From positions 1-47,160 of IMG/VR virus record IMGVR_UViG_3300042887_001118: 47,160 nt of DNA. The stretch is one strand, 5' to 3'. Source of the DNA: a virus. The notes below the pieces were generated by a model, which had not been told where the DNA came from, did not search any database, and saw only the letters and a list, made by a program, of their open reading frames with translations. Every line of letters starts with the position of its first letter. Positions within the stretch are counted from its first letter, which is position 1. The position numbers were made by a program, and so were the translations under genes. Shown here piece by piece: positions 1 to 47,160 of this stretch.

Positions 1-186
1 TCAAAGTACTCTGTTCAGATCATTCCTTTTGGAAGCGATGAGCCCGTTAAAAAAGACGGATTCACAGCAATGGATATCACCACGAAGAAAGTTTACGATC
101 TTTCAACGTTGGCTAAAAAGGACTACGATTTGATATTTATAGATATAGCAGGAAAAGAAACAAAATATCCAATAATTATAAAATAA
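1..186 (+). CDS. C-terminal end of a truncated hypothetical protein
   Basis: The reading frame is open from the first base and stops with TAA at 184-186, giving the last 61 residues of a protein whose start lies outside the window. The visible part is mixed alpha/beta-like with alternating hydrophobic residues and ends in a Lys/Ile-rich tail (YPIIIK). No family was recognised. It sits 6 nt upstream of a small membrane-protein gene in the same direction, so the two are probably co-transcribed. Confidence 0.7.
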   Translation, partial: SKYSVQIIPFGSDEPVKKDGFTAMDITTKKVYDLSTLAKKDYDLIFIDIAGKETKYPIIIK

Positions 187-192
187 CATAAT

Positions 193-498
193 ATGGCAGA
201 AGAAGTAGAACAAGAATCAACTGGTAAGTCCTTCAAAGGAATTATCATTACCCTAGTAAGCACAGTTACTTTGGGCGTTGGTGGCTTTATCACTAACAAA
301 TTAACAGGTGGTGGAGACGAAGACAAAGCGGCTACACAACAAGTAGCTCCAGTAATTAACATTACGAATTCTAACCAACAAAGCAATGGTGGTGGTAAAA
401 CTGTAATTATCAAAGAGAAAGAAACAGTAAAAGAAAAACCTGCTGCAAAACCTAAGAAAGAAGCAGACGAATTTAAAGAGAAGCCAGCAGCTTGGTAA
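193..498 (+). CDS. Small single-pass membrane protein with charged tail
   Basis: This 101-residue protein has a short acidic N-terminus, one predicted membrane helix at about residues 16-35 (GIIITLVSTVTLGVGGFI), a Gly/Asp linker, and a Lys/Glu/Pro-rich C-terminal tail that looks disordered (KEKETVKEKPAAKPKKE). The shape resembles small phage membrane or lysis-accessory proteins, but no family is recognised. It starts 6 nt after the upstream stop and is followed 17 nt later by another membrane protein gene. A role in the cell envelope is inference only. Confidence 0.7.
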   Translation: MAEEVEQESTGKSFKGIIITLVSTVTLGVGGFITNKLTGGGDEDKAATQQVAPVINITNSNQQSNGGGKTVIIKEKETVKEKPAAKPKKEADEFKEKPAAW

Positions 499-515
499 TA
501 TAAAAAATAAAGAAA

Positions 516-1127
516 ATGAATAAAGAGCAACAAAGTTCTAAATTTGCGGATTTGTTAAAAGACATAATGACCAAGAGATGGTACATTACTGCCATGGTAT
601 TAGGTCTATTTATCTTAATCACAGCTGGTATATTCGTAGCAATTCTAATCCAAGCTCCAATGGCGGCAGCATGGAAAGAGTTGTTAATGTTATTATTGGG
701 TGCATTTATCGGTAGTTACGGTAAGATCATTGATTACTATTACTCTGATTCTGACAAAGATAAGATGCTAGTACAAAAAGCTGACGAAGAGGATGGAGTT
801 TCGCTGTCTCACACAAATGACATGAAAGAAACTAATAAGCCGGTAACTCCTTTAATTCCAGACGCATTCATCGCAGGAGCTCAAGCGGCAAGAGAATTGG
901 CAGTAGTTGAAAATAAACAAAACTACGATTTAACTAAAGACGAACAAGAACACAGACAAATACTAGAAGTAGATCAACAAGAGCACAAGCAAGAAATGGA
1001 AAAATTAGAGTTCGAACATCATGCGCACAGACAGTGTCAACATATATGGGGAGATTCTGATCACGATGGTCATTTAGAGTGTCAAACTTGTGGATTGTTA
1101 AAAGAGTCTTGGGACGAATCCCATTAA
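516..1127 (+). CDS. Two-helix membrane protein with coiled coil and C-terminal Cys/His cluster
   Basis: The 203-residue product has two hydrophobic helices near the N-terminus (about residues 23-46 and 50-66), an acidic hydrophilic middle, and a Gln/Glu/His-rich helical stretch (about 145-175) that may form a coiled coil. It ends with a putative zinc-binding knot, CQHIWGDSDHDGHLECQTCG, whose Cys and His spacing is common in short phage proteins. A holin-like or membrane-anchoring role is possible because it sits among other small membrane proteins. No enzymatic motif is visible. Confidence 0.7.
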   Translation: MNKEQQSSKFADLLKDIMTKRWYITAMVLGLFILITAGIFVAILIQAPMAAAWKELLMLLLGAFIGSYGKIIDYYYSDSDKDKMLVQKADEEDGVSLSHTNDMKETNKPVTPLIPDAFIAGAQAARELAVVENKQNYDLTKDEQEHRQILEVDQQEHKQEMEKLEFEHHAHRQCQHIWGDSDHDGHLECQTCGLLKESWDESH

Positions 1128-1159
1128 TAAAGGTATTTTTTAACTAAAAACAGTTTATT

Positions 1160-1399
1160 ATGAATTTCAAACAGTGGTTAATCGACCTTTTTAAAGACGA
1201 AAGAGGCGCAACATCAATCAAACCTGTTATCGCATTTTTTGGAGCATTATTCCTTTGCGGTACAATGTTAGCAAACTCGTTCTCTCACGCGGACTTCGCT
1301 CCGTCTCCTGAATTGGTTAACGCCGTAATGATTATTACTGGTATTGGTATGGGAGCTGACACTATTGACAAGTTCTCTGCAAAGAAAAAAGAAGCTTAA
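1160..1399 (+). CDS. Putative holin-like two-helix membrane protein
   Basis: The 79-residue protein begins with an amphipathic charged segment (LIDLFKDERG). Two hydrophobic segments follow, about residues 22-42 and 53-68, and it ends in a Lys-rich tail. Size, two helices and a charged C-terminus are typical of phage holins, though sequence identity with a named holin family cannot be shown here. It is the last gene before a strong rho-independent terminator at 1404-1425, so it closes the operon that starts upstream of the window. Confidence 0.65.
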   Translation: MNFKQWLIDLFKDERGATSIKPVIAFFGALFLCGTMLANSFSHADFAPSPELVNAVMIITGIGMGADTIDKFSAKKKEA

Positions 1400-1403
1400 A
1401 CAA

Positions 1404-1425
1404 AAAAGGGCCGCAAGGCCCTTTT
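1404..1425 (+). terminator. Rho-independent terminator
   Basis: A perfect 9-bp stem, AAAAGGGCC at 1404-1412 with GGCCCTTTT at 1417-1425, encloses a GCAA tetraloop. The 3' arm runs into a T/A-rich tail. It begins 4 nt after the stop of the preceding gene and is the clearest terminator in the window. Confidence 0.9.
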
Positions 1426-1440
1426 ATATAAAAAATGTAT

Positions 1441-1614
1441 ATGAATAAAGTAAAAGAAAAATTGTTTTTAGGTTTTGTAAAATTAGCGTTCGTATGGACC
1501 ATATTTGCATTATCATTTCAAGTTACGATGTTAACCTTGAGCGTAGTAAAGCCAGAATTGGCAACAAAAATAGGTAACGAATTAACTTGGAAATTAGACG
1601 GAAGATTCAAATAA
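1441..1614 (+). CDS. Small single-pass membrane protein
   Basis: This 57-residue reading frame (an in-frame ATG at 1435 would add two residues) has one hydrophobic segment at about residues 9-34, a Lys-rich N-terminus and an amphipathic tail. It lies immediately behind the terminator and 13 nt before a lipoprotein gene, and fills an otherwise empty gap. No family is recognised. The spacing and coding-like composition support a real gene. Confidence 0.5.
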   Translation: MNKVKEKLFLGFVKLAFVWTIFALSFQVTMLTLSVVKPELATKIGNELTWKLDGRFK

Positions 1615-1627
1615 TAAAGCTAATAAC

Positions 1628-1945
1628 ATGAAAAAAATACTCATATTATTATTAGTGTTATCCAGTTGTACTCCACTTAGATATGTAATGATAGATCCTA
1701 AAGACTCTTCAAAACTTGTAGAAGTAAGAAAGAGAATTATCTACGAAGACATATATCAACCTAGTATTCCTTTATATTTTTACAATGGATTTTACGCGCC
1801 TCAATACCAGAGACCAATAATCATACAGAGACCAATAGTAGTACCAAGAAGGCCAATAGTAGTGCCAACAAGACCGAGTGCACCTATCAATAGAAACTAC
1901 TCTAAACCATTGCCGAGAAATAAAAATAACAGACAACCAAGATGA
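1628..1945 (+). CDS. Lipoprotein with Pro/Arg-rich repeats
   Basis: The 105-residue protein has a typical signal peptide with lipobox (ILLLVLSSC, Cys at about residue 14). The mature part is basic and Pro-rich, with near-repeats of QRPI(I/V)(I/V) and RRPIVVPTRP at about residues 58-85. It should be anchored in a membrane of the host envelope. Its stop overlaps the start of the tail-fibre gene (ATGA at 1942-1945), so translation is probably coupled. Other envelope proteins lie nearby. Confidence 0.7.
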   Translation: MKKILILLLVLSSCTPLRYVMIDPKDSSKLVEVRKRIIYEDIYQPSIPLYFYNGFYAPQYQRPIIIQRPIVVPRRPIVVPTRPSAPINRNYSKPLPRNKNNRQPR

Positions 1946-3930
1946 TCATACAAAATCCATTACTAACCGGGTCTCTTAATTACAACGGAGCAGACCTATC
2001 TAACGTAACCAGTTCTAACGCAAACTCGGCCTCAGTTTCTTTAATACTTACTGCTGTCTCCTCTTCCAACCAACAATTAAGCGCTAGCTACATCGCTTTG
2101 AGTGGAAGTTACAACGTATTCTCTGGATCTGCTTCAACAAGGGTCACTCAAATAGAGAATACTTACGCTACTACCGGTTCTAATAGTTTTAGAGCTGATC
2201 AGAGCATTACGGGTTCTTTGGTAGTTAGTTCTACTATTACGGCTCAAACACTAGTGGTACAGACCGTTACTTCTAGTATTGTTTACTCAAGCGGTAGTAA
2301 TCTATTTGGAAGTGCATTGGGAGATAGACAGACATTTACTGGATCTGTTAATATTACTGGAAGTTTAGCTTTGGCTGGAAATATTACCTCAAACGGTACT
2401 GCTGTAGTGTTGGGTAGTGGAACAAGTAGCTACCTACCTAAGTTTACAGGTGCAAGTACAATAGGGAATAGTCAAATCTTTGATAATGGAACAACTGTTT
2501 TTGTAAATGCAACAACTGCTCCCGCTTTAGGTTCCCCTGAATTTTTTGTTAAGATGGGAACTGCGAACACCTATGAAGGTATATTAGTTGCAAGTTCAAC
2601 AAACAATAATGTAATTGCTATTGCACATACAGGAACACAAGGAATTATCACAACCAATTATGGAACAAGTGGAGCAAATACTCCTTTAGCTTTTGGAACA
2701 AATGGAGCTGCTCAAATGACACTAGATACTTCAGGCAATTTAGGATTAGGAGTTACACCGAGTAATGCTTATGGTGATAGTAGGACTTTTGAATTTGGTG
2801 CAGGTGGTATTTTATGGGCAGAACAAGCATCAAGTGTTTACAATTCAGTGCAATTTGGTTCTAACTTTTATTATAATTCAGTAGGTGATTTAAAGTATAA
2901 AAATTCAGGGGTAGCAGCTTCAAGATATTTTCAATATCAAGGTTCTCATATTTGGAATTATGCAGGTGTAGCACCATCGGCAGGAGCAGCTTTAACTTTT
3001 ACCTATGCAATGACCTTAGATGCGAGTGGTAGATTGGCATTAGGTAGAACTTCTGCTGACCATAGGTTAGATGTTCAAGGAAATATTCTTGTAAGAAATA
3101 CTTTAGCAAATGCTTCATTTTATTTTGCTCAAGAAGGTGATAATTCAAGCACATTATATCAATATAATAATAGTACATTAAAAAATGTAATAGCTTCTAA
3201 TGGTGTATCTTATATTACAGGTGGTAATGTCCTAATAGGTACAACTACCGATGCAGGATACAAGTTAGATGTTAATGGTAAAGGAAGATTTAAAATAGAT
3301 GGATTATCTGCTTTTGGACTTGATATTTTAAATAATAATGGAGTTAGAGGAGCTGGTTTTTATAATACCGGAGGCAATAATGTTCAATTATATTTTTACA
3401 ATTCAGCAAGTGTTGAAAAAATAGTACTTGATGGAGGCACTGGCGCTGGAGAATTTGCAAGTACGGTTACAACGACTGGAGTAAAATTTCCCGCTTCTCA
3501 AGTTGCATCAGCCGACGCTAATACATTAGATGATTATGAAGAAGGTACTTGGACACCGGTTATTGGAGGTTCTGGAGGTCAGTCAGGACAAAGTTATAGC
3601 GGACAAAATGGGTATTATGTAAAAATTGGTCGTCAAGTGACTGTGACGTTTAGAGTGGTGTTGAGTAATAAAGGAACTATTACTGGAGAAGCCGGTATTA
3701 AAAATCTTCCATTTACCGCTGATACCACAATTTCTTATGGTACAGGTGCATCTTTTTTTGAAGCGTTAGCGACATCTTGGTCTAGCATATTTTTCGTGGT
3801 TAATGGTAATACAACATTTGCAAGTGTTGACGGCTTAAAGACTGCTGGGACTACATCTACAAGAGCTACAACATCGGATATTGGCAATCTTACTCAATTC
3901 AATGGATCTTTTACATATCTTACAACATAA
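1942..3930 (+). CDS. Modular tail-fibre / receptor-binding protein
   Basis: The 662-residue protein is Ser/Thr/Asn/Gly-rich. Its N-terminal third contains short beta-type repeats (TGSLVVSSTITAQT, TGSVNITGSLALAG). The rest carries repeated tail-fibre motifs such as MTLDTSGNLGLGVTPS, MTLDASGRLALGRTS and GYKLDVNGKGRF, which are typical of phage fibres. Near residue 530 a DDYEEGTWTPV segment begins a final beta-rich knob. No clear S74 self-cleaving chaperone catalytic pair was identified. A small downstream gene is a likely fibre partner. Base composition shifts near 2450, suggesting an exchanged distal module. Function is receptor recognition at the virion tail. Confidence 0.85.
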   Translation: MIIQNPLLTGSLNYNGADLSNVTSSNANSASVSLILTAVSSSNQQLSASYIALSGSYNVFSGSASTRVTQIENTYATTGSNSFRADQSITGSLVVSSTITAQTLVVQTVTSSIVYSSGSNLFGSALGDRQTFTGSVNITGSLALAGNITSNGTAVVLGSGTSSYLPKFTGASTIGNSQIFDNGTTVFVNATTAPALGSPEFFVKMGTANTYEGILVASSTNNNVIAIAHTGTQGIITTNYGTSGANTPLAFGTNGAAQMTLDTSGNLGLGVTPSNAYGDSRTFEFGAGGILWAEQASSVYNSVQFGSNFYYNSVGDLKYKNSGVAASRYFQYQGSHIWNYAGVAPSAGAALTFTYAMTLDASGRLALGRTSADHRLDVQGNILVRNTLANASFYFAQEGDNSSTLYQYNNSTLKNVIASNGVSYITGGNVLIGTTTDAGYKLDVNGKGRFKIDGLSAFGLDILNNNGVRGAGFYNTGGNNVQLYFYNSASVEKIVLDGGTGAGEFASTVTTTGVKFPASQVASADANTLDDYEEGTWTPVIGGSGGQSGQSYSGQNGYYVKIGRQVTVTFRVVLSNKGTITGEAGIKNLPFTADTTISYGTGASFFEALATSWSSIFFVVNGNTTFASVDGLKTAGTTSTRATTSDIGNLTQFNGSFTYLTT

Positions 3931-3944
3931 AAAATTAATATAAA

Positions 3945-4187
3945 ATGGCTTTAACAGAAAAAACAATAATAGACAAAGTAGAATTAACAGAAGTTAATAC
4001 TATACAAGTAAGAACAGCAACCATCATTGAAAGAGATGGAACTGAAATCTCAAGAACATTTCATAGACACGTTGTAACTCCTGGATACGACGTAACAAAT
4101 GAAGACCCAAAAGTACAAGCAATAGCAAACGCTATTTGGACAGAAGAAGTAATTGCTGCTTACAGAGCGTCTTTAGAAACTAGATAA
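3945..4187 (+). CDS. Small tail-fibre-associated hypothetical protein
   Basis: This 80-residue protein has a beta-strand-rich N-terminal half (VELTEVNTIQVRTATIIERDG) and a helical C-terminal part (VQAIANAIWTEEVIAAYRA). Small proteins of this style are commonly encoded directly after phage tail-fibre genes. It lies 14 nt after the fibre gene. A chaperone or virion role is inference from position only. Confidence 0.65.
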   Translation: MALTEKTIIDKVELTEVNTIQVRTATIIERDGTEISRTFHRHVVTPGYDVTNEDPKVQAIANAIWTEEVIAAYRASLETR

Positions 4188-4188
4188 T

Positions 4189-4935
4189 ATGAAATCAAAA
4201 TACCAAAAAACATTACTAATAGTTGGTCTCTCTTTATTGTTAACAGTAATCACAATGACCAGTCTTTGCGCTCAAACCATAGGCAAAACTACAACCGAGC
4301 AATACAAGGCCTCGTTCGAAACAAAGCTAGACATCAGCCAATACATGGACTACTCAGGTCCAACCATTCCAATTCAGATATTGAAGTGTGGCATAGGAGA
4401 AGAGGTATACGAACAGTATCCAGAGTTAAAAGAAAAGCGAGTTGGTCTTGGTGTTGCTAATATCTCTTTAGAGTACTTAGAAAACTTAAACAGATTCACA
4501 TTCACAGAAGACAAGACGGAAATAAAAAATAGAATGGTAAAACAATTCCAGGCATCAGCAGCTGGAATTTCACAAGATAAATTGGACGGTAGAGGCAAGA
4601 TTAGATTGGCTCACTACTTCGTGGAGATCGAAGTCTACGACTGGTCAGTATCAGACGACGAAGAGGTAAATCTATCTAATGGAGTTAAGAACACAATGGT
4701 AACTCGTTTAGGTCTACAAGTAAGATTCACGGACGCAGAGACTGGAGAGATCATAGCAGCTTCTGGTTTGGGTGAAGCAAAAACAACAAGAGAATTAACC
4801 TTACTATCTGACGCAACAGTGGACCCGGTTAAATTCAATCAATCAACAGTTTCTATTGCAACTAAAAAAGCTTTAGATATTGCGTGTTCTCGTATTTTAG
4901 CAAGAATGGTTAAAAAGGGTGTATTCACCAAATAA
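4189..4935 (+). CDS. CsgG-like outer-membrane secretion/pore protein
   Basis: The 248-residue product has a signal peptide (about residues 1-29). Its mature sequence resembles the CsgG/HfaB family: a GVANISLEYLEN segment, a central strand pattern around AHYFVEIEVYDWS, then TRLGLQVRFTDAETGEIIAA and a terminal helix with ATKKALDIACSRILARM. CsgG forms the outer-membrane pore that exports curli subunits. The Cys near the end of the signal peptide (SLC) does not fit a strict lipobox, so lipidation is uncertain. No curlin, CsgE or CsgF gene is visible. The gene precedes a predicted outer-membrane barrel gene, separated only by a small ORF, suggesting an envelope-modifying pair. Confidence 0.65.
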   Translation: MKSKYQKTLLIVGLSLLLTVITMTSLCAQTIGKTTTEQYKASFETKLDISQYMDYSGPTIPIQILKCGIGEEVYEQYPELKEKRVGLGVANISLEYLENLNRFTFTEDKTEIKNRMVKQFQASAAGISQDKLDGRGKIRLAHYFVEIEVYDWSVSDDEEVNLSNGVKNTMVTRLGLQVRFTDAETGEIIAASGLGEAKTTRELTLLSDATVDPVKFNQSTVSIATKKALDIACSRILARMVKKGVFTK

Positions 4936-4936
4936 T

Positions 4937-5044
4937 ATGGCAAACGCAAAACCAAAAAAGAGAGCAATGCGCAGTCGTCGCTCTGGAGTTAAAAAGAAAC
5001 AATTAGTAGACAACAACTTAGCGATTCTAGCTAAATTGAAATAA
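4937..5044 (+). CDS. Short basic peptide between CsgG-like and barrel genes
   Basis: This 35-residue reading frame starts 1 nt after the CsgG-like gene stop and its last base overlaps the ATG of the next gene. It is very basic at the N-terminus (KPKKRAMRSRRSGVKKK) and ends in a short helix (NNLAILAKLK). The exact fit between two genes and the strong charge bias support a real small gene. A nucleic-acid-binding or translational-coupling role is possible but unproven. Confidence 0.55.
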   Translation: MANAKPKKRAMRSRRSGVKKKQLVDNNLAILAKLK

Positions 5045-6405
5045 TGAAAAAATGGATAGTAGCGTTTACGATATCGGTTTTGTCCTTATTAGCTCTGAAT
5101 GCTAAAGGGCAAAATATTGTTAACACTTACGTAGATCCATGCGATGGCAAGACTTACATATTCACAGCGCCAATCGCTTCCAATTCCCCAGGAGTTCTAG
5201 TTATAGTTAGGGGAAAATCTAGATTATTTACTTACGCAGACTTTGCATCAGGCACAGTAGATGCATGGATCAAATCCATATTCGCAACGCCATGTCCAGT
5301 ATCACAACAAACAACGGCCATAATAGCGACCACAGCTGCAACCGCGGCAACTCAAGCGGCTGCATCGGCAGCATCTTCCGCAGCTTCAAGTGCAGCAAGT
5401 TCCGCAGCGTCATCAGCCGCAAGTTCAAGTGCATCAAGCGCAGCTTCATCAAGTGCATCCACTGCATCGAGTTCTGCAGCATCATCAGCACCGCCACCAA
5501 CTTCGTCTTCATCCTCTTCTTCCTCCCAATCGTCTTCCTCTTCTGGATCTTCATCGTCATCAAGCTCAAGTTCAGAGAGTGGAGGCTCAGCAGGAGAAAC
5601 AAAGTCAGAGACAAAATCAGAAACTAAATCAGAGAGCAAATCTGAAGAGAGCAAATCAGAATCTAAATCTGAAGAGAAAAAAGAAGAAACTAAATCCGAA
5701 GAGAAGAAGGAAGAAAAGAAAAAAGAAGATAAAAAGAAAGAAGACAAGAAAAAGAACGCAAATGTAAATCCAATGATATTCTCTGCGGACTTAAGCGTAG
5801 CAGAGCAACCTCCAAATAGACAAGTAGTACCAACAATGAATATGGGAGTTTCAAAGTCTTCAATGACTGGGCTTTCCAACTTTGGTGCTAACGCAAGCAT
5901 ATTTTTAGACTTGAGTAAGATAGCTGTAGGAGGAAGTTATACAAAGAGTCAAATGAATGGTAGAGGTCAATTAGAAGCGATGCATAACTTTGGTGCGACC
6001 TACTTCACCGACTTCGCAAATCACATGATATTTCCAGCGTACACGTACATTCAACCAATAGACAAGCTAATCACAGGCTATAATATAAGCGCTAACACTG
6101 CGTTCATTCAAGGAGGATCGATTAGTCTATCCCCTTCAATAATCAGCTTCGCCATGTATCCCATAACTGTAGGCAGAAAGACCATAACTCCAGATCTATT
6201 TATGATAGCCGCTCCATGGGGAATCTCTTTAAAAGACGGATATCAAACAAGAAGCAGAGATCTAACGTTTTTAACTGGATTCGCTACAGACTTTAAAATC
6301 ACTAGGAAGTTTAAAGTGAACGTTAATTTCAAGGTGATGTTAGGCACTGCAGATGGAAGCATACCAATAAGATCTTTCATGATTGGTAGCAGATTGAATT
6401 TATAA
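5044..6405 (+). CDS. Secreted predicted outer-membrane barrel with Ala/Ser and Lys/Glu/Ser linkers
   Basis: The 453-residue protein begins with a signal peptide (MKKWIVAFTISVLSLLALNA) and a small N-terminal domain with two Cys (about residues 33 and 83). A long low-complexity linker follows: Ala-Ser repeats (about 95-150), poly-Ser (about 150-178), then Lys/Ser/Glu repeats (about 185-240). The last 200 residues alternate hydrophobic and polar strands with Gly/aromatic turns and end in GSRLNL, as expected for an outer-membrane beta-barrel. It is probably co-expressed with the CsgG-like gene. The linker could span the periplasm or be surface exposed; its role is unknown. Confidence 0.65.
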   Translation: MKKWIVAFTISVLSLLALNAKGQNIVNTYVDPCDGKTYIFTAPIASNSPGVLVIVRGKSRLFTYADFASGTVDAWIKSIFATPCPVSQQTTAIIATTAATAATQAAASAASSAASSAASSAASSAASSSASSAASSSASTASSSAASSAPPPTSSSSSSSSQSSSSSGSSSSSSSSSESGGSAGETKSETKSETKSESKSEESKSESKSEEKKEETKSEEKKEEKKKEDKKKEDKKKNANVNPMIFSADLSVAEQPPNRQVVPTMNMGVSKSSMTGLSNFGANASIFLDLSKIAVGGSYTKSQMNGRGQLEAMHNFGATYFTDFANHMIFPAYTYIQPIDKLITGYNISANTAFIQGGSISLSPSIISFAMYPITVGRKTITPDLFMIAAPWGISLKDGYQTRSRDLTFLTGFATDFKITRKFKVNVNFKVMLGTADGSIPIRSFMIGSRLNL

Positions 6406-6424
6406 CCAATGCGTTATATATTAA
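6406..6424 (+). promoter_or_regulatory. Conserved CCAATGCGTTATATATTAA block
   Basis: Starting 1 nt after the barrel-gene stop, this 19-bp block matches 30514-30532 at 17 of 19 positions (CCAAYGCGTTATATATYAA). Its reverse complement contains ATAAC-GCA-TTGG, which matches repeated sites at 30549-30657 and 36259-36321. It lies in the 111-bp A/T-rich gap before a lipoprotein gene. It is a candidate operator or promoter element. Confidence 0.5.
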
Positions 6425-6516
6425 AAAAAAGAATATCTAAAAAAAACAGCTTAAATATTTTTTTATATCAAAAAGGTTTCGTATATTACATATCTATTCA
6501 TTAATTAAAACAAAAA

Positions 6517-6723
6517 ATGACCATGAAAAAAATCATGTTTGTTTTCGCTTCAGCATTAGTATTGACTGCTTGCGGAACAGGAAACAGTGCAGCGACAGCT
6601 ACAACTGACAGCGCTACAGTAACTGTAGACACAACTTTAGCAACAACAGATTCAACTGCTGTACCAACAGAAGTTCCAACTGAAGTTACTACTGACAAAG
6701 CTTTACCAGAAGGAGTTAAATAA
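6517..6723 (+). CDS. Small Thr-rich lipoprotein
   Basis: The product is 68 residues long from ATG 6517, or 66 from the in-frame ATG at 6523. It has a classic lipoprotein signal (FVFASALVLTAC). The mature part is almost entirely Thr, Ala, Val, Asp and Ser, ending in PEGVK. It should be exported and lipid-anchored. High Thr content makes it a possible O-glycosylation substrate, which is inference. A 111-bp A/T-rich gap with a conserved motif precedes it, so it may have its own promoter. Confidence 0.7.
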   Translation: MTMKKIMFVFASALVLTACGTGNSAATATTDSATVTVDTTLATTDSTAVPTEVPTEVTTDKALPEGVK

Positions 6724-6805
6724 TCAACTTAACTCGAGGGTCAGGGGTCACTACGCCTGGACAGACTACCGTGGAAACGTCTTTTTACTTTTAAATTAAT
6801 AAGTT

Positions 6806-7048
6806 ATGTATATGAGAGTTAAATGCATCAAAGCCGACGATACTAATGTTTTAGTAGAAGAAGCAATATACACAGTTGATGCTGTAACAAGTAAAGGCAA
6901 TTACCTTTTAGCTGAAACAAATCCTCCAGAAGGTTTTAACTGCTTTGATAAACATCGATTCGAAATTTTAGAAATCTCTTCTCACGAAGACGATTTAATT
7001 AATGAATACGGATTTGATGAAGAAGAGGCAGACATTATCTTCTCATAA
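6806..7048 (+). CDS. Small acidic phage protein
   Basis: The 80-residue protein looks like a compact beta domain (RVKCIKADDTNVLVEEAIYTV) followed by PPEGFNCFDKHRFEIL and an acidic C-terminus (GFDEEEADIIF). Short proteins with this layout are frequent in phage accessory regions, but no function is known. The start is preceded by AATAAGTT, one form of the start-site motif repeated across the window. It is the last protein gene before the tmRNA. The 82 nt upstream hold only a weak AGAC/GTCT stem followed by T5. Confidence 0.6.
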   Translation: MYMRVKCIKADDTNVLVEEAIYTVDAVTSKGNYLLAETNPPEGFNCFDKHRFEILEISSHEDDLINEYGFDEEEADIIFS

Positions 7049-7053
7049 TTCAT

Positions 7054-7061
7054 ATATTTAT
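7054..7061 (+). promoter_or_regulatory. ATATTTAT box upstream of tmRNA
   Basis: ATATTTAT lies 10 nt upstream of the predicted mature tmRNA 5' end at 7072. The same octamer occurs 5-17 nt before starts at 12124, 28733, 39191, 43928 and 46600. The spacing fits a -10-like box of a phage or host RNA polymerase holoenzyme, but no matching -33 element is obvious. Confidence 0.35.
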
Positions 7062-7071
7062 ATACTCACAT

Positions 7072-7441
7072 GGGGATGCTTTGGAATTGATTCGCAATTT
7101 GGAGGTAATACCACACGCAGAGAGAAGTACTAGATCTCTTTAAATCTGTACAAAACAACAACCGACGAAATGTCAACAATGACCTTCGATTCTTTAATGG
7201 AATTCGTAGGCGCGAACGAGTACGCATTAGCTGCTTAATTAGCATCGGGTGTAACATCCTAGGAACAGAAGTTACAAAAATGTTTTCTTAGTTATGTCAA
7301 AACTAAGTGGTGGTAGTCGTAAGAACCAAAAATCATATACGACCCTTTACTGATCAGCTTAAAATGTAGATCTAAGCGTGTGAGACGTTGGTATTATTAT
7401 TCATTGTGAAGACACGAGTTCGACTCTCGTCATCTCCACCA
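7072..7441 (+). ncRNA. ssrA: Transfer-messenger RNA (tmRNA) with tag GANEYALAA
   Basis: The tRNA-like ends pair: GGGGATG (7072-7078) with CATCTCC (7431-7437), followed by discriminator A7438 and an encoded CCA (7439-7441). The third pair is G-U, the alanine identity signal read by AlaRS. The T arm is ACGAG-TTCGACT-CTCGT (7414-7430). An internal tag reading frame at 7209-7238 (resume codon probably GGC) encodes GANEYALAA then TAA, a typical SsrA degradation tag. Downstream hairpins CTTAGTT/AACTAAG (7287-7307) and GTCGTA/TACGAC (7316-7343) fit the pseudoknot region. tmRNA rescues stalled ribosomes and tags the peptide for ClpXP. The phage would depend on host SmpB, as none is seen here. Confidence 0.93.
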
Positions 7442-7453
7442 AAAATAAAGGTT

Positions 7454-7873
7454 ATGAAATGGATTTCTTCTTTTGTAGTAGCTGTGTTTTTTACAATACC
7501 ATTAAAAAGCACTGTATATCTTTTTAAATCAAATGAATCAGCGCCTGTAATTACAGACACTGTAACTGTGACAACTTATACCACCGATATAAGCGAAACT
7601 GACGAAGAGCCTCTTATAACTGCGAGTGGTTTTAAACTTGATTCTTTAAATCCAAGAAGACACAAGATAATCGCTATAAGTAGGGACTTAAAAAAGAGAT
7701 ATCCATTTGGATCTAAGGTAAGAGTAACTGGTCTTGGAAAAAAGTACGATGGAGTATATAAAGTAGAAGACGTAATGCACTCAAGGTGGAGAAAGAAAAT
7801 AGATCTACTTATAAATCCTAAAGACAAACAGTTTAAAAAGAGAAGAGTTGTAATAACTCCTATAGAAAAATAA
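7454..7873 (+). CDS. Exported 3D-domain (double-psi barrel) protein
   Basis: The start at 7454 is chosen because upstream in-frame codons lie inside the tmRNA; this ATG follows AAAGGTT. The 139-residue protein has an N-terminal hydrophobic signal or anchor (ISSFVVAVFFTIPL). A 3D/RlpA-like domain at about residues 35-125 follows, with LITASG, IIAISRDL, PFGSKVRVTG and EDVM-x-SRW-x3-IDLLI in the expected order, including acidic residues of the Asp-rich signature. Such domains occur in peptidoglycan-acting enzymes and cell-wall-binding proteins. A role in host wall lysis is plausible, and this is the only candidate lytic protein seen here. Confidence 0.7.
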   Translation: MKWISSFVVAVFFTIPLKSTVYLFKSNESAPVITDTVTVTTYTTDISETDEEPLITASGFKLDSLNPRRHKIIAISRDLKKRYPFGSKVRVTGLGKKYDGVYKVEDVMHSRWRKKIDLLINPKDKQFKKRRVVITPIEK

Positions 7874-7876
7874 CAT

Positions 7877-7948
7877 CGCGAGGTAGAGCAGCGGTAGCTC
7901 GGCGGGCTCATAACCCGTAGGTCGGAGGTTCGATCCCTCCCTTCGCAA
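7877..7948 (+). tRNA. Initiator tRNA-fMet (anticodon CAU)
   Basis: The 72-nt gene folds as a cloverleaf with anticodon CAT at 7909-7911. The acceptor CGCGAGG/CTTCGCA has a C1-A72 mismatch, the bacterial initiator signature required for formylation. The anticodon stem has three consecutive G-C pairs next to the loop (GGG-CTCATAA-CCC), a second initiator hallmark. The D stem GAGC/GCTC and T arm GGAGG-TTCGATC-CCTCC are intact. CCA is not encoded. It lies 3 nt after the 3D-domain gene. Confidence 0.93.
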
Positions 7949-7955
7949 CAAACAC

Positions 7956-8021
7956 AACTACCTGCCGCTGGTATAACCAGAGCATGACTTGGATGGCGAC
8001 TTAGAAAAATTGTGGGTAGTT
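7956..8021 (+). ncRNA. Structured RNA element of unknown type
   Basis: A 66-nt segment is closed by a perfect 7-bp stem, AACTACC (7956-7962) with GGTAGTT (8015-8021), and contains an inner hairpin CTGGT-ATA-ACCAG (7968-7980). Acceptor-like closure suggests a tRNA relative, but there is no recognisable T loop or anticodon arm. It starts 7 nt after tRNA-fMet in a stretch with no protein gene and may be part of the same primary transcript. Confidence 0.4.
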
Positions 8022-8035
8022 TGTTTCAATATTAA

Positions 8036-8143
8036 GGTTGATTGGAATGTATCCTTTAACTGTAGAAAGGGCGGATACCTCGCGGTTAGAAATGCCAATC
8101 GTAAAAGCAGATGTCCACGCACCCATCTTCTGCTTTCCTAAAT
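8036..8143 (+). ncRNA. Tandem structured RNA, copy 1
   Basis: Three stems are visible: GATTGG/CCAATC (8040-8045 with 8095-8100), nested GTATCC/GGATAC (8049-8054 with 8073-8078), and a 3' hairpin AAAGCAGA/TCTGCTTT (8104-8111 with 8129-8136). The 3' loop contains TGTCCAC and CCATC, which recur in copy 2, and the element ends in CCTAAA then T7. Conserved loops with compensatory stem changes between copies support a functional RNA. No known family is recognised. Confidence 0.6.
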
Positions 8144-8150
8144 TTTTTTG

Positions 8151-8290
8151 GGTTGATTGGGGAATGGTATAGGTTAGCCTGTTGGTGGCGCTCAAAAAGC
8201 ATTGGCCGACTATATCGGAGTTTAAACCATCATTAGTAATGCCAATCATAAAAGGAGTTGTCCACTGAACCATCCTCTCCTTTCCTAAAC
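8151..8290 (+). ncRNA. Tandem structured RNA, copy 2
   Basis: The layout matches copy 1: GATTGG/CCAATC (8155-8160 with 8242-8247), nested GGTATAG/CTATATC (8166-8172 with 8210-8216, one G-U), and the 3' hairpin AAAGGAG/CTCCTTT (8251-8257 with 8277-8283) with the same TGTCCAC...CCATC loop and a CCTAAA end. The nested loop is longer than in copy 1. It stops just before the tRNA-like element at 8298. Together the two copies fill about 250 nt with no coding sequence. Confidence 0.6.
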
Positions 8291-8297
8291 TTAATAT

Positions 8298-8413
8298 GCC
8301 GGTGTGGCGGAATAAACAGTGTCTACTGACGAGTAGCATTGAGACGTACCTGATTCGAAGTGGTGGAGTGACCGAAAAGGACTCCGTGAGGGTGAAAATC
8401 CCTTCCACCGGCA
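8298..8413 (+). tRNA. Class II tRNA-like element (Leu-like 5' end), abnormal core
   Basis: The ends form a perfect acceptor stem GCCGGTG (8298-8304) with CACCGGC (8406-8412), followed by A8413. The 5' part reads TGGCGGAAT as in tRNA-Leu, a long variable-type arm GGAGT/ACTCC is present (8365-8369 with 8381-8385), and a T-like arm GAGGG-TGAAAAT-CCCTT lies at 8388-8404. The middle is abnormal: a strong hairpin (CAGTG-T-CTAC with GTAG-CATTG, 8318-8342) replaces normal D and anticodon arms, and the T loop lacks the usual TTC. At 116 nt it is too long for an ordinary tRNA. It may be a decayed tRNA or a tRNA mimic. Confidence 0.45.
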
Positions 8414-8420
8414 CCGTATT

Positions 8421-8506
8421 GGTTTAAAAAAAGTCATAAATTAGTAATAGTATTACCGATATTGCGATAATTTTAAACCGACAAAGACGTTAGCTGTAAA
8501 CGTCTT
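8421..8506 (+). ncRNA. Two-hairpin structured RNA
   Basis: A perfect 9-bp stem GGTTTAAAA (8421-8429) with TTTTAAACC (8471-8479) encloses an A/T-rich loop with a small GTAAT/ATTAC hairpin. An 8-bp hairpin AAGACGTT (8484-8491) with AACGTCTT (8499-8506) follows. The second resembles a terminator stem but lacks a clean T run. No protein gene overlaps it convincingly. Confidence 0.4.
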
Positions 8507-8522
8507 ATATAAAATAAACAGG

Positions 8523-8602
8523 ACCATTGGTATTGATATCAAAAGCTAATGGTTGGTGGTAGATGAGTGTCGATGACTGCAGCCTCCAATACTCGCACCA
8601 CC
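8523..8602 (+). ncRNA. Structured RNA directly upstream of tRNA-Thr
   Basis: Two adjacent hairpins are visible: ACCATT/AATGGT (8523-8528 with 8548-8553), containing the palindrome TTGATATCAA, and a long one closed by GGTGGT/ACCACC (8555-8560 with 8597-8602) with an inner stem GAGTGT/ATACTC (8565-8570 with 8589-8594). It ends 5 nt before tRNA-Thr. It could be a processing structure or an independent RNA. Confidence 0.4.
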
Positions 8603-8607
8603 GTAAC

Positions 8608-8680
8608 GCCTTGCTAGCTCAGTTGGTAGAGCAGGTCATTTGTAATGATCAGGTCGGCGGTTCAAGTCCGTCGCGAGGCT
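8608..8680 (+). tRNA. tRNA-Thr (anticodon UGU)
   Basis: A standard 73-nt cloverleaf. The acceptor is GCCTTGC/GCGAGGC with one G-U pair, the D arm GCTCAGTTGGTAGAGC, the anticodon arm GGTCA-TTTGTAA-TGATC with TGT at 8641-8643, and the T arm ends in GTCGCGAGGC. Discriminator is T8680, as I recall for Bacteroidota tRNA-Thr. CCA is not encoded. It reads ACA, and likely ACG by wobble, which are frequent codons in this A/T-rich genome. Confidence 0.92.
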
Positions 8681-8684
8681 CACG

Positions 8685-8818
8685 ATCCGAATCATTAACA
8701 ACGGATAATATGCCCAATATGATGAGAAACGGAGTGATGACCGTATGGGAACCTACATTGAAGTGGATGGGAATAACTTCAGGGAATTGTCTACCCGACC
8801 TCGTGAGGACGAACAGAC
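8685..8818 (+). ncRNA. Folded non-coding stretch between tRNA-Thr and tRNA-Ser
   Basis: This 134-nt spacer holds several short stems: ATCCG/CGGAT (8685-8689 with 8702-8706), CCCA/TGGG (8713-8716 with 8746-8749) around ACGG/CCGT (8729-8732 with 8741-8744), TGAAGT/ACTTCA (8759-8764 with 8776-8781) and GTCT/AGAC (8789-8792 with 8815-8818). No tRNA or protein is supported. The density of stems suggests a transcribed structured spacer or another unknown RNA. Confidence 0.3.
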
Positions 8819-8822
8819 AAAC

Positions 8823-8909
8823 AGAGGGGTACTCAAGTGGTTTACGAGATCAGTCTTGAAAACTGACGATCGGGAAACTGATCCGGGGGTTCGAATCCGC
8901 CCCCCTCTG
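8823..8909 (+). tRNA. tRNA-Ser (anticodon UGA)
   Basis: An 87-nt class II tRNA. Acceptor AGAGGGG (8823-8829) pairs with CCCCTCT, and G8909 is the serine-type discriminator. Anticodon arm TCAGT-CTTGAAA-ACTGA carries TGA at 8857-8859. The variable arm is GATC-GGGAAACT-GATC. The T arm GGGGG-TTCGAAT-CCGCC has one internal G-G mismatch. CCA is not encoded. It reads UCA and probably UCG/UCU. Confidence 0.92.
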
Positions 8910-8921
8910 CAAAATTATAAG

Positions 8922-9137
8922 ATGTTAGAATTTAAAACGCCTATTCCAGTTATTGTAGAAGGCAACAAAGAAGGTTATGCAGTGTACGTTTCTAATGGAG
9001 GCACATTTGAGAACGATATATGGTGTATTGTACTATGCGATGGAGGTCACATTAGACATTACAGAAGCGATCAAATAAGAATGCATCACAACGCTACTTT
9101 AGATCTAACAAAACATAATGAAAAAGGTAACAAATAA
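8922..9137 (+). CDS. Small hypothetical protein
   Basis: The start at 8922 is chosen because the in-frame upstream codons run through tRNA-Ser. The 71-residue protein appears beta-rich (PIPVIVEGNKEGYAVYVSNG, WCIVLCDGGHIRHYRSDQI) with a polar His/Lys tail. Its end overlaps the next gene by 20 nt. No family is recognised. The SH3-like strand pattern resembles many small phage proteins. Confidence 0.6.
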   Translation: MLEFKTPIPVIVEGNKEGYAVYVSNGGTFENDIWCIVLCDGGHIRHYRSDQIRMHHNATLDLTKHNEKGNK

Positions 9138-9327
9138 GTTTGGAGTAGAATTAAAAATAGGAGACAAGTTACAAATCGTGTCGGATAAGTTGGGCAATAA
9201 AATGCTGGCTAATGTTGATAAAGACGAGGTAATTAGTATCACTGGATTTTCTGAAGATGGAAAAATACTGTATCACAACAACTCATTGGCATTACCGGTC
9301 AATAGCGATGTGTACATAAAAATATAG
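9118..9327 (+). CDS. Small beta-rich hypothetical protein
   Basis: The 69-residue product has strands typical of a small barrel (VELKIGDKLQIVSDKLG, VISITGFSEDGKILYHN, SDVYIKI). It starts inside the previous gene, which is a common arrangement here. It is followed within 11 nt by tRNA-Gln. No function is recognised. Confidence 0.6.
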   Translation: MKKVTNKFGVELKIGDKLQIVSDKLGNKMLANVDKDEVISITGFSEDGKILYHNNSLALPVNSDVYIKI

Positions 9328-9337
9328 GCGGCTTTAG

Positions 9338-9408
9338 TCCCATTTAGTATAACGGTAGTACAACTGTTTTTGGTGCAGTTTGTTGTGGTTCGAATCCATG
9401 AGTGGGAA
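9338..9408 (+). tRNA. tRNA-Gln (anticodon UUG)
   Basis: A 71-nt cloverleaf. Acceptor TCCCATT (9338-9344) pairs with AGTGGGA (9401-9407); the U1-A72 pair is characteristic of bacterial tRNA-Gln. Anticodon loop TTTTGGT carries TTG. The T arm is TGTGG-TTCGAAT-CCATG, with G-U pairs. Discriminator is A9408 and CCA is not encoded. Confidence 0.9.
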
Positions 9409-9428
9409 CTCAATTAAAAATTAAAAAT

Positions 9429-9677
9429 ATGTTATTGACTTATTACTTTATTTGTATTATCTATTGTTTCTATCAACTAAACAAAAGATACAGAAAATCA
9501 GGAACAGAATACAATTCTCCTGAGTTAGACGCTATTATGGTTGTAGTAATGGCTTGGGTATTGGCTCCTGTTGATGTATCTATAACTTGGATTAGATGGT
9601 ACAAAGAAGCTGAACAAGCCAGAATCGATCAAAGTAAATTAGACTTTAAAATAGACGAAGAAGACGGAATCTATTAA
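9429..9677 (+). CDS. Small membrane protein
   Basis: ATG 9429 is preferred over an upstream GTG at 9402 that lies within tRNA-Gln. The 82-residue protein has an N-terminal hydrophobic helix (MLLTYYFICIIYCFY), a polar turn, a second hydrophobic segment (IMVVVMAWVLAPVDVSI), and an acidic tail. It lies between tRNA-Gln and the next tRNA-like element. Function unknown. Confidence 0.6.
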   Translation: MLLTYYFICIIYCFYQLNKRYRKSGTEYNSPELDAIMVVVMAWVLAPVDVSITWIRWYKEAEQARIDQSKLDFKIDEEDGIY

Positions 9678-9682
9678 TATAC

Positions 9683-9846
9683 TGTAGGGTGGTGAAAGAC
9701 AAAGTATATACACACGGCATACACACTCACTCGTCTCGTGAGCGCAGAGAACGAAATAGATAAAAGATATGGATTGACCACAAGCTCGAGCAATGTGTCT
9801 TTTATCGAATCGCTGCATGAAGGTTCGAATCCTTCCCCTACAGCCA
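9683..9846 (+). tRNA. tRNA-like element with an oversized insert, CCA encoded
   Basis: Acceptor TGTAGGG (9683-9689) pairs perfectly with CCCTACA (9836-9842), followed by G9843 and an encoded CCA (9844-9846). The T arm is canonical (GAAGG-TTCGAAT-CCTTC, 9819-9835). The total of 164 nt is about twice normal. In the middle there is a CTCAC-TCGTCTC-GTGAG hairpin (9726-9742) with a 7-nt loop, and a long hairpin built from GCAG/CTGC and the perfect 9-bp GATAAAAGA/TCTTTTATC (9759-9767 with 9798-9806). If the first hairpin is the anticodon arm it would read GUC (Asp) but with C33 instead of U33. It could instead be an interrupted tRNA or a tmRNA-style hybrid. Confidence 0.5.
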
Positions 9847-9881
9847 AGCTGTTGTTCTTTGACATATAGGAGAAATAAAAT

Positions 9882-10157
9882 ATGGAAACACTATCATTCG
9901 TTTTAGGGATGAGCTTAGTGGTGGTTATCGCGTTAGCGATAGTTGCTGTTACTGCCTTCGTTAAGACCATAAAGTTAGAAAAAAGAATCGAAGACCTTAA
10001 TAGAGACGTTATTGAAATTGACGCTCAAACAAATAGAGTACTATCCTTAGAGATAGAAAATGTTCACAGAAGTCGAGCAGAATCAGAACAAGCTATATAC
10101 AGCATGATGGATTCTCGACTAGACAAATTAGAATCAAAGTTAATTAACAAAAAATAA
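9882..10157 (+). CDS. Membrane-anchored coiled-coil protein
   Basis: The 91-residue protein has one strong N-terminal membrane helix (about residues 6-30), then a long charged helix with heptad-like spacing (KLEKRIEDLNRDVIEIDAQ, MDSRLDKLESKLINKK). This layout is used by phage spanins and holin partners but also by many unrelated proteins. It is preceded by the 164-nt tRNA-like element. The 90 nt after it hold no gene, only an A/T-rich tract with ACATTTATATATAAATC before the next start. Confidence 0.6.
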   Translation: METLSFVLGMSLVVVIALAIVAVTAFVKTIKLEKRIEDLNRDVIEIDAQTNRVLSLEIENVHRSRAESEQAIYSMMDSRLDKLESKLINKK

Positions 10158-10247
10158 AAAATAAGTCAAGAACAACAGCTTTACTTTAAACTTTTATTTC
10201 TCCATCTTATCCATAATTGTTACATTTATATATAAATCTATAACACT

Positions 10248-10655
10248 ATGGAAACACCCTACACTTGCCAATTCTGCGGCAAAGACACTTCAGAAGTAGA
10301 ATACGACTATCTTTCAGGTACAGATCATCTTTCTTGTGCATTAGAATCTGAATTTAAGAACAACCCAATTGAAAAATGCGTTATCTGTGGAGAGCCTACT
10401 CAATACAGATTTAACGATCACATCGACTATCGTTTTAATTACGTAGAAGGCGCAGGTCAATTATGCGTTAAATGTGGTAATAAAGACGACTCAGATATTA
10501 CATTAACAGAAGTAGATCCTTTAGGTACGTCTAATCCAATTCATATGTTAATCTTAGTAGACGAAACTACTATCGTATACACACCAAACGATGCTGAATT
10601 GGGAGCTAAAGTAAGAAAAATATATTGGGATTTAAAACAAGAAAAAAACAAATAA
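10248..10655 (+). CDS. Zinc-ribbon protein
   Basis: The 135-residue protein contains several metal-binding Cys pairs: CQFCG at about residue 7, a His-Leu-Ser-Cys near 29-32, CVICG near 44 and CVKCG near 75. A beta-rich C-terminal region follows (NPIHMLILVDETTIVYTPN). It likely binds structural zinc and perhaps nucleic acid or protein. Its last base overlaps the start of another zinc-ribbon gene (TAATG). Function is otherwise unknown. Confidence 0.65.
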   Translation: METPYTCQFCGKDTSEVEYDYLSGTDHLSCALESEFKNNPIEKCVICGEPTQYRFNDHIDYRFNYVEGAGQLCVKCGNKDDSDITLTEVDPLGTSNPIHMLILVDETTIVYTPNDAELGAKVRKIYWDLKQEKNK

Positions 10656-10900
10656 TGAATCAAAAACAACCACAGGTAGATTTAACCAAAACTACACCAT
10701 GGCTTTGCGACAGTTGCGGTCACAATGCTTTTACTATGGGATTGCTATTAAGAAAGGTTAGTAAATTTTTATCTGCAGACGGAAGAGAAGGCTTGGCACC
10801 AGTTCAAGTGTTTTGTTGCGTTAAATGCGGACATGTCAACAAAGATTTTTATCCACCAGAATTAGCAATAACAGAAAGCAATGAAAAAGACGAAGAATAG
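10655..10900 (+). CDS. Zinc-ribbon protein
   Basis: The start at 10655 gives 1-nt overlap (TAATG) with the previous stop; an in-frame ATG at 10625 would overlap 31 nt more. The 81-residue product carries CDSCGHNAF near residue 18 and CCVKCGHVN near residue 54, forming one zinc ribbon of the kind seen in nucleic-acid-binding phage proteins. The acidic C-terminus overlaps the next gene by 20 nt. Confidence 0.65.
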   Translation: MNQKQPQVDLTKTTPWLCDSCGHNAFTMGLLLRKVSKFLSADGREGLAPVQVFCCVKCGHVNKDFYPPELAITESNEKDEE

Positions 10901-11150
10901 AGAAGTATACGGAGACAACATTATATACACATCCGAAAACACAAGACAGATTCTAAAAACTGATTCTATAGTCGATGGTATAGTAGATCAATTTATCGAC
11001 AGATCAAGAGTCGGTAAAGCAAAATACAACACCGATTTGGACAGAACAGATCTATCTTTATCTCAGTGGTTGCAACACGCAATCGAAGAACACATGGATG
11101 CAATTCTGTATCTACAAAAAATAAAGTCTACAATAGACGGTAAAAAATAA
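10881..11150 (+). CDS. Phage-type small helical protein, MazG-like EExxD segment
   Basis: The 89-residue protein includes a segment often seen in phage proteins: GKAKYNTDLDRTDLSLSQW followed by LQHAIEEHMDAILYLQK. The EE-x2-D spacing recalls the metal-binding helix of all-alpha NTP pyrophosphatases (MazG/dUTPase-like), but only one such motif is visible, so catalytic activity is doubtful. It ends 4 nt before the nuclease gene. Confidence 0.6.
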   Translation: MKKTKNREVYGDNIIYTSENTRQILKTDSIVDGIVDQFIDRSRVGKAKYNTDLDRTDLSLSQWLQHAIEEHMDAILYLQKIKSTIDGKK

Positions 11151-11154
11151 GACA

Positions 11155-12075
11155 ATGCCAAAACATGTATGGGGAGTAAATTATGCTTATCAGAAGTCTG
11201 TGTCTTATTCACAATATTCTATATACAAGCAATGTCAATATCAATGGTATCTTAACTACATTAAGAAGCTAAAGATATTCAAACCCTCTGTGCACTTAAC
11301 TTTCGGTACCTCTTTCCACGAAACCATGCAAGACTGGTTAAAAGTAATGTTCGAAGACTCTGCTAAAAAGGCAGACGAAATGGACTTGGCTGGATTGTTA
11401 AAAGAGAGAATGTACGAGAATTATAAAGAGGCTTTGGAAGAACAGAAAGGCGAGCACTTTATAAAGCCAAACGATTTCAAAGAGTTCATAGAAGACGGTG
11501 TTACCATATTGGATTGGATCAAGAAGAGAAGAGGCGAGTACTTTAACTTAAGAACCACTAAGTTAATCGGCATTGAGATTCCAATCGAACAATACATAGT
11601 AGACGAGATTCCAAATGTGATCATGACTGGTTCTATTGACTTAATCTTTTTTAATAAGAACACAGAGACTTACGAGATCTACGATATTAAGACTTCAACA
11701 AAAGGCTGGAACGATAACGATAAGAAGGACAAGAACAAGATCAGTCAGTTGCTTTTGTACAAACACTTCTACTCAAGAGCTTTAAACGTTCCTATAGATA
11801 AAATAGAAGTTAGATTCTTTATAGTAAAGAGAAGGCCTTATGTTAGTCCTGATTTTCCTACTAAGTATGTTCAAGAGTTCATTCCAGCACAAGGCACTAA
11901 GAAAGTAAAAGACGCAGTGGCAGAATTCGAATCCTTTGTTAGAGAAACATTCACAGCTGATGCCAAGTACATAGCAGAAAGAGAGTACACAAAGAACTTA
12001 GATGGATGTAAGTGGTGCCCATTCAAAGACAAACCTGAGCACTGCGACCGAACAAATAAAAAAGTTTTGTTATAA
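11155..12075 (+). CDS. RecB/Cas4-like PD-(D/E)XK nuclease with Fe-S type Cys set
   Basis: The 306-residue product matches the PD-(D/E)XK exonuclease superfamily: an N-terminal SYSQYSIYKQC helix, GTSFHETMQ, the acidic motif GSIDLIF (Asp about 163), YDIKTS (Asp178, Lys180) and the QLLLYKHFY helix. Cys at about 27, 285, 288 and 297 (CKWCPF then HC) have the spacing of the 4Fe-4S cluster in Cas4 and AddB. It is probably a DNA exonuclease in phage recombination or end processing. No CRISPR array or cas1/cas2 is present, so a CRISPR role is unlikely. It may also degrade host DNA. Confidence 0.85.
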   Translation: MPKHVWGVNYAYQKSVSYSQYSIYKQCQYQWYLNYIKKLKIFKPSVHLTFGTSFHETMQDWLKVMFEDSAKKADEMDLAGLLKERMYENYKEALEEQKGEHFIKPNDFKEFIEDGVTILDWIKKRRGEYFNLRTTKLIGIEIPIEQYIVDEIPNVIMTGSIDLIFFNKNTETYEIYDIKTSTKGWNDNDKKDKNKISQLLLYKHFYSRALNVPIDKIEVRFFIVKRRPYVSPDFPTKYVQEFIPAQGTKKVKDAVAEFESFVRETFTADAKYIAEREYTKNLDGCKWCPFKDKPEHCDRTNKKVLL

Positions 12076-12123
12076 ATTTATATTTACTATTTATCTACAT
12101 ATTTATACTAAATAAATTATAAT

Positions 12124-12342
12124 ATGGTTAGCAAAACTAAAAGGGTAATTACGTCTGTAAAGATACCCGAGAATCTATACGAGGACTTTAAGATTACCTC
12201 AATAAGAACTAAGATGAACTTACAAGACATAGTGGAGAGATCGATGTATATGTATCTGACTGATTCTAGCTTTAGAGCTAAGTTACACGAGCAATACAAT
12301 ACGTACTACACTGGATCTGAAATAATTAACGCAATAAAATAA
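12124..12342 (+). CDS. Ribbon-helix-helix DNA-binding protein
   Basis: The 72-residue protein has the RHH layout: a basic N-terminal strand (KRVITSVKIPENLY), a first helix (EDFKITSIRTK), a turn and a second helix (NLQDIVERSMYMYL). RHH proteins bind DNA as dimers and usually act as repressors. It sits 9 nt before the first glycosyltransferase gene, in a position to regulate the glycan island. The upstream 48-bp gap is very A/T-rich and contains ATATTTAT at 12099-12106. Confidence 0.7.
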   Translation: MVSKTKRVITSVKIPENLYEDFKITSIRTKMNLQDIVERSMYMYLTDSSFRAKLHEQYNTYYTGSEIINAIK

Positions 12343-12351
12343 GTTACAAAA

Positions 12352-13794
12352 ATGATTAAAGGTTACACTCCAAAGGATCAAAGAAAAAAGATCTTGTTTT
12401 TGTGCGATGACATTAGAATGACAAGCGGAATATCAACTATAGCTAGAGAATTAGTTATAGGTACATCCCACAGATTTAATTGGATCAACGTAGGTGGAGC
12501 CATCCAACATCCAGACAATGGAAAAAGATTGGACATAAGCGAAGATACAAATAAAATAATGGGAATTCCTGACGCATCTGTGTTTATATACCCAATAAAC
12601 GGATACGGTTCTCCAGAATTGATTAGACAGTTGATGGACATTGAGAAACCTGACGCTATCATGTTTTTCACAGATCCAAGATATTGGACTTGGTTGTTTC
12701 AAATGGAAAACGAAATTAGGAAAAAAGTTCCTATGATCTACTTAAATATTTGGGACGATTTACCTGCTCCTCTTTATAATAAGTCTTACTACGAATCTTG
12801 CGATACACTAATGGCGATTTCAAAACAAACTTTGAATATCAATAAGCTTGTATTAGGAGATAAAGCTGCAGATAAGATATTACGATATATTCCACATGGT
12901 ATAAACGAAAAGATATTTTTTCCAATCAACGAATTTATGGTTCAAGACATTCAAGCGCTTGAAGCAAAAAAGAAAGCGGTATTCGGAAATAATATGCCAG
13001 AGTTTGTGGTTTTCTACAACGCAAGAAATATTAGAAGAAAGTCGACATCTGATTTGATAGCAGCTTATTCTATATTCTGCGAGAAGATAGGAAAAGAGAA
13101 AGCTAAGAAGTGCGCTTTACTTATGCACACTCAAGTAAGAGACGATAACGGTACAGACTTAGACGCAGTTAAAGATCTATTATGTGATCCAGAATATGTA
13201 AGAGTTGTTTTTCACGATGCTAGAGTTGCTGCAAATGAAGTAAACTGGTTATATAATATGTCAGATGTTACAGCATTGATTTCTTCTAACGAAGGTTGGG
13301 GATTATCTTTAACAGAATCTTTGATGGCCGGTAAAATGATTATTGGTAATGTAACAGGCGGAATGCAAGATCAAATGAGATTCGAAGACGAGAATGGCAA
13401 GTGGATTGACTTCGATGAAAACTTCTGTTCTAATCACTTTGGAACTTACAAAAAGCATGGAGATTGGGTCGTACCCGTATATCCTTCTAACTTAAGCATC
13501 GTTGGATCTATTCCTACTCCGTATATCTTTGACGATCGTTGCGACATTAGAGACGTTGCAAAAGCTATAGAAGAAGTTTACAATCTAGGACCAGAAGAAA
13601 GACAGAAAAGAGGATTGAGCGGAAGAACTTGGGTACAATCAGATGAATCTATGATGAGTGCAAGACGTATGTCAGAAAACGTTATAGAGTGCATAGAAGA
13701 TACATTCAGCAATTTTAAACCAAGAAAATCTTTCGAATTAATTAAGATAGATAAATTACCAAGAAAAAAAATAACACACAAACTAATATATTAA
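12352..13794 (+). CDS. GT4-type glycosyltransferase
   Basis: The 480-residue enzyme has a GT-B fold pattern: an N-terminal KILFLCDDIRMTSGIST donor/acceptor loop and a C-terminal domain with the EX7E motif EGWGLSLTE (Glu314, Glu322) typical of GT4 retaining transferases. PHGINEKIFFP is the usual interdomain linker motif. It likely transfers a sugar from a nucleotide donor in the cytoplasm. It is the first enzyme gene of the island and is followed by a second GT4-type gene after 1 nt. Donor and acceptor cannot be told from sequence. Confidence 0.85.
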   Translation: MIKGYTPKDQRKKILFLCDDIRMTSGISTIARELVIGTSHRFNWINVGGAIQHPDNGKRLDISEDTNKIMGIPDASVFIYPINGYGSPELIRQLMDIEKPDAIMFFTDPRYWTWLFQMENEIRKKVPMIYLNIWDDLPAPLYNKSYYESCDTLMAISKQTLNINKLVLGDKAADKILRYIPHGINEKIFFPINEFMVQDIQALEAKKKAVFGNNMPEFVVFYNARNIRRKSTSDLIAAYSIFCEKIGKEKAKKCALLMHTQVRDDNGTDLDAVKDLLCDPEYVRVVFHDARVAANEVNWLYNMSDVTALISSNEGWGLSLTESLMAGKMIIGNVTGGMQDQMRFEDENGKWIDFDENFCSNHFGTYKKHGDWVVPVYPSNLSIVGSIPTPYIFDDRCDIRDVAKAIEEVYNLGPEERQKRGLSGRTWVQSDESMMSARRMSENVIECIEDTFSNFKPRKSFELIKIDKLPRKKITHKLIY

Positions 13795-13795
13795 T

Positions 13796-15088
13796 ATGAA
13801 GCAATATTGTGTAATAAGCTGTCCAATAGACACTTATTCAGGTTACGGAGCAAGAGCTAGAGATTTTGTTAAAGCATTATACGAATCCAAAAAAGAAGAG
13901 TACGATATCGAAATCATATCACAAAGATGGGGAGTTACTCCATGGGGATATATAAAAGATCATGAACAAGAATGGGGTTTTTTAGAATCAATGATCATGA
14001 AACAACAGATGACAAAACAGCCAGACGTTTGGATTCAAATTACAGTGCCAAATGAATTTCAAGCTGTAGGTAAATTTAACATCGGAGTTACTGCAGGTAT
14101 AGAAACCACATTATGCCATGCAACTTGGATAGATGGAGTTAACAGAATGAACTTGACGTTAACCTCTTCAGAGCACGCTAAAAATGTTTTCAAACAATCT
14201 ACTTTCGAAGAAAAGAATGGTCAAGGTCAAGTAGTTAGACAAATCAAATTAGAAAAACCAGTAGAAGTACTATTTGAAGGTGTTGATCTGAACAAATATT
14301 TTTACGTAGCAGATGATGATTTAGATGGCACTGAATTGGTTCAGGCTTTGGATGAAATAAAAGAGGACTTCTGTTATCTGTTTGTTGGACATTGGTTACA
14401 AGGAGATTTAGGCGAAGATAGAAAAAATGTAGCCTTAACTATTAAGACATTCTTAGAAACATTTAAAGATAAGAAAAGCAAACCAGCTTTAATACTTAAA
14501 ACATCAGGAGCAGGATCTTGCATTATGGATAGAGACGAGATGCTTAAAAAGATTGACGCTATAAGAAACACTGTGAGTGGAAGTTTACCTAACATTTACT
14601 TGTTACACGGAGAGATGGACGATAAAGATATCAACAATTTATACAATCACGGTAAAGTTAAAGCCATGATTAGCTTGACAAAGGGCGAAGGATTTGGTAG
14701 ACCTCTATTGGAATTTACTTTATCCAAAAAACCATTGATAGTAACAGCGTGGTCAGGTCATATCGATTATTTGTATATGGAAAATACATGCATGGTAGGT
14801 GGAACACTAAAAGGAGTTCATCCATCAGCACAAGTAAAAGATATGATATTACCAGAATCTGCATGGTTTAGTCCTGATACAAAGCAAGCGGAGTTCTATT
14901 TAAAAGACATCTTTGAAAAGTACTCTAAGTACGAAGAGCGAGCAAAGAAACAAGCGCATCAATCTAAAACTAAATTTAGCTTTGACGAGATGAAGAAAGC
15001 TTTAGAAGCTGTATTCAATAAAATTCCTAAAAGTGTGGGATTGACTTTACCTAAACTTAAAAAAATAGAAGTTAAAAATGACAAGTAA
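13796..15088 (+). CDS. GT4-type glycosyltransferase
   Basis: The 430-residue protein begins with CPIDTYSGYGARARDF, a GT-B N-terminal loop. It carries the linker motif VEVLFEGVDLNKYF and the C-terminal EX7E motif EGFGRPLLE, followed by KKPLIVTAWSGHIDYL. These match GT4 enzymes with a bacterial 'Gly-x-Gly' acceptor loop. It follows the other GT4 gene by 1 nt, suggesting the two act in one pathway. Its 3' end overlaps the next small gene by 11 nt. Confidence 0.85.
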   Translation: MKQYCVISCPIDTYSGYGARARDFVKALYESKKEEYDIEIISQRWGVTPWGYIKDHEQEWGFLESMIMKQQMTKQPDVWIQITVPNEFQAVGKFNIGVTAGIETTLCHATWIDGVNRMNLTLTSSEHAKNVFKQSTFEEKNGQGQVVRQIKLEKPVEVLFEGVDLNKYFYVADDDLDGTELVQALDEIKEDFCYLFVGHWLQGDLGEDRKNVALTIKTFLETFKDKKSKPALILKTSGAGSCIMDRDEMLKKIDAIRNTVSGSLPNIYLLHGEMDDKDINNLYNHGKVKAMISLTKGEGFGRPLLEFTLSKKPLIVTAWSGHIDYLYMENTCMVGGTLKGVHPSAQVKDMILPESAWFSPDTKQAEFYLKDIFEKYSKYEERAKKQAHQSKTKFSFDEMKKALEAVFNKIPKSVGLTLPKLKKIEVKNDK

Positions 15089-15293
15089 AGAATTCGTAAT
15101 TTGGCTCAAAGGATTCACTGAAGGAGTTCATGATTTTAATATCACCCCTAAACAGTGGGATTTATTAAAAGAAGAATTAGCAAAAGTAAATGATGAACCT
15201 CGTAATACCGTAGCCTACTACTCTCAAGATGGTAGACCAGCTTGGTACACAACCACTAATTCAACTAACGATAAAACATTATTAAATGACTGA
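15078..15293 (+). CDS. Small phage protein (EFVxWLKGF type)
   Basis: The 71-residue protein has a helical N-terminal half with EFVIWLKGFTEGVHDFNITP and QWDLLKEELAKV, a pattern recurrent in small phage and prophage proteins of Bacteroidota. The C-terminal third is Thr/Asn-rich and probably disordered. It overlaps both neighbours. Its place inside a glycan island may be incidental. Confidence 0.6.
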   Translation: MTSKEFVIWLKGFTEGVHDFNITPKQWDLLKEELAKVNDEPRNTVAYYSQDGRPAWYTTTNSTNDKTLLND

Positions 15294-15732
15294 TCAATTA
15301 ACATCATGTCCAAAGTGTAAGGCCGAAGATGCATGCTACATAACTCCAATTAATGAGTTTCATAGTGGATACGCATGCTTTAGTTGTGGTTTTACAACTA
15401 GCGATTTAATGAGAGAAGGCGAATTTGATTTCGAACAATACGAAGAAGAGATGCCTGAACTTTACAAAGATTTAAAGTACACTGACGAAGATGGTCGTGT
15501 ATGGTATCCTCAAGTAATTAACATAGAAGACAAAGGTACCGTATTTGCAAATGGCGGTTCTAAAGAGGATTGGCAATGGGCTGGAATTAAAACTATAGAA
15601 TTAACAGAAGAAGAGAAAGAGCTCCCTAAATTTAAAGGCAAGACTCACAAATCAGATTCTGCTAGCTTACAAGCATTCGAAGAGGATTTCTTTGCTGCTT
15701 GTGATTATATAGGATTGTTTGATATAAAATAA
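15286..15732 (+). CDS. Zinc-ribbon hypothetical protein
   Basis: The 148-residue protein starts with a zinc ribbon (CPKCKAEDACYITP, then CFSCGF at about residues 31-36) followed by an acidic region and a compact beta domain (WYPQVINIEDKGTVFANGG, DWQWAGIKTIEL). Related single-ribbon proteins are common in phages with unknown roles. It overlaps the preceding gene by 8 nt and ends 5 nt before a GT2 gene. Confidence 0.6.
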   Translation: MTDQLTSCPKCKAEDACYITPINEFHSGYACFSCGFTTSDLMREGEFDFEQYEEEMPELYKDLKYTDEDGRVWYPQVINIEDKGTVFANGGSKEDWQWAGIKTIELTEEEKELPKFKGKTHKSDSASLQAFEEDFFAACDYIGLFDIK

Positions 15733-15737
15733 AGAAT

Positions 15738-16346
15738 ATGAAAATAAGTTACGCGATAACTGCACACAACGAGGCAGAAGAATTAAATAGACTCTTAAAA
15801 CAACTCACCGAAGGAAAAGAACCGGGAGACGAGATCTTAATTCAGTTAGACGATAAAGCCACAGACAAAGTAAAATTTGTAGTTGATTCGTATCCAGTAA
15901 AATCTATTACATTTCCTCTTAATAACGATTTCGCTGCATTTAAAAACAATCTAAAGGATAATTGTACTGGAGACTATATCTTCTTTATAGATGCTGACGA
16001 ATATCTTTCTGAGCATTTACTAAAACTGCTTAAGCAAGTATTAGAATCTAATTCTCAAGTAGATTGTTATGGAGTTCCAAGAGTTAATACAGTTAAAGGT
16101 TTAACAGAAGAACACATAAAGAAATGGGGTTGGATAGTTAAAGACAACAAAATAAATTGGCCTGATTATCAAACAAGAATCTGTAAGAATGTTCCTCATA
16201 TAAAATGGGCTGGTAAGGTTCACGAAAGATTACAAGGTTGGCAAGTATCTTCAGTATTTCCCGCAGATTTTGAAGATTGGGCTTTGTACCACCCTAAAAC
16301 AATAGAAAGACAAGAACAACAAAACAATTATTACAACACGTTATGA
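15738..16346 (+). CDS. GT2-type glycosyltransferase
   Basis: The 202-residue enzyme has a GT-A core: ISYAITAHNEAEEL at the N-terminus, a LDDKATD loop, and the DxD-type motif FFIDADEYL (about residues 81-89) that binds metal and nucleotide sugar. A WAGKVHERL segment with WALYHPKTIERQ follows, as in small LPS-type GT2 proteins. It overlaps gmd by 4 nt. Donor and acceptor are unknown. Confidence 0.85.
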   Translation: MKISYAITAHNEAEELNRLLKQLTEGKEPGDEILIQLDDKATDKVKFVVDSYPVKSITFPLNNDFAAFKNNLKDNCTGDYIFFIDADEYLSEHLLKLLKQVLESNSQVDCYGVPRVNTVKGLTEEHIKKWGWIVKDNKINWPDYQTRICKNVPHIKWAGKVHERLQGWQVSSVFPADFEDWALYHPKTIERQEQQNNYYNTL

Positions 16347-17326
16347 GTAAAGTAGCACTAATCACTGGTATTAACGGTCAAGATGGAAGTTATTTAGCGG
16401 AGTTATTATTGGAAAAAGGATACGAAGTACACGGCATATTAAAAAGAAACTCCGTAGCAGAGAATCAAACAGCAAGAATTAAAGTTTACGATGAGATCAA
16501 AGATAATTTGACTTACGCAGATATGACTGACTTAGCTTCTCTTAATAGAGTATTGGCTAAAGTACAGCCTGACGAGATATATAACTTAGCCGCTCAATCT
16601 CATGTAAGAATATCATTCGATCAACCAGTATACACGGCAAACACAGTTGCAATTGGAACTCTTAATCTATTGGAAGCCACGCTATCTATGTGTAAGAACG
16701 CAAAGATATACCAAGCATCCTCTTCTGAAATGTTTGGTAATTCTATAGATGAAGATAGATTTCAAAGAGAGTCCACTCCAATGAATCCAGTATCTCCTTA
16801 TGGATGTGCTAAAGTATTCGGATACAACATAACAAGGAACTATAGAAACTCTTATGGCATGTATGTGTCTAATGGAATTCTATTTAACCACGAATCTCCA
16901 AGAAGAGGCACAAACTTCGTAACAAACAAAGTGGTTAAAGAAGCGGTTAAAATATTCTACGGCCAATCAACAGAATTAAGATTGGGAAACTTAGAAGCTA
17001 CTAGAGATTGGGGTCATGCTAAAGATTACGTAGAAGCAATGTGGAGAATATTACAATTAGAAGAGCCTAACGATTTTGTTTGTGCTACTGGAGTTTCACA
17101 CTCAGTTAAAGAACTATGCGAGTATGTATTCACTAAGTTAGGTTTAAACTACGAAGACTACGTAAAGTTAGATATGAAGTTTTTAAGACCTGAAGAGTTA
17201 ACTGATTTAAAGGGAGATCCTACCAAATTAATGAAAGCCACAGGTTGGGTACCCACATACACATTTGAAACAATGCTTGATGAAATGATTGAGTATTGGA
17301 AACACGAATTAAATAAAGTATTCTAA
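16343..17326 (+). CDS. gmd: GDP-mannose 4,6-dehydratase
   Basis: The 327-residue extended-SDR enzyme has the Rossmann motif GINGQDGSYLAELLL, NLAAQSHVRISFDQP, the catalytic SSSEMFG and YGCAK (Tyr-x3-Lys). It also has the GDP-sugar loop NHESPRRGTNFVTNK and ATRDWGHAKDYVEAMW. It converts GDP-D-mannose to GDP-4-keto-6-deoxy-mannose. It is slightly shorter than cellular Gmd (about 340-370). The next gene, overlapping by 1 nt, encodes the following step to GDP-L-fucose. No mannose-1-phosphate guanylyltransferase is present, so GDP-mannose must come from the host. Confidence 0.93.
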   Translation: MSKVALITGINGQDGSYLAELLLEKGYEVHGILKRNSVAENQTARIKVYDEIKDNLTYADMTDLASLNRVLAKVQPDEIYNLAAQSHVRISFDQPVYTANTVAIGTLNLLEATLSMCKNAKIYQASSSEMFGNSIDEDRFQRESTPMNPVSPYGCAKVFGYNITRNYRNSYGMYVSNGILFNHESPRRGTNFVTNKVVKEAVKIFYGQSTELRLGNLEATRDWGHAKDYVEAMWRILQLEEPNDFVCATGVSHSVKELCEYVFTKLGLNYEDYVKLDMKFLRPEELTDLKGDPTKLMKATGWVPTYTFETMLDEMIEYWKHELNKVF

Positions 17327-18225
17327 TGACAAAAGTAATTACCGGAGGAACTGGATTAATAGGATCTGCTTTCAGTGAAGGAGTTAAATTAAGTTCTAAA
17401 AGAGATTTAAGAGATTACGATAAAGCAAAGTTCGCTATATCAATGTATAAACCAAACGTAGTGATACATTGCGCAGCTAAAGTAGGCGGAGTCGGAGCCA
17501 ACATGGAATTCCCAGCAGATTTTTTTATGGACAACATTAGAATGAATACGAATGTGATTCAAGCTTGTCACGAATTAAAAGTGTCTAAGCTAGTATCTTT
17601 TTTATCTACGTGTGTATTTCCTGATAAAGTGGAATATCCATTAGACGAAACCAAAATAGAATTAGGCGCTCCACACGCATCAAACTTCGCTTACGCTTAT
17701 GCTAAGAGAATGGCAGACGTACAAATCAGAGCATTCAATAAACAATACGGCACACAATATTTTTCAGTAATTCCTTGTAATGTTTATGGACCAAATGATA
17801 ACTACAGCTTAGAAGTTGGTCATGTAATTCCAATGCTAATTCACAAGTGTTATCTTGCTAAGAAAAATAGAAAGACATTTGAAGTATGGGGTGATGGTAC
17901 TCCGCTTAGGGAATTTGTTTATTCAAAAGACGTAGCAAACATAGTAGATCTACTTATTCAGAAATACGAGGGGACTGATCCTGTGATTATATCCAATCCA
18001 ACTGAGTATTCTATTAAACAAGTAGTTGATCTGATTGTGGAGTACGTGGGCTTCAAGGGGAAAGTAAAATGGTTGACAGACAAACCAAACGGTCAACACA
18101 GAAAACCATCTTCTAACGCCAAACTTTTAAGTATCATAGGAGACTATGAATTTACCACTTTGGAGAAAGGTTTAAAAGAATCGATAGAATGGTTTATATT
18201 AAACTATCCAAAAATTAGAAAATAA
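17326..18225 (+). CDS. fcl: GDP-L-fucose synthase
   Basis: The 299-residue SDR enzyme has GGTGLIGSA, the GDP-fucose synthase signature CAAKVGGVGANMEFPADFF, the active-site STCVFP with conserved Ser and Cys, YAYAKRMAD (Tyr-x3-Lys) and NVYGPNDNY. It performs the NADPH-dependent epimerisation and reduction of the Gmd product to GDP-L-fucose. It overlaps gmd and the next gene by 1 nt each, indicating coupled translation. Fucosyltransferase-like genes at 19993 and 24662 are the likely users of its product. Confidence 0.93.
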   Translation: MTKVITGGTGLIGSAFSEGVKLSSKRDLRDYDKAKFAISMYKPNVVIHCAAKVGGVGANMEFPADFFMDNIRMNTNVIQACHELKVSKLVSFLSTCVFPDKVEYPLDETKIELGAPHASNFAYAYAKRMADVQIRAFNKQYGTQYFSVIPCNVYGPNDNYSLEVGHVIPMLIHKCYLAKKNRKTFEVWGDGTPLREFVYSKDVANIVDLLIQKYEGTDPVIISNPTEYSIKQVVDLIVEYVGFKGKVKWLTDKPNGQHRKPSSNAKLLSIIGDYEFTTLEKGLKESIEWFILNYPKIRK

Positions 18226-18896
18226 TGACAAAAGAATTAATTGTAGCTTCTTATTTTGATTCAAAAGCAAGGTATCTAGAAGACGTTTCATGGTTAAATA
18301 GAATAGATCCTTCTATAAAAATTTATTTATACAATAAAAATGAAAATAACCACTATCCAAACTCCATACATTTGCCTAACGTAGGTAGAGAGGGTCATAC
18401 GTACATACACCACATATGTGAAAACTATGATAATCTTTCAGAGTATTTATTCTTTTTTCAAGGCTATCCATTTGATCACACTGGATCTTGTATAGAAATA
18501 ATTAATGAAGATTTAGATATATGGAATTTAAAATCTCAATTAAGATTTGATGGATATTGGGGATATTGCCACAATTATTTTGGAACTATGTGGAATCTAG
18601 ATAAAGCAATCGAGTTCGAAGGCAATTGTTTAAGATGCGATAAAAATGGAAAACCACATCATCATGAAAATATTCCATGTTGGCAACTATGGCAAGAAAT
18701 GTTCGATTGTGAAATTCCAGAGACCATAGAATTTAATCCAGGAAATCAGTTTAATGTGAGTAGAGATTTAATAAAACAAAGAGGTTTAGATTTTTGGAAA
18801 AAGTTATTAGCTTTATCATATACTAGAGAGCTTTGGCCTTGGGAGTTAGAAAGATTAATGCCTTATATGATGAATCCTAAATACAAATCTAAATAA
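18225..18896 (+). CDS. DUF3431-like putative glycosyltransferase
   Basis: The 223-residue protein contains the segments LPNVGREGHTYIHHI, NLSEYLFFFQGYPFDH and WELERLMPYM, characteristic of DUF3431 proteins, which accompany glycosyltransferases in polysaccharide clusters. Conserved His, Asp and Cys residues suggest a catalytic or metal site, but the reaction is not established. Its sequence is clearly more A/T-rich than gmd and fcl. It overlaps fcl and glf by 1 nt each. Confidence 0.75.
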   Translation: MTKELIVASYFDSKARYLEDVSWLNRIDPSIKIYLYNKNENNHYPNSIHLPNVGREGHTYIHHICENYDNLSEYLFFFQGYPFDHTGSCIEIINEDLDIWNLKSQLRFDGYWGYCHNYFGTMWNLDKAIEFEGNCLRCDKNGKPHHHENIPCWQLWQEMFDCEIPETIEFNPGNQFNVSRDLIKQRGLDFWKKLLALSYTRELWPWELERLMPYMMNPKYKSK

Positions 18897-19996
18897 TGAA
18901 ACCGTATGACTATTTAATTGTAGGGTCAGGATTTTTTGGATCTATATGTGCTCATGAACTTAAAAAATCAGGAAAACGATGTTTAGTAATAGACAAACGT
19001 AATCATATTGGAGGAAATTGCTATACTGAAAATAGAGACGAAATAAATGTTCACATATATGGCCCTCATATATTCCACACAAACAGTGAAAAAGTATGGA
19101 TGTGGATAAATCAATTTGTTAATTTTAATAATTTTGTTTTTAGACCTGTTGCAAATTATAAAAATAATATATATTCTTTACCTTTTAACATGTTTACTTT
19201 TTCTAAACTTTGGAATATATCTTCTCCAAAAGAAGCTATAGAAATAATAGAAAAACAAAGTTCTCACATTCAATTTCCTAAAAATCTAGAAGAGCAAGCT
19301 ATTAAATTAGTGGGTACTGAAATTTATGAAAAATTAATAAAAGGCTATACAGAAAAGCAATGGAAAAAAGATGCAAAAGATTTACCAAAAGAGATAATAA
19401 AAAGATTGCCTGTTAAATTTACTTATGATAATAGCTATTTTGATGACAAATATCAGGGCATCCCAATAGGCGGATATACTCAAATATTTGAAAAATTATT
19501 AAATGACATACAAGTTGAACTTAACGTAGATTATTTATTAGATAGAGAGTATTGGGATAATAAAGCCGATAAAATTATATTCACAGGACCTATAGATGCT
19601 TTTTATGAATATAAATTTGGCCAGTTGGAATATAAAACAAATAATTTCGTTCATAAAAAATTAGAAGTAGAAAATTTTCAAGGGACGTCAATGATGAATT
19701 ATACAGAAAAAGATATTCCGTATACTAGAATAATAGAGCATAAACATTTTGAATTTAATAAGAATAATAAATGCACTTGGATATCATATGATTATCCTGT
19801 AGAATACGATTATAAAACAACTGATCCATATTATCCTGTAAATGATGAGGAGAACAATAAAAAATATACTTTATACAAAAATTTATCAAATCAAGAAAAA
19901 ACTATTATGTTTGGTGGTAGATTAGCCGAATACAAGTACTACGATATGGATGATGTCATAGATTCAGCTTTAAATTTTATAGAAAAAATAATATGA
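18896..19996 (+). CDS. glf: UDP-galactopyranose mutase
   Basis: The 366-residue flavoenzyme begins with LIVGSGFFGSICAHELKKSG and VIDKRNHIGGNCYTE, the FAD-binding UGM signature. YGPHIFHTNSEKVW, LPFNMFTFSKLW, KGYTEKQWKKDAKDLP and FGGRLAEYKYYDMDDVI follow, all diagnostic. It interconverts UDP-galactopyranose and UDP-galactofuranose. Length is normal for bacterial Glf. The substrate must come from the host. The coding sequence is markedly more A/T-rich than its neighbours, suggesting separate acquisition. Confidence 0.95.
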   Translation: MKPYDYLIVGSGFFGSICAHELKKSGKRCLVIDKRNHIGGNCYTENRDEINVHIYGPHIFHTNSEKVWMWINQFVNFNNFVFRPVANYKNNIYSLPFNMFTFSKLWNISSPKEAIEIIEKQSSHIQFPKNLEEQAIKLVGTEIYEKLIKGYTEKQWKKDAKDLPKEIIKRLPVKFTYDNSYFDDKYQGIPIGGYTQIFEKLLNDIQVELNVDYLLDREYWDNKADKIIFTGPIDAFYEYKFGQLEYKTNNFVHKKLEVENFQGTSMMNYTEKDIPYTRIIEHKHFEFNKNNKCTWISYDYPVEYDYKTTDPYYPVNDEENNKKYTLYKNLSNQEKTIMFGGRLAEYKYYDMDDVIDSALNFIEKII

Positions 19997-20829
19997 TAAG
20001 TTATAAAAAAATAGGACACTTTGGTAGATTGGGAAATCAAATGTTTCAGTTCGCTTCCACTGTAGGCGTAGCTAATAAGACTGGACACAACGTAGCATTT
20101 CCAAAAGAGAATATAACTGTACCTAGCGTGGAACATTTTAAAGACGGAGTTAGAAGAGAAGTTTATTTTGATTTACCCAAGTATTTCGACAATGTTAAGT
20201 TGACACTGAAACCAGAATCAGAGATAACAACATTACACATAGCGCAAGAACCTTACTTTCATTTTTGTCAAGACCTATTTAGAGTACCAGATCAAACCAA
20301 TTTAATGGGCTACTTTCAAACAGAGAAGTACTTTGAACATTGCCGCGAAAAAATAAGAGAATTCTTCGAGTTTAATTCAGAAACAAAAAAGAAAGCCGAG
20401 TCTGCTTTTCCAACATTTCCTATGCAATTAGAATTTGTGTCTATACATTTAAGAAAGGGAGATTACGCAGGTCTTCAACAGTTTCACCCAGTAATGAACG
20501 CAGACTACTATTTCAATGCTATGACCTATTTTATGGATGGTAACTATTGCTTCTTAGTATTCTCTGACGATATAGAATATGCCAAAGAGTTATTCGGAGA
20601 TCAAGAGAACATTGTTTATATGGAAGGAAACGAACCTGATGTAGACATGTGCATGATGAGTATGTGCCATCACAACGTAATAGCCAACAGTAGTTTCAGT
20701 TGGTGGGGTGCATGGTTAAATCAAAACCCGGATAAAAGAATTGTAGCTCCAAAGAAGTGGTTCGGACCTGCATACAATGGAGTTCATGATACAAAAGATT
20801 TATACCCACAATCATGGATTATAGTATAA
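19993..20829 (+). CDS. GT11 fucosyltransferase (alpha-1,2 type)
   Basis: The 278-residue product fits GT11: GRLGNQMFQFAS at the N-terminus, MGYFQTEKYF, the donor-binding HLRKGDYAG motif, FVFSDD-like FLVFSDDIEYAK, and NSSFSWWGAWLN near the C-terminus. GT11 enzymes transfer L-fucose from GDP-fucose, usually alpha-1,2 to galactose. This matches the gmd-fcl pair upstream. It overlaps glf by 4 nt. The exact acceptor is unknown. Confidence 0.9.
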   Translation: MISYKKIGHFGRLGNQMFQFASTVGVANKTGHNVAFPKENITVPSVEHFKDGVRREVYFDLPKYFDNVKLTLKPESEITTLHIAQEPYFHFCQDLFRVPDQTNLMGYFQTEKYFEHCREKIREFFEFNSETKKKAESAFPTFPMQLEFVSIHLRKGDYAGLQQFHPVMNADYYFNAMTYFMDGNYCFLVFSDDIEYAKELFGDQENIVYMEGNEPDVDMCMMSMCHHNVIANSSFSWWGAWLNQNPDKRIVAPKKWFGPAYNGVHDTKDLYPQSWIIV

Positions 20830-20847
20830 AATATAAATTAAGCTAAT

Positions 20848-21735
20848 ATGAAATATGAAAGAGCGTTGGTTTTTGGTGCTGCCGGTATGTTAGGTACTAC
20901 TTTAAAGACTTTAATAAATTCAAATAAGTATATTCTAACTGATAAAGATGTTATTCCAGGATTGGAATTTTGTGATATAAGAGATTTAGAACATACTTCT
21001 AAAATAGTGCAAAAATATAATCCTGATATTATTTTAAATTTTGCAGCATTGGTAGATCTTGAATATTGTGAAAAAGAAAAAGATGATTGTTATCTTACAA
21101 ATACAATCGCTTCTATTCATTTATTTAATTTGGCAAAAGATTTAGATATTCCTTACGTGTTTATAAGCACGGCTGGAATATTTGGAAACGATAAAGAATT
21201 TTATACAGAAGAAGACATACCATATCCGCTAAGCACTTACGGAAAAAGTAAGTATTACACTGAACAATCTTTGTTGCAACAACAATATAATAAATTTTGG
21301 ATATTTAGAGCGGGTTGGATGATGGGAGGAGGACCTGATGTTGATAAAAAATTCGTTAATAAGATACTTAAACAAGTAAAAGCCGGCAAAAAAGAACTTT
21401 TTGTTGTCGACGATAAATTAGGAGTTCCCACATATACTAAAGATTTTGCTAATTCTATATTAAAGCACATCGAAGAAGATCTTCCCTTTGGACTTTATAA
21501 TATGGTAAGTACAGGAGAAGCAAGCCGATATGATACTGCAATAGAAATAAATAATTATTTAAAATTAGGATTAACTATCACAAAGGTGAATAGCGACTAT
21601 TTTAAAGATGAATATTTTTCTCCAAGACCATATTCTGAAAAATTAATTAATCAAAAACTAAATAATTTAGACAGAAATTATATGCGAGATTGGAAAATTT
21701 GTTTACATGAATATTTAAACGATTTTTTTAAATGA
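20848..21735 (+). CDS. RmlD-like NAD(P)-dependent sugar reductase
   Basis: The 295-residue SDR protein has VFGAAGMLGTTL, NFAALVDLEYCE, FISTAGIFG and YGKSKYYTEQ (Tyr-x3-Lys), and FRAGWMMGGG, the order seen in dTDP-4-dehydrorhamnose reductase. No RmlA, B or C gene is in the window. It may finish a host-made dTDP-4-keto sugar, or act on another 4-keto sugar. Strong A/T bias (many AAT, ATA, GAA codons) sets it apart from gmd/fcl. It overlaps the next GT2 gene by 4 nt. Confidence 0.8.
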   Translation: MKYERALVFGAAGMLGTTLKTLINSNKYILTDKDVIPGLEFCDIRDLEHTSKIVQKYNPDIILNFAALVDLEYCEKEKDDCYLTNTIASIHLFNLAKDLDIPYVFISTAGIFGNDKEFYTEEDIPYPLSTYGKSKYYTEQSLLQQQYNKFWIFRAGWMMGGGPDVDKKFVNKILKQVKAGKKELFVVDDKLGVPTYTKDFANSILKHIEEDLPFGLYNMVSTGEASRYDTAIEINNYLKLGLTITKVNSDYFKDEYFSPRPYSEKLINQKLNNLDRNYMRDWKICLHEYLNDFFK

Positions 21736-22445
21736 AAATTGATAAACCATTTTTTAGCGTTGCCATACCCACATGGGGAATTAAAGGCCGAGGAGTTGAA
21801 TACTTAGAACATTCATTTAACATATTAGCACAACAGAGCTTCACTGATTACGAAGTTGTGATATCAGATCATAGCGAAGATGACGATATAAAGAACTTAT
21901 GTAATTCTTGGAGTTCAATCATGAATATTAAATATTTGAGAAATTCTAATGGCATAGGCAAGATAGCACCAAATATAAATAACGCCATTGAACATTCAAG
22001 CGGTCTATTTATCAAGATGTTATTTCAAGACGATTTCTTATATGACACAGATTCCCTTCAAATTATAGCTGATAGCATAGCAGAGAATCAAGATAAAGAC
22101 TGGTTTATTACTGCATGTGTACACACAGACGATTGTGTAACTATGTATGATAGAATGACTCCATACTATCATGATCGTATATACGCAGGAATTAACACTA
22201 TAAGTTGTCCATCTGTACTAACGATTAGAAATGAATATGCGAAACCAAAATTTGATGAGACATTGAATTGGTTAGTGGACGTAGAGTACTATAAGAGACT
22301 GCATATGTTATACGGAGACCCCGTTGTTGTAGATATGGTGTGTACAGTAAATAGAAACGCAGAAGTTAGAACAACTAATATGATGACTGAGAAACAAAAA
22401 CAAGAAGAGATATCACGAGTAATAAGAAGATATGAAACTAAATAA
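21732..22445 (+). CDS. GT2-type glycosyltransferase
   Basis: The 237-residue protein opens with FFSVAIPTWGIKGRG and QSFTDYEVVISDHSEDD, a GT-A nucleotide-binding start. The usual DxD-like position reads LFQDDFLYD, and LVDVEYYKRLH lies near the C-terminus, as in WcaA/Rgp-type GT2 enzymes. It lies in a tight run of overlapping genes and shares 14 nt with the next. Donor and acceptor are unknown. Confidence 0.82.
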   Translation: MKIDKPFFSVAIPTWGIKGRGVEYLEHSFNILAQQSFTDYEVVISDHSEDDDIKNLCNSWSSIMNIKYLRNSNGIGKIAPNINNAIEHSSGLFIKMLFQDDFLYDTDSLQIIADSIAENQDKDWFITACVHTDDCVTMYDRMTPYYHDRIYAGINTISCPSVLTIRNEYAKPKFDETLNWLVDVEYYKRLHMLYGDPVVVDMVCTVNRNAEVRTTNMMTEKQKQEEISRVIRRYETK

Positions 22446-23088
22446 CGTAACCATTGCCGCTGTAGCAGGCGCTAAAGTTATTGAAACTCTTAAGGCTATT
22501 AAGTATAGTATGCGAGAATTAGATTTTGACCGTGCGATCCTAATTACTCCTGACGATATACAAGACGATGTAGTAGAGATAATCAAATGCGAACCTTTAA
22601 ACTACGAACAGTATAACCACTTTATAGTTTATAGATTGCACGAGTACATTAACACAACGCATTGTCTATTGGTACAAAACGATGGATATGTAGTTAATCC
22701 AGATAAATGGCAAGAAGAGTGGATGCAATACGATTATATAGGAGCTTTATGGCCTCTACCTCAAGACGACTTCTCTTTTAGGGATCAAGACGGCAACATA
22801 CAAAGAATGGGTAACGGAGGATTCACACTAAGAAGTAAAAAGTTATTATGTGTGGCAAAAGATTTAGATTTAGAATGGAAACAGTATTATGGATTTTATC
22901 ACGAAGATGGGTTCTTTTGTTGTCATCATAGAAAAACTTACGAATCAGCAGGATGTAAGTTTGCTCCAATAGAAGTGGCGGCTGAATTTAGTCATGAAAC
23001 TATGGTAGCAGAGAACTATGGAAACATACCATTCGGGTTTCATGGAAGAAACAATTATTATTATCAAGTAACACAAAAAAGTTTATAA
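22432..23088 (+). CDS. DUF5672-like putative glycosyltransferase
   Basis: The 218-residue protein includes LLVQNDGYVVNPDKW, YDYIGALWPL, GNGGFTLRSKKLL, YHEDGFFCCHHR and FGFHGRNN, the conserved blocks of DUF5672, a GT-A-like family found in glycan clusters. QNDG and the HED-type acidic residues are likely metal or donor contacts. It overlaps both neighbours. Activity on a nucleotide sugar is inferred from family and context. Confidence 0.78.
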   Translation: MKLNNVTIAAVAGAKVIETLKAIKYSMRELDFDRAILITPDDIQDDVVEIIKCEPLNYEQYNHFIVYRLHEYINTTHCLLVQNDGYVVNPDKWQEEWMQYDYIGALWPLPQDDFSFRDQDGNIQRMGNGGFTLRSKKLLCVAKDLDLEWKQYYGFYHEDGFFCCHHRKTYESAGCKFAPIEVAAEFSHETMVAENYGNIPFGFHGRNNYYYQVTQKSL

Positions 23089-23663
23089 TGAAAAAACAAA
23101 ATAATTTAATACTAGACTATTCTAAAATTATACAAGAGAATATAGAGTATCTAGAAAAAGATTTGGGTTTAAATTGGGTATATAGAAAAGGCGAAGCATT
23201 TCAATTACTAAGTCATATAACAAAACAATTTAATGATATTACGATCATTGACGCAGGCACTCACTACGGATGGTCTGCTTATTGTTTAAAAGAAAATCCA
23301 AAAAACAAAGTGATCACATACGATATCACAGATCGATTTAATAATGAATATCTAAAGGCTGTTTCTAACGTAGAAGTAAAAATATTAGACATAAATAAAG
23401 AAGATCACCAAATCATCCATTCTGCTGAGGTGATCTATCTAGATATAGATCCCCATGATGGATTGCAAGAAAAGGTATTCACAGATTTATTAGATAGAAT
23501 AGAGTGGCAAGGTTATTTATTTTGCGATGATATTCACATTAATTCTGGAATGGAAAATTGGTGGAATTCTATCAACTTGGATAAGTATGATTTAACAGAA
23601 GTAGGACATACGCATGGCACAGGATTAGTTACGTATAATAGAGAAATATCAATAATTAAATAG
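23088..23663 (+). CDS. Class I SAM-dependent methyltransferase
   Basis: The 191-residue protein has a SAM-binding motif I, IIDAGTHYGWSAY, a second acidic strand VITYDIT, and YLDIDPHDGLQ with LFCDDIHIN at motif IV positions, resembling the Methyltransf_24/FkbM-like group. In this island it may O-methylate a sugar or cap a glycan. It overlaps the upstream gene by 1 nt and ends 1 nt before an epimerase gene. Confidence 0.75.
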   Translation: MKKQNNLILDYSKIIQENIEYLEKDLGLNWVYRKGEAFQLLSHITKQFNDITIIDAGTHYGWSAYCLKENPKNKVITYDITDRFNNEYLKAVSNVEVKILDINKEDHQIIHSAEVIYLDIDPHDGLQEKVFTDLLDRIEWQGYLFCDDIHINSGMENWWNSINLDKYDLTEVGHTHGTGLVTYNREISIIK

Positions 23664-23664
23664 T

Positions 23665-24660
23665 ATGAAAGTATTAATAACAGGAGTCGCAGGTCTATTA
23701 GGGTCAAGACTCGCAGATTGGATCATAGATAATAAGCCAGAAGTAGAAGTAGTAGGTATCGATGATTTATCAGGCGGATACTTAGATAACGTAAACCCAA
23801 AGGTTAATTTCTGGCAAATGAACTTAGTAGAACATCCTATTGAGAATTGTTTTGCTACTAATGAATTTGACTATGTATTCCACTTCGCAGCTTACGCAGC
23901 AGAAGGTTTGAGTCCATTCATTAGAAGATACAACTACGACAATAACTTAGTAGCGACAGCAAGAGTTGTAAACAATTGTATTAAGTACGATGTTAAGAGA
24001 TTGATCTTTACTTCTACTTTAGCTGTATATGGTCATGGTTACGGTGGTATATTCGATGAAACACAAGTACCAAAGCCAATAGATCCATACGGAGTTGCTA
24101 AGTACGCTTGTGAGATGGACATTCAAATTGCAGGTGAACAACACGGTTTAGATTGGTGTATCATTAGACCTCACAATGTATACGGTCGTAAGCAGAATAT
24201 ATGGGATAAGTATCGCAATGTCTTGGGTATTTGGATGTATCAACAGATGAACGGAGAACCAATGACAATCTTTGGAGACGGTACACAAACAAGAGCATTC
24301 AGTTGTATCGACGATATAGTTGAGCCGTTATGGAATTCAGCCGTAGAACCAAGAGCATCTAAAGAGATTATCAATTTAGGTGGAGTAGAAGAGTGGAGCA
24401 TCAACGATGCAAACAAAGTATTAAGAGATATCATTAAATACGGAGCAGAGTATCAATACAAAGAAGGAAGACATGAGGTAAAGCACTCAATTCCTACATA
24501 TCAGAAATCAGAAGACATTCTTGGTTTTAAACACAAGACTACGTTAGAAGAGGGACTATACGATATGTGGTTATGGGCACAACGTCAACCAAATAGAGAG
24601 AGATTTGTTTGGCCTTCATACGAATTAGACAAAGGCATTTATTCATTCTGGAAAAAGTAA
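23665..24660 (+). CDS. NAD-dependent epimerase/dehydratase (GalE-like)
   Basis: The 331-residue extended-SDR enzyme has ITGVAGLLGSRLADW, VVGIDDLSGGY, FHFAAYAAEG, FTSTLAVYG and YGVAKYACE (Tyr-x3-Lys), and IIRPHNVYG, as in UDP-glucose 4-epimerase and related enzymes. The FGDGTQTRAFSCIDDIV segment is typical of the substrate domain. It may provide UDP-galactose for Glf or another hexose, but substrate cannot be fixed from sequence. Confidence 0.85.
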   Translation: MKVLITGVAGLLGSRLADWIIDNKPEVEVVGIDDLSGGYLDNVNPKVNFWQMNLVEHPIENCFATNEFDYVFHFAAYAAEGLSPFIRRYNYDNNLVATARVVNNCIKYDVKRLIFTSTLAVYGHGYGGIFDETQVPKPIDPYGVAKYACEMDIQIAGEQHGLDWCIIRPHNVYGRKQNIWDKYRNVLGIWMYQQMNGEPMTIFGDGTQTRAFSCIDDIVEPLWNSAVEPRASKEIINLGGVEEWSINDANKVLRDIIKYGAEYQYKEGRHEVKHSIPTYQKSEDILGFKHKTTLEEGLYDMWLWAQRQPNRERFVWPSYELDKGIYSFWKK

Positions 24661-24661
24661 T

Positions 24662-25552
24662 ATGATATACACTGAATTCATGTACGGTCAAGGTTTCGGT
24701 AACCAACTTGCAGTCTATGTAACTACTAGAGCTATAGCCAAAAGAAATGATTATGATTTCGGTTATACTGGATTGGAAAACTTTGGAGATAAGAGATACA
24801 ATGATAAAGGCGTATATTTTATGGATATTGATTTAGGATCTCCAGTATTACCAACTAGCGAAACTTACATAGAAAAAGAAACAAGAATAAAATTAGATCA
24901 TTCAGATCATGATCGTACACATGGATGTGACATACGATTAATAGACCAAGATCTATTGAATGTTGCAAATAATACGAAGGTTATGGGTATTATGCAAGGC
25001 GAAGATTATTTTTGGGATTATAGAGAAGAAGTTAAAGATTGGTTGAAAGTAAAACCAGAATTTGATTGCGTAGATTATAGTCACGATGATATATGCGTAT
25101 TGAATATCAGAGACTACGAAGCAGATCCCACTCTATTCTTATCAAGAGATTATTGGGTTAAAGCAATCTATCATATGCTTAGTTTAAACCCTAACATGCA
25201 ATTCCTAGTGATCACAGAGAATCCTGATATGGCAAAGAGATTGCTACCAGAATTAGCCGACAACGTATATCACTTTGATTTAGCTAAAGACTATTCTATT
25301 ATTAAGAATGCAAAATGGTTAATCCTATCCAATTCAAGCTTTGCTTATTTTCCAGCATTTTGTAGTGATGCTCATCTAATTATAGCACCGAAGTATTGGT
25401 GTAGACACAACGTATCTGATGGATATTGGAGTTGTGGTTATAACATAAGTCGTAAGTTTACATACATGGATAGACAAGGCCAATTACAATCTTATACAGA
25501 TGTAGCTAGAGAATTTGAATTATATAAAAAAGAAAGCAAGATATATGGCTAG
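24662..25552 (+). CDS. GT11-like glycosyltransferase
   Basis: The 296-residue protein has a GT11-type start (FMYGQGFGNQLAVYVTTRAI), a central VLNIRDYEADP in place of the HxRRGDY motif, FLVITENPDMAKRLL and NSSFAYFPAFCS near the end. It is related to the gene at 19993 but diverged at the donor-binding motif, so sugar specificity may differ. It overlaps the GT17-like gene by 8 nt. Confidence 0.72.
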   Translation: MIYTEFMYGQGFGNQLAVYVTTRAIAKRNDYDFGYTGLENFGDKRYNDKGVYFMDIDLGSPVLPTSETYIEKETRIKLDHSDHDRTHGCDIRLIDQDLLNVANNTKVMGIMQGEDYFWDYREEVKDWLKVKPEFDCVDYSHDDICVLNIRDYEADPTLFLSRDYWVKAIYHMLSLNPNMQFLVITENPDMAKRLLPELADNVYHFDLAKDYSIIKNAKWLILSNSSFAYFPAFCSDAHLIIAPKYWCRHNVSDGYWSCGYNISRKFTYMDRQGQLQSYTDVAREFELYKKESKIYG

Positions 25553-26408
25553 AGTATTTGATGTGTTTACATTCTTTAATGAATTGGATTTATTAGAACT
25601 AAGATTAGAGATGTTAGATCCTTTTGTAGATCAGTTCGTATTAGTAGAATGCGTAGAGACTTTTTCAGGTAAACAAAAGCCTTTGTATTTTAGTCAGAAT
25701 AAACAGAGATTTGAAAAGTACTTACATAAGATCCATCACCACATTACATTCACACCGCCAAAATCATTTGAAGATCTACAACAGAGAATAGTGGATGATA
25801 AGACTAGCGAATTTGAAAAACAAGTTTGCATACAAGCATTGACTACGTCTAATGTACCTAAAGGCGAATTACACTGGTTGAAAGAATTCTATCAAAAAGA
25901 ATATATTAGATTGGCGATAGAAAATGCAGGAGCTCAAGAAGAAGATTTAATATTTGTAACAGACTTAGACGAGATATGGAATCCGGAATTGGACTACACA
26001 ACAATAGAAGATAATAAAATATACAAGCTAAGACAACTTGCTTATTCAGGCTATATGAACATAAGATCTTCAGAAGATTGGGCCGGTACATTATTAACCA
26101 GATATACAAATATAGATGGAGCTTGTTTAAACCATCTTAGAACTCCATCAAAAACTAAGTACGAGTACGTTAACAATGCGGGTTGGCACTTCACATTTAT
26201 GGGAGGAGAGAAACAAGTTAAGATGAAATTAGAAGCTTACGGTCACCAAGAGTACAACAACGATTCTGTTAAGAATAGAGTTGGAGATTTATTGGCAAAC
26301 GGTCAAGACGTTTTAGGCAGAACCAATTTTAAATTTTGGTTGGACGAATCTCAATTACCAAAGTATCTACTAGATAACAAACAAAAGTATAAACAATTTT
26401 TTAGATGA
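25545..26408 (+). CDS. GT17-like glycosyltransferase
   Basis: The start at 25545 gives the compact overlap ATGGCTAG with the previous stop; an upstream in-frame ATG at 25515 would add ten residues. The 287-residue protein begins VFDVFTFFNELDLLELRLEML then VLVECVETFSGKQKPLYF. It contains TDLDEIWNPELD and GWHFTFMGG, characteristic of GT17 (beta-1,4 N-acetylglucosaminyltransferase-like) proteins found in large viruses and bacteria. Acceptor unknown. Confidence 0.85.
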   Translation: MARVFDVFTFFNELDLLELRLEMLDPFVDQFVLVECVETFSGKQKPLYFSQNKQRFEKYLHKIHHHITFTPPKSFEDLQQRIVDDKTSEFEKQVCIQALTTSNVPKGELHWLKEFYQKEYIRLAIENAGAQEEDLIFVTDLDEIWNPELDYTTIEDNKIYKLRQLAYSGYMNIRSSEDWAGTLLTRYTNIDGACLNHLRTPSKTKYEYVNNAGWHFTFMGGEKQVKMKLEAYGHQEYNNDSVKNRVGDLLANGQDVLGRTNFKFWLDESQLPKYLLDNKQKYKQFFR

Positions 26409-27541
26409 TAACATTCTGCATACCAAGCAAGAACAACTTAAGATACTTAAAACCTTGTATCAAATCTATTCAAGATAATTCTTATTACCCGAATCAAATC
26501 ATTGTGTACGTAGATCAAGACACTGACGGAACAGTAGAATGGTTGAGAGAGAATGATATTAAGTTCATTCAAAACCACGAAGCGACTCCAAGAGGAATTG
26601 GCTTCGCTTACGATAACATGTTTCAATGGGCCGACAGAGAATATGTAATAGCATTTCACGCTGATATGATTCTTGGTCCTCATGCAGACAAACACATGAT
26701 GGATATCAAAACAAAGGACAACATCGTGTGCGCCACTCGTATAGAACCACCACTACACCCAGCCGGAATAGAGAAGATAGTACAGGATTTTGGTATGTGG
26801 CCAGAAGATTTGAAGATCGAAGAGTTTAATCGGTTCGTTGAGGAAAACAAAAGCGATAAGATAACAAAAAGCATCTTCGCTCCATGGTTAATTAGAAAGG
26901 ACCAACACTTAGGTCACGATCCTATATTCTTATCGGTATTTGAAGACGCGGATCTATTTAGAAGATTCAAATTACATGGTTACGATTTGATTCAATCGTG
27001 GTCCGCAATGGTATATCACTTGACTTGTAGAGGCGGACAGTTTGCACACGCAGAAAAAATGGAAGACTTTAGTAAGAAGGACGAAAGTTGGCAGAAGAAT
27101 AATCAAATATCGGCTAACGAATACATTAGAAAATGGGGAGGGTTTTTAAAACAAACAGACACATTAGAACCTATACCGAATATCAAATACAATGTAGGAT
27201 TAAAAATATTGAATTGTTTTAATGACGGTGTACTTGGAGTAGAACCATTCTTCGATCAGATACAATGCGAAGCGGATCCTACTAACTACATCAATAAGAA
27301 TAAAGACATTTCATCTTTCGATATAGCCTCTAAGTTTGTTAGTGAGTTAACTACGGATATGATTTTAGAAGCGGACTACAAAGATATTCTTAATAATCAA
27401 GAACTTTTTAATTATATTCTGCATAACCTACCAGAATTAATCACTAATGAAGTTGAAGAACCTGGACAATATGAGTTACAAATATTCAAATTAATTGTAA
27501 GAGAGAAAAAAGAAAGTCAACCTAAATTAAAATTATGTTAA
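26405..27541 (+). CDS. GT2 glycosyltransferase, paralogue A, with C-terminal extension
   Basis: The 378-residue protein has a GT-A domain (about 1-240) with FCIPSKNNLRYLKPCIKSI, VYVDQDTDGT, FHADMILGP, ATRIEPPLHPAG and VYHLTCRGG. A 140-residue extension follows. The next gene encodes a clear paralogue with the same blocks, so this is a tandem duplication. The extension is not recognised and differs between copies. It overlaps its neighbours by 4 and 7 nt. Confidence 0.85.
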   Translation: MITFCIPSKNNLRYLKPCIKSIQDNSYYPNQIIVYVDQDTDGTVEWLRENDIKFIQNHEATPRGIGFAYDNMFQWADREYVIAFHADMILGPHADKHMMDIKTKDNIVCATRIEPPLHPAGIEKIVQDFGMWPEDLKIEEFNRFVEENKSDKITKSIFAPWLIRKDQHLGHDPIFLSVFEDADLFRRFKLHGYDLIQSWSAMVYHLTCRGGQFAHAEKMEDFSKKDESWQKNNQISANEYIRKWGGFLKQTDTLEPIPNIKYNVGLKILNCFNDGVLGVEPFFDQIQCEADPTNYINKNKDISSFDIASKFVSELTTDMILEADYKDILNNQELFNYILHNLPELITNEVEEPGQYELQIFKLIVREKKESQPKLKLC

Positions 27542-28710
27542 CACAAGAACAAGTTACGTTAGTCGTACCATCTAGTAATAATCTAAGACACTTAAAGAAT
27601 GCATATACAAGTATAAAGACTCACGCGCCTAATTGTAAAATTGTTATGTTAGACGACGGATCTACTGACGGCACGACTGAATGGTTGGCTGGAATTAGCG
27701 ATGACAATATTACCGCCGTATACAGATCAGATAAAAGAGTTGGTCATACGATACTATACGATAAAGGAATCGAGTTAGCTGAAACAGAAGTGGTAGGTAT
27801 CATGCACGCAGATATGATCTTAGGTCCTTATTACTTAGAGAATATGCTTAAGCATTTACAAAAAGAAACTGTAGTATGTGCAACAAGAGTAGAACCACCA
27901 TTGCACCCGGCAGGCAAAGAGAAGATCATTAAAGATTTTGGTACTGACTTCGACAACTTAAACTTAGATGCATTTGAAGCGTACGTTTTAGAAGCACAAC
28001 ACGAGTATAAAGACTTAACAACTAATGGTATGTTTGCACCGTGGATTATATATAAAGAAGACTTCGTTGCAATGGGAGGACATGATAGACTATTCGCGCC
28101 ATTCCCTTATGAAGACTCCGATATATTCCAAAGATGGATGCTACATGGATATGAACTAATCCAGTCAAGAGATGCATTTGTATATCACTTAACTTGTAGA
28201 GGACACAGATGGACAGAAGAGATTGGTAAAGACGATGATTACTTTAAGAATGCTTCAGCAAAAGCGGCAAGAAACTATATTAGAAAGTGGGGTAGCTGGA
28301 TTGACAATGACGAGTATCAAAGACCAATACTAAAACCGAGGTACGATATAGGAATAGTCGTAGAAAATTGTGATGCGAACCTATTGTTATCATTAGAGCC
28401 CTGGTTCAATAACATATACGTAGATCAGTCTATAATTGCTGACTATATAGAATATGAGCAACCTAAGACAGAACTAATCCTTGAAGCTAGGGTGCGTCCA
28501 ATAGAGGAACCAAAGCAGAACGATATACTTATCTACTTTGACGCAAAAGATACCGTAGACTTAAACATTGTTCCCAATATACAGGTCATCATTAGAGAAT
28601 CAGTGGATGCAACAGGTACTTATGAATACAACGGATTGAAGATAGATGTATTGCAAATGGTAGATCACACAGATAAAATGATGGGCACATTCATCAAGAA
28701 CGTATTCTAA
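27535..28710 (+). CDS. GT2 glycosyltransferase, paralogue B, with C-terminal extension
   Basis: The 391-residue protein repeats the layout of the previous gene: VVPSSNNLRHLKNAYTSI, MLDDGSTDGTTEWL, MHADMILGP, ATRVEPPLHPAG, FAPWIIYKED, GHDRLFAPFPYEDSDIFQ and VYHLTCRGHRW. It retains the canonical DDGSTDGT nucleotide-binding loop, unlike copy A (VDQDTDGT). The C-terminal 130 residues are beta-rich with unknown role. It is the last gene of the main glycan island. Confidence 0.87.
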   Translation: MLTQEQVTLVVPSSNNLRHLKNAYTSIKTHAPNCKIVMLDDGSTDGTTEWLAGISDDNITAVYRSDKRVGHTILYDKGIELAETEVVGIMHADMILGPYYLENMLKHLQKETVVCATRVEPPLHPAGKEKIIKDFGTDFDNLNLDAFEAYVLEAQHEYKDLTTNGMFAPWIIYKEDFVAMGGHDRLFAPFPYEDSDIFQRWMLHGYELIQSRDAFVYHLTCRGHRWTEEIGKDDDYFKNASAKAARNYIRKWGSWIDNDEYQRPILKPRYDIGIVVENCDANLLLSLEPWFNNIYVDQSIIADYIEYEQPKTELILEARVRPIEEPKQNDILIYFDAKDTVDLNIVPNIQVIIRESVDATGTYEYNGLKIDVLQMVDHTDKMMGTFIKNVF

Positions 28711-28732
28711 ATATTTATAAGATAAAAGAACA

Positions 28733-29059
28733 ATGGCCCTTTCGCAACAACCTAGATACCCAGTAAGCTTGACAATAGATGGCAAAAAGATGCCATTCAT
28801 CATACAATTTGACGTAAACGATAACCCAACCAAAATGGGTTTAAAAATGCAATTTGTCTTGACTGACGAGCCTCAAGATCCAAGAGATAAGCAGGAGTTG
28901 GCAAATAAGATATCTGTTGCCTTACAAAAAAGATTGGGAGATGCTGGAATTACAGTAGCTTACGATGATAGGAATGCTTACAAGAATGTGATAGGCTTCA
29001 CTATACCTTTGACCTCAGTATCAGATATGATAATGAAGGCATTCAAAGGCGGAGAATAA
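28733..29059 (+). CDS. Hypothetical phage protein
   Basis: The 108-residue protein is compact and beta-rich at the N-terminus (PRYPVSLTIDGKKMPFIIQF), with a helical middle (KQELANKISVALQKRLGDAG) and a final amphipathic helix. An ATATTTAT box at 28711-28718 lies 14 nt before the start, so it may begin a new transcription unit after the glycan island. A virion or assembly role is possible but not shown. Confidence 0.6.
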   Translation: MALSQQPRYPVSLTIDGKKMPFIIQFDVNDNPTKMGLKMQFVLTDEPQDPRDKQELANKISVALQKRLGDAGITVAYDDRNAYKNVIGFTIPLTSVSDMIMKAFKGGE

Positions 29060-29075
29060 AACAACCATAATCGTT

Positions 29076-29417
29076 ATGAAAAATAATAGACCTCCTCGTG
29101 CAGTCTTTGAAAACTTAGAGACATTAAAAGCACACGACATACAAAGCTCAGAGATATTAAAGACTCTAATTAAGAACGAAGTTCCAAAATCTATAGAATA
29201 CGCTATAGATAATAAGAAGACTTTTGCATCTATATTCGAAATTAACGATTCAAATTGCTACATAGAATTACATAGGAATCAATGGGTTCAAGCACTGGAA
29301 ACGTGCATCATATTCTACATAGAAGAAGAGGACTACGAATCGTGTAACAAGATTACCAAACTAATAGAAAAGATAAAGAAGAAGCCGAAGAAGGTAGTCA
29401 CTAAACAAAAACTATAA
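29076..29417 (+). CDS. Hypothetical helical phage protein
   Basis: The 113-residue product is mostly helical with many Glu/Lys residues. It includes FENLETLKAHDIQSSEIL and a Lys-rich end (KKKPKKVVTKQK). A central ETCIIFYIEEEDYESCNKI segment alternates acidic and hydrophobic residues. It sits in a three-gene run with 2-nt spacing to the next gene. No family recognised. Confidence 0.6.
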   Translation: MKNNRPPRAVFENLETLKAHDIQSSEILKTLIKNEVPKSIEYAIDNKKTFASIFEINDSNCYIELHRNQWVQALETCIIFYIEEEDYESCNKITKLIEKIKKKPKKVVTKQKL

Positions 29418-29419
29418 CA

Positions 29420-29827
29420 ATGGCAGAAGATTTCAAAGAAATACAAATAGCAGTAGACGGAATACTAAATGTTAAGTCTTATGTTAGAAGAAAAAAGAGA
29501 ACTGCGTTAGACAAGAAGAAAGAGATGTTTGTACAGATGATGAATTCCATGGAGGAGATAACAGTAAGACAAGCATTGATGTATGCCGATATGGATATGG
29601 ATATGTTTAAGTACGACGAGAAGTTTTTATCGATTATAGATCTAATGTATTACTTGCATTTTGGAGAGGCTTGTTCAGATATCATAGCATTTTATCTTTA
29701 CGATAGACGAAATCCAGATGGTACATTGAATGCATTAGTAGATCAATCAGGTCAAGAAATAATACTAGAAACGCCTTACGATCTTTGGAGCTTAATGGTA
29801 AACCTTAATCCAAAAATACAGGACTAG
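29420..29827 (+). CDS. Hypothetical phage protein
   Basis: The 135-residue protein has a basic patch (KSYVRRKKRTALDKKKE), a helical core with a striking MDMDMFKYDEKFL run, and an aromatic-rich segment (LMYYLHFGEACSDIIAFYL). Its stop TAG overlaps the GTG start of the next gene by one base. Function is unknown; co-expression with the HNH-derived gene is likely. Confidence 0.6.
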   Translation: MAEDFKEIQIAVDGILNVKSYVRRKKRTALDKKKEMFVQMMNSMEEITVRQALMYADMDMDMFKYDEKFLSIIDLMYYLHFGEACSDIIAFYLYDRRNPDGTLNALVDQSGQEIILETPYDLWSLMVNLNPKIQD

Positions 29828-30507
29828 TGGAAGAGAATAAAGAAAAGCCTAACTTCGCCTATCAAGGTCTTCAGATCACAGAAGATCAGATATGGGAAGC
29901 AATTAACAATACGCGTAGCAATCACGAAGCTGCGAGATGGATGAAGATCACATACATTACGTACAAGAAATACGCAAAGAAATATATAGATAGAGATACT
30001 GGTAAAACTTTGTTTGATTTTCACATGAATCAATCTGCTAAAGGCATACCAAAGAATTTTCAAGGCAGCAATTTTAAAAGAGATTTAGAAGAGATGCTCG
30101 TAGAAAAACAAGTATCGAATCCTCAAAGAATAGCAAAGCTCAAAGATCTATTAATGAAAGATGGCAGATTAGGATACTGTTGTGCTGAGTGCGGCTTTAA
30201 AGAGAGACGCATACTCGATATGAAAGTTCCTTTGCTTATTAACTTTATAAACGGTAACAAATCAGATTGGAGAATAGAAAATTTGAGATGGTTATGTTAC
30301 AACTGTAGTTTCTTATTTGCAGTGGATCCATTTAGCGATCGCATTACTCGTAATATAGAATCAAAATACATACACGACGAAGATGTATTACAAGAGAACA
30401 ATACGAAGTTCTACGACTTAGATCCATTTTATTTAGAACACTTACAGAGAATAGGCTACGACGATAAAGGTAACCTAAACGTAGACGATATCATAGACTA
30501 CAAATAA
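29827..30507 (+). CDS. HTH plus degenerate HNH-fold protein
   Basis: A GTG start gives 226 residues. An N-terminal helix-turn-helix (about 18-55, ITEDQIWEAINNTRSNHEAA) is followed by a linker and an HNH/zinc-finger fold: Cys119-x2-Cys122 (CAECGFKE), LLINFINGNKSDWRIENL and Cys157-x2-Cys160 (CYNCSFL). In active HNH enzymes the central segment usually reads as a His-containing DHIxGN and the last pair is followed by His. Here these positions are Asn/Phe and Ser, so nuclease activity is doubtful. A DNA-binding role remains likely. Confidence 0.7.
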   Translation: MEENKEKPNFAYQGLQITEDQIWEAINNTRSNHEAARWMKITYITYKKYAKKYIDRDTGKTLFDFHMNQSAKGIPKNFQGSNFKRDLEEMLVEKQVSNPQRIAKLKDLLMKDGRLGYCCAECGFKERRILDMKVPLLINFINGNKSDWRIENLRWLCYNCSFLFAVDPFSDRITRNIESKYIHDEDVLQENNTKFYDLDPFYLEHLQRIGYDDKGNLNVDDIIDYK

Positions 30508-30513
30508 CCGTTT

Positions 30514-30532
30514 CCAACGCGTTATATATCAA
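30514..30532 (+). promoter_or_regulatory. Conserved CCAACGCGTTATATATCAA block
   Basis: This block, 6 nt after the preceding stop, repeats the sequence at 6406-6424 with two differences. On the minus strand it reads ATAAC-GCG-TTGG, the core shared with sites at 30549, 30574, 30631 and 36259-36321. It stands at the left edge of the 228-bp gap 30508-30735. Confidence 0.5.
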
Positions 30533-30544
30533 TAAAATCATAAT

Positions 30545-30606
30545 GTGCAACTGATTGGTTTTCAGCCAGATACAACTGGTTGGTTATCAATGAGTTGCAC
30601 TTTTTT
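30545..30606 (+). terminator. Long-loop terminator containing two AACTGRTTGGTT sites
   Basis: GTGCAACT (30545-30552) pairs perfectly with AGTTGCAC (30593-30600), followed by T6. The 40-nt loop carries a CCAG/CTGG hairpin and two near-identical sites, AACTGATTGGTTTTC (30549-30563) and AACTGGTTGGTTATC (30574-30588). It can end transcription from the genes upstream; the embedded repeats suggest it may also be regulated by a bound protein. Confidence 0.6.
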
Positions 30607-30630
30607 GTGATATTACTCAAAAAATACATA

Positions 30631-30657
30631 CATAACTGATTGGTTCTCTATCAAGAA
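30631..30657 (+). repeat. 27-bp intergenic repeat, copy 1
   Basis: The segment starts CATAACTGATTGGTTCTC and matches 36295-36321 at 23 of 27 positions; three of the differences fall at the TGA versus GCG triplet. Both copies lie about 100-140 bp upstream of a gene that starts with ATAAAAGTTATG. It is a candidate promoter or operator. Confidence 0.65.
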
Positions 30658-30735
30658 GTTTCGAAAATAGTTCAATAAAACAGCTCTAGATAGCCAGAAT
30701 TGTGTAGTTTTACCTATAATCAATAAATAAAAGTT

Positions 30736-31050
30736 ATGAAAGTTAGAATTTACATTAAAAATGCTCTTACGAAAGAGATCGTTACTGACCACGTTATCAC
30801 TGTCGAAGATTACGACAAAGAACTTATGTGGACAAACATGCAGTTAAATCATAAAGCATTGAGTGAATGTTTTCCAGACTGTCACGTTAATTTTGAATTC
30901 TTAGACAATCAAGATTTTATTGCAGGAGTACCTCACAATATGGAATTAGATCAAATTAAAATAGATAAAGGTGAAATGTCATGGCAAAGGTACATGAAAA
31001 AGTGGCACAACACAGACATAGAATATTCAGTAATGCCTTCATTAAATTAA
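30736..31050 (+). CDS. Hypothetical accessory protein
   Basis: The 104-residue protein begins with beta strands (VRIYIKNALTKEIVTDHVITV) and continues with acidic and aromatic segments (DCHVNFEFLDNQDF, MSWQRYMKKWHN). The start is preceded by ATAAAAGTT, the strong form of the start motif. It is the first gene downstream of the 228-bp regulatory gap, so it probably leads an accessory operon. No family recognised. Confidence 0.65.
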   Translation: MKVRIYIKNALTKEIVTDHVITVEDYDKELMWTNMQLNHKALSECFPDCHVNFEFLDNQDFIAGVPHNMELDQIKIDKGEMSWQRYMKKWHNTDIEYSVMPSLN

Positions 31051-31055
31051 TTAAT

Positions 31056-31157
31056 ATGATATCAGTAATACTATTCCTATCAATTGTGTATATCGGTCAC
31101 ACATTAAACTTAACCGACACAGACATTAAATTCACAGACATTAAAACAAAAAAATAA
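31056..31157 (+). CDS. Short membrane peptide
   Basis: The 33-residue reading frame encodes a hydrophobic helix (MISVILFLSIVYIGHT) followed by a polar Thr/Asp/Lys tail. It sits 5 nt after the previous gene and 3 nt before the next, filling the gap exactly. Such leader-like membrane peptides occur often in phages. Real but of unknown function. Confidence 0.45.
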   Translation: MISVILFLSIVYIGHTLNLTDTDIKFTDIKTKK

Positions 31158-31160
31158 GTT

Positions 31161-32360
31161 ATGATAAAGAAAAGTTACAAAGACATGAACGGTACTTCAT
31201 TTCACGGTGCCACAATCAGTGCTTCATTAGCAGATCTAATGGATATTTTAGGTGCAACACACGGTATCGGAGAAGTAAACGATAAAGTACAAAATTCGTG
31301 GGACTTAGAGTTAGAAGACGGTACTATATTTACTGTATACGATTGGAAAGAATATCGTCGTTATACGGATAAAGAAACAATCGAGTGGCACATTGGAGGT
31401 AGATCTCAAAAAGATACATTCGTAGCTCAAGACGCTTTAGTAGAAGCATTAGCTACTATCGATATTAATAAAGAAAATAAAACTAACAATATGAACAGCA
31501 AACAAAATTTATTCCAATCTGTAAAGTCCTTTATTAATTCTAAAAATGTAGGTGAGACATTCACTACTAAAGAATTTCATGAAGCAATGAAAGGTATTGA
31601 ATTTGTAACAGGTTGGAAGAAGTATAGTGGTGGCGAATTTTATCGTAGCAATACATATCGTACTTACTTAAGACACTTAGGATTTGTAGAAAATCCTCAA
31701 CGCGGATTGTGGAGAGTATTATGTCATGTTCCAGCATGGTTAGATAGTGGTCATGTTAATTCTTATTTAGGTTATATGTACACAGTTGAACGTATTACTT
31801 GGACTTTAGATATGGCGACTAAAAAAGAAACAAACACTCCTAATGCTGATTGGAAAATTATTTACACACCATACAAAGGTATGACTAGAGAAGAGATCGT
31901 GGCTAAGATCAATGCTTATACACTTCATAATGGTATTGTTAAGACAGTTGAAGTACCTAAAGTAGAAGAGAAAGATGCTTTAGCTGAGTATAAAAATGCG
32001 ACTGCAAAGTTAGCTAAAGACTTAGCATCTGAAATTATCGGTGATGGCAAATCTCCTAATGTGTGGTTCGTTACTCAGTCACCATACTTTATGAAGTACA
32101 AAGATGGGTACGGAGAATCATTCTTATTAGATGGATTTGATGCATCAGAATATAGTGTAATGTTTGGTCCTTTCTTTAGTTACAAAGATGCATGTGCTCA
32201 GTACGACGAAATAGAATTAGAAGCATACGATGGAGTTGGTACAGTAACTATAGAAGATCGTAAGATAGGTGTGGTTAAAGAAAAGTTCTTAGAAGAGAGA
32301 ATAACCGTAGACTATTCTTATAACGAAATTGACGAATCTAAATTTTATAACAATAAATAA
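31161..32360 (+). CDS. Three-domain phage accessory protein
   Basis: The 399-residue protein appears to fuse three modules. An N-terminal domain (about 1-105) has NGTSFHGATISASLADL, DGTIFTVYDWKEY and IEWHIGG. A central winged-helix-like region (about 115-205) has VGETFTTKEFHEAM and YRTYLRHLGFVE. A C-terminal domain (about 285-399) has GPFFSYKDACAQYDEIEL and DGVGTVTIEDRKIGV. Similar blocks occur separately in other phages, from memory, so this may be a fusion. The winged helix suggests nucleic-acid binding. Function is unknown. Confidence 0.65.
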   Translation: MIKKSYKDMNGTSFHGATISASLADLMDILGATHGIGEVNDKVQNSWDLELEDGTIFTVYDWKEYRRYTDKETIEWHIGGRSQKDTFVAQDALVEALATIDINKENKTNNMNSKQNLFQSVKSFINSKNVGETFTTKEFHEAMKGIEFVTGWKKYSGGEFYRSNTYRTYLRHLGFVENPQRGLWRVLCHVPAWLDSGHVNSYLGYMYTVERITWTLDMATKKETNTPNADWKIIYTPYKGMTREEIVAKINAYTLHNGIVKTVEVPKVEEKDALAEYKNATAKLAKDLASEIIGDGKSPNVWFVTQSPYFMKYKDGYGESFLLDGFDASEYSVMFGPFFSYKDACAQYDEIELEAYDGVGTVTIEDRKIGVVKEKFLEERITVDYSYNEIDESKFYNNK

Positions 32361-32367
32361 TTTAATT

Positions 32368-32568
32368 ATGTTACACGAATACACTAGAGCTGAATTAGAC
32401 AGCATGGAAACAATCGAACAAGCATGGGACGGTGATGAGTTAAAAATCGAAACCGACACTTATAAAGTTTGGTTAGTACTACGAGAGAATAGACCATACA
32501 ATGGTGACTACGTAGTAGAAACATTAGTAAATGGAGGATGGGAACAGGTGTCTTATTACTTTAATTAA
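32368..32568 (+). CDS. Small acidic hypothetical protein
   Basis: The 66-residue protein starts at ATG 32368 after TTTAATT; an earlier in-frame ATG at 32329 lies inside the previous gene and is less likely. It contains an acidic helix (RAELDSMETIEQAWDGDEL) and a small beta sheet (YKVWLVLRENRPYNGDYVV). Function unknown. Confidence 0.6.
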   Translation: MLHEYTRAELDSMETIEQAWDGDELKIETDTYKVWLVLRENRPYNGDYVVETLVNGGWEQVSYYFN

Positions 32569-32582
32569 TAAAAAATATAAAC

Positions 32583-32858
32583 ATGACTCAATCACAATTA
32601 AACAAATTGACTTTATTAGAATTATCAAAATTAAATAGAATGGTAGTAGATACCATTAAAGCAAAAAAGAAAACCGATTCAAAAGAAAAGCGTAAAGCAT
32701 TCAGTATCGGTGATAAGGTAATAGTAGAACACAAGAAGACAAGTGGTAAAGTATTCATCATAAAGGATATCAGATTGACTAAAGCTACCGTACACGAAGT
32801 AGATGGATTTGGTAGATACGATGTGCCTTTGACAATGATAGGACCATACTGCTATTAA
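32583..32858 (+). CDS. Small hypothetical protein with beta-barrel-like C-terminus
   Basis: The 91-residue product has a helical N-terminus with Leu/Lys repeats (NKLTLLELSKLNRMVVDTIK) and an SH3/KOW-like C-terminal half (FSIGDKVIVEHKKTSGKVFI, VHEVDGFGRYDVP). Small KOW-like domains often bind RNA or proteins. It is one of a run of small accessory genes. Confidence 0.6.
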   Translation: MTQSQLNKLTLLELSKLNRMVVDTIKAKKKTDSKEKRKAFSIGDKVIVEHKKTSGKVFIIKDIRLTKATVHEVDGFGRYDVPLTMIGPYCY

Positions 32859-32875
32859 TAATTAAAAACAAACTT

Positions 32876-33142
32876 ATGTATATAGACAACTTAACAGGTA
32901 TAGAATTTACCTTTAGAACTGAAGATCAATACGAAAATGCCCGCTTCGGTGGATACATAGAGAATTATAAGATCGCTAGAGTAGAAGTAACCTACGACGA
33001 TGGATCTAGAATAGATGCGCCGTACCACTCATTCGAAGAATTCCAAAAATGTGTTAAGCAAATGTGGGATGCTAAAAACGTAGTAAGCGTGTTACCATAT
33101 CAAGCTGATCACTATTATGATATACAAGAATATGCAGAATAA
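32876..33142 (+). CDS. Small hypothetical protein
   Basis: The 88-residue protein is rich in aromatic and acidic residues (GIEFTFRTEDQYENARFGG, YHSFEEFQKCVKQMWDAK). It looks like an alpha/beta fold with a terminal amphipathic helix. A short A/T-rich gap precedes the next gene. No function is recognised. Confidence 0.6.
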   Translation: MYIDNLTGIEFTFRTEDQYENARFGGYIENYKIARVEVTYDDGSRIDAPYHSFEEFQKCVKQMWDAKNVVSVLPYQADHYYDIQEYAE

Positions 33143-33158
33143 TTTAAAAAACAATAAT

Positions 33159-33356
33159 ATGATACAAGATATAGAAAAAGAAATGCAGTTAATACAAGAC
33201 AGAGAAAAAACAATGGCCAATCCAGAATTCCAAGCTTGGATGAAGGAACTAAATGTATCTCAATCTTACGAAGACAGATCAACCAAGATAAACGCGTACG
33301 ATCTACAGATGCAGTACAATACTAAAATGTATTCTAAACTAAACTTTAACGTATAA
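33159..33356 (+). CDS. Small helical hypothetical protein
   Basis: ATG 33159 follows ACAATAAT and gives 65 residues; the in-frame ATG at 33117 lies inside the previous gene. The product is helical and polar (MIQDIEKEMQLIQDREKTM) with Gln- and Tyr-rich ends. It ends 3 nt before the first HExxH gene. Confidence 0.55.
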   Translation: MIQDIEKEMQLIQDREKTMANPEFQAWMKELNVSQSYEDRSTKINAYDLQMQYNTKMYSKLNFNV

Positions 33357-33359
33357 GAT

Positions 33360-33965
33360 ATGAGATTAAGCAAGAACGATAAGACATTTATTGAGATAGT
33401 AAAAAATGGTTGTAAGAAACACAAAGTATCGTGTAAGCTTAAAGAAGTTAAGTATCTAAAACCAATTCCATCTGTAAGATGCACTGGATATTTTGACGAC
33501 GAAGGCCGAACATTACAAGTAGCGATGAAGCAGAAAGATTCGTTTGAAATACTAGTACACGAATACGGTCATCTCACACAGTGGATAGATAAAGTACCTG
33601 TGTATACGAAAGCAAACAAATATCTATTTGCAGTAGACGCGTGGATATCTGGTGAAAAACTATCCGATGCTATGGTAGATGCGGCGATTCAAGGAGTTGT
33701 AGACTTAGAACTTGATAACGAGAAACGATCTGTTAAATTGATAGGTAAATATAACTTAAGCATTGACAAAGAAAGTTATGTCAAAAAAGCAAATGCTTAT
33801 TTATATTTTTACCACTGGATGAGGAAGACTAGAAGATGGTGCAGTCCAAACAATCCTCCTTACAGAAACAAGAATATAGTTGCTGCGATGCCAACCACAT
33901 TCAGAGGCAAGTATGATAAGTTACCAAAGAGATTTGAAAAACTATTTGAACAAGAAAATATATAA
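33360..33965 (+). CDS. HEYGH-motif putative zinc metalloprotein (first of three)
   Basis: The 201-residue protein has the zinc-binding motif HEYGH at about residues 67-71 (FEILVHEYGHLTQW) within a helix, as in gluzincin-type peptidases. A downstream helix contains SYVKKANAYLYFYHWM, which may supply the third ligand or support the fold. No signal peptide is seen, so action in the host cytoplasm or in the virion is expected. Two more HExxH genes follow within 1.4 kb. Protease activity is not proven. Confidence 0.65.
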   Translation: MRLSKNDKTFIEIVKNGCKKHKVSCKLKEVKYLKPIPSVRCTGYFDDEGRTLQVAMKQKDSFEILVHEYGHLTQWIDKVPVYTKANKYLFAVDAWISGEKLSDAMVDAAIQGVVDLELDNEKRSVKLIGKYNLSIDKESYVKKANAYLYFYHWMRKTRRWCSPNNPPYRNKNIVAAMPTTFRGKYDKLPKRFEKLFEQENI

Positions 33966-33968
33966 GAC

Positions 33969-34637
33969 ATGAAAATAGAATATAAAATACAAGAGATTAA
34001 ACCGAAGGTATTTGCCGTGATAGTACCAGACAGATACCACAGAGCAATGTTATTCATGAGAGTACAAGAGTACTACGAATCTCCTAACCCTAAATTCAGA
34101 GGTAAGAAGAACTTTAATATATGGGAATACATAGAGTGGTACAGTAGAAAACATGGAGATAGTTTCACCTATGCATCAGATTGGGTAGGTTTTAACTTTC
34201 CTTTAGAAGTAGCTTTAAAGTGTTATGATACTTTGGAAGATATGTACACTCCTTATGACGAGATTATGAATAAGATTGTGTGGGATATATATGAAATGAA
34301 CAAAGATTCTGGTAAAGCTTATATCATTGGAGTAGCTGATTTGATATCTACTACGTTTCAACACGAATTATGTCATGCATATTATCATATCAATAAGAAG
34401 TATAAGAAAGAGGTTGACGCTATCACTAAAGAGATAGACCCTAAAATATATAAAAAAATGTGTAAGAACTTAACAGATATGGGATACACAGAGCAGGTAT
34501 TCAATGATGAGATTCAAGCTTACACATGCATAGATTCAGATTATTTTGAATTCAATTTCAAGATACCAGAAACCAAATTAGAAAAACTATCAAAGAAGTA
34601 TAAAGTCATATATGAAAAATACATTAACCAAAAATAA
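33969..34637 (+). CDS. HELCH-motif putative zinc metalloprotein (second of three)
   Basis: The 222-residue protein has HELCHAYYH at about 132-140 within a helix preceded by ADLISTTFQ, followed by an acidic region with NDEIQAYTC that could hold a third zinc ligand. It lacks a signal peptide and has no other recognised domain. The motif position differs from its neighbours, so the three proteins are probably not simple duplicates. Its 3' end overlaps a small gene by 26 nt. Confidence 0.65.
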   Translation: MKIEYKIQEIKPKVFAVIVPDRYHRAMLFMRVQEYYESPNPKFRGKKNFNIWEYIEWYSRKHGDSFTYASDWVGFNFPLEVALKCYDTLEDMYTPYDEIMNKIVWDIYEMNKDSGKAYIIGVADLISTTFQHELCHAYYHINKKYKKEVDAITKEIDPKIYKKMCKNLTDMGYTEQVFNDEIQAYTCIDSDYFEFNFKIPETKLEKLSKKYKVIYEKYINQK

Positions 34638-34734
34638 AGATAAAGAGAAGCAGAGACTTAAGAAGTATGAAAAGGCAAAGAAAGAAGCCATAGCAAATTT
34701 AACAAAGACAGAAAGAAAAGCGTTAGGATTATGA
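34612..34734 (+). CDS. Short highly charged helical protein
   Basis: The 40-residue reading frame is almost entirely Lys, Glu, Ala and Arg (KNKDKEKQRLKKYEKAKKEA), predicted as one long helix. It starts inside the previous gene and ends in an ATGA overlap with the next, a typical coupled arrangement. Function unknown; nucleic-acid or protein binding is possible. Confidence 0.5.
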   Translation: MKNTLTKNKDKEKQRLKKYEKAKKEAIANLTKTERKALGL

Positions 34735-35126
34735 GAAAGGAAAAGAACTACGTAACTAGAGCCACCGCACAGAAGATATTGGATTGGTGTTACTTCACAT
34801 ACGGTAGATCCAAGATAAATGGTCCGTATCCAGCTCTTGAGTTCAGAAAGCCTGATTATATTTCAGGCGACGACTACGGATACTACGACGAGATAGATCA
34901 AACCATATTTGTAAACAGAGAAATTCACCATACTTTAGAGGAACTTGTTAAGACAATTATCCACGAGTACTGGCACTACGTTAGTCACTCTATGCATGAG
35001 TATCAGATATTGGCCAAATGGTTGACTTCTGACAAGAACCCAATGGAGAAGGATGCCATCAGAATAGAGAGAAGAGACTACAAAAAATGTCTGAGATACT
35101 TAAAAAAGGAATACGATATTGGTTAA
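34731..35126 (+). CDS. HEYWH-motif putative zinc metalloprotein (third of three)
   Basis: The 131-residue protein contains HEYWHYVSHSMHEYQ at about residues 78-92, with a hydrophobic lead-in (LVKTIIHEYWHY) like SprT/minimal gluzincin peptidases. Further His residues follow within 12 residues. It is short for an enzyme and may be a regulatory or inhibitor-type fold. It overlaps the following gene by 40 nt. Confidence 0.65.
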   Translation: MRKEKNYVTRATAQKILDWCYFTYGRSKINGPYPALEFRKPDYISGDDYGYYDEIDQTIFVNREIHHTLEELVKTIIHEYWHYVSHSMHEYQILAKWLTSDKNPMEKDAIRIERRDYKKCLRYLKKEYDIG

Positions 35127-35365
35127 CCTCAAATATTTATGTTCAGGATATGCTGATTCACGACACACTAGATAAAATAGCGGAAGAGACACAGATTCCA
35201 ACCGAGATACATGAATACCTACATGTAAATAGTAGAGAAGTATGGGTTGAGACGATGGTTGGACTAATAGATACAGGTCAGATCAAAGCCTCAGCAAGAC
35301 AAATTAAGGTTTTAGCAGACAACTGGGAAGATTTGTTGTGTAGGAAGTATTCAAATTTAAACTAA
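35087..35365 (+). CDS. Small hypothetical protein
   Basis: The 92-residue product is mostly helical (MLIHDTLDKIAEETQIP, EVWVETMVGLIDTGQIKAS) with an acidic end. Its start lies in the 3' part of the previous gene in another frame, giving a 40-nt overlap. A shorter start at a downstream Met is possible. No family recognised. Confidence 0.5.
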   Translation: MSEILKKGIRYWLTSNIYVQDMLIHDTLDKIAEETQIPTEIHEYLHVNSREVWVETMVGLIDTGQIKASARQIKVLADNWEDLLCRKYSNLN

Positions 35366-35369
35366 GATA

Positions 35370-35663
35370 ATGACGATTTTACAGGCAACGGTTGATAGTA
35401 GTAGTATAGGTTCGGCTTTCATGCAATACGGTATATTGGGTGTATTAGCATTCTTATTAGGTTACTTTGCCTGGCAACAGTACTTAAGACTTGTTAAGAA
35501 AAACGACCAACTAGAAGAAAAGATAGACAAGCTACAAGAGCAGATGTTGAAGATACTCGTAGAAGAGAGAGACAGACTGGATACCTTGATAAGAGATAAC
35601 ACAGCCGCTCTACAAGAACTTCAGAAGACTATATACAAATACATGGTTAAAAGCAAGGACTAA
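35370..35663 (+). CDS. Membrane protein with coiled coil, holin-like
   Basis: The 97-residue protein has an N-terminal membrane helix (about 14-31, MQYGILGVLAFLLGYFAW) followed by a long heptad-type coiled coil (KNDQLEEKIDKLQEQMLKIL). This layout resembles BhlA-type holins and other phage membrane scaffolds. It overlaps the next gene by 1 nt. It could be part of a lysis module with the two-helix protein at 1160, but position does not prove this. Confidence 0.6.
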   Translation: MTILQATVDSSSIGSAFMQYGILGVLAFLLGYFAWQQYLRLVKKNDQLEEKIDKLQEQMLKILVEERDRLDTLIRDNTAALQELQKTIYKYMVKSKD

Positions 35664-35974
35664 TGGAAACTAAAAGATCAGCGCTAACAAAAATGGGAGA
35701 TACACTAATCAAAGCATTTGAATTGGCAGAATCTTTTAAGAACAGACAGAAAAACAAAGAGTTACCTTACGATCAAAAGTTAATGCTATTGAAAGAAGCT
35801 TTATCAACAGAATACAAACAGTGTATTGAAGGTTCTAGAATATCAGGTTTATTTGCAGCTAAGAGACAAGTGGTAGAGAAGCACATACAATTTATAAAGA
35901 CAGTACAGAATAAAAAGATTTTAAACGAAGACGAAAAACAAATCATAGACACACTCATCTCAAAATACACATAA
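35663..35974 (+). CDS. Small helical hypothetical protein
   Basis: The 103-residue product is helical with Lys/Glu-rich segments (KMGDTLIKAFELAESFKNRQ, KILNEDEKQIIDTLIS). It overlaps the previous stop by one base. Function unknown. Confidence 0.55.
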   Translation: METKRSALTKMGDTLIKAFELAESFKNRQKNKELPYDQKLMLLKEALSTEYKQCIEGSRISGLFAAKRQVVEKHIQFIKTVQNKKILNEDEKQIIDTLISKYT

Positions 35975-35991
35975 ACTCCCATCTAAAGGTT

Positions 35992-36192
35992 ATGAAACAA
36001 TTGTTTACAAAAAGGTTTGCTAAGAAGATCACTATTAAACCGTGCAGCTCAGATCAAATTGGTTGCGACTATCACATGGATCTATTCGGTAAGGCATGCT
36101 CATCGTGCCCATATCAGCCATCTAATAAGACCAAATTCTTTACTTTCGCAGCTCCCAAGTCTGCTCCATTGGTCCAAAAACAAAAAGCTTAG
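35992..36192 (+). CDS. Small Cys-containing hypothetical protein
   Basis: The 66-residue protein begins with a basic stretch (KQLFTKRFAKKITIKPC) and has several Cys residues (CSSDQIGC, CSSCPYQP) that may bind metal or form disulfides. It starts after AAAGGTT. It is the last gene before a 243-bp gap that contains repeats and hairpins. Confidence 0.55.
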   Translation: MKQLFTKRFAKKITIKPCSSDQIGCDYHMDLFGKACSSCPYQPSNKTKFFTFAAPKSAPLVQKQKA

Positions 36193-36258
36193 TATATTAT
36201 AGCCATTTGGTACAAAGCGTGCCAAAAGAGCCCAAAATAGGCCCTTGGGAGAGCATTG

Positions 36259-36275
36259 GAAACCAATCAGTTATG
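36259..36275 (-). repeat. Minus-strand copy of the AACTGATTGGTT site
   Basis: On the minus strand this reads CATAACTGATTGGTTTC, matching the core of the sites at 30549 and 30631. It lies 19 nt upstream of the plus-strand copy at 36295, giving an inverted pair in the gap 36193-36435. Two such sites in opposite orientation fit an operator that binds a dimeric regulator. Confidence 0.5.
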
Positions 36276-36294
36276 CATGTTAAAAAAGAATATC

Positions 36295-36321
36295 CATAAC
36301 GCGTTGGTTCTCTATGAAGAA
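36295..36321 (+). repeat. 27-bp intergenic repeat, copy 2
   Basis: The copy starts CATAACGCGTTGGTTCTC and matches 30631-30657 at 23 of 27 positions. It lies 114 bp upstream of the gene at 36436, which has an ATAAAAGTT start context like the gene after copy 1. The remaining gap holds a CAGAG/CTCTG stem and a GATGCT/AGCATC hairpin near the transcript start. Confidence 0.65.
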
Positions 36322-36435
36322 TTTTTAAGATACTTGATAAATAATTTTTTTGTTTCAGAGGATAGTAGTACTTTTACTCTGATGCTGACAAATAAAGCAT
36401 CATATATATAAATTTTTTAATATTAAATAAAAGTT

Positions 36436-37359
36436 ATGAATACACTACAAACTACGTTGACCGCGTTACAGTCACAATTGGAATCTCAAAAAGAAGCATC
36501 TAAGTATTACTACGACAATGTCTTCACTAAAGAAGTTGCTACATTAGAAGCAAGCATCGTTGAATGGTTTTACAAATTTACTGGTGAAACTTATATAATT
36601 AAGATGCAAAGCGGCGGTGAGCAGTTACAGATATTTTCATCTGAAGAAGACGTAAAAGATATGTGGCACCACAACGCTATCACCATACATTACTACTCTA
36701 GGTACAAAGAAGAGGCTAAAGCAAAATTAAGTTTCTATTCTAAAGAAGTAGAGTATAGCGATACTAAAACTATTGCTTACTTAAAAACTTTAGGTATGGT
36801 TGCAGTTTTGTTACCTCAAATTAATTTTATGATGCCTACGTGGTTAGCTGAGTATCAACAGTACGCACAAAAACGTTACGCTACATTCGAGCAACCAATA
36901 TCTCACACTGAATTTGCTATACGTAAAACAGAGGCTCAGATATTAGAAGAAGGTTTAGCTTCTTACAAGCAAGCTGGATTCAAGCACACTATATCTTCTA
37001 GTACCGTATGCGAAAGACAATATAACATTCCTTATGATGAAAAAGGCGCATACGAATTAAATATAAAACCTCAGTATTTTGATCTACAAACAGGTAGAAG
37101 TAGATACGATCATGTACGTGTGTATGCATTCGAAGTTGTAGGTCACGTTAAAAACGGTAAAGTCGAGATGAACATAAAGACTACTGCGGTAGAAGACGGA
37201 TCATTCAGTCCTATAGTTGTTACTAAAGCAAGATTCGACGACTTCATTGCGATTGTATACAATTGGGAGAACTTTGATAGTATTAAATACAATGACAAGC
37301 AAACTCAAAGGTATCTTGATCACATGAGTAAATTTACTACTGTAGTAGAAGTAGCTTAA
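36436..37359 (+). CDS. Large accessory protein with N-terminal coiled coil
   Basis: The 307-residue protein begins with a coiled coil (LTALQSQLESQKEASKYYY). A mixed alpha/beta body follows with IEWFYKFTGETYIIKM-like and QYFDLQTGRSRYDHVRVYA segments, and an acidic C-terminus. No enzymatic motif was recognised. It is the first gene after the repeat-bearing gap and probably starts a new transcription unit. Confidence 0.6.
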   Translation: MNTLQTTLTALQSQLESQKEASKYYYDNVFTKEVATLEASIVEWFYKFTGETYIIKMQSGGEQLQIFSSEEDVKDMWHHNAITIHYYSRYKEEAKAKLSFYSKEVEYSDTKTIAYLKTLGMVAVLLPQINFMMPTWLAEYQQYAQKRYATFEQPISHTEFAIRKTEAQILEEGLASYKQAGFKHTISSSTVCERQYNIPYDEKGAYELNIKPQYFDLQTGRSRYDHVRVYAFEVVGHVKNGKVEMNIKTTAVEDGSFSPIVVTKARFDDFIAIVYNWENFDSIKYNDKQTQRYLDHMSKFTTVVEVA

Positions 37360-37382
37360 TTAATAACATAAAAATAAAGTAT

Positions 37383-37607
37383 ATGAAATTGTATGCAGTT
37401 ATCCTCACGACAGAGGACTATATAAACACGGTGATATTTGACAACGAAAAAGAAGCTGTAGACAGTTTCGATTGTATCGACTACAATGTCGTTGACGATT
37501 ACGATAACACATTTGCTGTAGTAGCAGAACTCGATGGATTAGGTAAGGAATTTGGTTTCGGAGCAAGAGGCGACTTTCATGGCGGAAGTATTATAAAACA
37601 AAAATAA
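37383..37607 (+). CDS. Small acidic hypothetical protein
   Basis: The 74-residue protein is acidic and Val/Asp-rich (YAVILTTEDYINTVIF, DYNVVDDYDNTFAVVAELD) with a Gly-rich end. Function unknown. It sits between the large 36436 gene and a small Cys-containing gene. Confidence 0.55.
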   Translation: MKLYAVILTTEDYINTVIFDNEKEAVDSFDCIDYNVVDDYDNTFAVVAELDGLGKEFGFGARGDFHGGSIIKQK

Positions 37608-37613
37608 AAGTTA

Positions 37614-37820
37614 ATGAATTATAAAGTGCATGTCTTTCAAAGTTTAGGCAATGGCAAGTTGCATCCATCTAGAACTCAGTGTGGTAGGCACCTACAAAGG
37701 AATAGTCGAGGCACATTTGTTACAAAGACTACATACTTTGTTGAACTACACAAAGAAGATCCAAAAAATGTGTGCGAAAAATGTTTAGAATGGTTATTAA
37801 ATAAAAATAAAATAAAATAA
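37614..37820 (+). CDS. Small zinc-finger-like protein
   Basis: The 68-residue protein has CGRHLQ and CEKCLEW Cys/His residues separated by a basic loop, a pattern of small zinc-binding phage proteins. The start follows AAAAGTTA. It ends 5 nt before a recognisable phage protein gene. Confidence 0.55.
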   Translation: MNYKVHVFQSLGNGKLHPSRTQCGRHLQRNSRGTFVTKTTYFVELHKEDPKNVCEKCLEWLLNKNKIK

Positions 37821-37825
37821 AAGTT

Positions 37826-38290
37826 ATGGGATTAGACATGTATTTGTACAAAAAAACATTCTTACACACAGGAGAATGGGTACGCGAAGATAAAAGATGC
37901 GAAGTAATAATCACAGAAGGTGGTAAGCCACATCCGTTCATCAATCCAAAAAAGATTGACTACATCGTAGAAGAAGTTGGATATTGGCGTAAAGCAAATC
38001 AGATCCATCAGTGGTTCGTAAAGAACATACAGAAAGGACAAGACGATTGTAGAGAGTACAGCGTAGACTACGAACAGTTGCGAGATCTGTTGAATGTATG
38101 CGAAGACGTATTAGACGATCATAGTAAAGCAGAGCAGTTATTACCAAGAAGCTCAGGCTTTTTCTTTGGAAGTACAGACTACGATGACTACTACTTCGAG
38201 CAAGTACAGAACACATACGATATCTTAATGAGTATTGTGTCAGCTGGAGATGCAGATACACAAGAGTACACATATCAATCAAGTTGGTAA
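37826..38290 (+). CDS. Conserved phage protein (MGLDMYLYKK family)
   Basis: The 154-residue protein begins MGLDMYLYKKTF and contains EEVGYWRKANQIHQWFV, CEDVLDD and GFFFGSTDYDDYYF, a combination that recurs in many phage genomes as a conserved protein of unknown function. The conserved aromatic and acidic residues suggest a ligand or protein pocket. Start context is AAAAGTT. It is a reliable phage marker. Confidence 0.75.
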   Translation: MGLDMYLYKKTFLHTGEWVREDKRCEVIITEGGKPHPFINPKKIDYIVEEVGYWRKANQIHQWFVKNIQKGQDDCREYSVDYEQLRDLLNVCEDVLDDHSKAEQLLPRSSGFFFGSTDYDDYYFEQVQNTYDILMSIVSAGDADTQEYTYQSSW

Positions 38291-38311
38291 CATTTAAAAT
38301 TAAAAACAGTT

Positions 38312-38572
38312 ATGAAAACATTCAATGATTTAGAGTTCAAAAATGATGAACTGCGTGGATTAAAAGCGGCTAGAATTATATTCGATAATAGCTATGGAGC
38401 AAGCGTAGTTACAGGACCTCACACATACGGAGGAGATCGAGGACTATATGAATTAGCAGTATTAGGTAGTGACGGTAGATTGACATACGATACACCAGTA
38501 ACTAGTGACGTAGAAGGTTATTTAACAGAAGAAGACGTAACAATATTATTAAAACAAATTCAAAATTTATAA
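38312..38572 (+). CDS. Small hypothetical protein
   Basis: The 86-residue product has an alpha/beta pattern (LRGLKAARIIFDNSYGAS, YGGDRGLYELAVLGSDG) and an acidic helical end. It is followed after 3 nt by another small gene, so the two are likely co-translated. No family recognised. Confidence 0.55.
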   Translation: MKTFNDLEFKNDELRGLKAARIIFDNSYGASVVTGPHTYGGDRGLYELAVLGSDGRLTYDTPVTSDVEGYLTEEDVTILLKQIQNL

Positions 38573-38575
38573 TTT

Positions 38576-38746
38576 ATGTTTGAAGAAATTGAAATTGGAG
38601 ACATCTACAACGAGAACGAAGAAGAGTTAATTGAAATGATCGAAGAACTTGAGAAAGAAGTTAAGTTCTATTTAGCACAAGGCAACAAGACTGCTGCTAA
38701 CTTGATCAAGAAACAAATTAAGGACCTTAAAAAAGCACACTTCTAA
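38576..38746 (+). CDS. Small acidic helical protein
   Basis: The 56-residue reading frame is strongly acidic at the N-terminus (FEEIEIGDIYNENEEELIE) and basic at the C-terminus (KKQIKDLKKAHF), consistent with a dimerising helix. It begins 3 nt after the previous stop and ends 2 nt before the next gene. Unknown function. Confidence 0.5.
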   Translation: MFEEIEIGDIYNENEEELIEMIEELEKEVKFYLAQGNKTAANLIKKQIKDLKKAHF

Positions 38747-38748
38747 TT

Positions 38749-38961
38749 ATGAAAACAGAAGAAACACTAACACGAGTATTGCTAGCACTTGGAGTAATAG
38801 CGCTATATGGCATCTTATTAGGTTTACCATTACAGTTATTATGGAACTGGTTAATGCCAATCGTATTCAATCTGCCGACAATAACATTTTGGCAGGCGAT
38901 GGGACTTAATATCATGGCATCTATATTATTTAAAGATAACAGTATTAAAAATGACAAATAA
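38749..38961 (+). CDS. Two-helix membrane protein
   Basis: The 70-residue protein is mostly hydrophobic with two membrane segments (VLLALGVIALYGILLGLPL and IVFNLPTITFWQAMGLNI). It has a short charged tail that overlaps the next gene by 11 nt. It may alter host membranes; no family recognised. Confidence 0.55.
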   Translation: MKTEETLTRVLLALGVIALYGILLGLPLQLLWNWLMPIVFNLPTITFWQAMGLNIMASILFKDNSIKNDK

Positions 38962-39166
38962 AAAGTATTGCAAAGTATGTAACACTGAGATCCACCCAAA
39001 ACGAGTGGCTCTTGGTTACTCTACCACTTGTGTTAACCATAGCACAGCAGAGAGATTCACGGGTCACCTCGTTGTAGACGGTAAGACAGATTATTCAATA
39101 CAGATAATCAAAGACCCTGAGGTAGGCAAGAAGCTCAAACAACTAGCTCAGGCTTCAATAGGCTAA
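38951..39166 (+). CDS. Zinc-finger protein, DksA/TraR-like segment
   Basis: The 71-residue protein starts CKVCNTEIHPKRVALGYSTT then CVNHS, a Cys4-type finger recalling small phage TraR/DksA-like proteins. A basic C-terminal helix (VGKKLKQLAQASIG) follows. A role in RNA polymerase or nucleic-acid binding is possible, but length is too short for full DksA. Confidence 0.6.
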   Translation: MTNKKYCKVCNTEIHPKRVALGYSTTCVNHSTAERFTGHLVVDGKTDYSIQIIKDPEVGKKLKQLAQASIG

Positions 39167-39190
39167 TATTTATTAACACAAACAAGACAC

Positions 39191-39475
39191 ATGAGCTACA
39201 TAAAACCACAAGACTATTCAAAACAAATAGCGAGTTTACTATCAGAAGGCATAGACACTGTAACTGGTATGGCAACAGAACCTACAATTGTAACAGTTAA
39301 AGAAGCAATCAAGAACCTTACCACGGACGATAGAGAGCAGTTAGAACAATATGCGGCGTCTTTAAAGGAGATCAAAACTGAGATGAATAAGTTGATTAAC
39401 AAAGGAAAAAAAGGAAAGAAGGTGGAAGAAACTGGCGGAGATATGATGAATTTGACAATGCCAACGGAAGAGTAA
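39191..39475 (+). CDS. Hypothetical coiled-coil protein
   Basis: The 94-residue protein is helical and acidic (VKEAIKNLTTDDREQLEQYA) with a poly-Lys stretch (NKGKKGKKVEE) near the end. An ATATTTAT box at 39166-39173 lies 17 nt upstream. Function unknown. Confidence 0.55.
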   Translation: MSYIKPQDYSKQIASLLSEGIDTVTGMATEPTIVTVKEAIKNLTTDDREQLEQYAASLKEIKTEMNKLINKGKKGKKVEETGGDMMNLTMPTEE

Positions 39476-39492
39476 TATAAACAAAAACAGTT

Positions 39493-39834
39493 ATGCAAAA
39501 TTTAGTTTTCGGTATCCTATACGGGATCATCGGTCAAATAGGATCGTTCTTACAATTACAAGGCGGAATAAAATATAATTGGTATCCCAAATATTTGTGG
39601 GTGTCCATGTTAGCCGCAGTACCATTAAGTTGGTTCTATCTTTTATCAGTACAACATTTCGTTAAAGCTTTCGATGGCGATATATGGCCAAGTAGATTGC
39701 TTGGATTTTCTATAGGCATCATCATGTTTACTTTACTCAGTGCTATTATGTTTAGAGAGCCATTCACACTGAAAACTATAGTATGTTTGCTACTCGGTTT
39801 TTCTATCGTAGCAATTCAGGTACTTTGGAGATAG
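39493..39834 (+). CDS. Four-helix membrane protein, SMR/EamA-like
   Basis: The 113-residue protein has four predicted membrane helices (about residues 1-20, 35-53, 66-86, 92-110), with short loops and Trp/Tyr near the interfaces. The size and topology resemble small multidrug-resistance type transporters, but the signature Glu in helix 1 is absent. Phages carry such membrane proteins rarely; role unknown. Confidence 0.6.
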   Translation: MQNLVFGILYGIIGQIGSFLQLQGGIKYNWYPKYLWVSMLAAVPLSWFYLLSVQHFVKAFDGDIWPSRLLGFSIGIIMFTLLSAIMFREPFTLKTIVCLLLGFSIVAIQVLWR

Positions 39835-39870
39835 ATTTTATTAGCATTATTTATTAGATTAAATTTACTT

Positions 39871-40623
39871 ATGAAAACGGTTATAATAGGAGACGTGCAC
39901 GGTAGAGATCAATGGAAACAGATCGTAGCGCAAGAGAAGGACGCAGATAGATTTGTATTCTTAGGTGACTACTTCGATTCGTTTGATATTTCTGCTGTAG
40001 AACAGATGCACAACTTTAAAGAGATCGTGGAGTTTAAACAAACTATCGGCGAAGAAGTTATCATGCTAATAGGTAACCACGATTATCACTATTTTCCTGA
40101 GATGGGCGACAGCTCTACATCTGGTTACCAAACACGAATGGCTGTGGTAATTAAACAATTGATTGGAGAAAACAGAGAACATCTACAAGTTGCACATAGA
40201 ATTGGAAAATTTGTATTCAGCCACGCAGGAATTAGTAGCGAGTGGTTAGACGATACTATTATAGATTGGACAGAAGAGAATATGGTCGATAAGATTAACG
40301 AGTTGTTTAAGTATACACCACTATCTTTAGACTATAGATCTTTTAAAATGTTCAGCGCAACAGAATGGGCTGGAGCAAGTGGTTATGGCAACGAAACATA
40401 TCAAGGACCGATGTGGATAAGACCTAAAGCTTTAATGGAGGCCAATAAGAAAACACTACGTAATAAGATTATTCAAGTGGTTGGTCACACATATCAAAAC
40501 GAGATAGACAAGGAAGGTAAGGCAACAGGTGGTAGATATTATTTCGTTGACGTACAAGAAACAAGTCAAGAGTATATGATCATTACAGATGGTCAGATAT
40601 CATTTAATAAAACAAAAAAATAA
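39871..40623 (+). CDS. Metallophosphoesterase
   Basis: The 250-residue enzyme shows the calcineurin-like metallophosphoesterase motifs: GDVHGRDQW near the N-terminus, FLGDYFDSF, GNHDYHYF, FSHAGISSEW and VVGHTYQ. These bind a two-metal centre that hydrolyses phosphate esters. Length matches phage and bacterial serine/threonine-type phosphatases. Substrates may be nucleotides or phosphoproteins. The start follows a TTATTTAT box. Confidence 0.88.
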   Translation: MKTVIIGDVHGRDQWKQIVAQEKDADRFVFLGDYFDSFDISAVEQMHNFKEIVEFKQTIGEEVIMLIGNHDYHYFPEMGDSSTSGYQTRMAVVIKQLIGENREHLQVAHRIGKFVFSHAGISSEWLDDTIIDWTEENMVDKINELFKYTPLSLDYRSFKMFSATEWAGASGYGNETYQGPMWIRPKALMEANKKTLRNKIIQVVGHTYQNEIDKEGKATGGRYYFVDVQETSQEYMIITDGQISFNKTKK

Positions 40624-40628
40624 AAGTT

Positions 40629-40895
40629 ATGCCAAGTATTTTAGTAAACGTAGACACAGAGATTGACGTTGACGTAGAAGTTAAAGATTTTTTAGAAGAT
40701 TGTGACACTTCAGAAATTGATGAAGTCATAGATTGGTTAAAAGATAACAAACACATAAAAGATACACATATAGATAGACAAGTATGTGCCACTGAATTAG
40801 AATTCATAGAAGCATTAGATAAGTTGTGCACAAAATGGAATGCACTATCTAAAGAAGAAGAGGCATTTATAGTAAACTTAGCAAAAAGGTTTTAA
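40629..40895 (+). CDS. Small acidic hypothetical protein
   Basis: The 88-residue product is strongly acidic and Val-rich (VNVDTEIDVDVEVKDFLEDC) with a helical C-terminus. The start context is AAAAGTT. Lack of motif prevents a functional call. It lies 5 nt after the metallophosphoesterase gene. Confidence 0.55.
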   Translation: MPSILVNVDTEIDVDVEVKDFLEDCDTSEIDEVIDWLKDNKHIKDTHIDRQVCATELEFIEALDKLCTKWNALSKEEEAFIVNLAKRF

Positions 40896-40898
40896 TTT

Positions 40899-41066
40899 AT
40901 GGCCACTGTAATAGAACTCACAGACAAGATAGAAGATCTATTCACTAAGACGCCTGATAAGAGGAAGAAGGCAGAGTATATAGAGTGGAAAGACACCATA
41001 AACAAAGTCATACAAGATTGCAATAAATTGTGTAAATTTAAAATGTACGACATAATAAAGAAATGA
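40899..41066 (+). CDS. Small helical hypothetical protein
   Basis: The 55-residue reading frame begins 3 nt after the previous stop and its stop overlaps the next start (ATGA). It is charged and helical (DKIEDLFTKTPDKRKKAEYI) with two Cys (CNKLCKFK) that could bind metal or form a disulfide. The compact fit supports a real gene. Confidence 0.5.
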   Translation: MATVIELTDKIEDLFTKTPDKRKKAEYIEWKDTINKVIQDCNKLCKFKMYDIIKK

Positions 41067-41725
41067 AGAAAATAATATTCTGTTTGCCAGGTAGAGAGTT
41101 CAGCGGTAGGTTCCTTCAGTGTTGGACCGAATTAGTATATGCTTGCTTACAGAATGGTATACAACCCATCATGTCGCAACACTACTCGCCTCTGTTATAC
41201 TATGTACGTAACATGTGTTTAGGAGGTAACAATATATCAGGCGTGGATCAGAAACCATTTCAAGGCGAAGTAGATTACGACTATATAATGTGGATAGATT
41301 CAGATATTGTATTTAGTCCAGACCAATTCTTTAAGTTAGTAGATAACGACAAAGATATAGCAAGTGGATTGTACATGATGCAAGATAATACTAACTACGC
41401 AACTGTAGAAACGTGGGATAATGACTTCTTTAAAAAGAACGGTCACTTCCAATTTGTAGATAGAGAGATATTAAGTACAAAGAAGAAGCCATTTGTAGTA
41501 GATTATACTGGATTCGGATGGATGCTAATGAAGAAAGGCGTGTTTGAATCTTTACAGTATCCATGGTTCCAACCAATATGGAAAGAATACGAGATAGATG
41601 GTAAGATCATAAGAGACTTTACAATGGAAGACGTAGCGTTCTGTCATATGATCAAAGAGAAAGGCTACAATATATGGATCGATCCAACGGTTGTAGTAGG
41701 CCACGAGAAGATGATGGTATTATAA
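41063..41725 (+). CDS. GT-A glycosyltransferase-like protein outside the main island
   Basis: The 220-residue protein has IIFCLPGREFSGRFLQCW at the N-terminus, SQHYSPLLYYVRNMCLGG, and the DxD motif MWIDSDIVFSPDQF, followed by ASGLYMM and YTGFGWMLMKKGVFE, as in Anp1/GT2-like transferases. It stands 12 kb away from the glycan island and may modify a different target, or act later. Start overlaps the previous stop by 4 nt. Confidence 0.78.
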   Translation: MKKIIFCLPGREFSGRFLQCWTELVYACLQNGIQPIMSQHYSPLLYYVRNMCLGGNNISGVDQKPFQGEVDYDYIMWIDSDIVFSPDQFFKLVDNDKDIASGLYMMQDNTNYATVETWDNDFFKKNGHFQFVDREILSTKKKPFVVDYTGFGWMLMKKGVFESLQYPWFQPIWKEYEIDGKIIRDFTMEDVAFCHMIKEKGYNIWIDPTVVVGHEKMMVL

Positions 41726-41741
41726 TTAGTAACAATAAAAC

Positions 41742-41909
41742 ATGGACAACATGAAGTGTTTAAAAAACAAAAAAACAGGAAACATCATTAGAGTATCTGA
41801 CGTACAAGCTAGACAAATGGAAGGTAGTCAGTGGTCTTACGTACCAAAATCTGATTGGAAATCTCAAGAGAGACCAGTTAAAAAAGAAGTTAAGAATGAA
41901 GAAGCTTAA
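41742..41909 (+). CDS. Small hypothetical protein
   Basis: The 55-residue reading frame is basic at the N-terminus (MKCLKNKKTGNIIRVSD) and mixed at the C-terminus (WSYVPKSDWKSQERPVKKEV). Its stop overlaps the start of the next gene. The coding-like composition and fit support a real gene of unknown function. Confidence 0.5.
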   Translation: MDNMKCLKNKKTGNIIRVSDVQARQMEGSQWSYVPKSDWKSQERPVKKEVKNEEA

Positions 41910-42228
41910 AGCAATTTGGCATGAAATCATCGAGAGATGGTTCTTGCTTACTTTCTACGGCGAGAGAATGGAAAGAGAGAGACTGCAGATATTAGCTGAG
42001 CTAGTGAAAAGAAAAGACACCTTATGGAAGAACATTCCTACAGGAGGCACAAGAACTTTTAAAGAGATTATTAGTTTAAAAGAACCTAGCACAAAGGAGT
42101 TAATAAAAGAATACGAAAAAGAAAGTCCAGTAATTCAAGACGCTCTATACGAAGCATATAAAAATATTCAACAAAAAGAAAAAGAAAATGGCAACAGCGA
42201 AAAAACCATCAACAAAGAGAGCAACTAA
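41896..42228 (+). CDS. Helical hypothetical protein
   Basis: The 110-residue product is helical with mixed charge (IWHEIIERWFLLTFYGERME, STKELIKEYEKESPVIQ). It begins inside the previous gene and overlaps the next by 41 nt. No family recognised. Confidence 0.5.
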   Translation: MKKLKAIWHEIIERWFLLTFYGERMERERLQILAELVKRKDTLWKNIPTGGTRTFKEIISLKEPSTKELIKEYEKESPVIQDALYEAYKNIQQKEKENGNSEKTINKESN

Positions 42229-42436
42229 AAAAGCAGAACCTATCGAAGCCAACGTTATTAATATGGGTCAGACTAAAGAACCTATTTGGTATCCTATCGA
42301 TTGGGAAAAAGTAAAGACTATAGAAGACGTAAAGGTTATCTTAGAAAACATGGGTTTAGGATGCTACGATAATGCACCGGCTTATGAGGTTCTAAAGAAG
42401 TATTGCTTTAGTAGATACGTTAAAATAGTTCAGTAA
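42188..42436 (+). CDS. Small hypothetical protein
   Basis: The 82-residue protein has a basic N-terminus (TAKKPSTKRATKKAEP) and a mixed body (EPIWYPIDWEKVKTIEDVK) ending in aromatic and Cys residues. The start overlaps the previous gene. Function unknown. Confidence 0.5.
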   Translation: MATAKKPSTKRATKKAEPIEANVINMGQTKEPIWYPIDWEKVKTIEDVKVILENMGLGCYDNAPAYEVLKKYCFSRYVKIVQ

Positions 42437-42654
42437 TGACTAAGGAAGAAGCCCAATTTGTCAACAAACTATGCGAAAGTAACTCTACAACATGGACAAA
42501 GTTACACATAGAATATCAGAAGCAGTTCGTTGATCCATCTCTGTGGTATCAATCTCCTTCAGGCTACCAAAAAGATACTCCATTACCACACGGAAATCAA
42601 ATAGATGGTAGTGAATTATGTAAAGAGGCAGAAAAGATATTAAACAAAATATAG
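42436..42654 (+). CDS. Small hypothetical protein
   Basis: The 72-residue product starts at the last base of the previous stop. It contains FVNKLCESNSTTWTKLHIEY and YQSPSGYQKDTPLPHG, with no recognised domain. Confidence 0.5.
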   Translation: MTKEEAQFVNKLCESNSTTWTKLHIEYQKQFVDPSLWYQSPSGYQKDTPLPHGNQIDGSELCKEAEKILNKI

Positions 42655-42659
42655 AAATT

Positions 42660-42776
42660 ATGTTGTATATTGCAATAGGATTGATCGGTACGTGGATATG
42701 GATAGCCTACGAAGTTAAGTGTGCTCCATACTACGATGAAGATACCAAGACTTTCTACAAGAAACCAAAAAAATAA
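42660..42776 (+). CDS. Short membrane protein
   Basis: The 38-residue reading frame encodes a membrane helix (LYIAIGLIGTWIWIAYEV) followed by a polar Cys/Tyr/Lys tail. It fits the gap between neighbours with a 5-nt lead and a 5-nt tail. Real but of unknown role. Confidence 0.45.
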   Translation: MLYIAIGLIGTWIWIAYEVKCAPYYDEDTKTFYKKPKK

Positions 42777-42781
42777 AAGTT

Positions 42782-43669
42782 ATGAATTTAGGATACGCGT
42801 GCATCAATATGACCATGCAGAAAGAGGTTAGTACGAATAGAACAATGATGAAACGCACATTCGAAGCCAAAGGAATGGACTACGTCTCTGATTTGGCGGT
42901 CCTAAATTCTAGAGATATCATTAAGATACTAGAGTGGAACATACAACACGGAATCAAATTGTTTAGAATATCGTCTAGCATAATTCCATGGGGAAATAAC
43001 ATAGACATAACTCAACTAAAGGACTACGAAGAGATCAAGTCAGAACTAAAAAAGGCTGGAGACTTTGCTAAACTTTGGGATATTAGAATCACGTGCCATC
43101 CAGGTCCATTCGTAGTACTTACTTCACCAAAGGATAGCGTAGTCGATAATGCTATATCAGATTTAGAAATGCACGCTAAGCTATTCGATATGATGGGTCT
43201 TTCTAAAACTCCATACAACAAGATCAATATACATTGTAATGGAGTATACGGAGACAAGATCACTGCTATGGATAGATTCTGCGAAAACTTTAACAGACTT
43301 TCTGAATCTGTACGCAGTAGATTGACAGTAGAGAACGACGATAAAGCATCTATGTACTCAGTTAAAGATCTAATGTACATTCATAACAAGATAGGTATTC
43401 CCATTGTATTCGACTACCACCACCACCAATTTTGTACTGGAGATATGACTGAGCAAGAAGCCTTATTGTTGGCATCAACAACTTGGCCAAAAGACATACG
43501 ACCTATCGTACACTATTCAGAATCAAAAGCACTACACGAAAACGACAATAAACAAAAACCTCAAGCTCACTCAGAATATATCAATGCACTTCCCAATACT
43601 TATGGAATAGAAGTAGATTGTATGGTTGAAGCAAAAGCAAAAGAATTAGCAATACTACCCTTTTTATAA
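42782..43669 (+). CDS. uvsE: UV damage endonuclease (UvdE/UvsE)
   Basis: The 295-residue protein fits UvdE: NLGYACINMTMQ and STNRTMMKRTF at the N-terminus, FRISSSIIPWG, HPGPFVVLTSP, INIHCNGVYGDK, LTVENDDKASMY and FDYHHHQFC with conserved acids and His that bind three metals in a TIM barrel. The enzyme nicks 5' of UV photoproducts. In a phage it can repair genomes damaged by sunlight. The start context is AAAAGTT. Confidence 0.92.
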   Translation: MNLGYACINMTMQKEVSTNRTMMKRTFEAKGMDYVSDLAVLNSRDIIKILEWNIQHGIKLFRISSSIIPWGNNIDITQLKDYEEIKSELKKAGDFAKLWDIRITCHPGPFVVLTSPKDSVVDNAISDLEMHAKLFDMMGLSKTPYNKINIHCNGVYGDKITAMDRFCENFNRLSESVRSRLTVENDDKASMYSVKDLMYIHNKIGIPIVFDYHHHQFCTGDMTEQEALLLASTTWPKDIRPIVHYSESKALHENDNKQKPQAHSEYINALPNTYGIEVDCMVEAKAKELAILPFL

Positions 43670-43670
43670 T

Positions 43671-43913
43671 ATGGAAAATAAGATAAACGAAAAGCAACAG
43701 AAAGAATTACAGCAAACAATAGACACACTCAAGAAAACCTTAGGAGATCTTGATGGTATGACTAGTCTATTAGAAGATATGAAAAACATATCCGAAAAAC
43801 TAAAGTTCTTGGACGATATAGACGAGAACTCTGATCCCGAAGAGGCGCTAAACAAGATGAAGGAAGTGTTCGAACAAGAAGACAAGCCAGAGGAGGGAGA
43901 AGGTTTAATTTAA
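43671..43913 (+). CDS. Coiled-coil hypothetical protein
   Basis: The 80-residue protein is a long charged helix (INEKQQKELQQTIDTLKKTL, DMKNISEKLKFLDDIDENSD) with an acidic end. It begins 1 nt after uvsE and lies 14 nt before the mucin-like protein gene. Function unknown. Confidence 0.55.
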   Translation: MENKINEKQQKELQQTIDTLKKTLGDLDGMTSLLEDMKNISEKLKFLDDIDENSDPEEALNKMKEVFEQEDKPEEGEGLI

Positions 43914-43927
43914 CATATTTATCCTAG

Positions 43928-45163
43928 ATGGCAGACAGACCTAGACTAAATATAACATCTAAACAGAAATTTGATTTAAAAAATGCAATTGCTGATTTTC
44001 AATCTAATCAAGGTGGCAACGTAAGCTTTATAGAACCAGGTATCAAAACAGTAGGAGTCTCTGTCACTCCATCAATCTCAATTTCTATTACTCCTTCTGT
44101 TACACCAAGCGTGTCTAGAACGCCTAGTGTATCAGTTACTCCTTCAATTAGTGTAACTCCCAGCACTTCTATATCTAATACTCCTTCAGTTACAGTAAGC
44201 TTAACTCCGTCAGTTAGTATTACGCCATCTGTTACCGTCTCAACAACTCCGTCTGTAACTATAAGTAGAACTCCTTCTACCTCAGTTACGCCGTCGATAT
44301 CAGTTACGCCGTCGATATCAGTTACGAATAGTATATCTGTTACTCCTCAAGTATCCGCAACTCCAGCCGTAACTCCAACAGTTACACCTTCTACATCTAT
44401 TACAGCAACGCCTAGTTATACACCTACACCCACTGCAACACCATCTCCAACTCCTAGCATAACTCCTTCTTCTAGTGGATCTGGTGGAATTGTAACTTCA
44501 GGACTGGTATTCAACCTAGCATCAGCACCAACTTCAGGAACAACATGGACTGATGCAACTGGTAATGGATACAACGCAACGTTGAATGGAGCTTCTTCTT
44601 ATACATCTTCATTCTCAGGCGGTATACAATTAGCAAACGCCAATAATTCCTCAGAAGAAACTGGATATATTAGTGTGCCTTATAATATTACTAGTAGTGC
44701 AGTAACAGTAGAAATGGTTGCTTCGTTCAATCCTACTGATTATTGGGGAGCAATATGGGGTAATGAAGTTTATAACTCTGACTCTGGCTACTTCGCTTAC
44801 ATGGATAGTGCAACATCAATAAATTATGGTAAGTCAACTTCTGAGTCCTCAGAAACTGTAACAGCTAGCGATGCAGTAAGACATTGGGTATTTGTTATAA
44901 ACGGAACTAGTCATAGCTTGTATTTAAATGGTATTCAAGTTGGTACTACAGACACAGTGAGTATTCAAACTCTATTTGCATCTAATAATTTCTATTTTGG
45001 TGCAAGACACACTAATGCAGGTACAGGATTCACAGACGTATTGAATAACTCTACAGCGGCATTCTACCCAGCATTTTATCAAATGCGTGTATACGGTAGA
45101 GGATTATCGTCAGGAGAAATCACTCAAAACTTTAATGCAATAAAGGGAACTTACGGACTTTAA
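43928..45163 (+). CDS. Mucin-like Thr-Pro-Ser repeat protein with LamG-type lectin domain
   Basis: The 411-residue protein has a 43-residue head (RLNITSKQKFDLKNAIADFQ), then 20-odd repeats of S-V/I-T-P-S (about residues 44-182), and a jelly-roll domain (about 188-411) with VFNLASAPTSGTTWTDATGN, SAVTVEMVASFNP, HWVFVINGTSHSLYLNGIQV and YGRGLSSGEI, as in LamG/concanavalin-like lectins. No signal peptide is visible, so it is likely a virion protein such as a fibre or head decoration. The repeats are a plausible site for O-glycosylation by the phage transferases. Confidence 0.8.
   Translation: MADRPRLNITSKQKFDLKNAIADFQSNQGGNVSFIEPGIKTVGVSVTPSISISITPSVTPSVSRTPSVSVTPSISVTPSTSISNTPSVTVSLTPSVSITPSVTVSTTPSVTISRTPSTSVTPSISVTPSISVTNSISVTPQVSATPAVTPTVTPSTSITATPSYTPTPTATPSPTPSITPSSSGSGGIVTSGLVFNLASAPTSGTTWTDATGNGYNATLNGASSYTSSFSGGIQLANANNSSEETGYISVPYNITSSAVTVEMVASFNPTDYWGAIWGNEVYNSDSGYFAYMDSATSINYGKSTSESSETVTASDAVRHWVFVINGTSHSLYLNGIQVGTTDTVSIQTLFASNNFYFGARHTNAGTGFTDVLNNSTAAFYPAFYQMRVYGRGLSSGEITQNFNAIKGTYGL
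44282..44326 (+). repeat. Tandem 18-bp repeat inside the Thr-Pro-Ser tract
   Basis: TCAGTTACGCCGTCGATA occurs twice perfectly (44282-44299, 44300-44317) and again in part (TCAGTTACG, 44318-44326). It codes for SVTPSI and lies in a longer degenerate repeat tract. Perfect tandem copies invite slippage or recombination, so the repeat number may vary between isolates. Confidence 0.8.
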
Positions 45164-45171
45164 ACTTTTAT

Positions 45172-45202
45172 TTTACTGGCAAAAAAGGATTCTGTATATT
45201 TG
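45172..45202 (+). promoter_or_regulatory. Bacteroidota-type promoter, TTTA-n19-TATATTTG
   Basis: TATATTTG at 45195-45202 fits the TAnnTTTG -7 box of Bacteroidota sigma-ABfr, with TTTA at 45172-45175 at a 19-nt distance in place of the TTG-type -33 box. The next gene starts 4 nt later, so a transcript from it would be almost leaderless. Confidence 0.55.
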
Positions 45203-45206
45203 ATCT

Positions 45207-45365
45207 ATGACTAAGAGCAAAATCATAGAACAGATCAGATACTGGAAAGAAGTGTTCCAACCCGTTAATAACATGGGCAAGTGGTACGCGTCAATAAGAG
45301 TACAGAAATTGACCGAGCAATTAGACAAACGTAGTAAGAAATTAAACAAGAAGAATGACAAATAG
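45207..45365 (+). CDS. Small basic hypothetical protein
   Basis: The 52-residue reading frame is basic and helical (KIIEQIRYWKEVFQPVNNM, QKLTEQLDKRSKKLNKKN). It begins 4 nt after a promoter-like box and overlaps the Tat-signal gene by 11 nt. Function unknown. Confidence 0.5.
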   Translation: MTKSKIIEQIRYWKEVFQPVNNMGKWYASIRVQKLTEQLDKRSKKLNKKNDK

Positions 45366-45570
45366 AAGAGACTTCCTCAAGTCTAGCTTGTTCTCAGCTA
45401 TCGCACTCGCGCTCCCGATCAGTGCCAAACCCGAGAGCATAGTAAATACAAAGGTTGAACCCGATAGAGCATTCTACACAAACGGAGTAGAGAGGATGAG
45501 GATATACAGCAACGGTAATGTAGGAATCGGAACTATCATGCCACCATACGAATTAAAACTAAGCATATAA
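45355..45570 (+). CDS. Tat-signal mini-protein with tail-fibre-like end
   Basis: The 71-residue protein opens with a twin-arginine export signal (RRDFLKSSLFSAIALALPIS). Its short mature part ends with MRIYSNGNVGIGT then PPYELKLSI, the motif repeated in phage tail-fibre proteins, including that at 1942 in this window. It stops one base into the next gene. The pairing of a host export signal with a fibre fragment is unusual. It may be a receptor decoy, a recombination product, or an unrelated secreted protein. Confidence 0.6.
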   Translation: MTNRRDFLKSSLFSAIALALPISAKPESIVNTKVEPDRAFYTNGVERMRIYSNGNVGIGTIMPPYELKLSI

Positions 45571-45977
45571 TGGAAGAGATTAACATTCAGGAGTGGGACA
45601 ACTTACAACCCGACCCGATAAGCGACAAAACAAAAGTAGAATTAGCCTTAATAGATCTATACAATAGATTAGCGATTCAGATCCCGACCAATCATCAAGC
45701 CATATTGGACGAGTTAGCAGAAAAGTTACTATCGCAAGAAGCCTCACTCACAGTCAAACAAGTTGACAGTTCCCTAGAGTCTTCAATACGCGACACAAAA
45801 CTAAGGGTAGAAGCGAACAGTCCTTACAACGACGGTTGGACCAAGGAGTTCTACGAGAAAGAATTGAAACGCTACAACGCAGGGACCAAAGAGTGGCCTA
45901 TCGAACGCACCAAGAACGAGCAAGACTACATGTACAATTGGATACGCGAGAAGAGTGGTAGGGTCAAGCTAGACTAA
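45570..45977 (+). CDS. Hypothetical protein with polar helical body
   Basis: The 135-residue protein is highly polar with Gln/Asn and Lys/Glu (LAIQIPTNHQAILDELAE, WTKEFYEKELKRYNAGTKEW). A few aromatic residues mark the C-terminus. It starts on the last base of the previous stop. Base composition here is richer in C/G than in the centre of the window. No family recognised. Confidence 0.55.
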   Translation: MEEINIQEWDNLQPDPISDKTKVELALIDLYNRLAIQIPTNHQAILDELAEKLLSQEASLTVKQVDSSLESSIRDTKLRVEANSPYNDGWTKEFYEKELKRYNAGTKEWPIERTKNEQDYMYNWIREKSGRVKLD

Positions 45978-45986
45978 GGACTTATA

Positions 45987-46018
45987 TTTCCTTGATAGAC
46001 AAGAATCGTGTATATTTG
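45987..46018 (+). promoter_or_regulatory. Bacteroidota-type promoter, TTTC-n20-TATATTTG
   Basis: TATATTTG at 46011-46018 again fits TAnnTTTG, with TTTC at 45987-45990 as a weak -33 box. The next gene starts 22 nt downstream, in an AAAGTT context. It is the second such promoter in 850 bp and suggests host-sigma-driven expression of this small-gene group. Confidence 0.55.
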
Positions 46019-46040
46019 ATAACAAACAACAACTAAAGTT

Positions 46041-46283
46041 ATGAGAAACAGGTACGAAATGAACCCATTATCCATGATCGATGGTGGAAGCCGCATCAAA
46101 ATTACATTCAAGAACGGAGTAGAAAAGCACTACGAGAACATTAAGGACGTAAGCGCATACGTAGCGAAAGTGTTGAGTGAAAGCGACTACATGATCGAGA
46201 AGATTGATATGGAGAAGGAAGTGGTAACAAAAGAGTGGAAGACTCTATTTGGCAGAAAACGTTTCACCCAAGACCTTATCTAA
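46041..46283 (+). CDS. Small hypothetical protein
   Basis: The 80-residue protein has a beta-rich N-terminus (RIKITFKNGVEKHYENIKDV) and a helical end (YVAKVLSESDYMIEKIDMEK). It is the first gene after the second TATATTTG promoter. Function unknown. Confidence 0.55.
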   Translation: MRNRYEMNPLSMIDGGSRIKITFKNGVEKHYENIKDVSAYVAKVLSESDYMIEKIDMEKEVVTKEWKTLFGRKRFTQDLI

Positions 46284-46287
46284 TAGT

Positions 46288-46575
46288 ATGACAAGAGAAG
46301 AGTTTAACCACAAATACAAGCAGTGGATACCGGAAGGGTGGTCAGGACTAGACTTCGATATACCAGAGGTGACCGAGTACATGGACCAAATAATGCAAGA
46401 CATGATCCTAATACCAGGTTTTGAACTGCACCAAATCAAGATGAAATTCAATTGGCCAAGGTTCTACTTTACTACCAGCTTCAAGAACAAGGAGACCGAG
46501 TTAGCAATAGCAGTAAAGGTACAAGAGGAGATAAGCAAGCTCGTTAAGCCGAAACCTAATACGCATTGGATCTAA
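46288..46575 (+). CDS. Small hypothetical protein
   Basis: The start at 46288 follows TAATAGT and gives 95 residues; the earlier in-frame start at 46249 lies within the previous gene. The protein contains NHKYKQWIPEGWSGLDFDIP and KFNWPRFYFTTSF, and ends in Lys/Pro-rich sequence. No family recognised. Confidence 0.55.
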   Translation: MTREEFNHKYKQWIPEGWSGLDFDIPEVTEYMDQIMQDMILIPGFELHQIKMKFNWPRFYFTTSFKNKETELAIAVKVQEEISKLVKPKPNTHWI

Positions 46576-46599
46576 AACATATTTATTTAGAAACCTACC

Positions 46600-46797
46600 A
46601 TGACAATCATAAGCAAGAACCACACAGAAAGAACCTTTTACGACGTAACGGACAACAGTATGCAATACACTGTCATAAAGTCCAGTATTAACGAAGCCGC
46701 AGTAGAGTGGATGGCAGTAAAATACGGACCCTACGAAAACATTACAAGCACAGAGTTAGGACAGAGTTTGATCGCTTACTGTCAAGCCAATCCATAA
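46600..46797 (+). CDS. Small hypothetical protein
   Basis: The 65-residue product is mixed alpha/beta (MTIISKNHTERTFYDVTDNS, AAVEWMAVKYGPYENITS). An ATATTTAT box lies at 46579-46586. Function unknown. Confidence 0.5.
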   Translation: MTIISKNHTERTFYDVTDNSMQYTVIKSSINEAAVEWMAVKYGPYENITSTELGQSLIAYCQANP

Positions 46798-46815
46798 GAA
46801 TAGAAACAATCAGTT

Positions 46816-47031
46816 ATGACACCACAAGAGAAAGCCGTAGGTTTGGTCGACGAGTTCTACCAACACACAAACACCAATTCAAGAGAGAGTGCCAAAGCCT
46901 GCGCAAGAATACTAGCAAAGGAGGTAATCTTAAAACTAAAGTTCAACAAGGTCATGAAGGTCGTAGTGGATTATTGGGAAGACGTGTTACTAGAGATAGA
47001 TCGTGTACCAGCATTTAAACAAGAGTTATGA
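46816..47031 (+). CDS. Short phage protein with MTPQEKA start
   Basis: The 71-residue protein begins MTPQEKAVGLVDEFYQHTN and has a helical body (CARILAKEVILKLK). Its first residues resemble those of the next gene (MIPTPEEKAKQLYRDAY), pointing to related duplicates. Short proteins of this type are widespread in Bacteroidota phages and prophages, from memory. It overlaps the next gene by 4 nt. Confidence 0.55.
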   Translation: MTPQEKAVGLVDEFYQHTNTNSRESAKACARILAKEVILKLKFNKVMKVVVDYWEDVLLEIDRVPAFKQEL

Positions 47032-47160
47032 TACCAACACCAGAAGAGAAAGCCAAACAGTTATATAGAGACGCGTACATGAGATGGTCGTACGAGCCTA
47101 GCTACGACAAGAACTACCTAATGGCAAAAGCAATAGCCGATTTTGTGTGCGATGAAGTAT
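47028..47160 (+). CDS. Start of a related short phage protein, truncated by the window end
   Basis: Translation from ATG 47028 gives MIPTPEEKAKQLYRDAYMRW, then a helical segment with AKAIADFVCDEV at the window edge. The resemblance to the preceding gene (both start with a TP-x-EKA-type helix) suggests tandem paralogues. No stop occurs before 47160. It overlaps the previous gene in an ATGA arrangement. Confidence 0.55.
   Translation, partial: MIPTPEEKAKQLYRDAYMRWSYEPSYDKNYLMAKAIADFVCDEV

Follow-up and report, generated by a model that had tools for sequence, protein, structure and literature searches.

Why a phage should carry a CsgG gene has been a puzzle since the pelagiphages, a pore, curli fibres, exclusion and an aid to lysis all having been considered. 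The curli genes described in pelagimyophages (PMC7029224), in Melnitz (PMC9004378) and in pelagipodophages (PMC9599517) are CsgG proper, and the passages of these papers that deal with them put forward sibling capture, exclusion, import and lysis as hypotheses. The same question is raised in another lineage by the DNA analysed here (the window), a virus record of 47,160 bases that is a fragment of a larger phage and in which a CsgG-like gene lies close to a gene for an outer-membrane barrel. Both ORFs are intact and on the plus strand, as had been described in a reading made from the sequence alone (the sequence-only reading): an exported protein of 248 aa with a signal peptide at about residues 1-29 is encoded at 4189-4935 and an exported protein of 453 aa at 5044-6405, with a basic peptide of 35 aa between them (4937-5044, plus strand), the stop of which overlaps the start of the barrel gene. 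This peptide looks optional, because its motif is found in just 16 of 81 loci. The pair could be the outer-membrane part of a phage-encoded surface-display cassette that is produced in an infected flavobacterium-like host and acts most plausibly in exclusion, a tentative reading to which we give somewhat less than an even chance. The cassette probably rebuilds the surface of the infected cell, and the layout of its parts is secure as far as prediction and synteny reach.

Predicted folds of the two proteins

The first protein had been called a CsgG-family pore, and in the predicted structure the likeness to CsgG is one of fold, not of sequence. The model, built on an alignment of 19 sequences (mean pLDDT 76.8, pTM 0.69), retrieves CsgG chains in the top 14 rows of a Foldseek search of the PDB (best E 1.2e-7, range 1e-7 to 2.4e-6), with PelC after them and modest TM-scores (about 0.42-0.48 in the best rows). 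In VIA, CsgG is also on top (Z 12.3, rmsd 4.3, 163 residues), the next non-CsgG rows being Cj1090c (Z 10.5) and PelC (Z 9.2). Many small lipoproteins (LptE, PqiC, TraT) reach Z 7-8, so that such scores are not specific; this holds for the surface exclusion protein TraT (Z 7.5), a ring of loosely similar fold that, unlike the window protein, is a lipoprotein. At the sequence level there is no significant match in Pfam or PHROG, the PF03783 profile does not match at E up to 1, hhalign against K-12 CsgG is not significant and the family profile (A1) finds nothing among the sequences of solved structures. The protein shares with CsgG of the curli (type VIII) system and its phage copies in HTVC008M and Melnitz the predicted fold (Z 12.3) and, with the latter, being encoded by a phage, but these copies are 37-40% identical to E. 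coli CsgG, whereas the window protein has no significant sequence match. It also differs from CsgG in its shorter hairpins, in having a barrel partner and in the absence of a lipobox from its sequence, a pattern found in only 3 of 124 CsgG-like relatives.

The CsgG-fold ring could be a true outer-membrane pore for the adhesins of the cassette or another phage product, much as curlin is passed by CsgG, with the barrel as an accessory. CsgG is indeed the best structural match, large exported proteins are encoded within the same cassette, and the faces of hairpin 1 alternate between hydrophobic and polar (0.86/-1.97 and -0.94/1.09, a measure on which short stretches of true CsgG score weakly too). 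However, hairpin 2 is poorly modelled and lacks amphipathic faces (by the same measure, stretches of true CsgG are again weak), an invariant glutamate (Glu158) lies on the hydrophobic face of hairpin 1, the window copy has no lipobox, and sorting domains fused to the adhesins point to the type IX route of the host, so that we regard such a channel as unlikely. The fold postulated by the sequence-only reading is retained, but the name "CsgG pore" is not warranted, since a PF03783 match and a lipobox are lacking and hairpin 2 is not amphipathic; nothing points to the release of phage-made material that had been offered as one of its functions.

The second protein consists of a signal peptide, an N-domain of about 65 residues (residues 23-88, at 5110-5307), a low-complexity linker that is rich in Ala/Ser and then in Ser/Lys/Glu (about residues 89-241, at 5308-5766) and a C-terminal beta-barrel (residues 242-453, at 5767-6402), all on the plus strand. 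The N-domain has two invariant cysteines (Cys33 and Cys84) and is exchanged between relatives. In the model, built from 32 sequences, the barrel has 12 strands within residues 244-451, with pLDDT mostly 70-90, and residues 112-227 of the linker are disordered (pLDDT <50). The signal-bearing barrel that had been predicted is thus upheld, with Z up to 22.9 in VIA (NalP), and structure prediction yields both the CsgG fold and the barrel, not the absence of either by which the sequence-only reading could have failed. The odd-numbered loops of the barrel, which would face outward if the topology is standard, are more variable than the even-numbered ones (mean entropy 2.13 vs 1.54, p 0.008). Neither Pfam nor PHROG gives a significant match to the protein, and the profiles of the barrel (A8) and of the N-domain (A9) find nothing among the sequences of solved structures. 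A profile of the phage barrel matches at E up to 0.01 in 30 of 149 host genomes, and the two matches that were scanned are DUF5777; the likeness to these Flavobacteriaceae barrels (PF19089) is weak and partial, the phage protein has an additional N-domain and linker, and the DUF5777 and PorP/SprF Pfam profiles do not match the phage barrel.

The order of signal, N-domain, linker and C-terminal 12-stranded barrel would fit a miniature autotransporter that displays its own N-domain with the help of the CsgG-fold protein, translocators top the VIA list (NalP), and the N-domain is exchanged between close phages. Nevertheless, other 12-stranded barrels (KdgM, with Z 20.0 and rmsd 1.8 over 164 residues, NanC and FapF) fit nearly as well as the autotransporter barrels, the edge of NalP being slight, the linker and its helices have low pLDDT, and no autotransporter profile matches in Pfam at E up to 1, all of which makes this alternative quite unlikely. 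A kinship of the barrel with FapF or with the autotransporters was also considered, and fold comparison cannot separate the two.

PelC is a CsgG-like ring protein that acts with a separate outer-membrane barrel protein, PelB. A polysaccharide exporter of that kind would place the CsgG-fold ring under the barrel and feed it from the sugar genes at 12352-28710; PelC is among the best folds (Z 9.2), PelBC is listed in VIA, and many sugar-gene-like ORFs lie downstream in the window. However, the hairpins of the window protein are predicted to be longer than those of PelC, and its barrel partner, N-domain and further partners are unlike PelB: the barrel is 12-stranded, and its protein carries an N-domain that goes with the type of adhesin. 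The sugar genes, moreover, are read by eye, with no polymerase or synthase identified among them, and we consider this exporter very improbable.

Genes and conservation of the cassette

The sequence-only reading saw the pair and the lipoproteins around it but missed both a wider cassette and its link to type IX secretion. The window (all genes on the plus strand) opens with the last 61 codons and the stop of a gene for a lipo15-type lipoprotein, whose fold resembles the T9SS sorting domain (1-186, open from base 1, with its 5' end outside the window; complete members of the family occur in 35 other loci), and its own adhesin would therefore lie beyond the window end. Then come TM4 (193-498; 101 aa, with a single membrane segment predicted at the N-terminus and a tail rich in proline and lysine), a family present in 100 loci that has no significant match in Pfam or PHROG, TM6 (516-1127; 203 aa, with two hydrophobic segments and many cysteines at the C-terminus), which matches PHROG 38564 of unknown function (E 8.6e-5), and TM9 (1160-1399; 79 aa, two hydrophobic segments in a holin-like topology), for which the PHROG matches are not significant. 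The two flanking lipoprotein genes that had been described are indeed found, the partial one at 1-186 being a third: a lipoprotein-like ORF of 105 aa with a lipobox-like start and no family match (1628-1945), located before a fibre-like insert, and a small downstream lipoprotein of 68 aa (6517-6723), the lipobox of which (LPAM_1, E 0.0059) is just below the cut-off and the family of which is found in 28 loci, its membership of the cassette being uncertain. The insert (1942-4187), placed directly before the CsgG-like gene, encodes a fibre-like protein of 662 aa without a signal and an 80-aa protein of PHROG 6228; the fibre family is present in just nine loci.

Protein clustering was used to compare the loci and the first 20 kb of the window. 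Every CsgG-query locus that extends 5 kb or more downstream has the barrel (62 of 62, out of 80 loci, with the barrel also in 13 of the remaining 18), and every barrel-query locus that extends 6 kb or more upstream has CsgG (29 of 29). Where CsgG-query loci reach 7 kb or more upstream (55 loci), a large exported protein of the adhesin family is always present, accompanied by TM4 (51), a lipoprotein of family 3 or 15 (50), TM9/TM14 (49), a small exported protein of family 5 (45) and TM6 (36), and these genes mostly run in the order small exported protein, adhesin(s), lipoprotein(s), TM4, TM6, TM9/14, CsgG and barrel. Four of the five loci without a lipoprotein (L016, L028, L030 and L055) are taken as fused, and the fifth is taken to be L033, with its adhesin at a contig end. 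These query-specific, flank-filtered counts are unbiased, while the counts of signals, lipoboxes and the GH19-containing family mix loci from either query. By a crude rule, signals are found in 117 of 124 CsgG-like relatives and in 104 of 153 barrel-family ORFs (some of those without being fragments), and for this reason a virion protein was rejected as the leading reading. In one count, matches were tallied ORF by ORF, and each of the two locus sets contained some contigs more than once.

Families 5 and 8 are mixtures produced by single-linkage clustering, their members in the window being a 59-aa peptide (family 5) and the 105-aa lipoprotein together with the 35-aa peptide (family 8), and the small exported protein was counted with a length limit of 130 aa. 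This protein may share the CsgG fold, a kinship that is suggestive only: the hhalign probability between the two families is 12.5%, yet their profiles rank each other's families high (AUC 0.93 and 0.993), the family 5 profile (A5) gives only chance-level rows among the sequences of solved structures, and a protein of this type in relatives has a weak Pfam match to TraT (E 2.8e-4, below the cut-off).

The small proteins with two hydrophobic segments that precede CsgG could instead belong to a lysis module, in which holin-like TM proteins and an endolysin would aid a pair that weakens the outer membrane late in infection, in a spanin-like manner. Lysis had been among the functions suggested for the pair from its sequence, and it draws slight support from endolysin genes near the cassette in some relatives: a GH19-containing family is located at most ten genes away in 28 of 124 loci and adjoins the cassette in L155 and L146. 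A lysis role has also been proposed for the Melnitz CsgG by the authors who described that phage (PMC9004378). However, there is no holin or spanin match in the cassette (TM4, TM6, TM9 and TM14 were tried as holins, with no significant match), and adhesins, sorting domains and an exchangeable N-domain are not needed for lysis, so that this role appears distinctly improbable. An exported DNA/RNA non-specific endonuclease is also encoded near the cassette in L005 (7046-7675; PF01223, E 1.4e-31), L022 (16019-16651), L110 (14095-14727) and one immuto record (immuto26A_12), and a periplasmic nuclease could also serve exclusion. Two further exported proteins, of 277 aa (L139, 1226-2056) and 297 aa (L114, 362-1252), are encoded close to the cassette in some relatives and represent families that probably form barrels and have no Pfam or PHROG match.

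Adhesins, sorting domains and the exchanged N-domain

Among 36 adhesin-family proteins scanned (E up to 0.01), the domains found are Cohesin (17), Lectin_C (7), PA14 (5), Por_Secre_tail (4) and Dockerin_1 (3). As judged from the sequences, each adhesin type either pairs with sorting-domain-like lipoproteins or bears that domain itself. The numbers of adhesins and lipoproteins rise together: of the 67 loci that reach 6.5 kb or more upstream, 25 encode a single adhesin with a single lipo15 and the small protein, 19 encode two adhesins with two lipo3 and the small protein, and the remaining 23 show other combinations, some of them cut by contig ends. Adhesins that have no partner lipoprotein (L016, L028, L030, L032, L055, L154 and L156) end in a T9SS-sorting-domain-like C-terminus, which in three loci tested scores above the Pfam cut-off of 27 bits in L156 (44.5) and L028 (31.6) and just below it in L055 (25.5). 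Weak matches to the sorting domain, at E up to 1, are also found in the cassette lipoproteins, 8 of 26 with Pfam (best 5.5e-6) and 9 of 26 with NCBIfam, the L068 lipoprotein being below both cut-offs, suggesting that these lipoproteins could be sorting domains split off from the adhesins. If true, a sorting domain borne by a separate lipoprotein would mean that type IX secretion is exploited here in a novel manner.

The N-domain of the barrel protein behaves as an exchangeable module. Among 113 barrel proteins with both domains located, 526 pairs share 70% or more identity in the barrel, and 34 of these share no more than 40% in the N-domain; of 1,172 pairs that share 65% or more identity in the N-domain, 184 share no more than 40% in the barrel. 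The nearest relative of the window (L001, on a 174-kb contig) illustrates this: its barrel domain is 85% identical and its N-domain only 28%, and its adhesin and lipoprotein set is switched, with two adhesins and two lipo3 where the window has lipo15. The two CsgG-like proteins differ at seven positions, six of them in the signal peptide and one in the mature protein. More generally, median identity is 43% for the barrel proteins and 22% for the adhesins at a CsgG identity of 75-80%, and such constancy of the ring beside changing partners is in keeping with a fixed platform that bears exposed, rapidly evolving parts.

The sequence comparisons indicate that the N-domain changes with the type of adhesin, although CsgG, as in the window and L001, can be nearly the same. 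N-domains with a D[K/R]C motif go with lipo3 in 39 loci and with lipo15 or fused adhesins in none, and those with DPC in 12 and 24, respectively; 75 of 114 loci enter this comparison, those left out having no located N-domain or no recognised adhesin type, and the list of fused loci is our own reading of the adhesin C-termini. The association (Fisher p 4.9e-11) is inflated by relatedness among loci, and on supported branches there are only three independent pairs, of which 2.4 on average go in the same direction and none is opposed.

These features suggest how the display cassette could work. Both members of the pair have a signal peptide and should leave the cytoplasm via Sec. The CsgG-fold protein would form a ring at the outer membrane, and the barrel would insert beside or over it and, by means of its exchangeable N-domain, hold on to the adhesin complex. 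The adhesins (cohesin, lectin, PA14) would reach the surface through the type IX secretion system of the host, with the sorting domain for export either fused to the adhesin or carried by the partner lipoprotein. The coated surface would then alter what binds the infected cell, most plausibly keeping competing phages off. A remodelling of the host outer membrane, as the sequence-only reading had suggested, fits the adhesins, the lipoproteins, the small exported protein and the small membrane proteins, and is in part borne out. A bolder version, a phage-built trans-envelope display machine of CsgG-fold ring, barrel and adhesins with TM4 as a tether, lipoprotein-borne sorting domains that enter the host T9SS and the N-domain as an exchangeable docking code for the adhesin, seems unlikely. 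Several observations run counter to display: 12 loci pair a DPC N-domain with lipo3, the supported independent switches of the N-domain are few, the lipoproteins resemble the sorting domain only weakly, the adhesin of the window itself would lie beyond its end, and the endolysins near the cassette in some relatives would suit a lysis module too.

Two further known systems resemble parts of the cassette. T9SS shuttle barrels (SprF/PorP) pair with adhesins such as SprB (PMC12618676), and a disulfide link between SprF and GldK has been described (PMC12635249). Here too, an adhesin has a dedicated outer-membrane barrel as partner, with the gene close by, but the phage barrel has 12 strands and no PorP/SprF match in Pfam, and the sorting domains of the cassette are type A-like and partly on lipoproteins. 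Cryophage, in turn, encodes highly variable proteins with T9SS type A sorting domains, one of them with PA14, for which its authors suggest superinfection exclusion (PMC7468147). Phage-encoded proteins with type A sorting domains, PA14 included, are thus common to Cryophage and the cassette, although neither a CsgG-fold ring nor a barrel is named for Cryophage in the passages on these proteins.

Carriers, hosts and neighbouring genes

The carriers of the cassette are phages of freshwater Bacteroidota, among which the block of exported genes is conserved. CsgG-like relatives are encoded in 466 IMG/VR stretches, which argues that the pair is not there by chance, and among 50,697 phage records the isolates with such a relative are confined to Flavobacterium phage immuto (Immutovirus, 160 kb; four records). 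The immuto copy (immuto26A_17) is 54.8% identical to the CsgG-like protein of the window and is followed by a relative of the barrel gene (immuto26A_18), although the barrel protein used as a query found no phage record directly in the same set. Since Immutovirus has cultured members and a Flavobacterium host, the question is open to experiment.

An origin of the CsgG-fold gene from the host was considered and is not supported: the contig scan gave two MAG contigs (L155 and L156), both of which are phage by gene content, as judged by eye, and the CsgG-fold profile matched 1 of 199 host-family genomes, namely the MAG of L155 itself, while true PF03783 CsgG is present in 25 of 100 of these host-family genomes. 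These contigs are binned as Flavobacterium and Bacteroidetes MAGs, and their phage-like gene content means that those public bins seem to hold phage sequence.

A general family scan of the window and cassette proteins gave no match to curli families. A CsgG-fold gene in another abundant lineage, apparently without curlins and, in the loci tested, always with a barrel and adhesins, suggests that surface remodelling is one use to which phages put this fold. CsgG in phages (pelagiphages, Melnitz) and T9SS cargo encoded by a phage (Cryophage) have been published before, and what is new is this lineage and its cassette; among the open-access literature matches listed, there is no publication on a CsgG/barrel pair in Bacteroidota phages and nothing relevant on phage barrels in exclusion.

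Other genes lie downstream of the pair in the window. The ORF at 7454-7873 encodes an exported protein of 139 aa that is near PHROG 21574 (unknown) and weakly like the L-alanyl-D-glutamate peptidase family; by eye it has a 3D-type cell-wall domain and is possibly a lysis gene. The long run of ORFs at 12352-28710 appears by eye to contain sugar-nucleotide and glycosyltransferase genes. Melnitz, a methylophage, has a tmRNA (PMC9004378). A tmRNA is also present in the window (7072-7441; Rfam RF00023, 84.5 bits, tag ANEYALAA), with four tRNAs downstream, and tmRNAs occur as well in 4 of 10 related loci scanned.

Follow-up and report, generated by a model that had tools for sequence, protein, structure and literature searches.

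The window analysed here, the 47,160 nucleotides of a linear IMG/VR virus record (IMGVR_UViG_3300042887_001118), carries on its forward strand a one-piece tmRNA (ssrA) gene with an encoded CCA end at positions 7072..7441. A phage-encoded tmRNA had been proposed at this place by the first-pass annotation, made from the sequence alone, and ARAGORN and the Rfam model RF00023, the two tools named there as a check, delimit the gene at exactly the same coordinates. The cmscan match covers the model in full length (1-374) with a score of 84.5 bits against a cut-off of 47 bits (E 1.8e-31). The matched ends, G3-U70 pair, T arm and encoded CCA listed in the annotation are each seen in the sequence: according to the cmscan alignment, the 5' acceptor strand GGGGATG (7072..7078, with G3 at 7074) pairs in 7/7 positions, G3-U70 included, with the strand CATCTCC (7431-7437, with U70 at 7435), which together with A73 and CCA (7438-7441) forms the 3' terminus of the gene (7431..7441), while the T arm ACGAG-TTCGACT-CTCGT, possessing a 5-bp stem, lies at 7414..7430. 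Pseudoknots PK1-PK4 are spanned by the alignment, with low posterior probability in the PK2-PK4 region, and the score is below the 126-162 bits obtained for flavobacterial host tmRNAs. The gene is nevertheless confirmed as a real tmRNA and not a chance match, because the same kind of tags and tRNA-like domains recur in related viral contigs; in the family described below, the 7/7 acceptor stem, G3-U70, 5/5 T stem and TTC loop are found in 74 of 76 unique tmRNAs.

The gene directly downstream (7457-7873) matches PHROG 21574 and, weakly, the L-alanyl-D-glutamate peptidase family; its product is possibly a cell-wall enzyme. It is followed by a tRNA-Met(CAT) gene on the same strand (7877..7949), which is marked as an initiator tRNA by its C1xA72 mismatch and by an anticodon stem containing three G-C pairs. 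The initiator tRNA which the first-pass annotation placed alongside the tmRNA is thus indeed there, and to regard the two genes as a putative deliberate control of translation seems reasonable. ARAGORN detected additional tRNA genes for Thr, Ser and Gln in the window. A block comprising a PD-(D/E)XK nuclease, a small ORF, two glycosyltransferases, a hypothetical protein and one more glycosyltransferase is collinear with that of Flavobacterium phage vB_FspM_immuto (Immutovirus) at 41-63% amino acid identity, and because of this collinearity the host of the virus is likely to be flavobacterial. No tmRNA was detected in immuto itself. A long cassette, with genes for glycosyltransferases, nucleotide-sugar epimerases and related proteins, occupies positions 12352-28710, its beginning being collinear with immuto. 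Searches of GenBank phages with the window tmRNA and with the first 25 kb of the window gave no matches.

Within the tmRNA, a frame of 24 codons, DEMSTMTFDSLMEFVGANEYALAA, starts with GAC at 7164 and ends with the stop codon TAA at 7236 (7164..7238), as was recognized from the ARAGORN results on close relatives and from conservation at the codon level. The peptide GANEYALAA followed by TAA, which the annotation had presented as a complete tag, is present at 7209-7238. It comprises, however, merely the C-terminal nine residues of the 24-residue frame, a host-like degron (7209..7235) comparable to the modal host tag GENNYALAA, and it is preceded by the N-terminal extension DEMSTMTFDSLMEFV (7164..7208), which does not occur in the host tags compared. 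In the window itself ARAGORN called the short tag ANEYALAA; in the near-identical relatives L002 and L003 it reads DEMSTMTFDSLMEFVGANEYALAA, and the 24 residues of L002 are identical to those encoded in the window. The tags called in two further relatives, L011 and L007, are DEMSTMTFEDLMSFVGADYALAA and AEELSSFTFEDAMSFVGADYAVAA, respectively; these four close relatives were found via the second glycosyltransferase of the window. The short call in the window is probably due to the base at -5, which is C instead of T. On the sequence data the tag of the window tmRNA is predicted to consist of 24 residues read from GAC 7164, GANEYALAA being its C-terminal part. Default ARAGORN tag calls on phage genomes can consequently leave out most of the tag.

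The resume signal in the window, AACAACC (7157..7163), has A at -4 (7160) and -3 (7161) and C at -5 (7159), where the family consensus is AAUAA[AC][CU]|G. Before the long tag, A was found at both -4 and -3 in 58/58 tmRNAs and T at -5 in 56/58, these 58 being the sequences in which ARAGORN, a program that seeks such a signal, called the long tag, so that the comparison is partly circular. When matches were counted by pattern only, with a looser motif, a matching signal preceded the tag in 74 of 89 unique matches; most of the other 15 either have (T/G)xAA(A/T)x in front of the tag or are chance matches. In E. coli tmRNA, A86 at -4 is indispensable, whereas U85 at -5 can be replaced by C (PMC2481249), the very base which the window has at this position. 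The long tags of phages start at RNA nucleotides 89-101, and the tags of bacterial, mostly flavobacterial, hosts mostly at nucleotides 95-99. The bacterial tmRNAs L293 and L300, with acaataact|GGC, share their context with the phage acaataact|GAC.

The long tag belongs to a family distributed among uncultivated phages. The DNA pattern of the core, F[ED]xxMxFVGA, was found in at least 119 stretches of viral contigs, against 5 for a control shifted by one base, and ARAGORN tmRNAs containing it amounted to 102 loci with 76 unique sequences, a minimum for the family, these counts including related sequences and hence not representing independent events. Several loci missed by ARAGORN were confirmed as tmRNA by Rfam. 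The tags of the family are 23-26 residues long, an extension of 14-16 residues with the consensus D/A-x-E-L-S-T-x-T-F-E/D-D-x-M-A/S-F-V standing before the host-like GANEYALAA or GADYAVAA. A conserved neighbour gene was sought as well, and none was present in more than 17 of the 76 loci. Different parts of the tmRNA (tRNA-like, linker) have different best relatives between phages, and this mosaic structure suggests recombination between phages. The tmRNA of L003 (1886-2304) is almost identical to that of the window in its 5' part and tag, and different in its 3' part, as is consistent with recombination. ClpP-family peptidases occur in 11 of 44 records, nearly all of them long-tag ones, versus 1 of 31 others; this co-occurrence was rejected as evidence, p being 0.36 per base and the set of 31 records being shorter and itself including some long-tag contigs. 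Such peptidases lie at L348 5362-5904, L349 5635-6174 and L350 6264-6830 (- strand), the former two adjoining glycosyltransferase genes.

The long frame is under protein-level selection. Entropy at codon positions 1, 2 and 3 of the tag frame was 0.38, 0.21 and 0.95, the third position being the most variable, and pN/pS of this frame was 0.31 versus 1.51 and 3.24 in the other two. For the six N-terminal codons, which are outside the constraint imposed by the search pattern, the value was 0.49 versus 1.5 and 15.7 in the other frames. The tags of the family end in YALAA or YAVAA, a small hydrophobic degron. Among 20 divergent representatives, identity in the tag core reached 77% at the amino acid and 76% at the nucleotide level, both somewhat inflated by the pattern search, which fixes some of the core bases; in the same representatives the corresponding values were 58% for the T arm with the acceptor and 39% for the P2 strand before it. 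The core of the tag frame is able to form a hairpin (mean z -0.82 versus synonymous shuffles), so that nucleotide conservation there may in part be of RNA-level origin. As the whole cause of conservation this hairpin was rejected, since E-to-D changes (GAA to GAT) would disrupt the lower stem predicted for it and protein-level selection is also seen in the first six codons of the segment compared. At most, the core hairpin constitutes a second layer of conservation.

Comparison with bacterial tags, which the first-pass annotation had recommended, revealed likeness at the C-terminus and a difference in length: among 38 comparison bacterial tmRNAs, mostly of Flavobacteriaceae, 34 carry tags of 9 residues, modally GENNYALAA, versus 24 in the window. 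The core pattern gave 3 matches in 395 Bacteroidota genomes, counted without individual inspection and close to chance level, and a GTDB scan for the tag pattern contained no tmRNA among the 119 matches listed. With four DNA variants of the tag, blastn against 50,697 phage records and 72,556 plasmid records gave no match; tblastn of the 24-residue tag against GenBank phages, for which a query this short is weak, also gave none. A PDB sequence search with the tag returned nothing, and no tag peptides were found in the openly accessible paper texts searched. The tag thus appears to be phage-specific and unlike the tags of the sampled hosts.

That tmRNA genes are uncommon in phages, as had been remarked for this locus, agrees with their detection in 402 of 18,146 phage genomes (PMC9004378); earlier compilations include Bxz1-type mycobacteriophages, Wildcat and Bacillus phage G (PMC4131195). 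In a set of 97,179 tmRNAs, tags of 10 residues are the most frequent (PMC11915505). In isolated phages we read tags of 25 residues (ET08), at least 22 (Calle_1), 17 (MA9V-3, permuted), 14 (IME-SM1 and Mendera, permuted) and 13 (phage G), so that long phage tags as such were already known, whereas the present tag family, with its distribution and conserved extension, appears to be new. The GENNYALAA tmRNAs of Flavobacteriaceae (RF00023) are similar to that of the window in their one-piece organization, G3-U70 acceptor, T arm, resume position near nucleotide 95, A at -4 and the tag end YALAA; they differ in a 9-residue tag without extension, in a higher model score and in being neither phage-borne nor phage-mosaic. 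Mycobacterium phage ET08 (Bixzunavirus, Bxz1 species) likewise bears a one-piece tmRNA with a long tag, ATDTDATVTDAEIEAFFAEEAAALV (ATDTDAT...AALV), in the resume context GAUAAAC|GCA, but its sequence is unrelated to that of the window and the host is actinobacterial. Cellulophaga phage Calle_1, a flavobacterial phage, has a one-piece tmRNA among many phage tRNAs; its tag ends in VAVGV and lacks both the TFEDxMxFVGA core and the YALAA degron. In this tmRNA (L360 1501-1862) the tag end LEVAVGV is without the usual -AA, and the tag would have about 30 residues if read from TTTAAAC|GGA. Chryseobacterium phage MA9V-3, also infecting Bacteroidota, encodes the 17-residue tag GNVIDINKYVAKLEVAA in the context AATAAAC|GGA, the tag being different from that of the window and the gene circularly permuted (two-piece); it lies at L354 5948-6306, with a gene annotated as clpX nearby. 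The uncultured 484-kb phage LR756508 carries a full tmRNA and, in addition, a 112-base tmRNA-like match (L285 1501-1612, 58.2 bits) consisting of both ends of the tRNA-like domain with little between them. This match resembles a short tmRNA-like form reportedly present in phage DS6A.

SmpB, the protein partner of tmRNA, is normally supplied by the host and is not required of the tmRNA itself. No SmpB gene was found in the window or in 24 relatives, all these records being fragments, and one was present in 1 of 47 further viral records, fragments as well. The 294-kb viral contig G063 has a gene for a full SmpB (L347 7453-7896, - strand; Pfam E 4.7e-43), which matches the unnamed PHROG 6791, and one for a tmRNA with the long-tag variant DNKSTMTFEDAMAFVGAGEVLMAA (L123 1101-1478, - strand), so that this single phage carries both trans-translation components.

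Considering these data, the gene probably specifies a functional phage trans-translation RNA that would act with host SmpB, resume translation at GAC 7164 and add the long tag. An equivalent RNA could instead resume at GGC 7209 or GCG 7212 and add GANEYALAA or ANEYALAA, the upstream frame being open by chance or maintained as RNA structure only. Such an internal start is the one ARAGORN calls in the window, its context UAGGC|GCG resembles the E. coli signal UAGUC|GCA, GANEYALAA is of the same length as the host GENNYALAA and matches it in sequence, and the core can fold into a hairpin. Yet the near-identical L002 and L003 are called with the 24-residue tag, the internal start that ARAGORN selects has A at -4 in only 46/76 sequences versus 58/58 for the upstream start, and the internal start would sit about 45 nucleotides past the normal resume position. 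Moreover, the low in-frame pN/pS (0.31, against more than 1.5 in the other frames) extends outside the hairpin. We consequently regard resumption at the internal position as improbable.

Another explanation is that a host-type rescue RNA was retained just for extra rescue capacity during degradation of host messages, with the extension being a tolerated linker. The host-like C-terminus of the tag, the dependence of the E. coli hybrid-phage plaque assay on tmRNA (PMC2481249) and the generally long tags of phage tmRNAs, 25 residues in ET08 for example, are compatible with it; a neutral linker, however, is at variance with the 77% amino acid identity of the tag core, versus 39-58% in the other tmRNA parts measured, and we consider this explanation possible, though rather doubtful. 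The common use of ssrA as an integration site by phages and genomic islands (PMC11590407, PMC11915505) could also indicate a captured or decaying copy, i.e., a functionless attachment-site remnant. This origin is hardly credible for a full-length gene that has the two halves of the tRNA-like domain and the full frame, whose acceptor and T stem are kept in 74/76 relatives and whose tag differs from every host tag sampled, as a remnant would show the tag of its host together with decay.

If the window indeed encodes a functional RNA with the long tag, the phage tmRNA would be charged with alanine via G3-U70 during infection and, together with host SmpB and EF-Tu, would move into ribosomes that have stalled on cleaved or incomplete (non-stop) messages. 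The ribosome would then switch to the tmRNA frame at GAC 7164 and add a tag composed of the charged Ala and DEMSTMTFDSLMEFVGANEYALAA, terminating at TAA 7236, and ribosomes would be set free while messages are being broken down. Because the C-terminal YALAA is host-like, the tagged proteins would presumably still be recognized and degraded by ClpXP-type proteases of the host. The extension, in turn, would most likely contact an adaptor, a protease, a chaperone or a phage protein and thereby alter the fate of tagged proteins or the rate of their removal.

Proposals for the presence of tmRNA in some phages range from extra rescue capacity to the recycling of host protein. We tentatively suggest, as a possibility short of an even chance, that phages have re-coded a labelling system of the host, the extension acting as a docking signal towards a phage-chosen fate and the long-tag phage tmRNAs forming a separate class under viral selection. 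Were this so, the possible fates would include faster or redirected proteolysis, protection, and capture by a phage protein. The strong conservation across many phages of a tag clearly distinct from those of the sampled hosts points to viral selection on the tag itself, beyond ribosome release.
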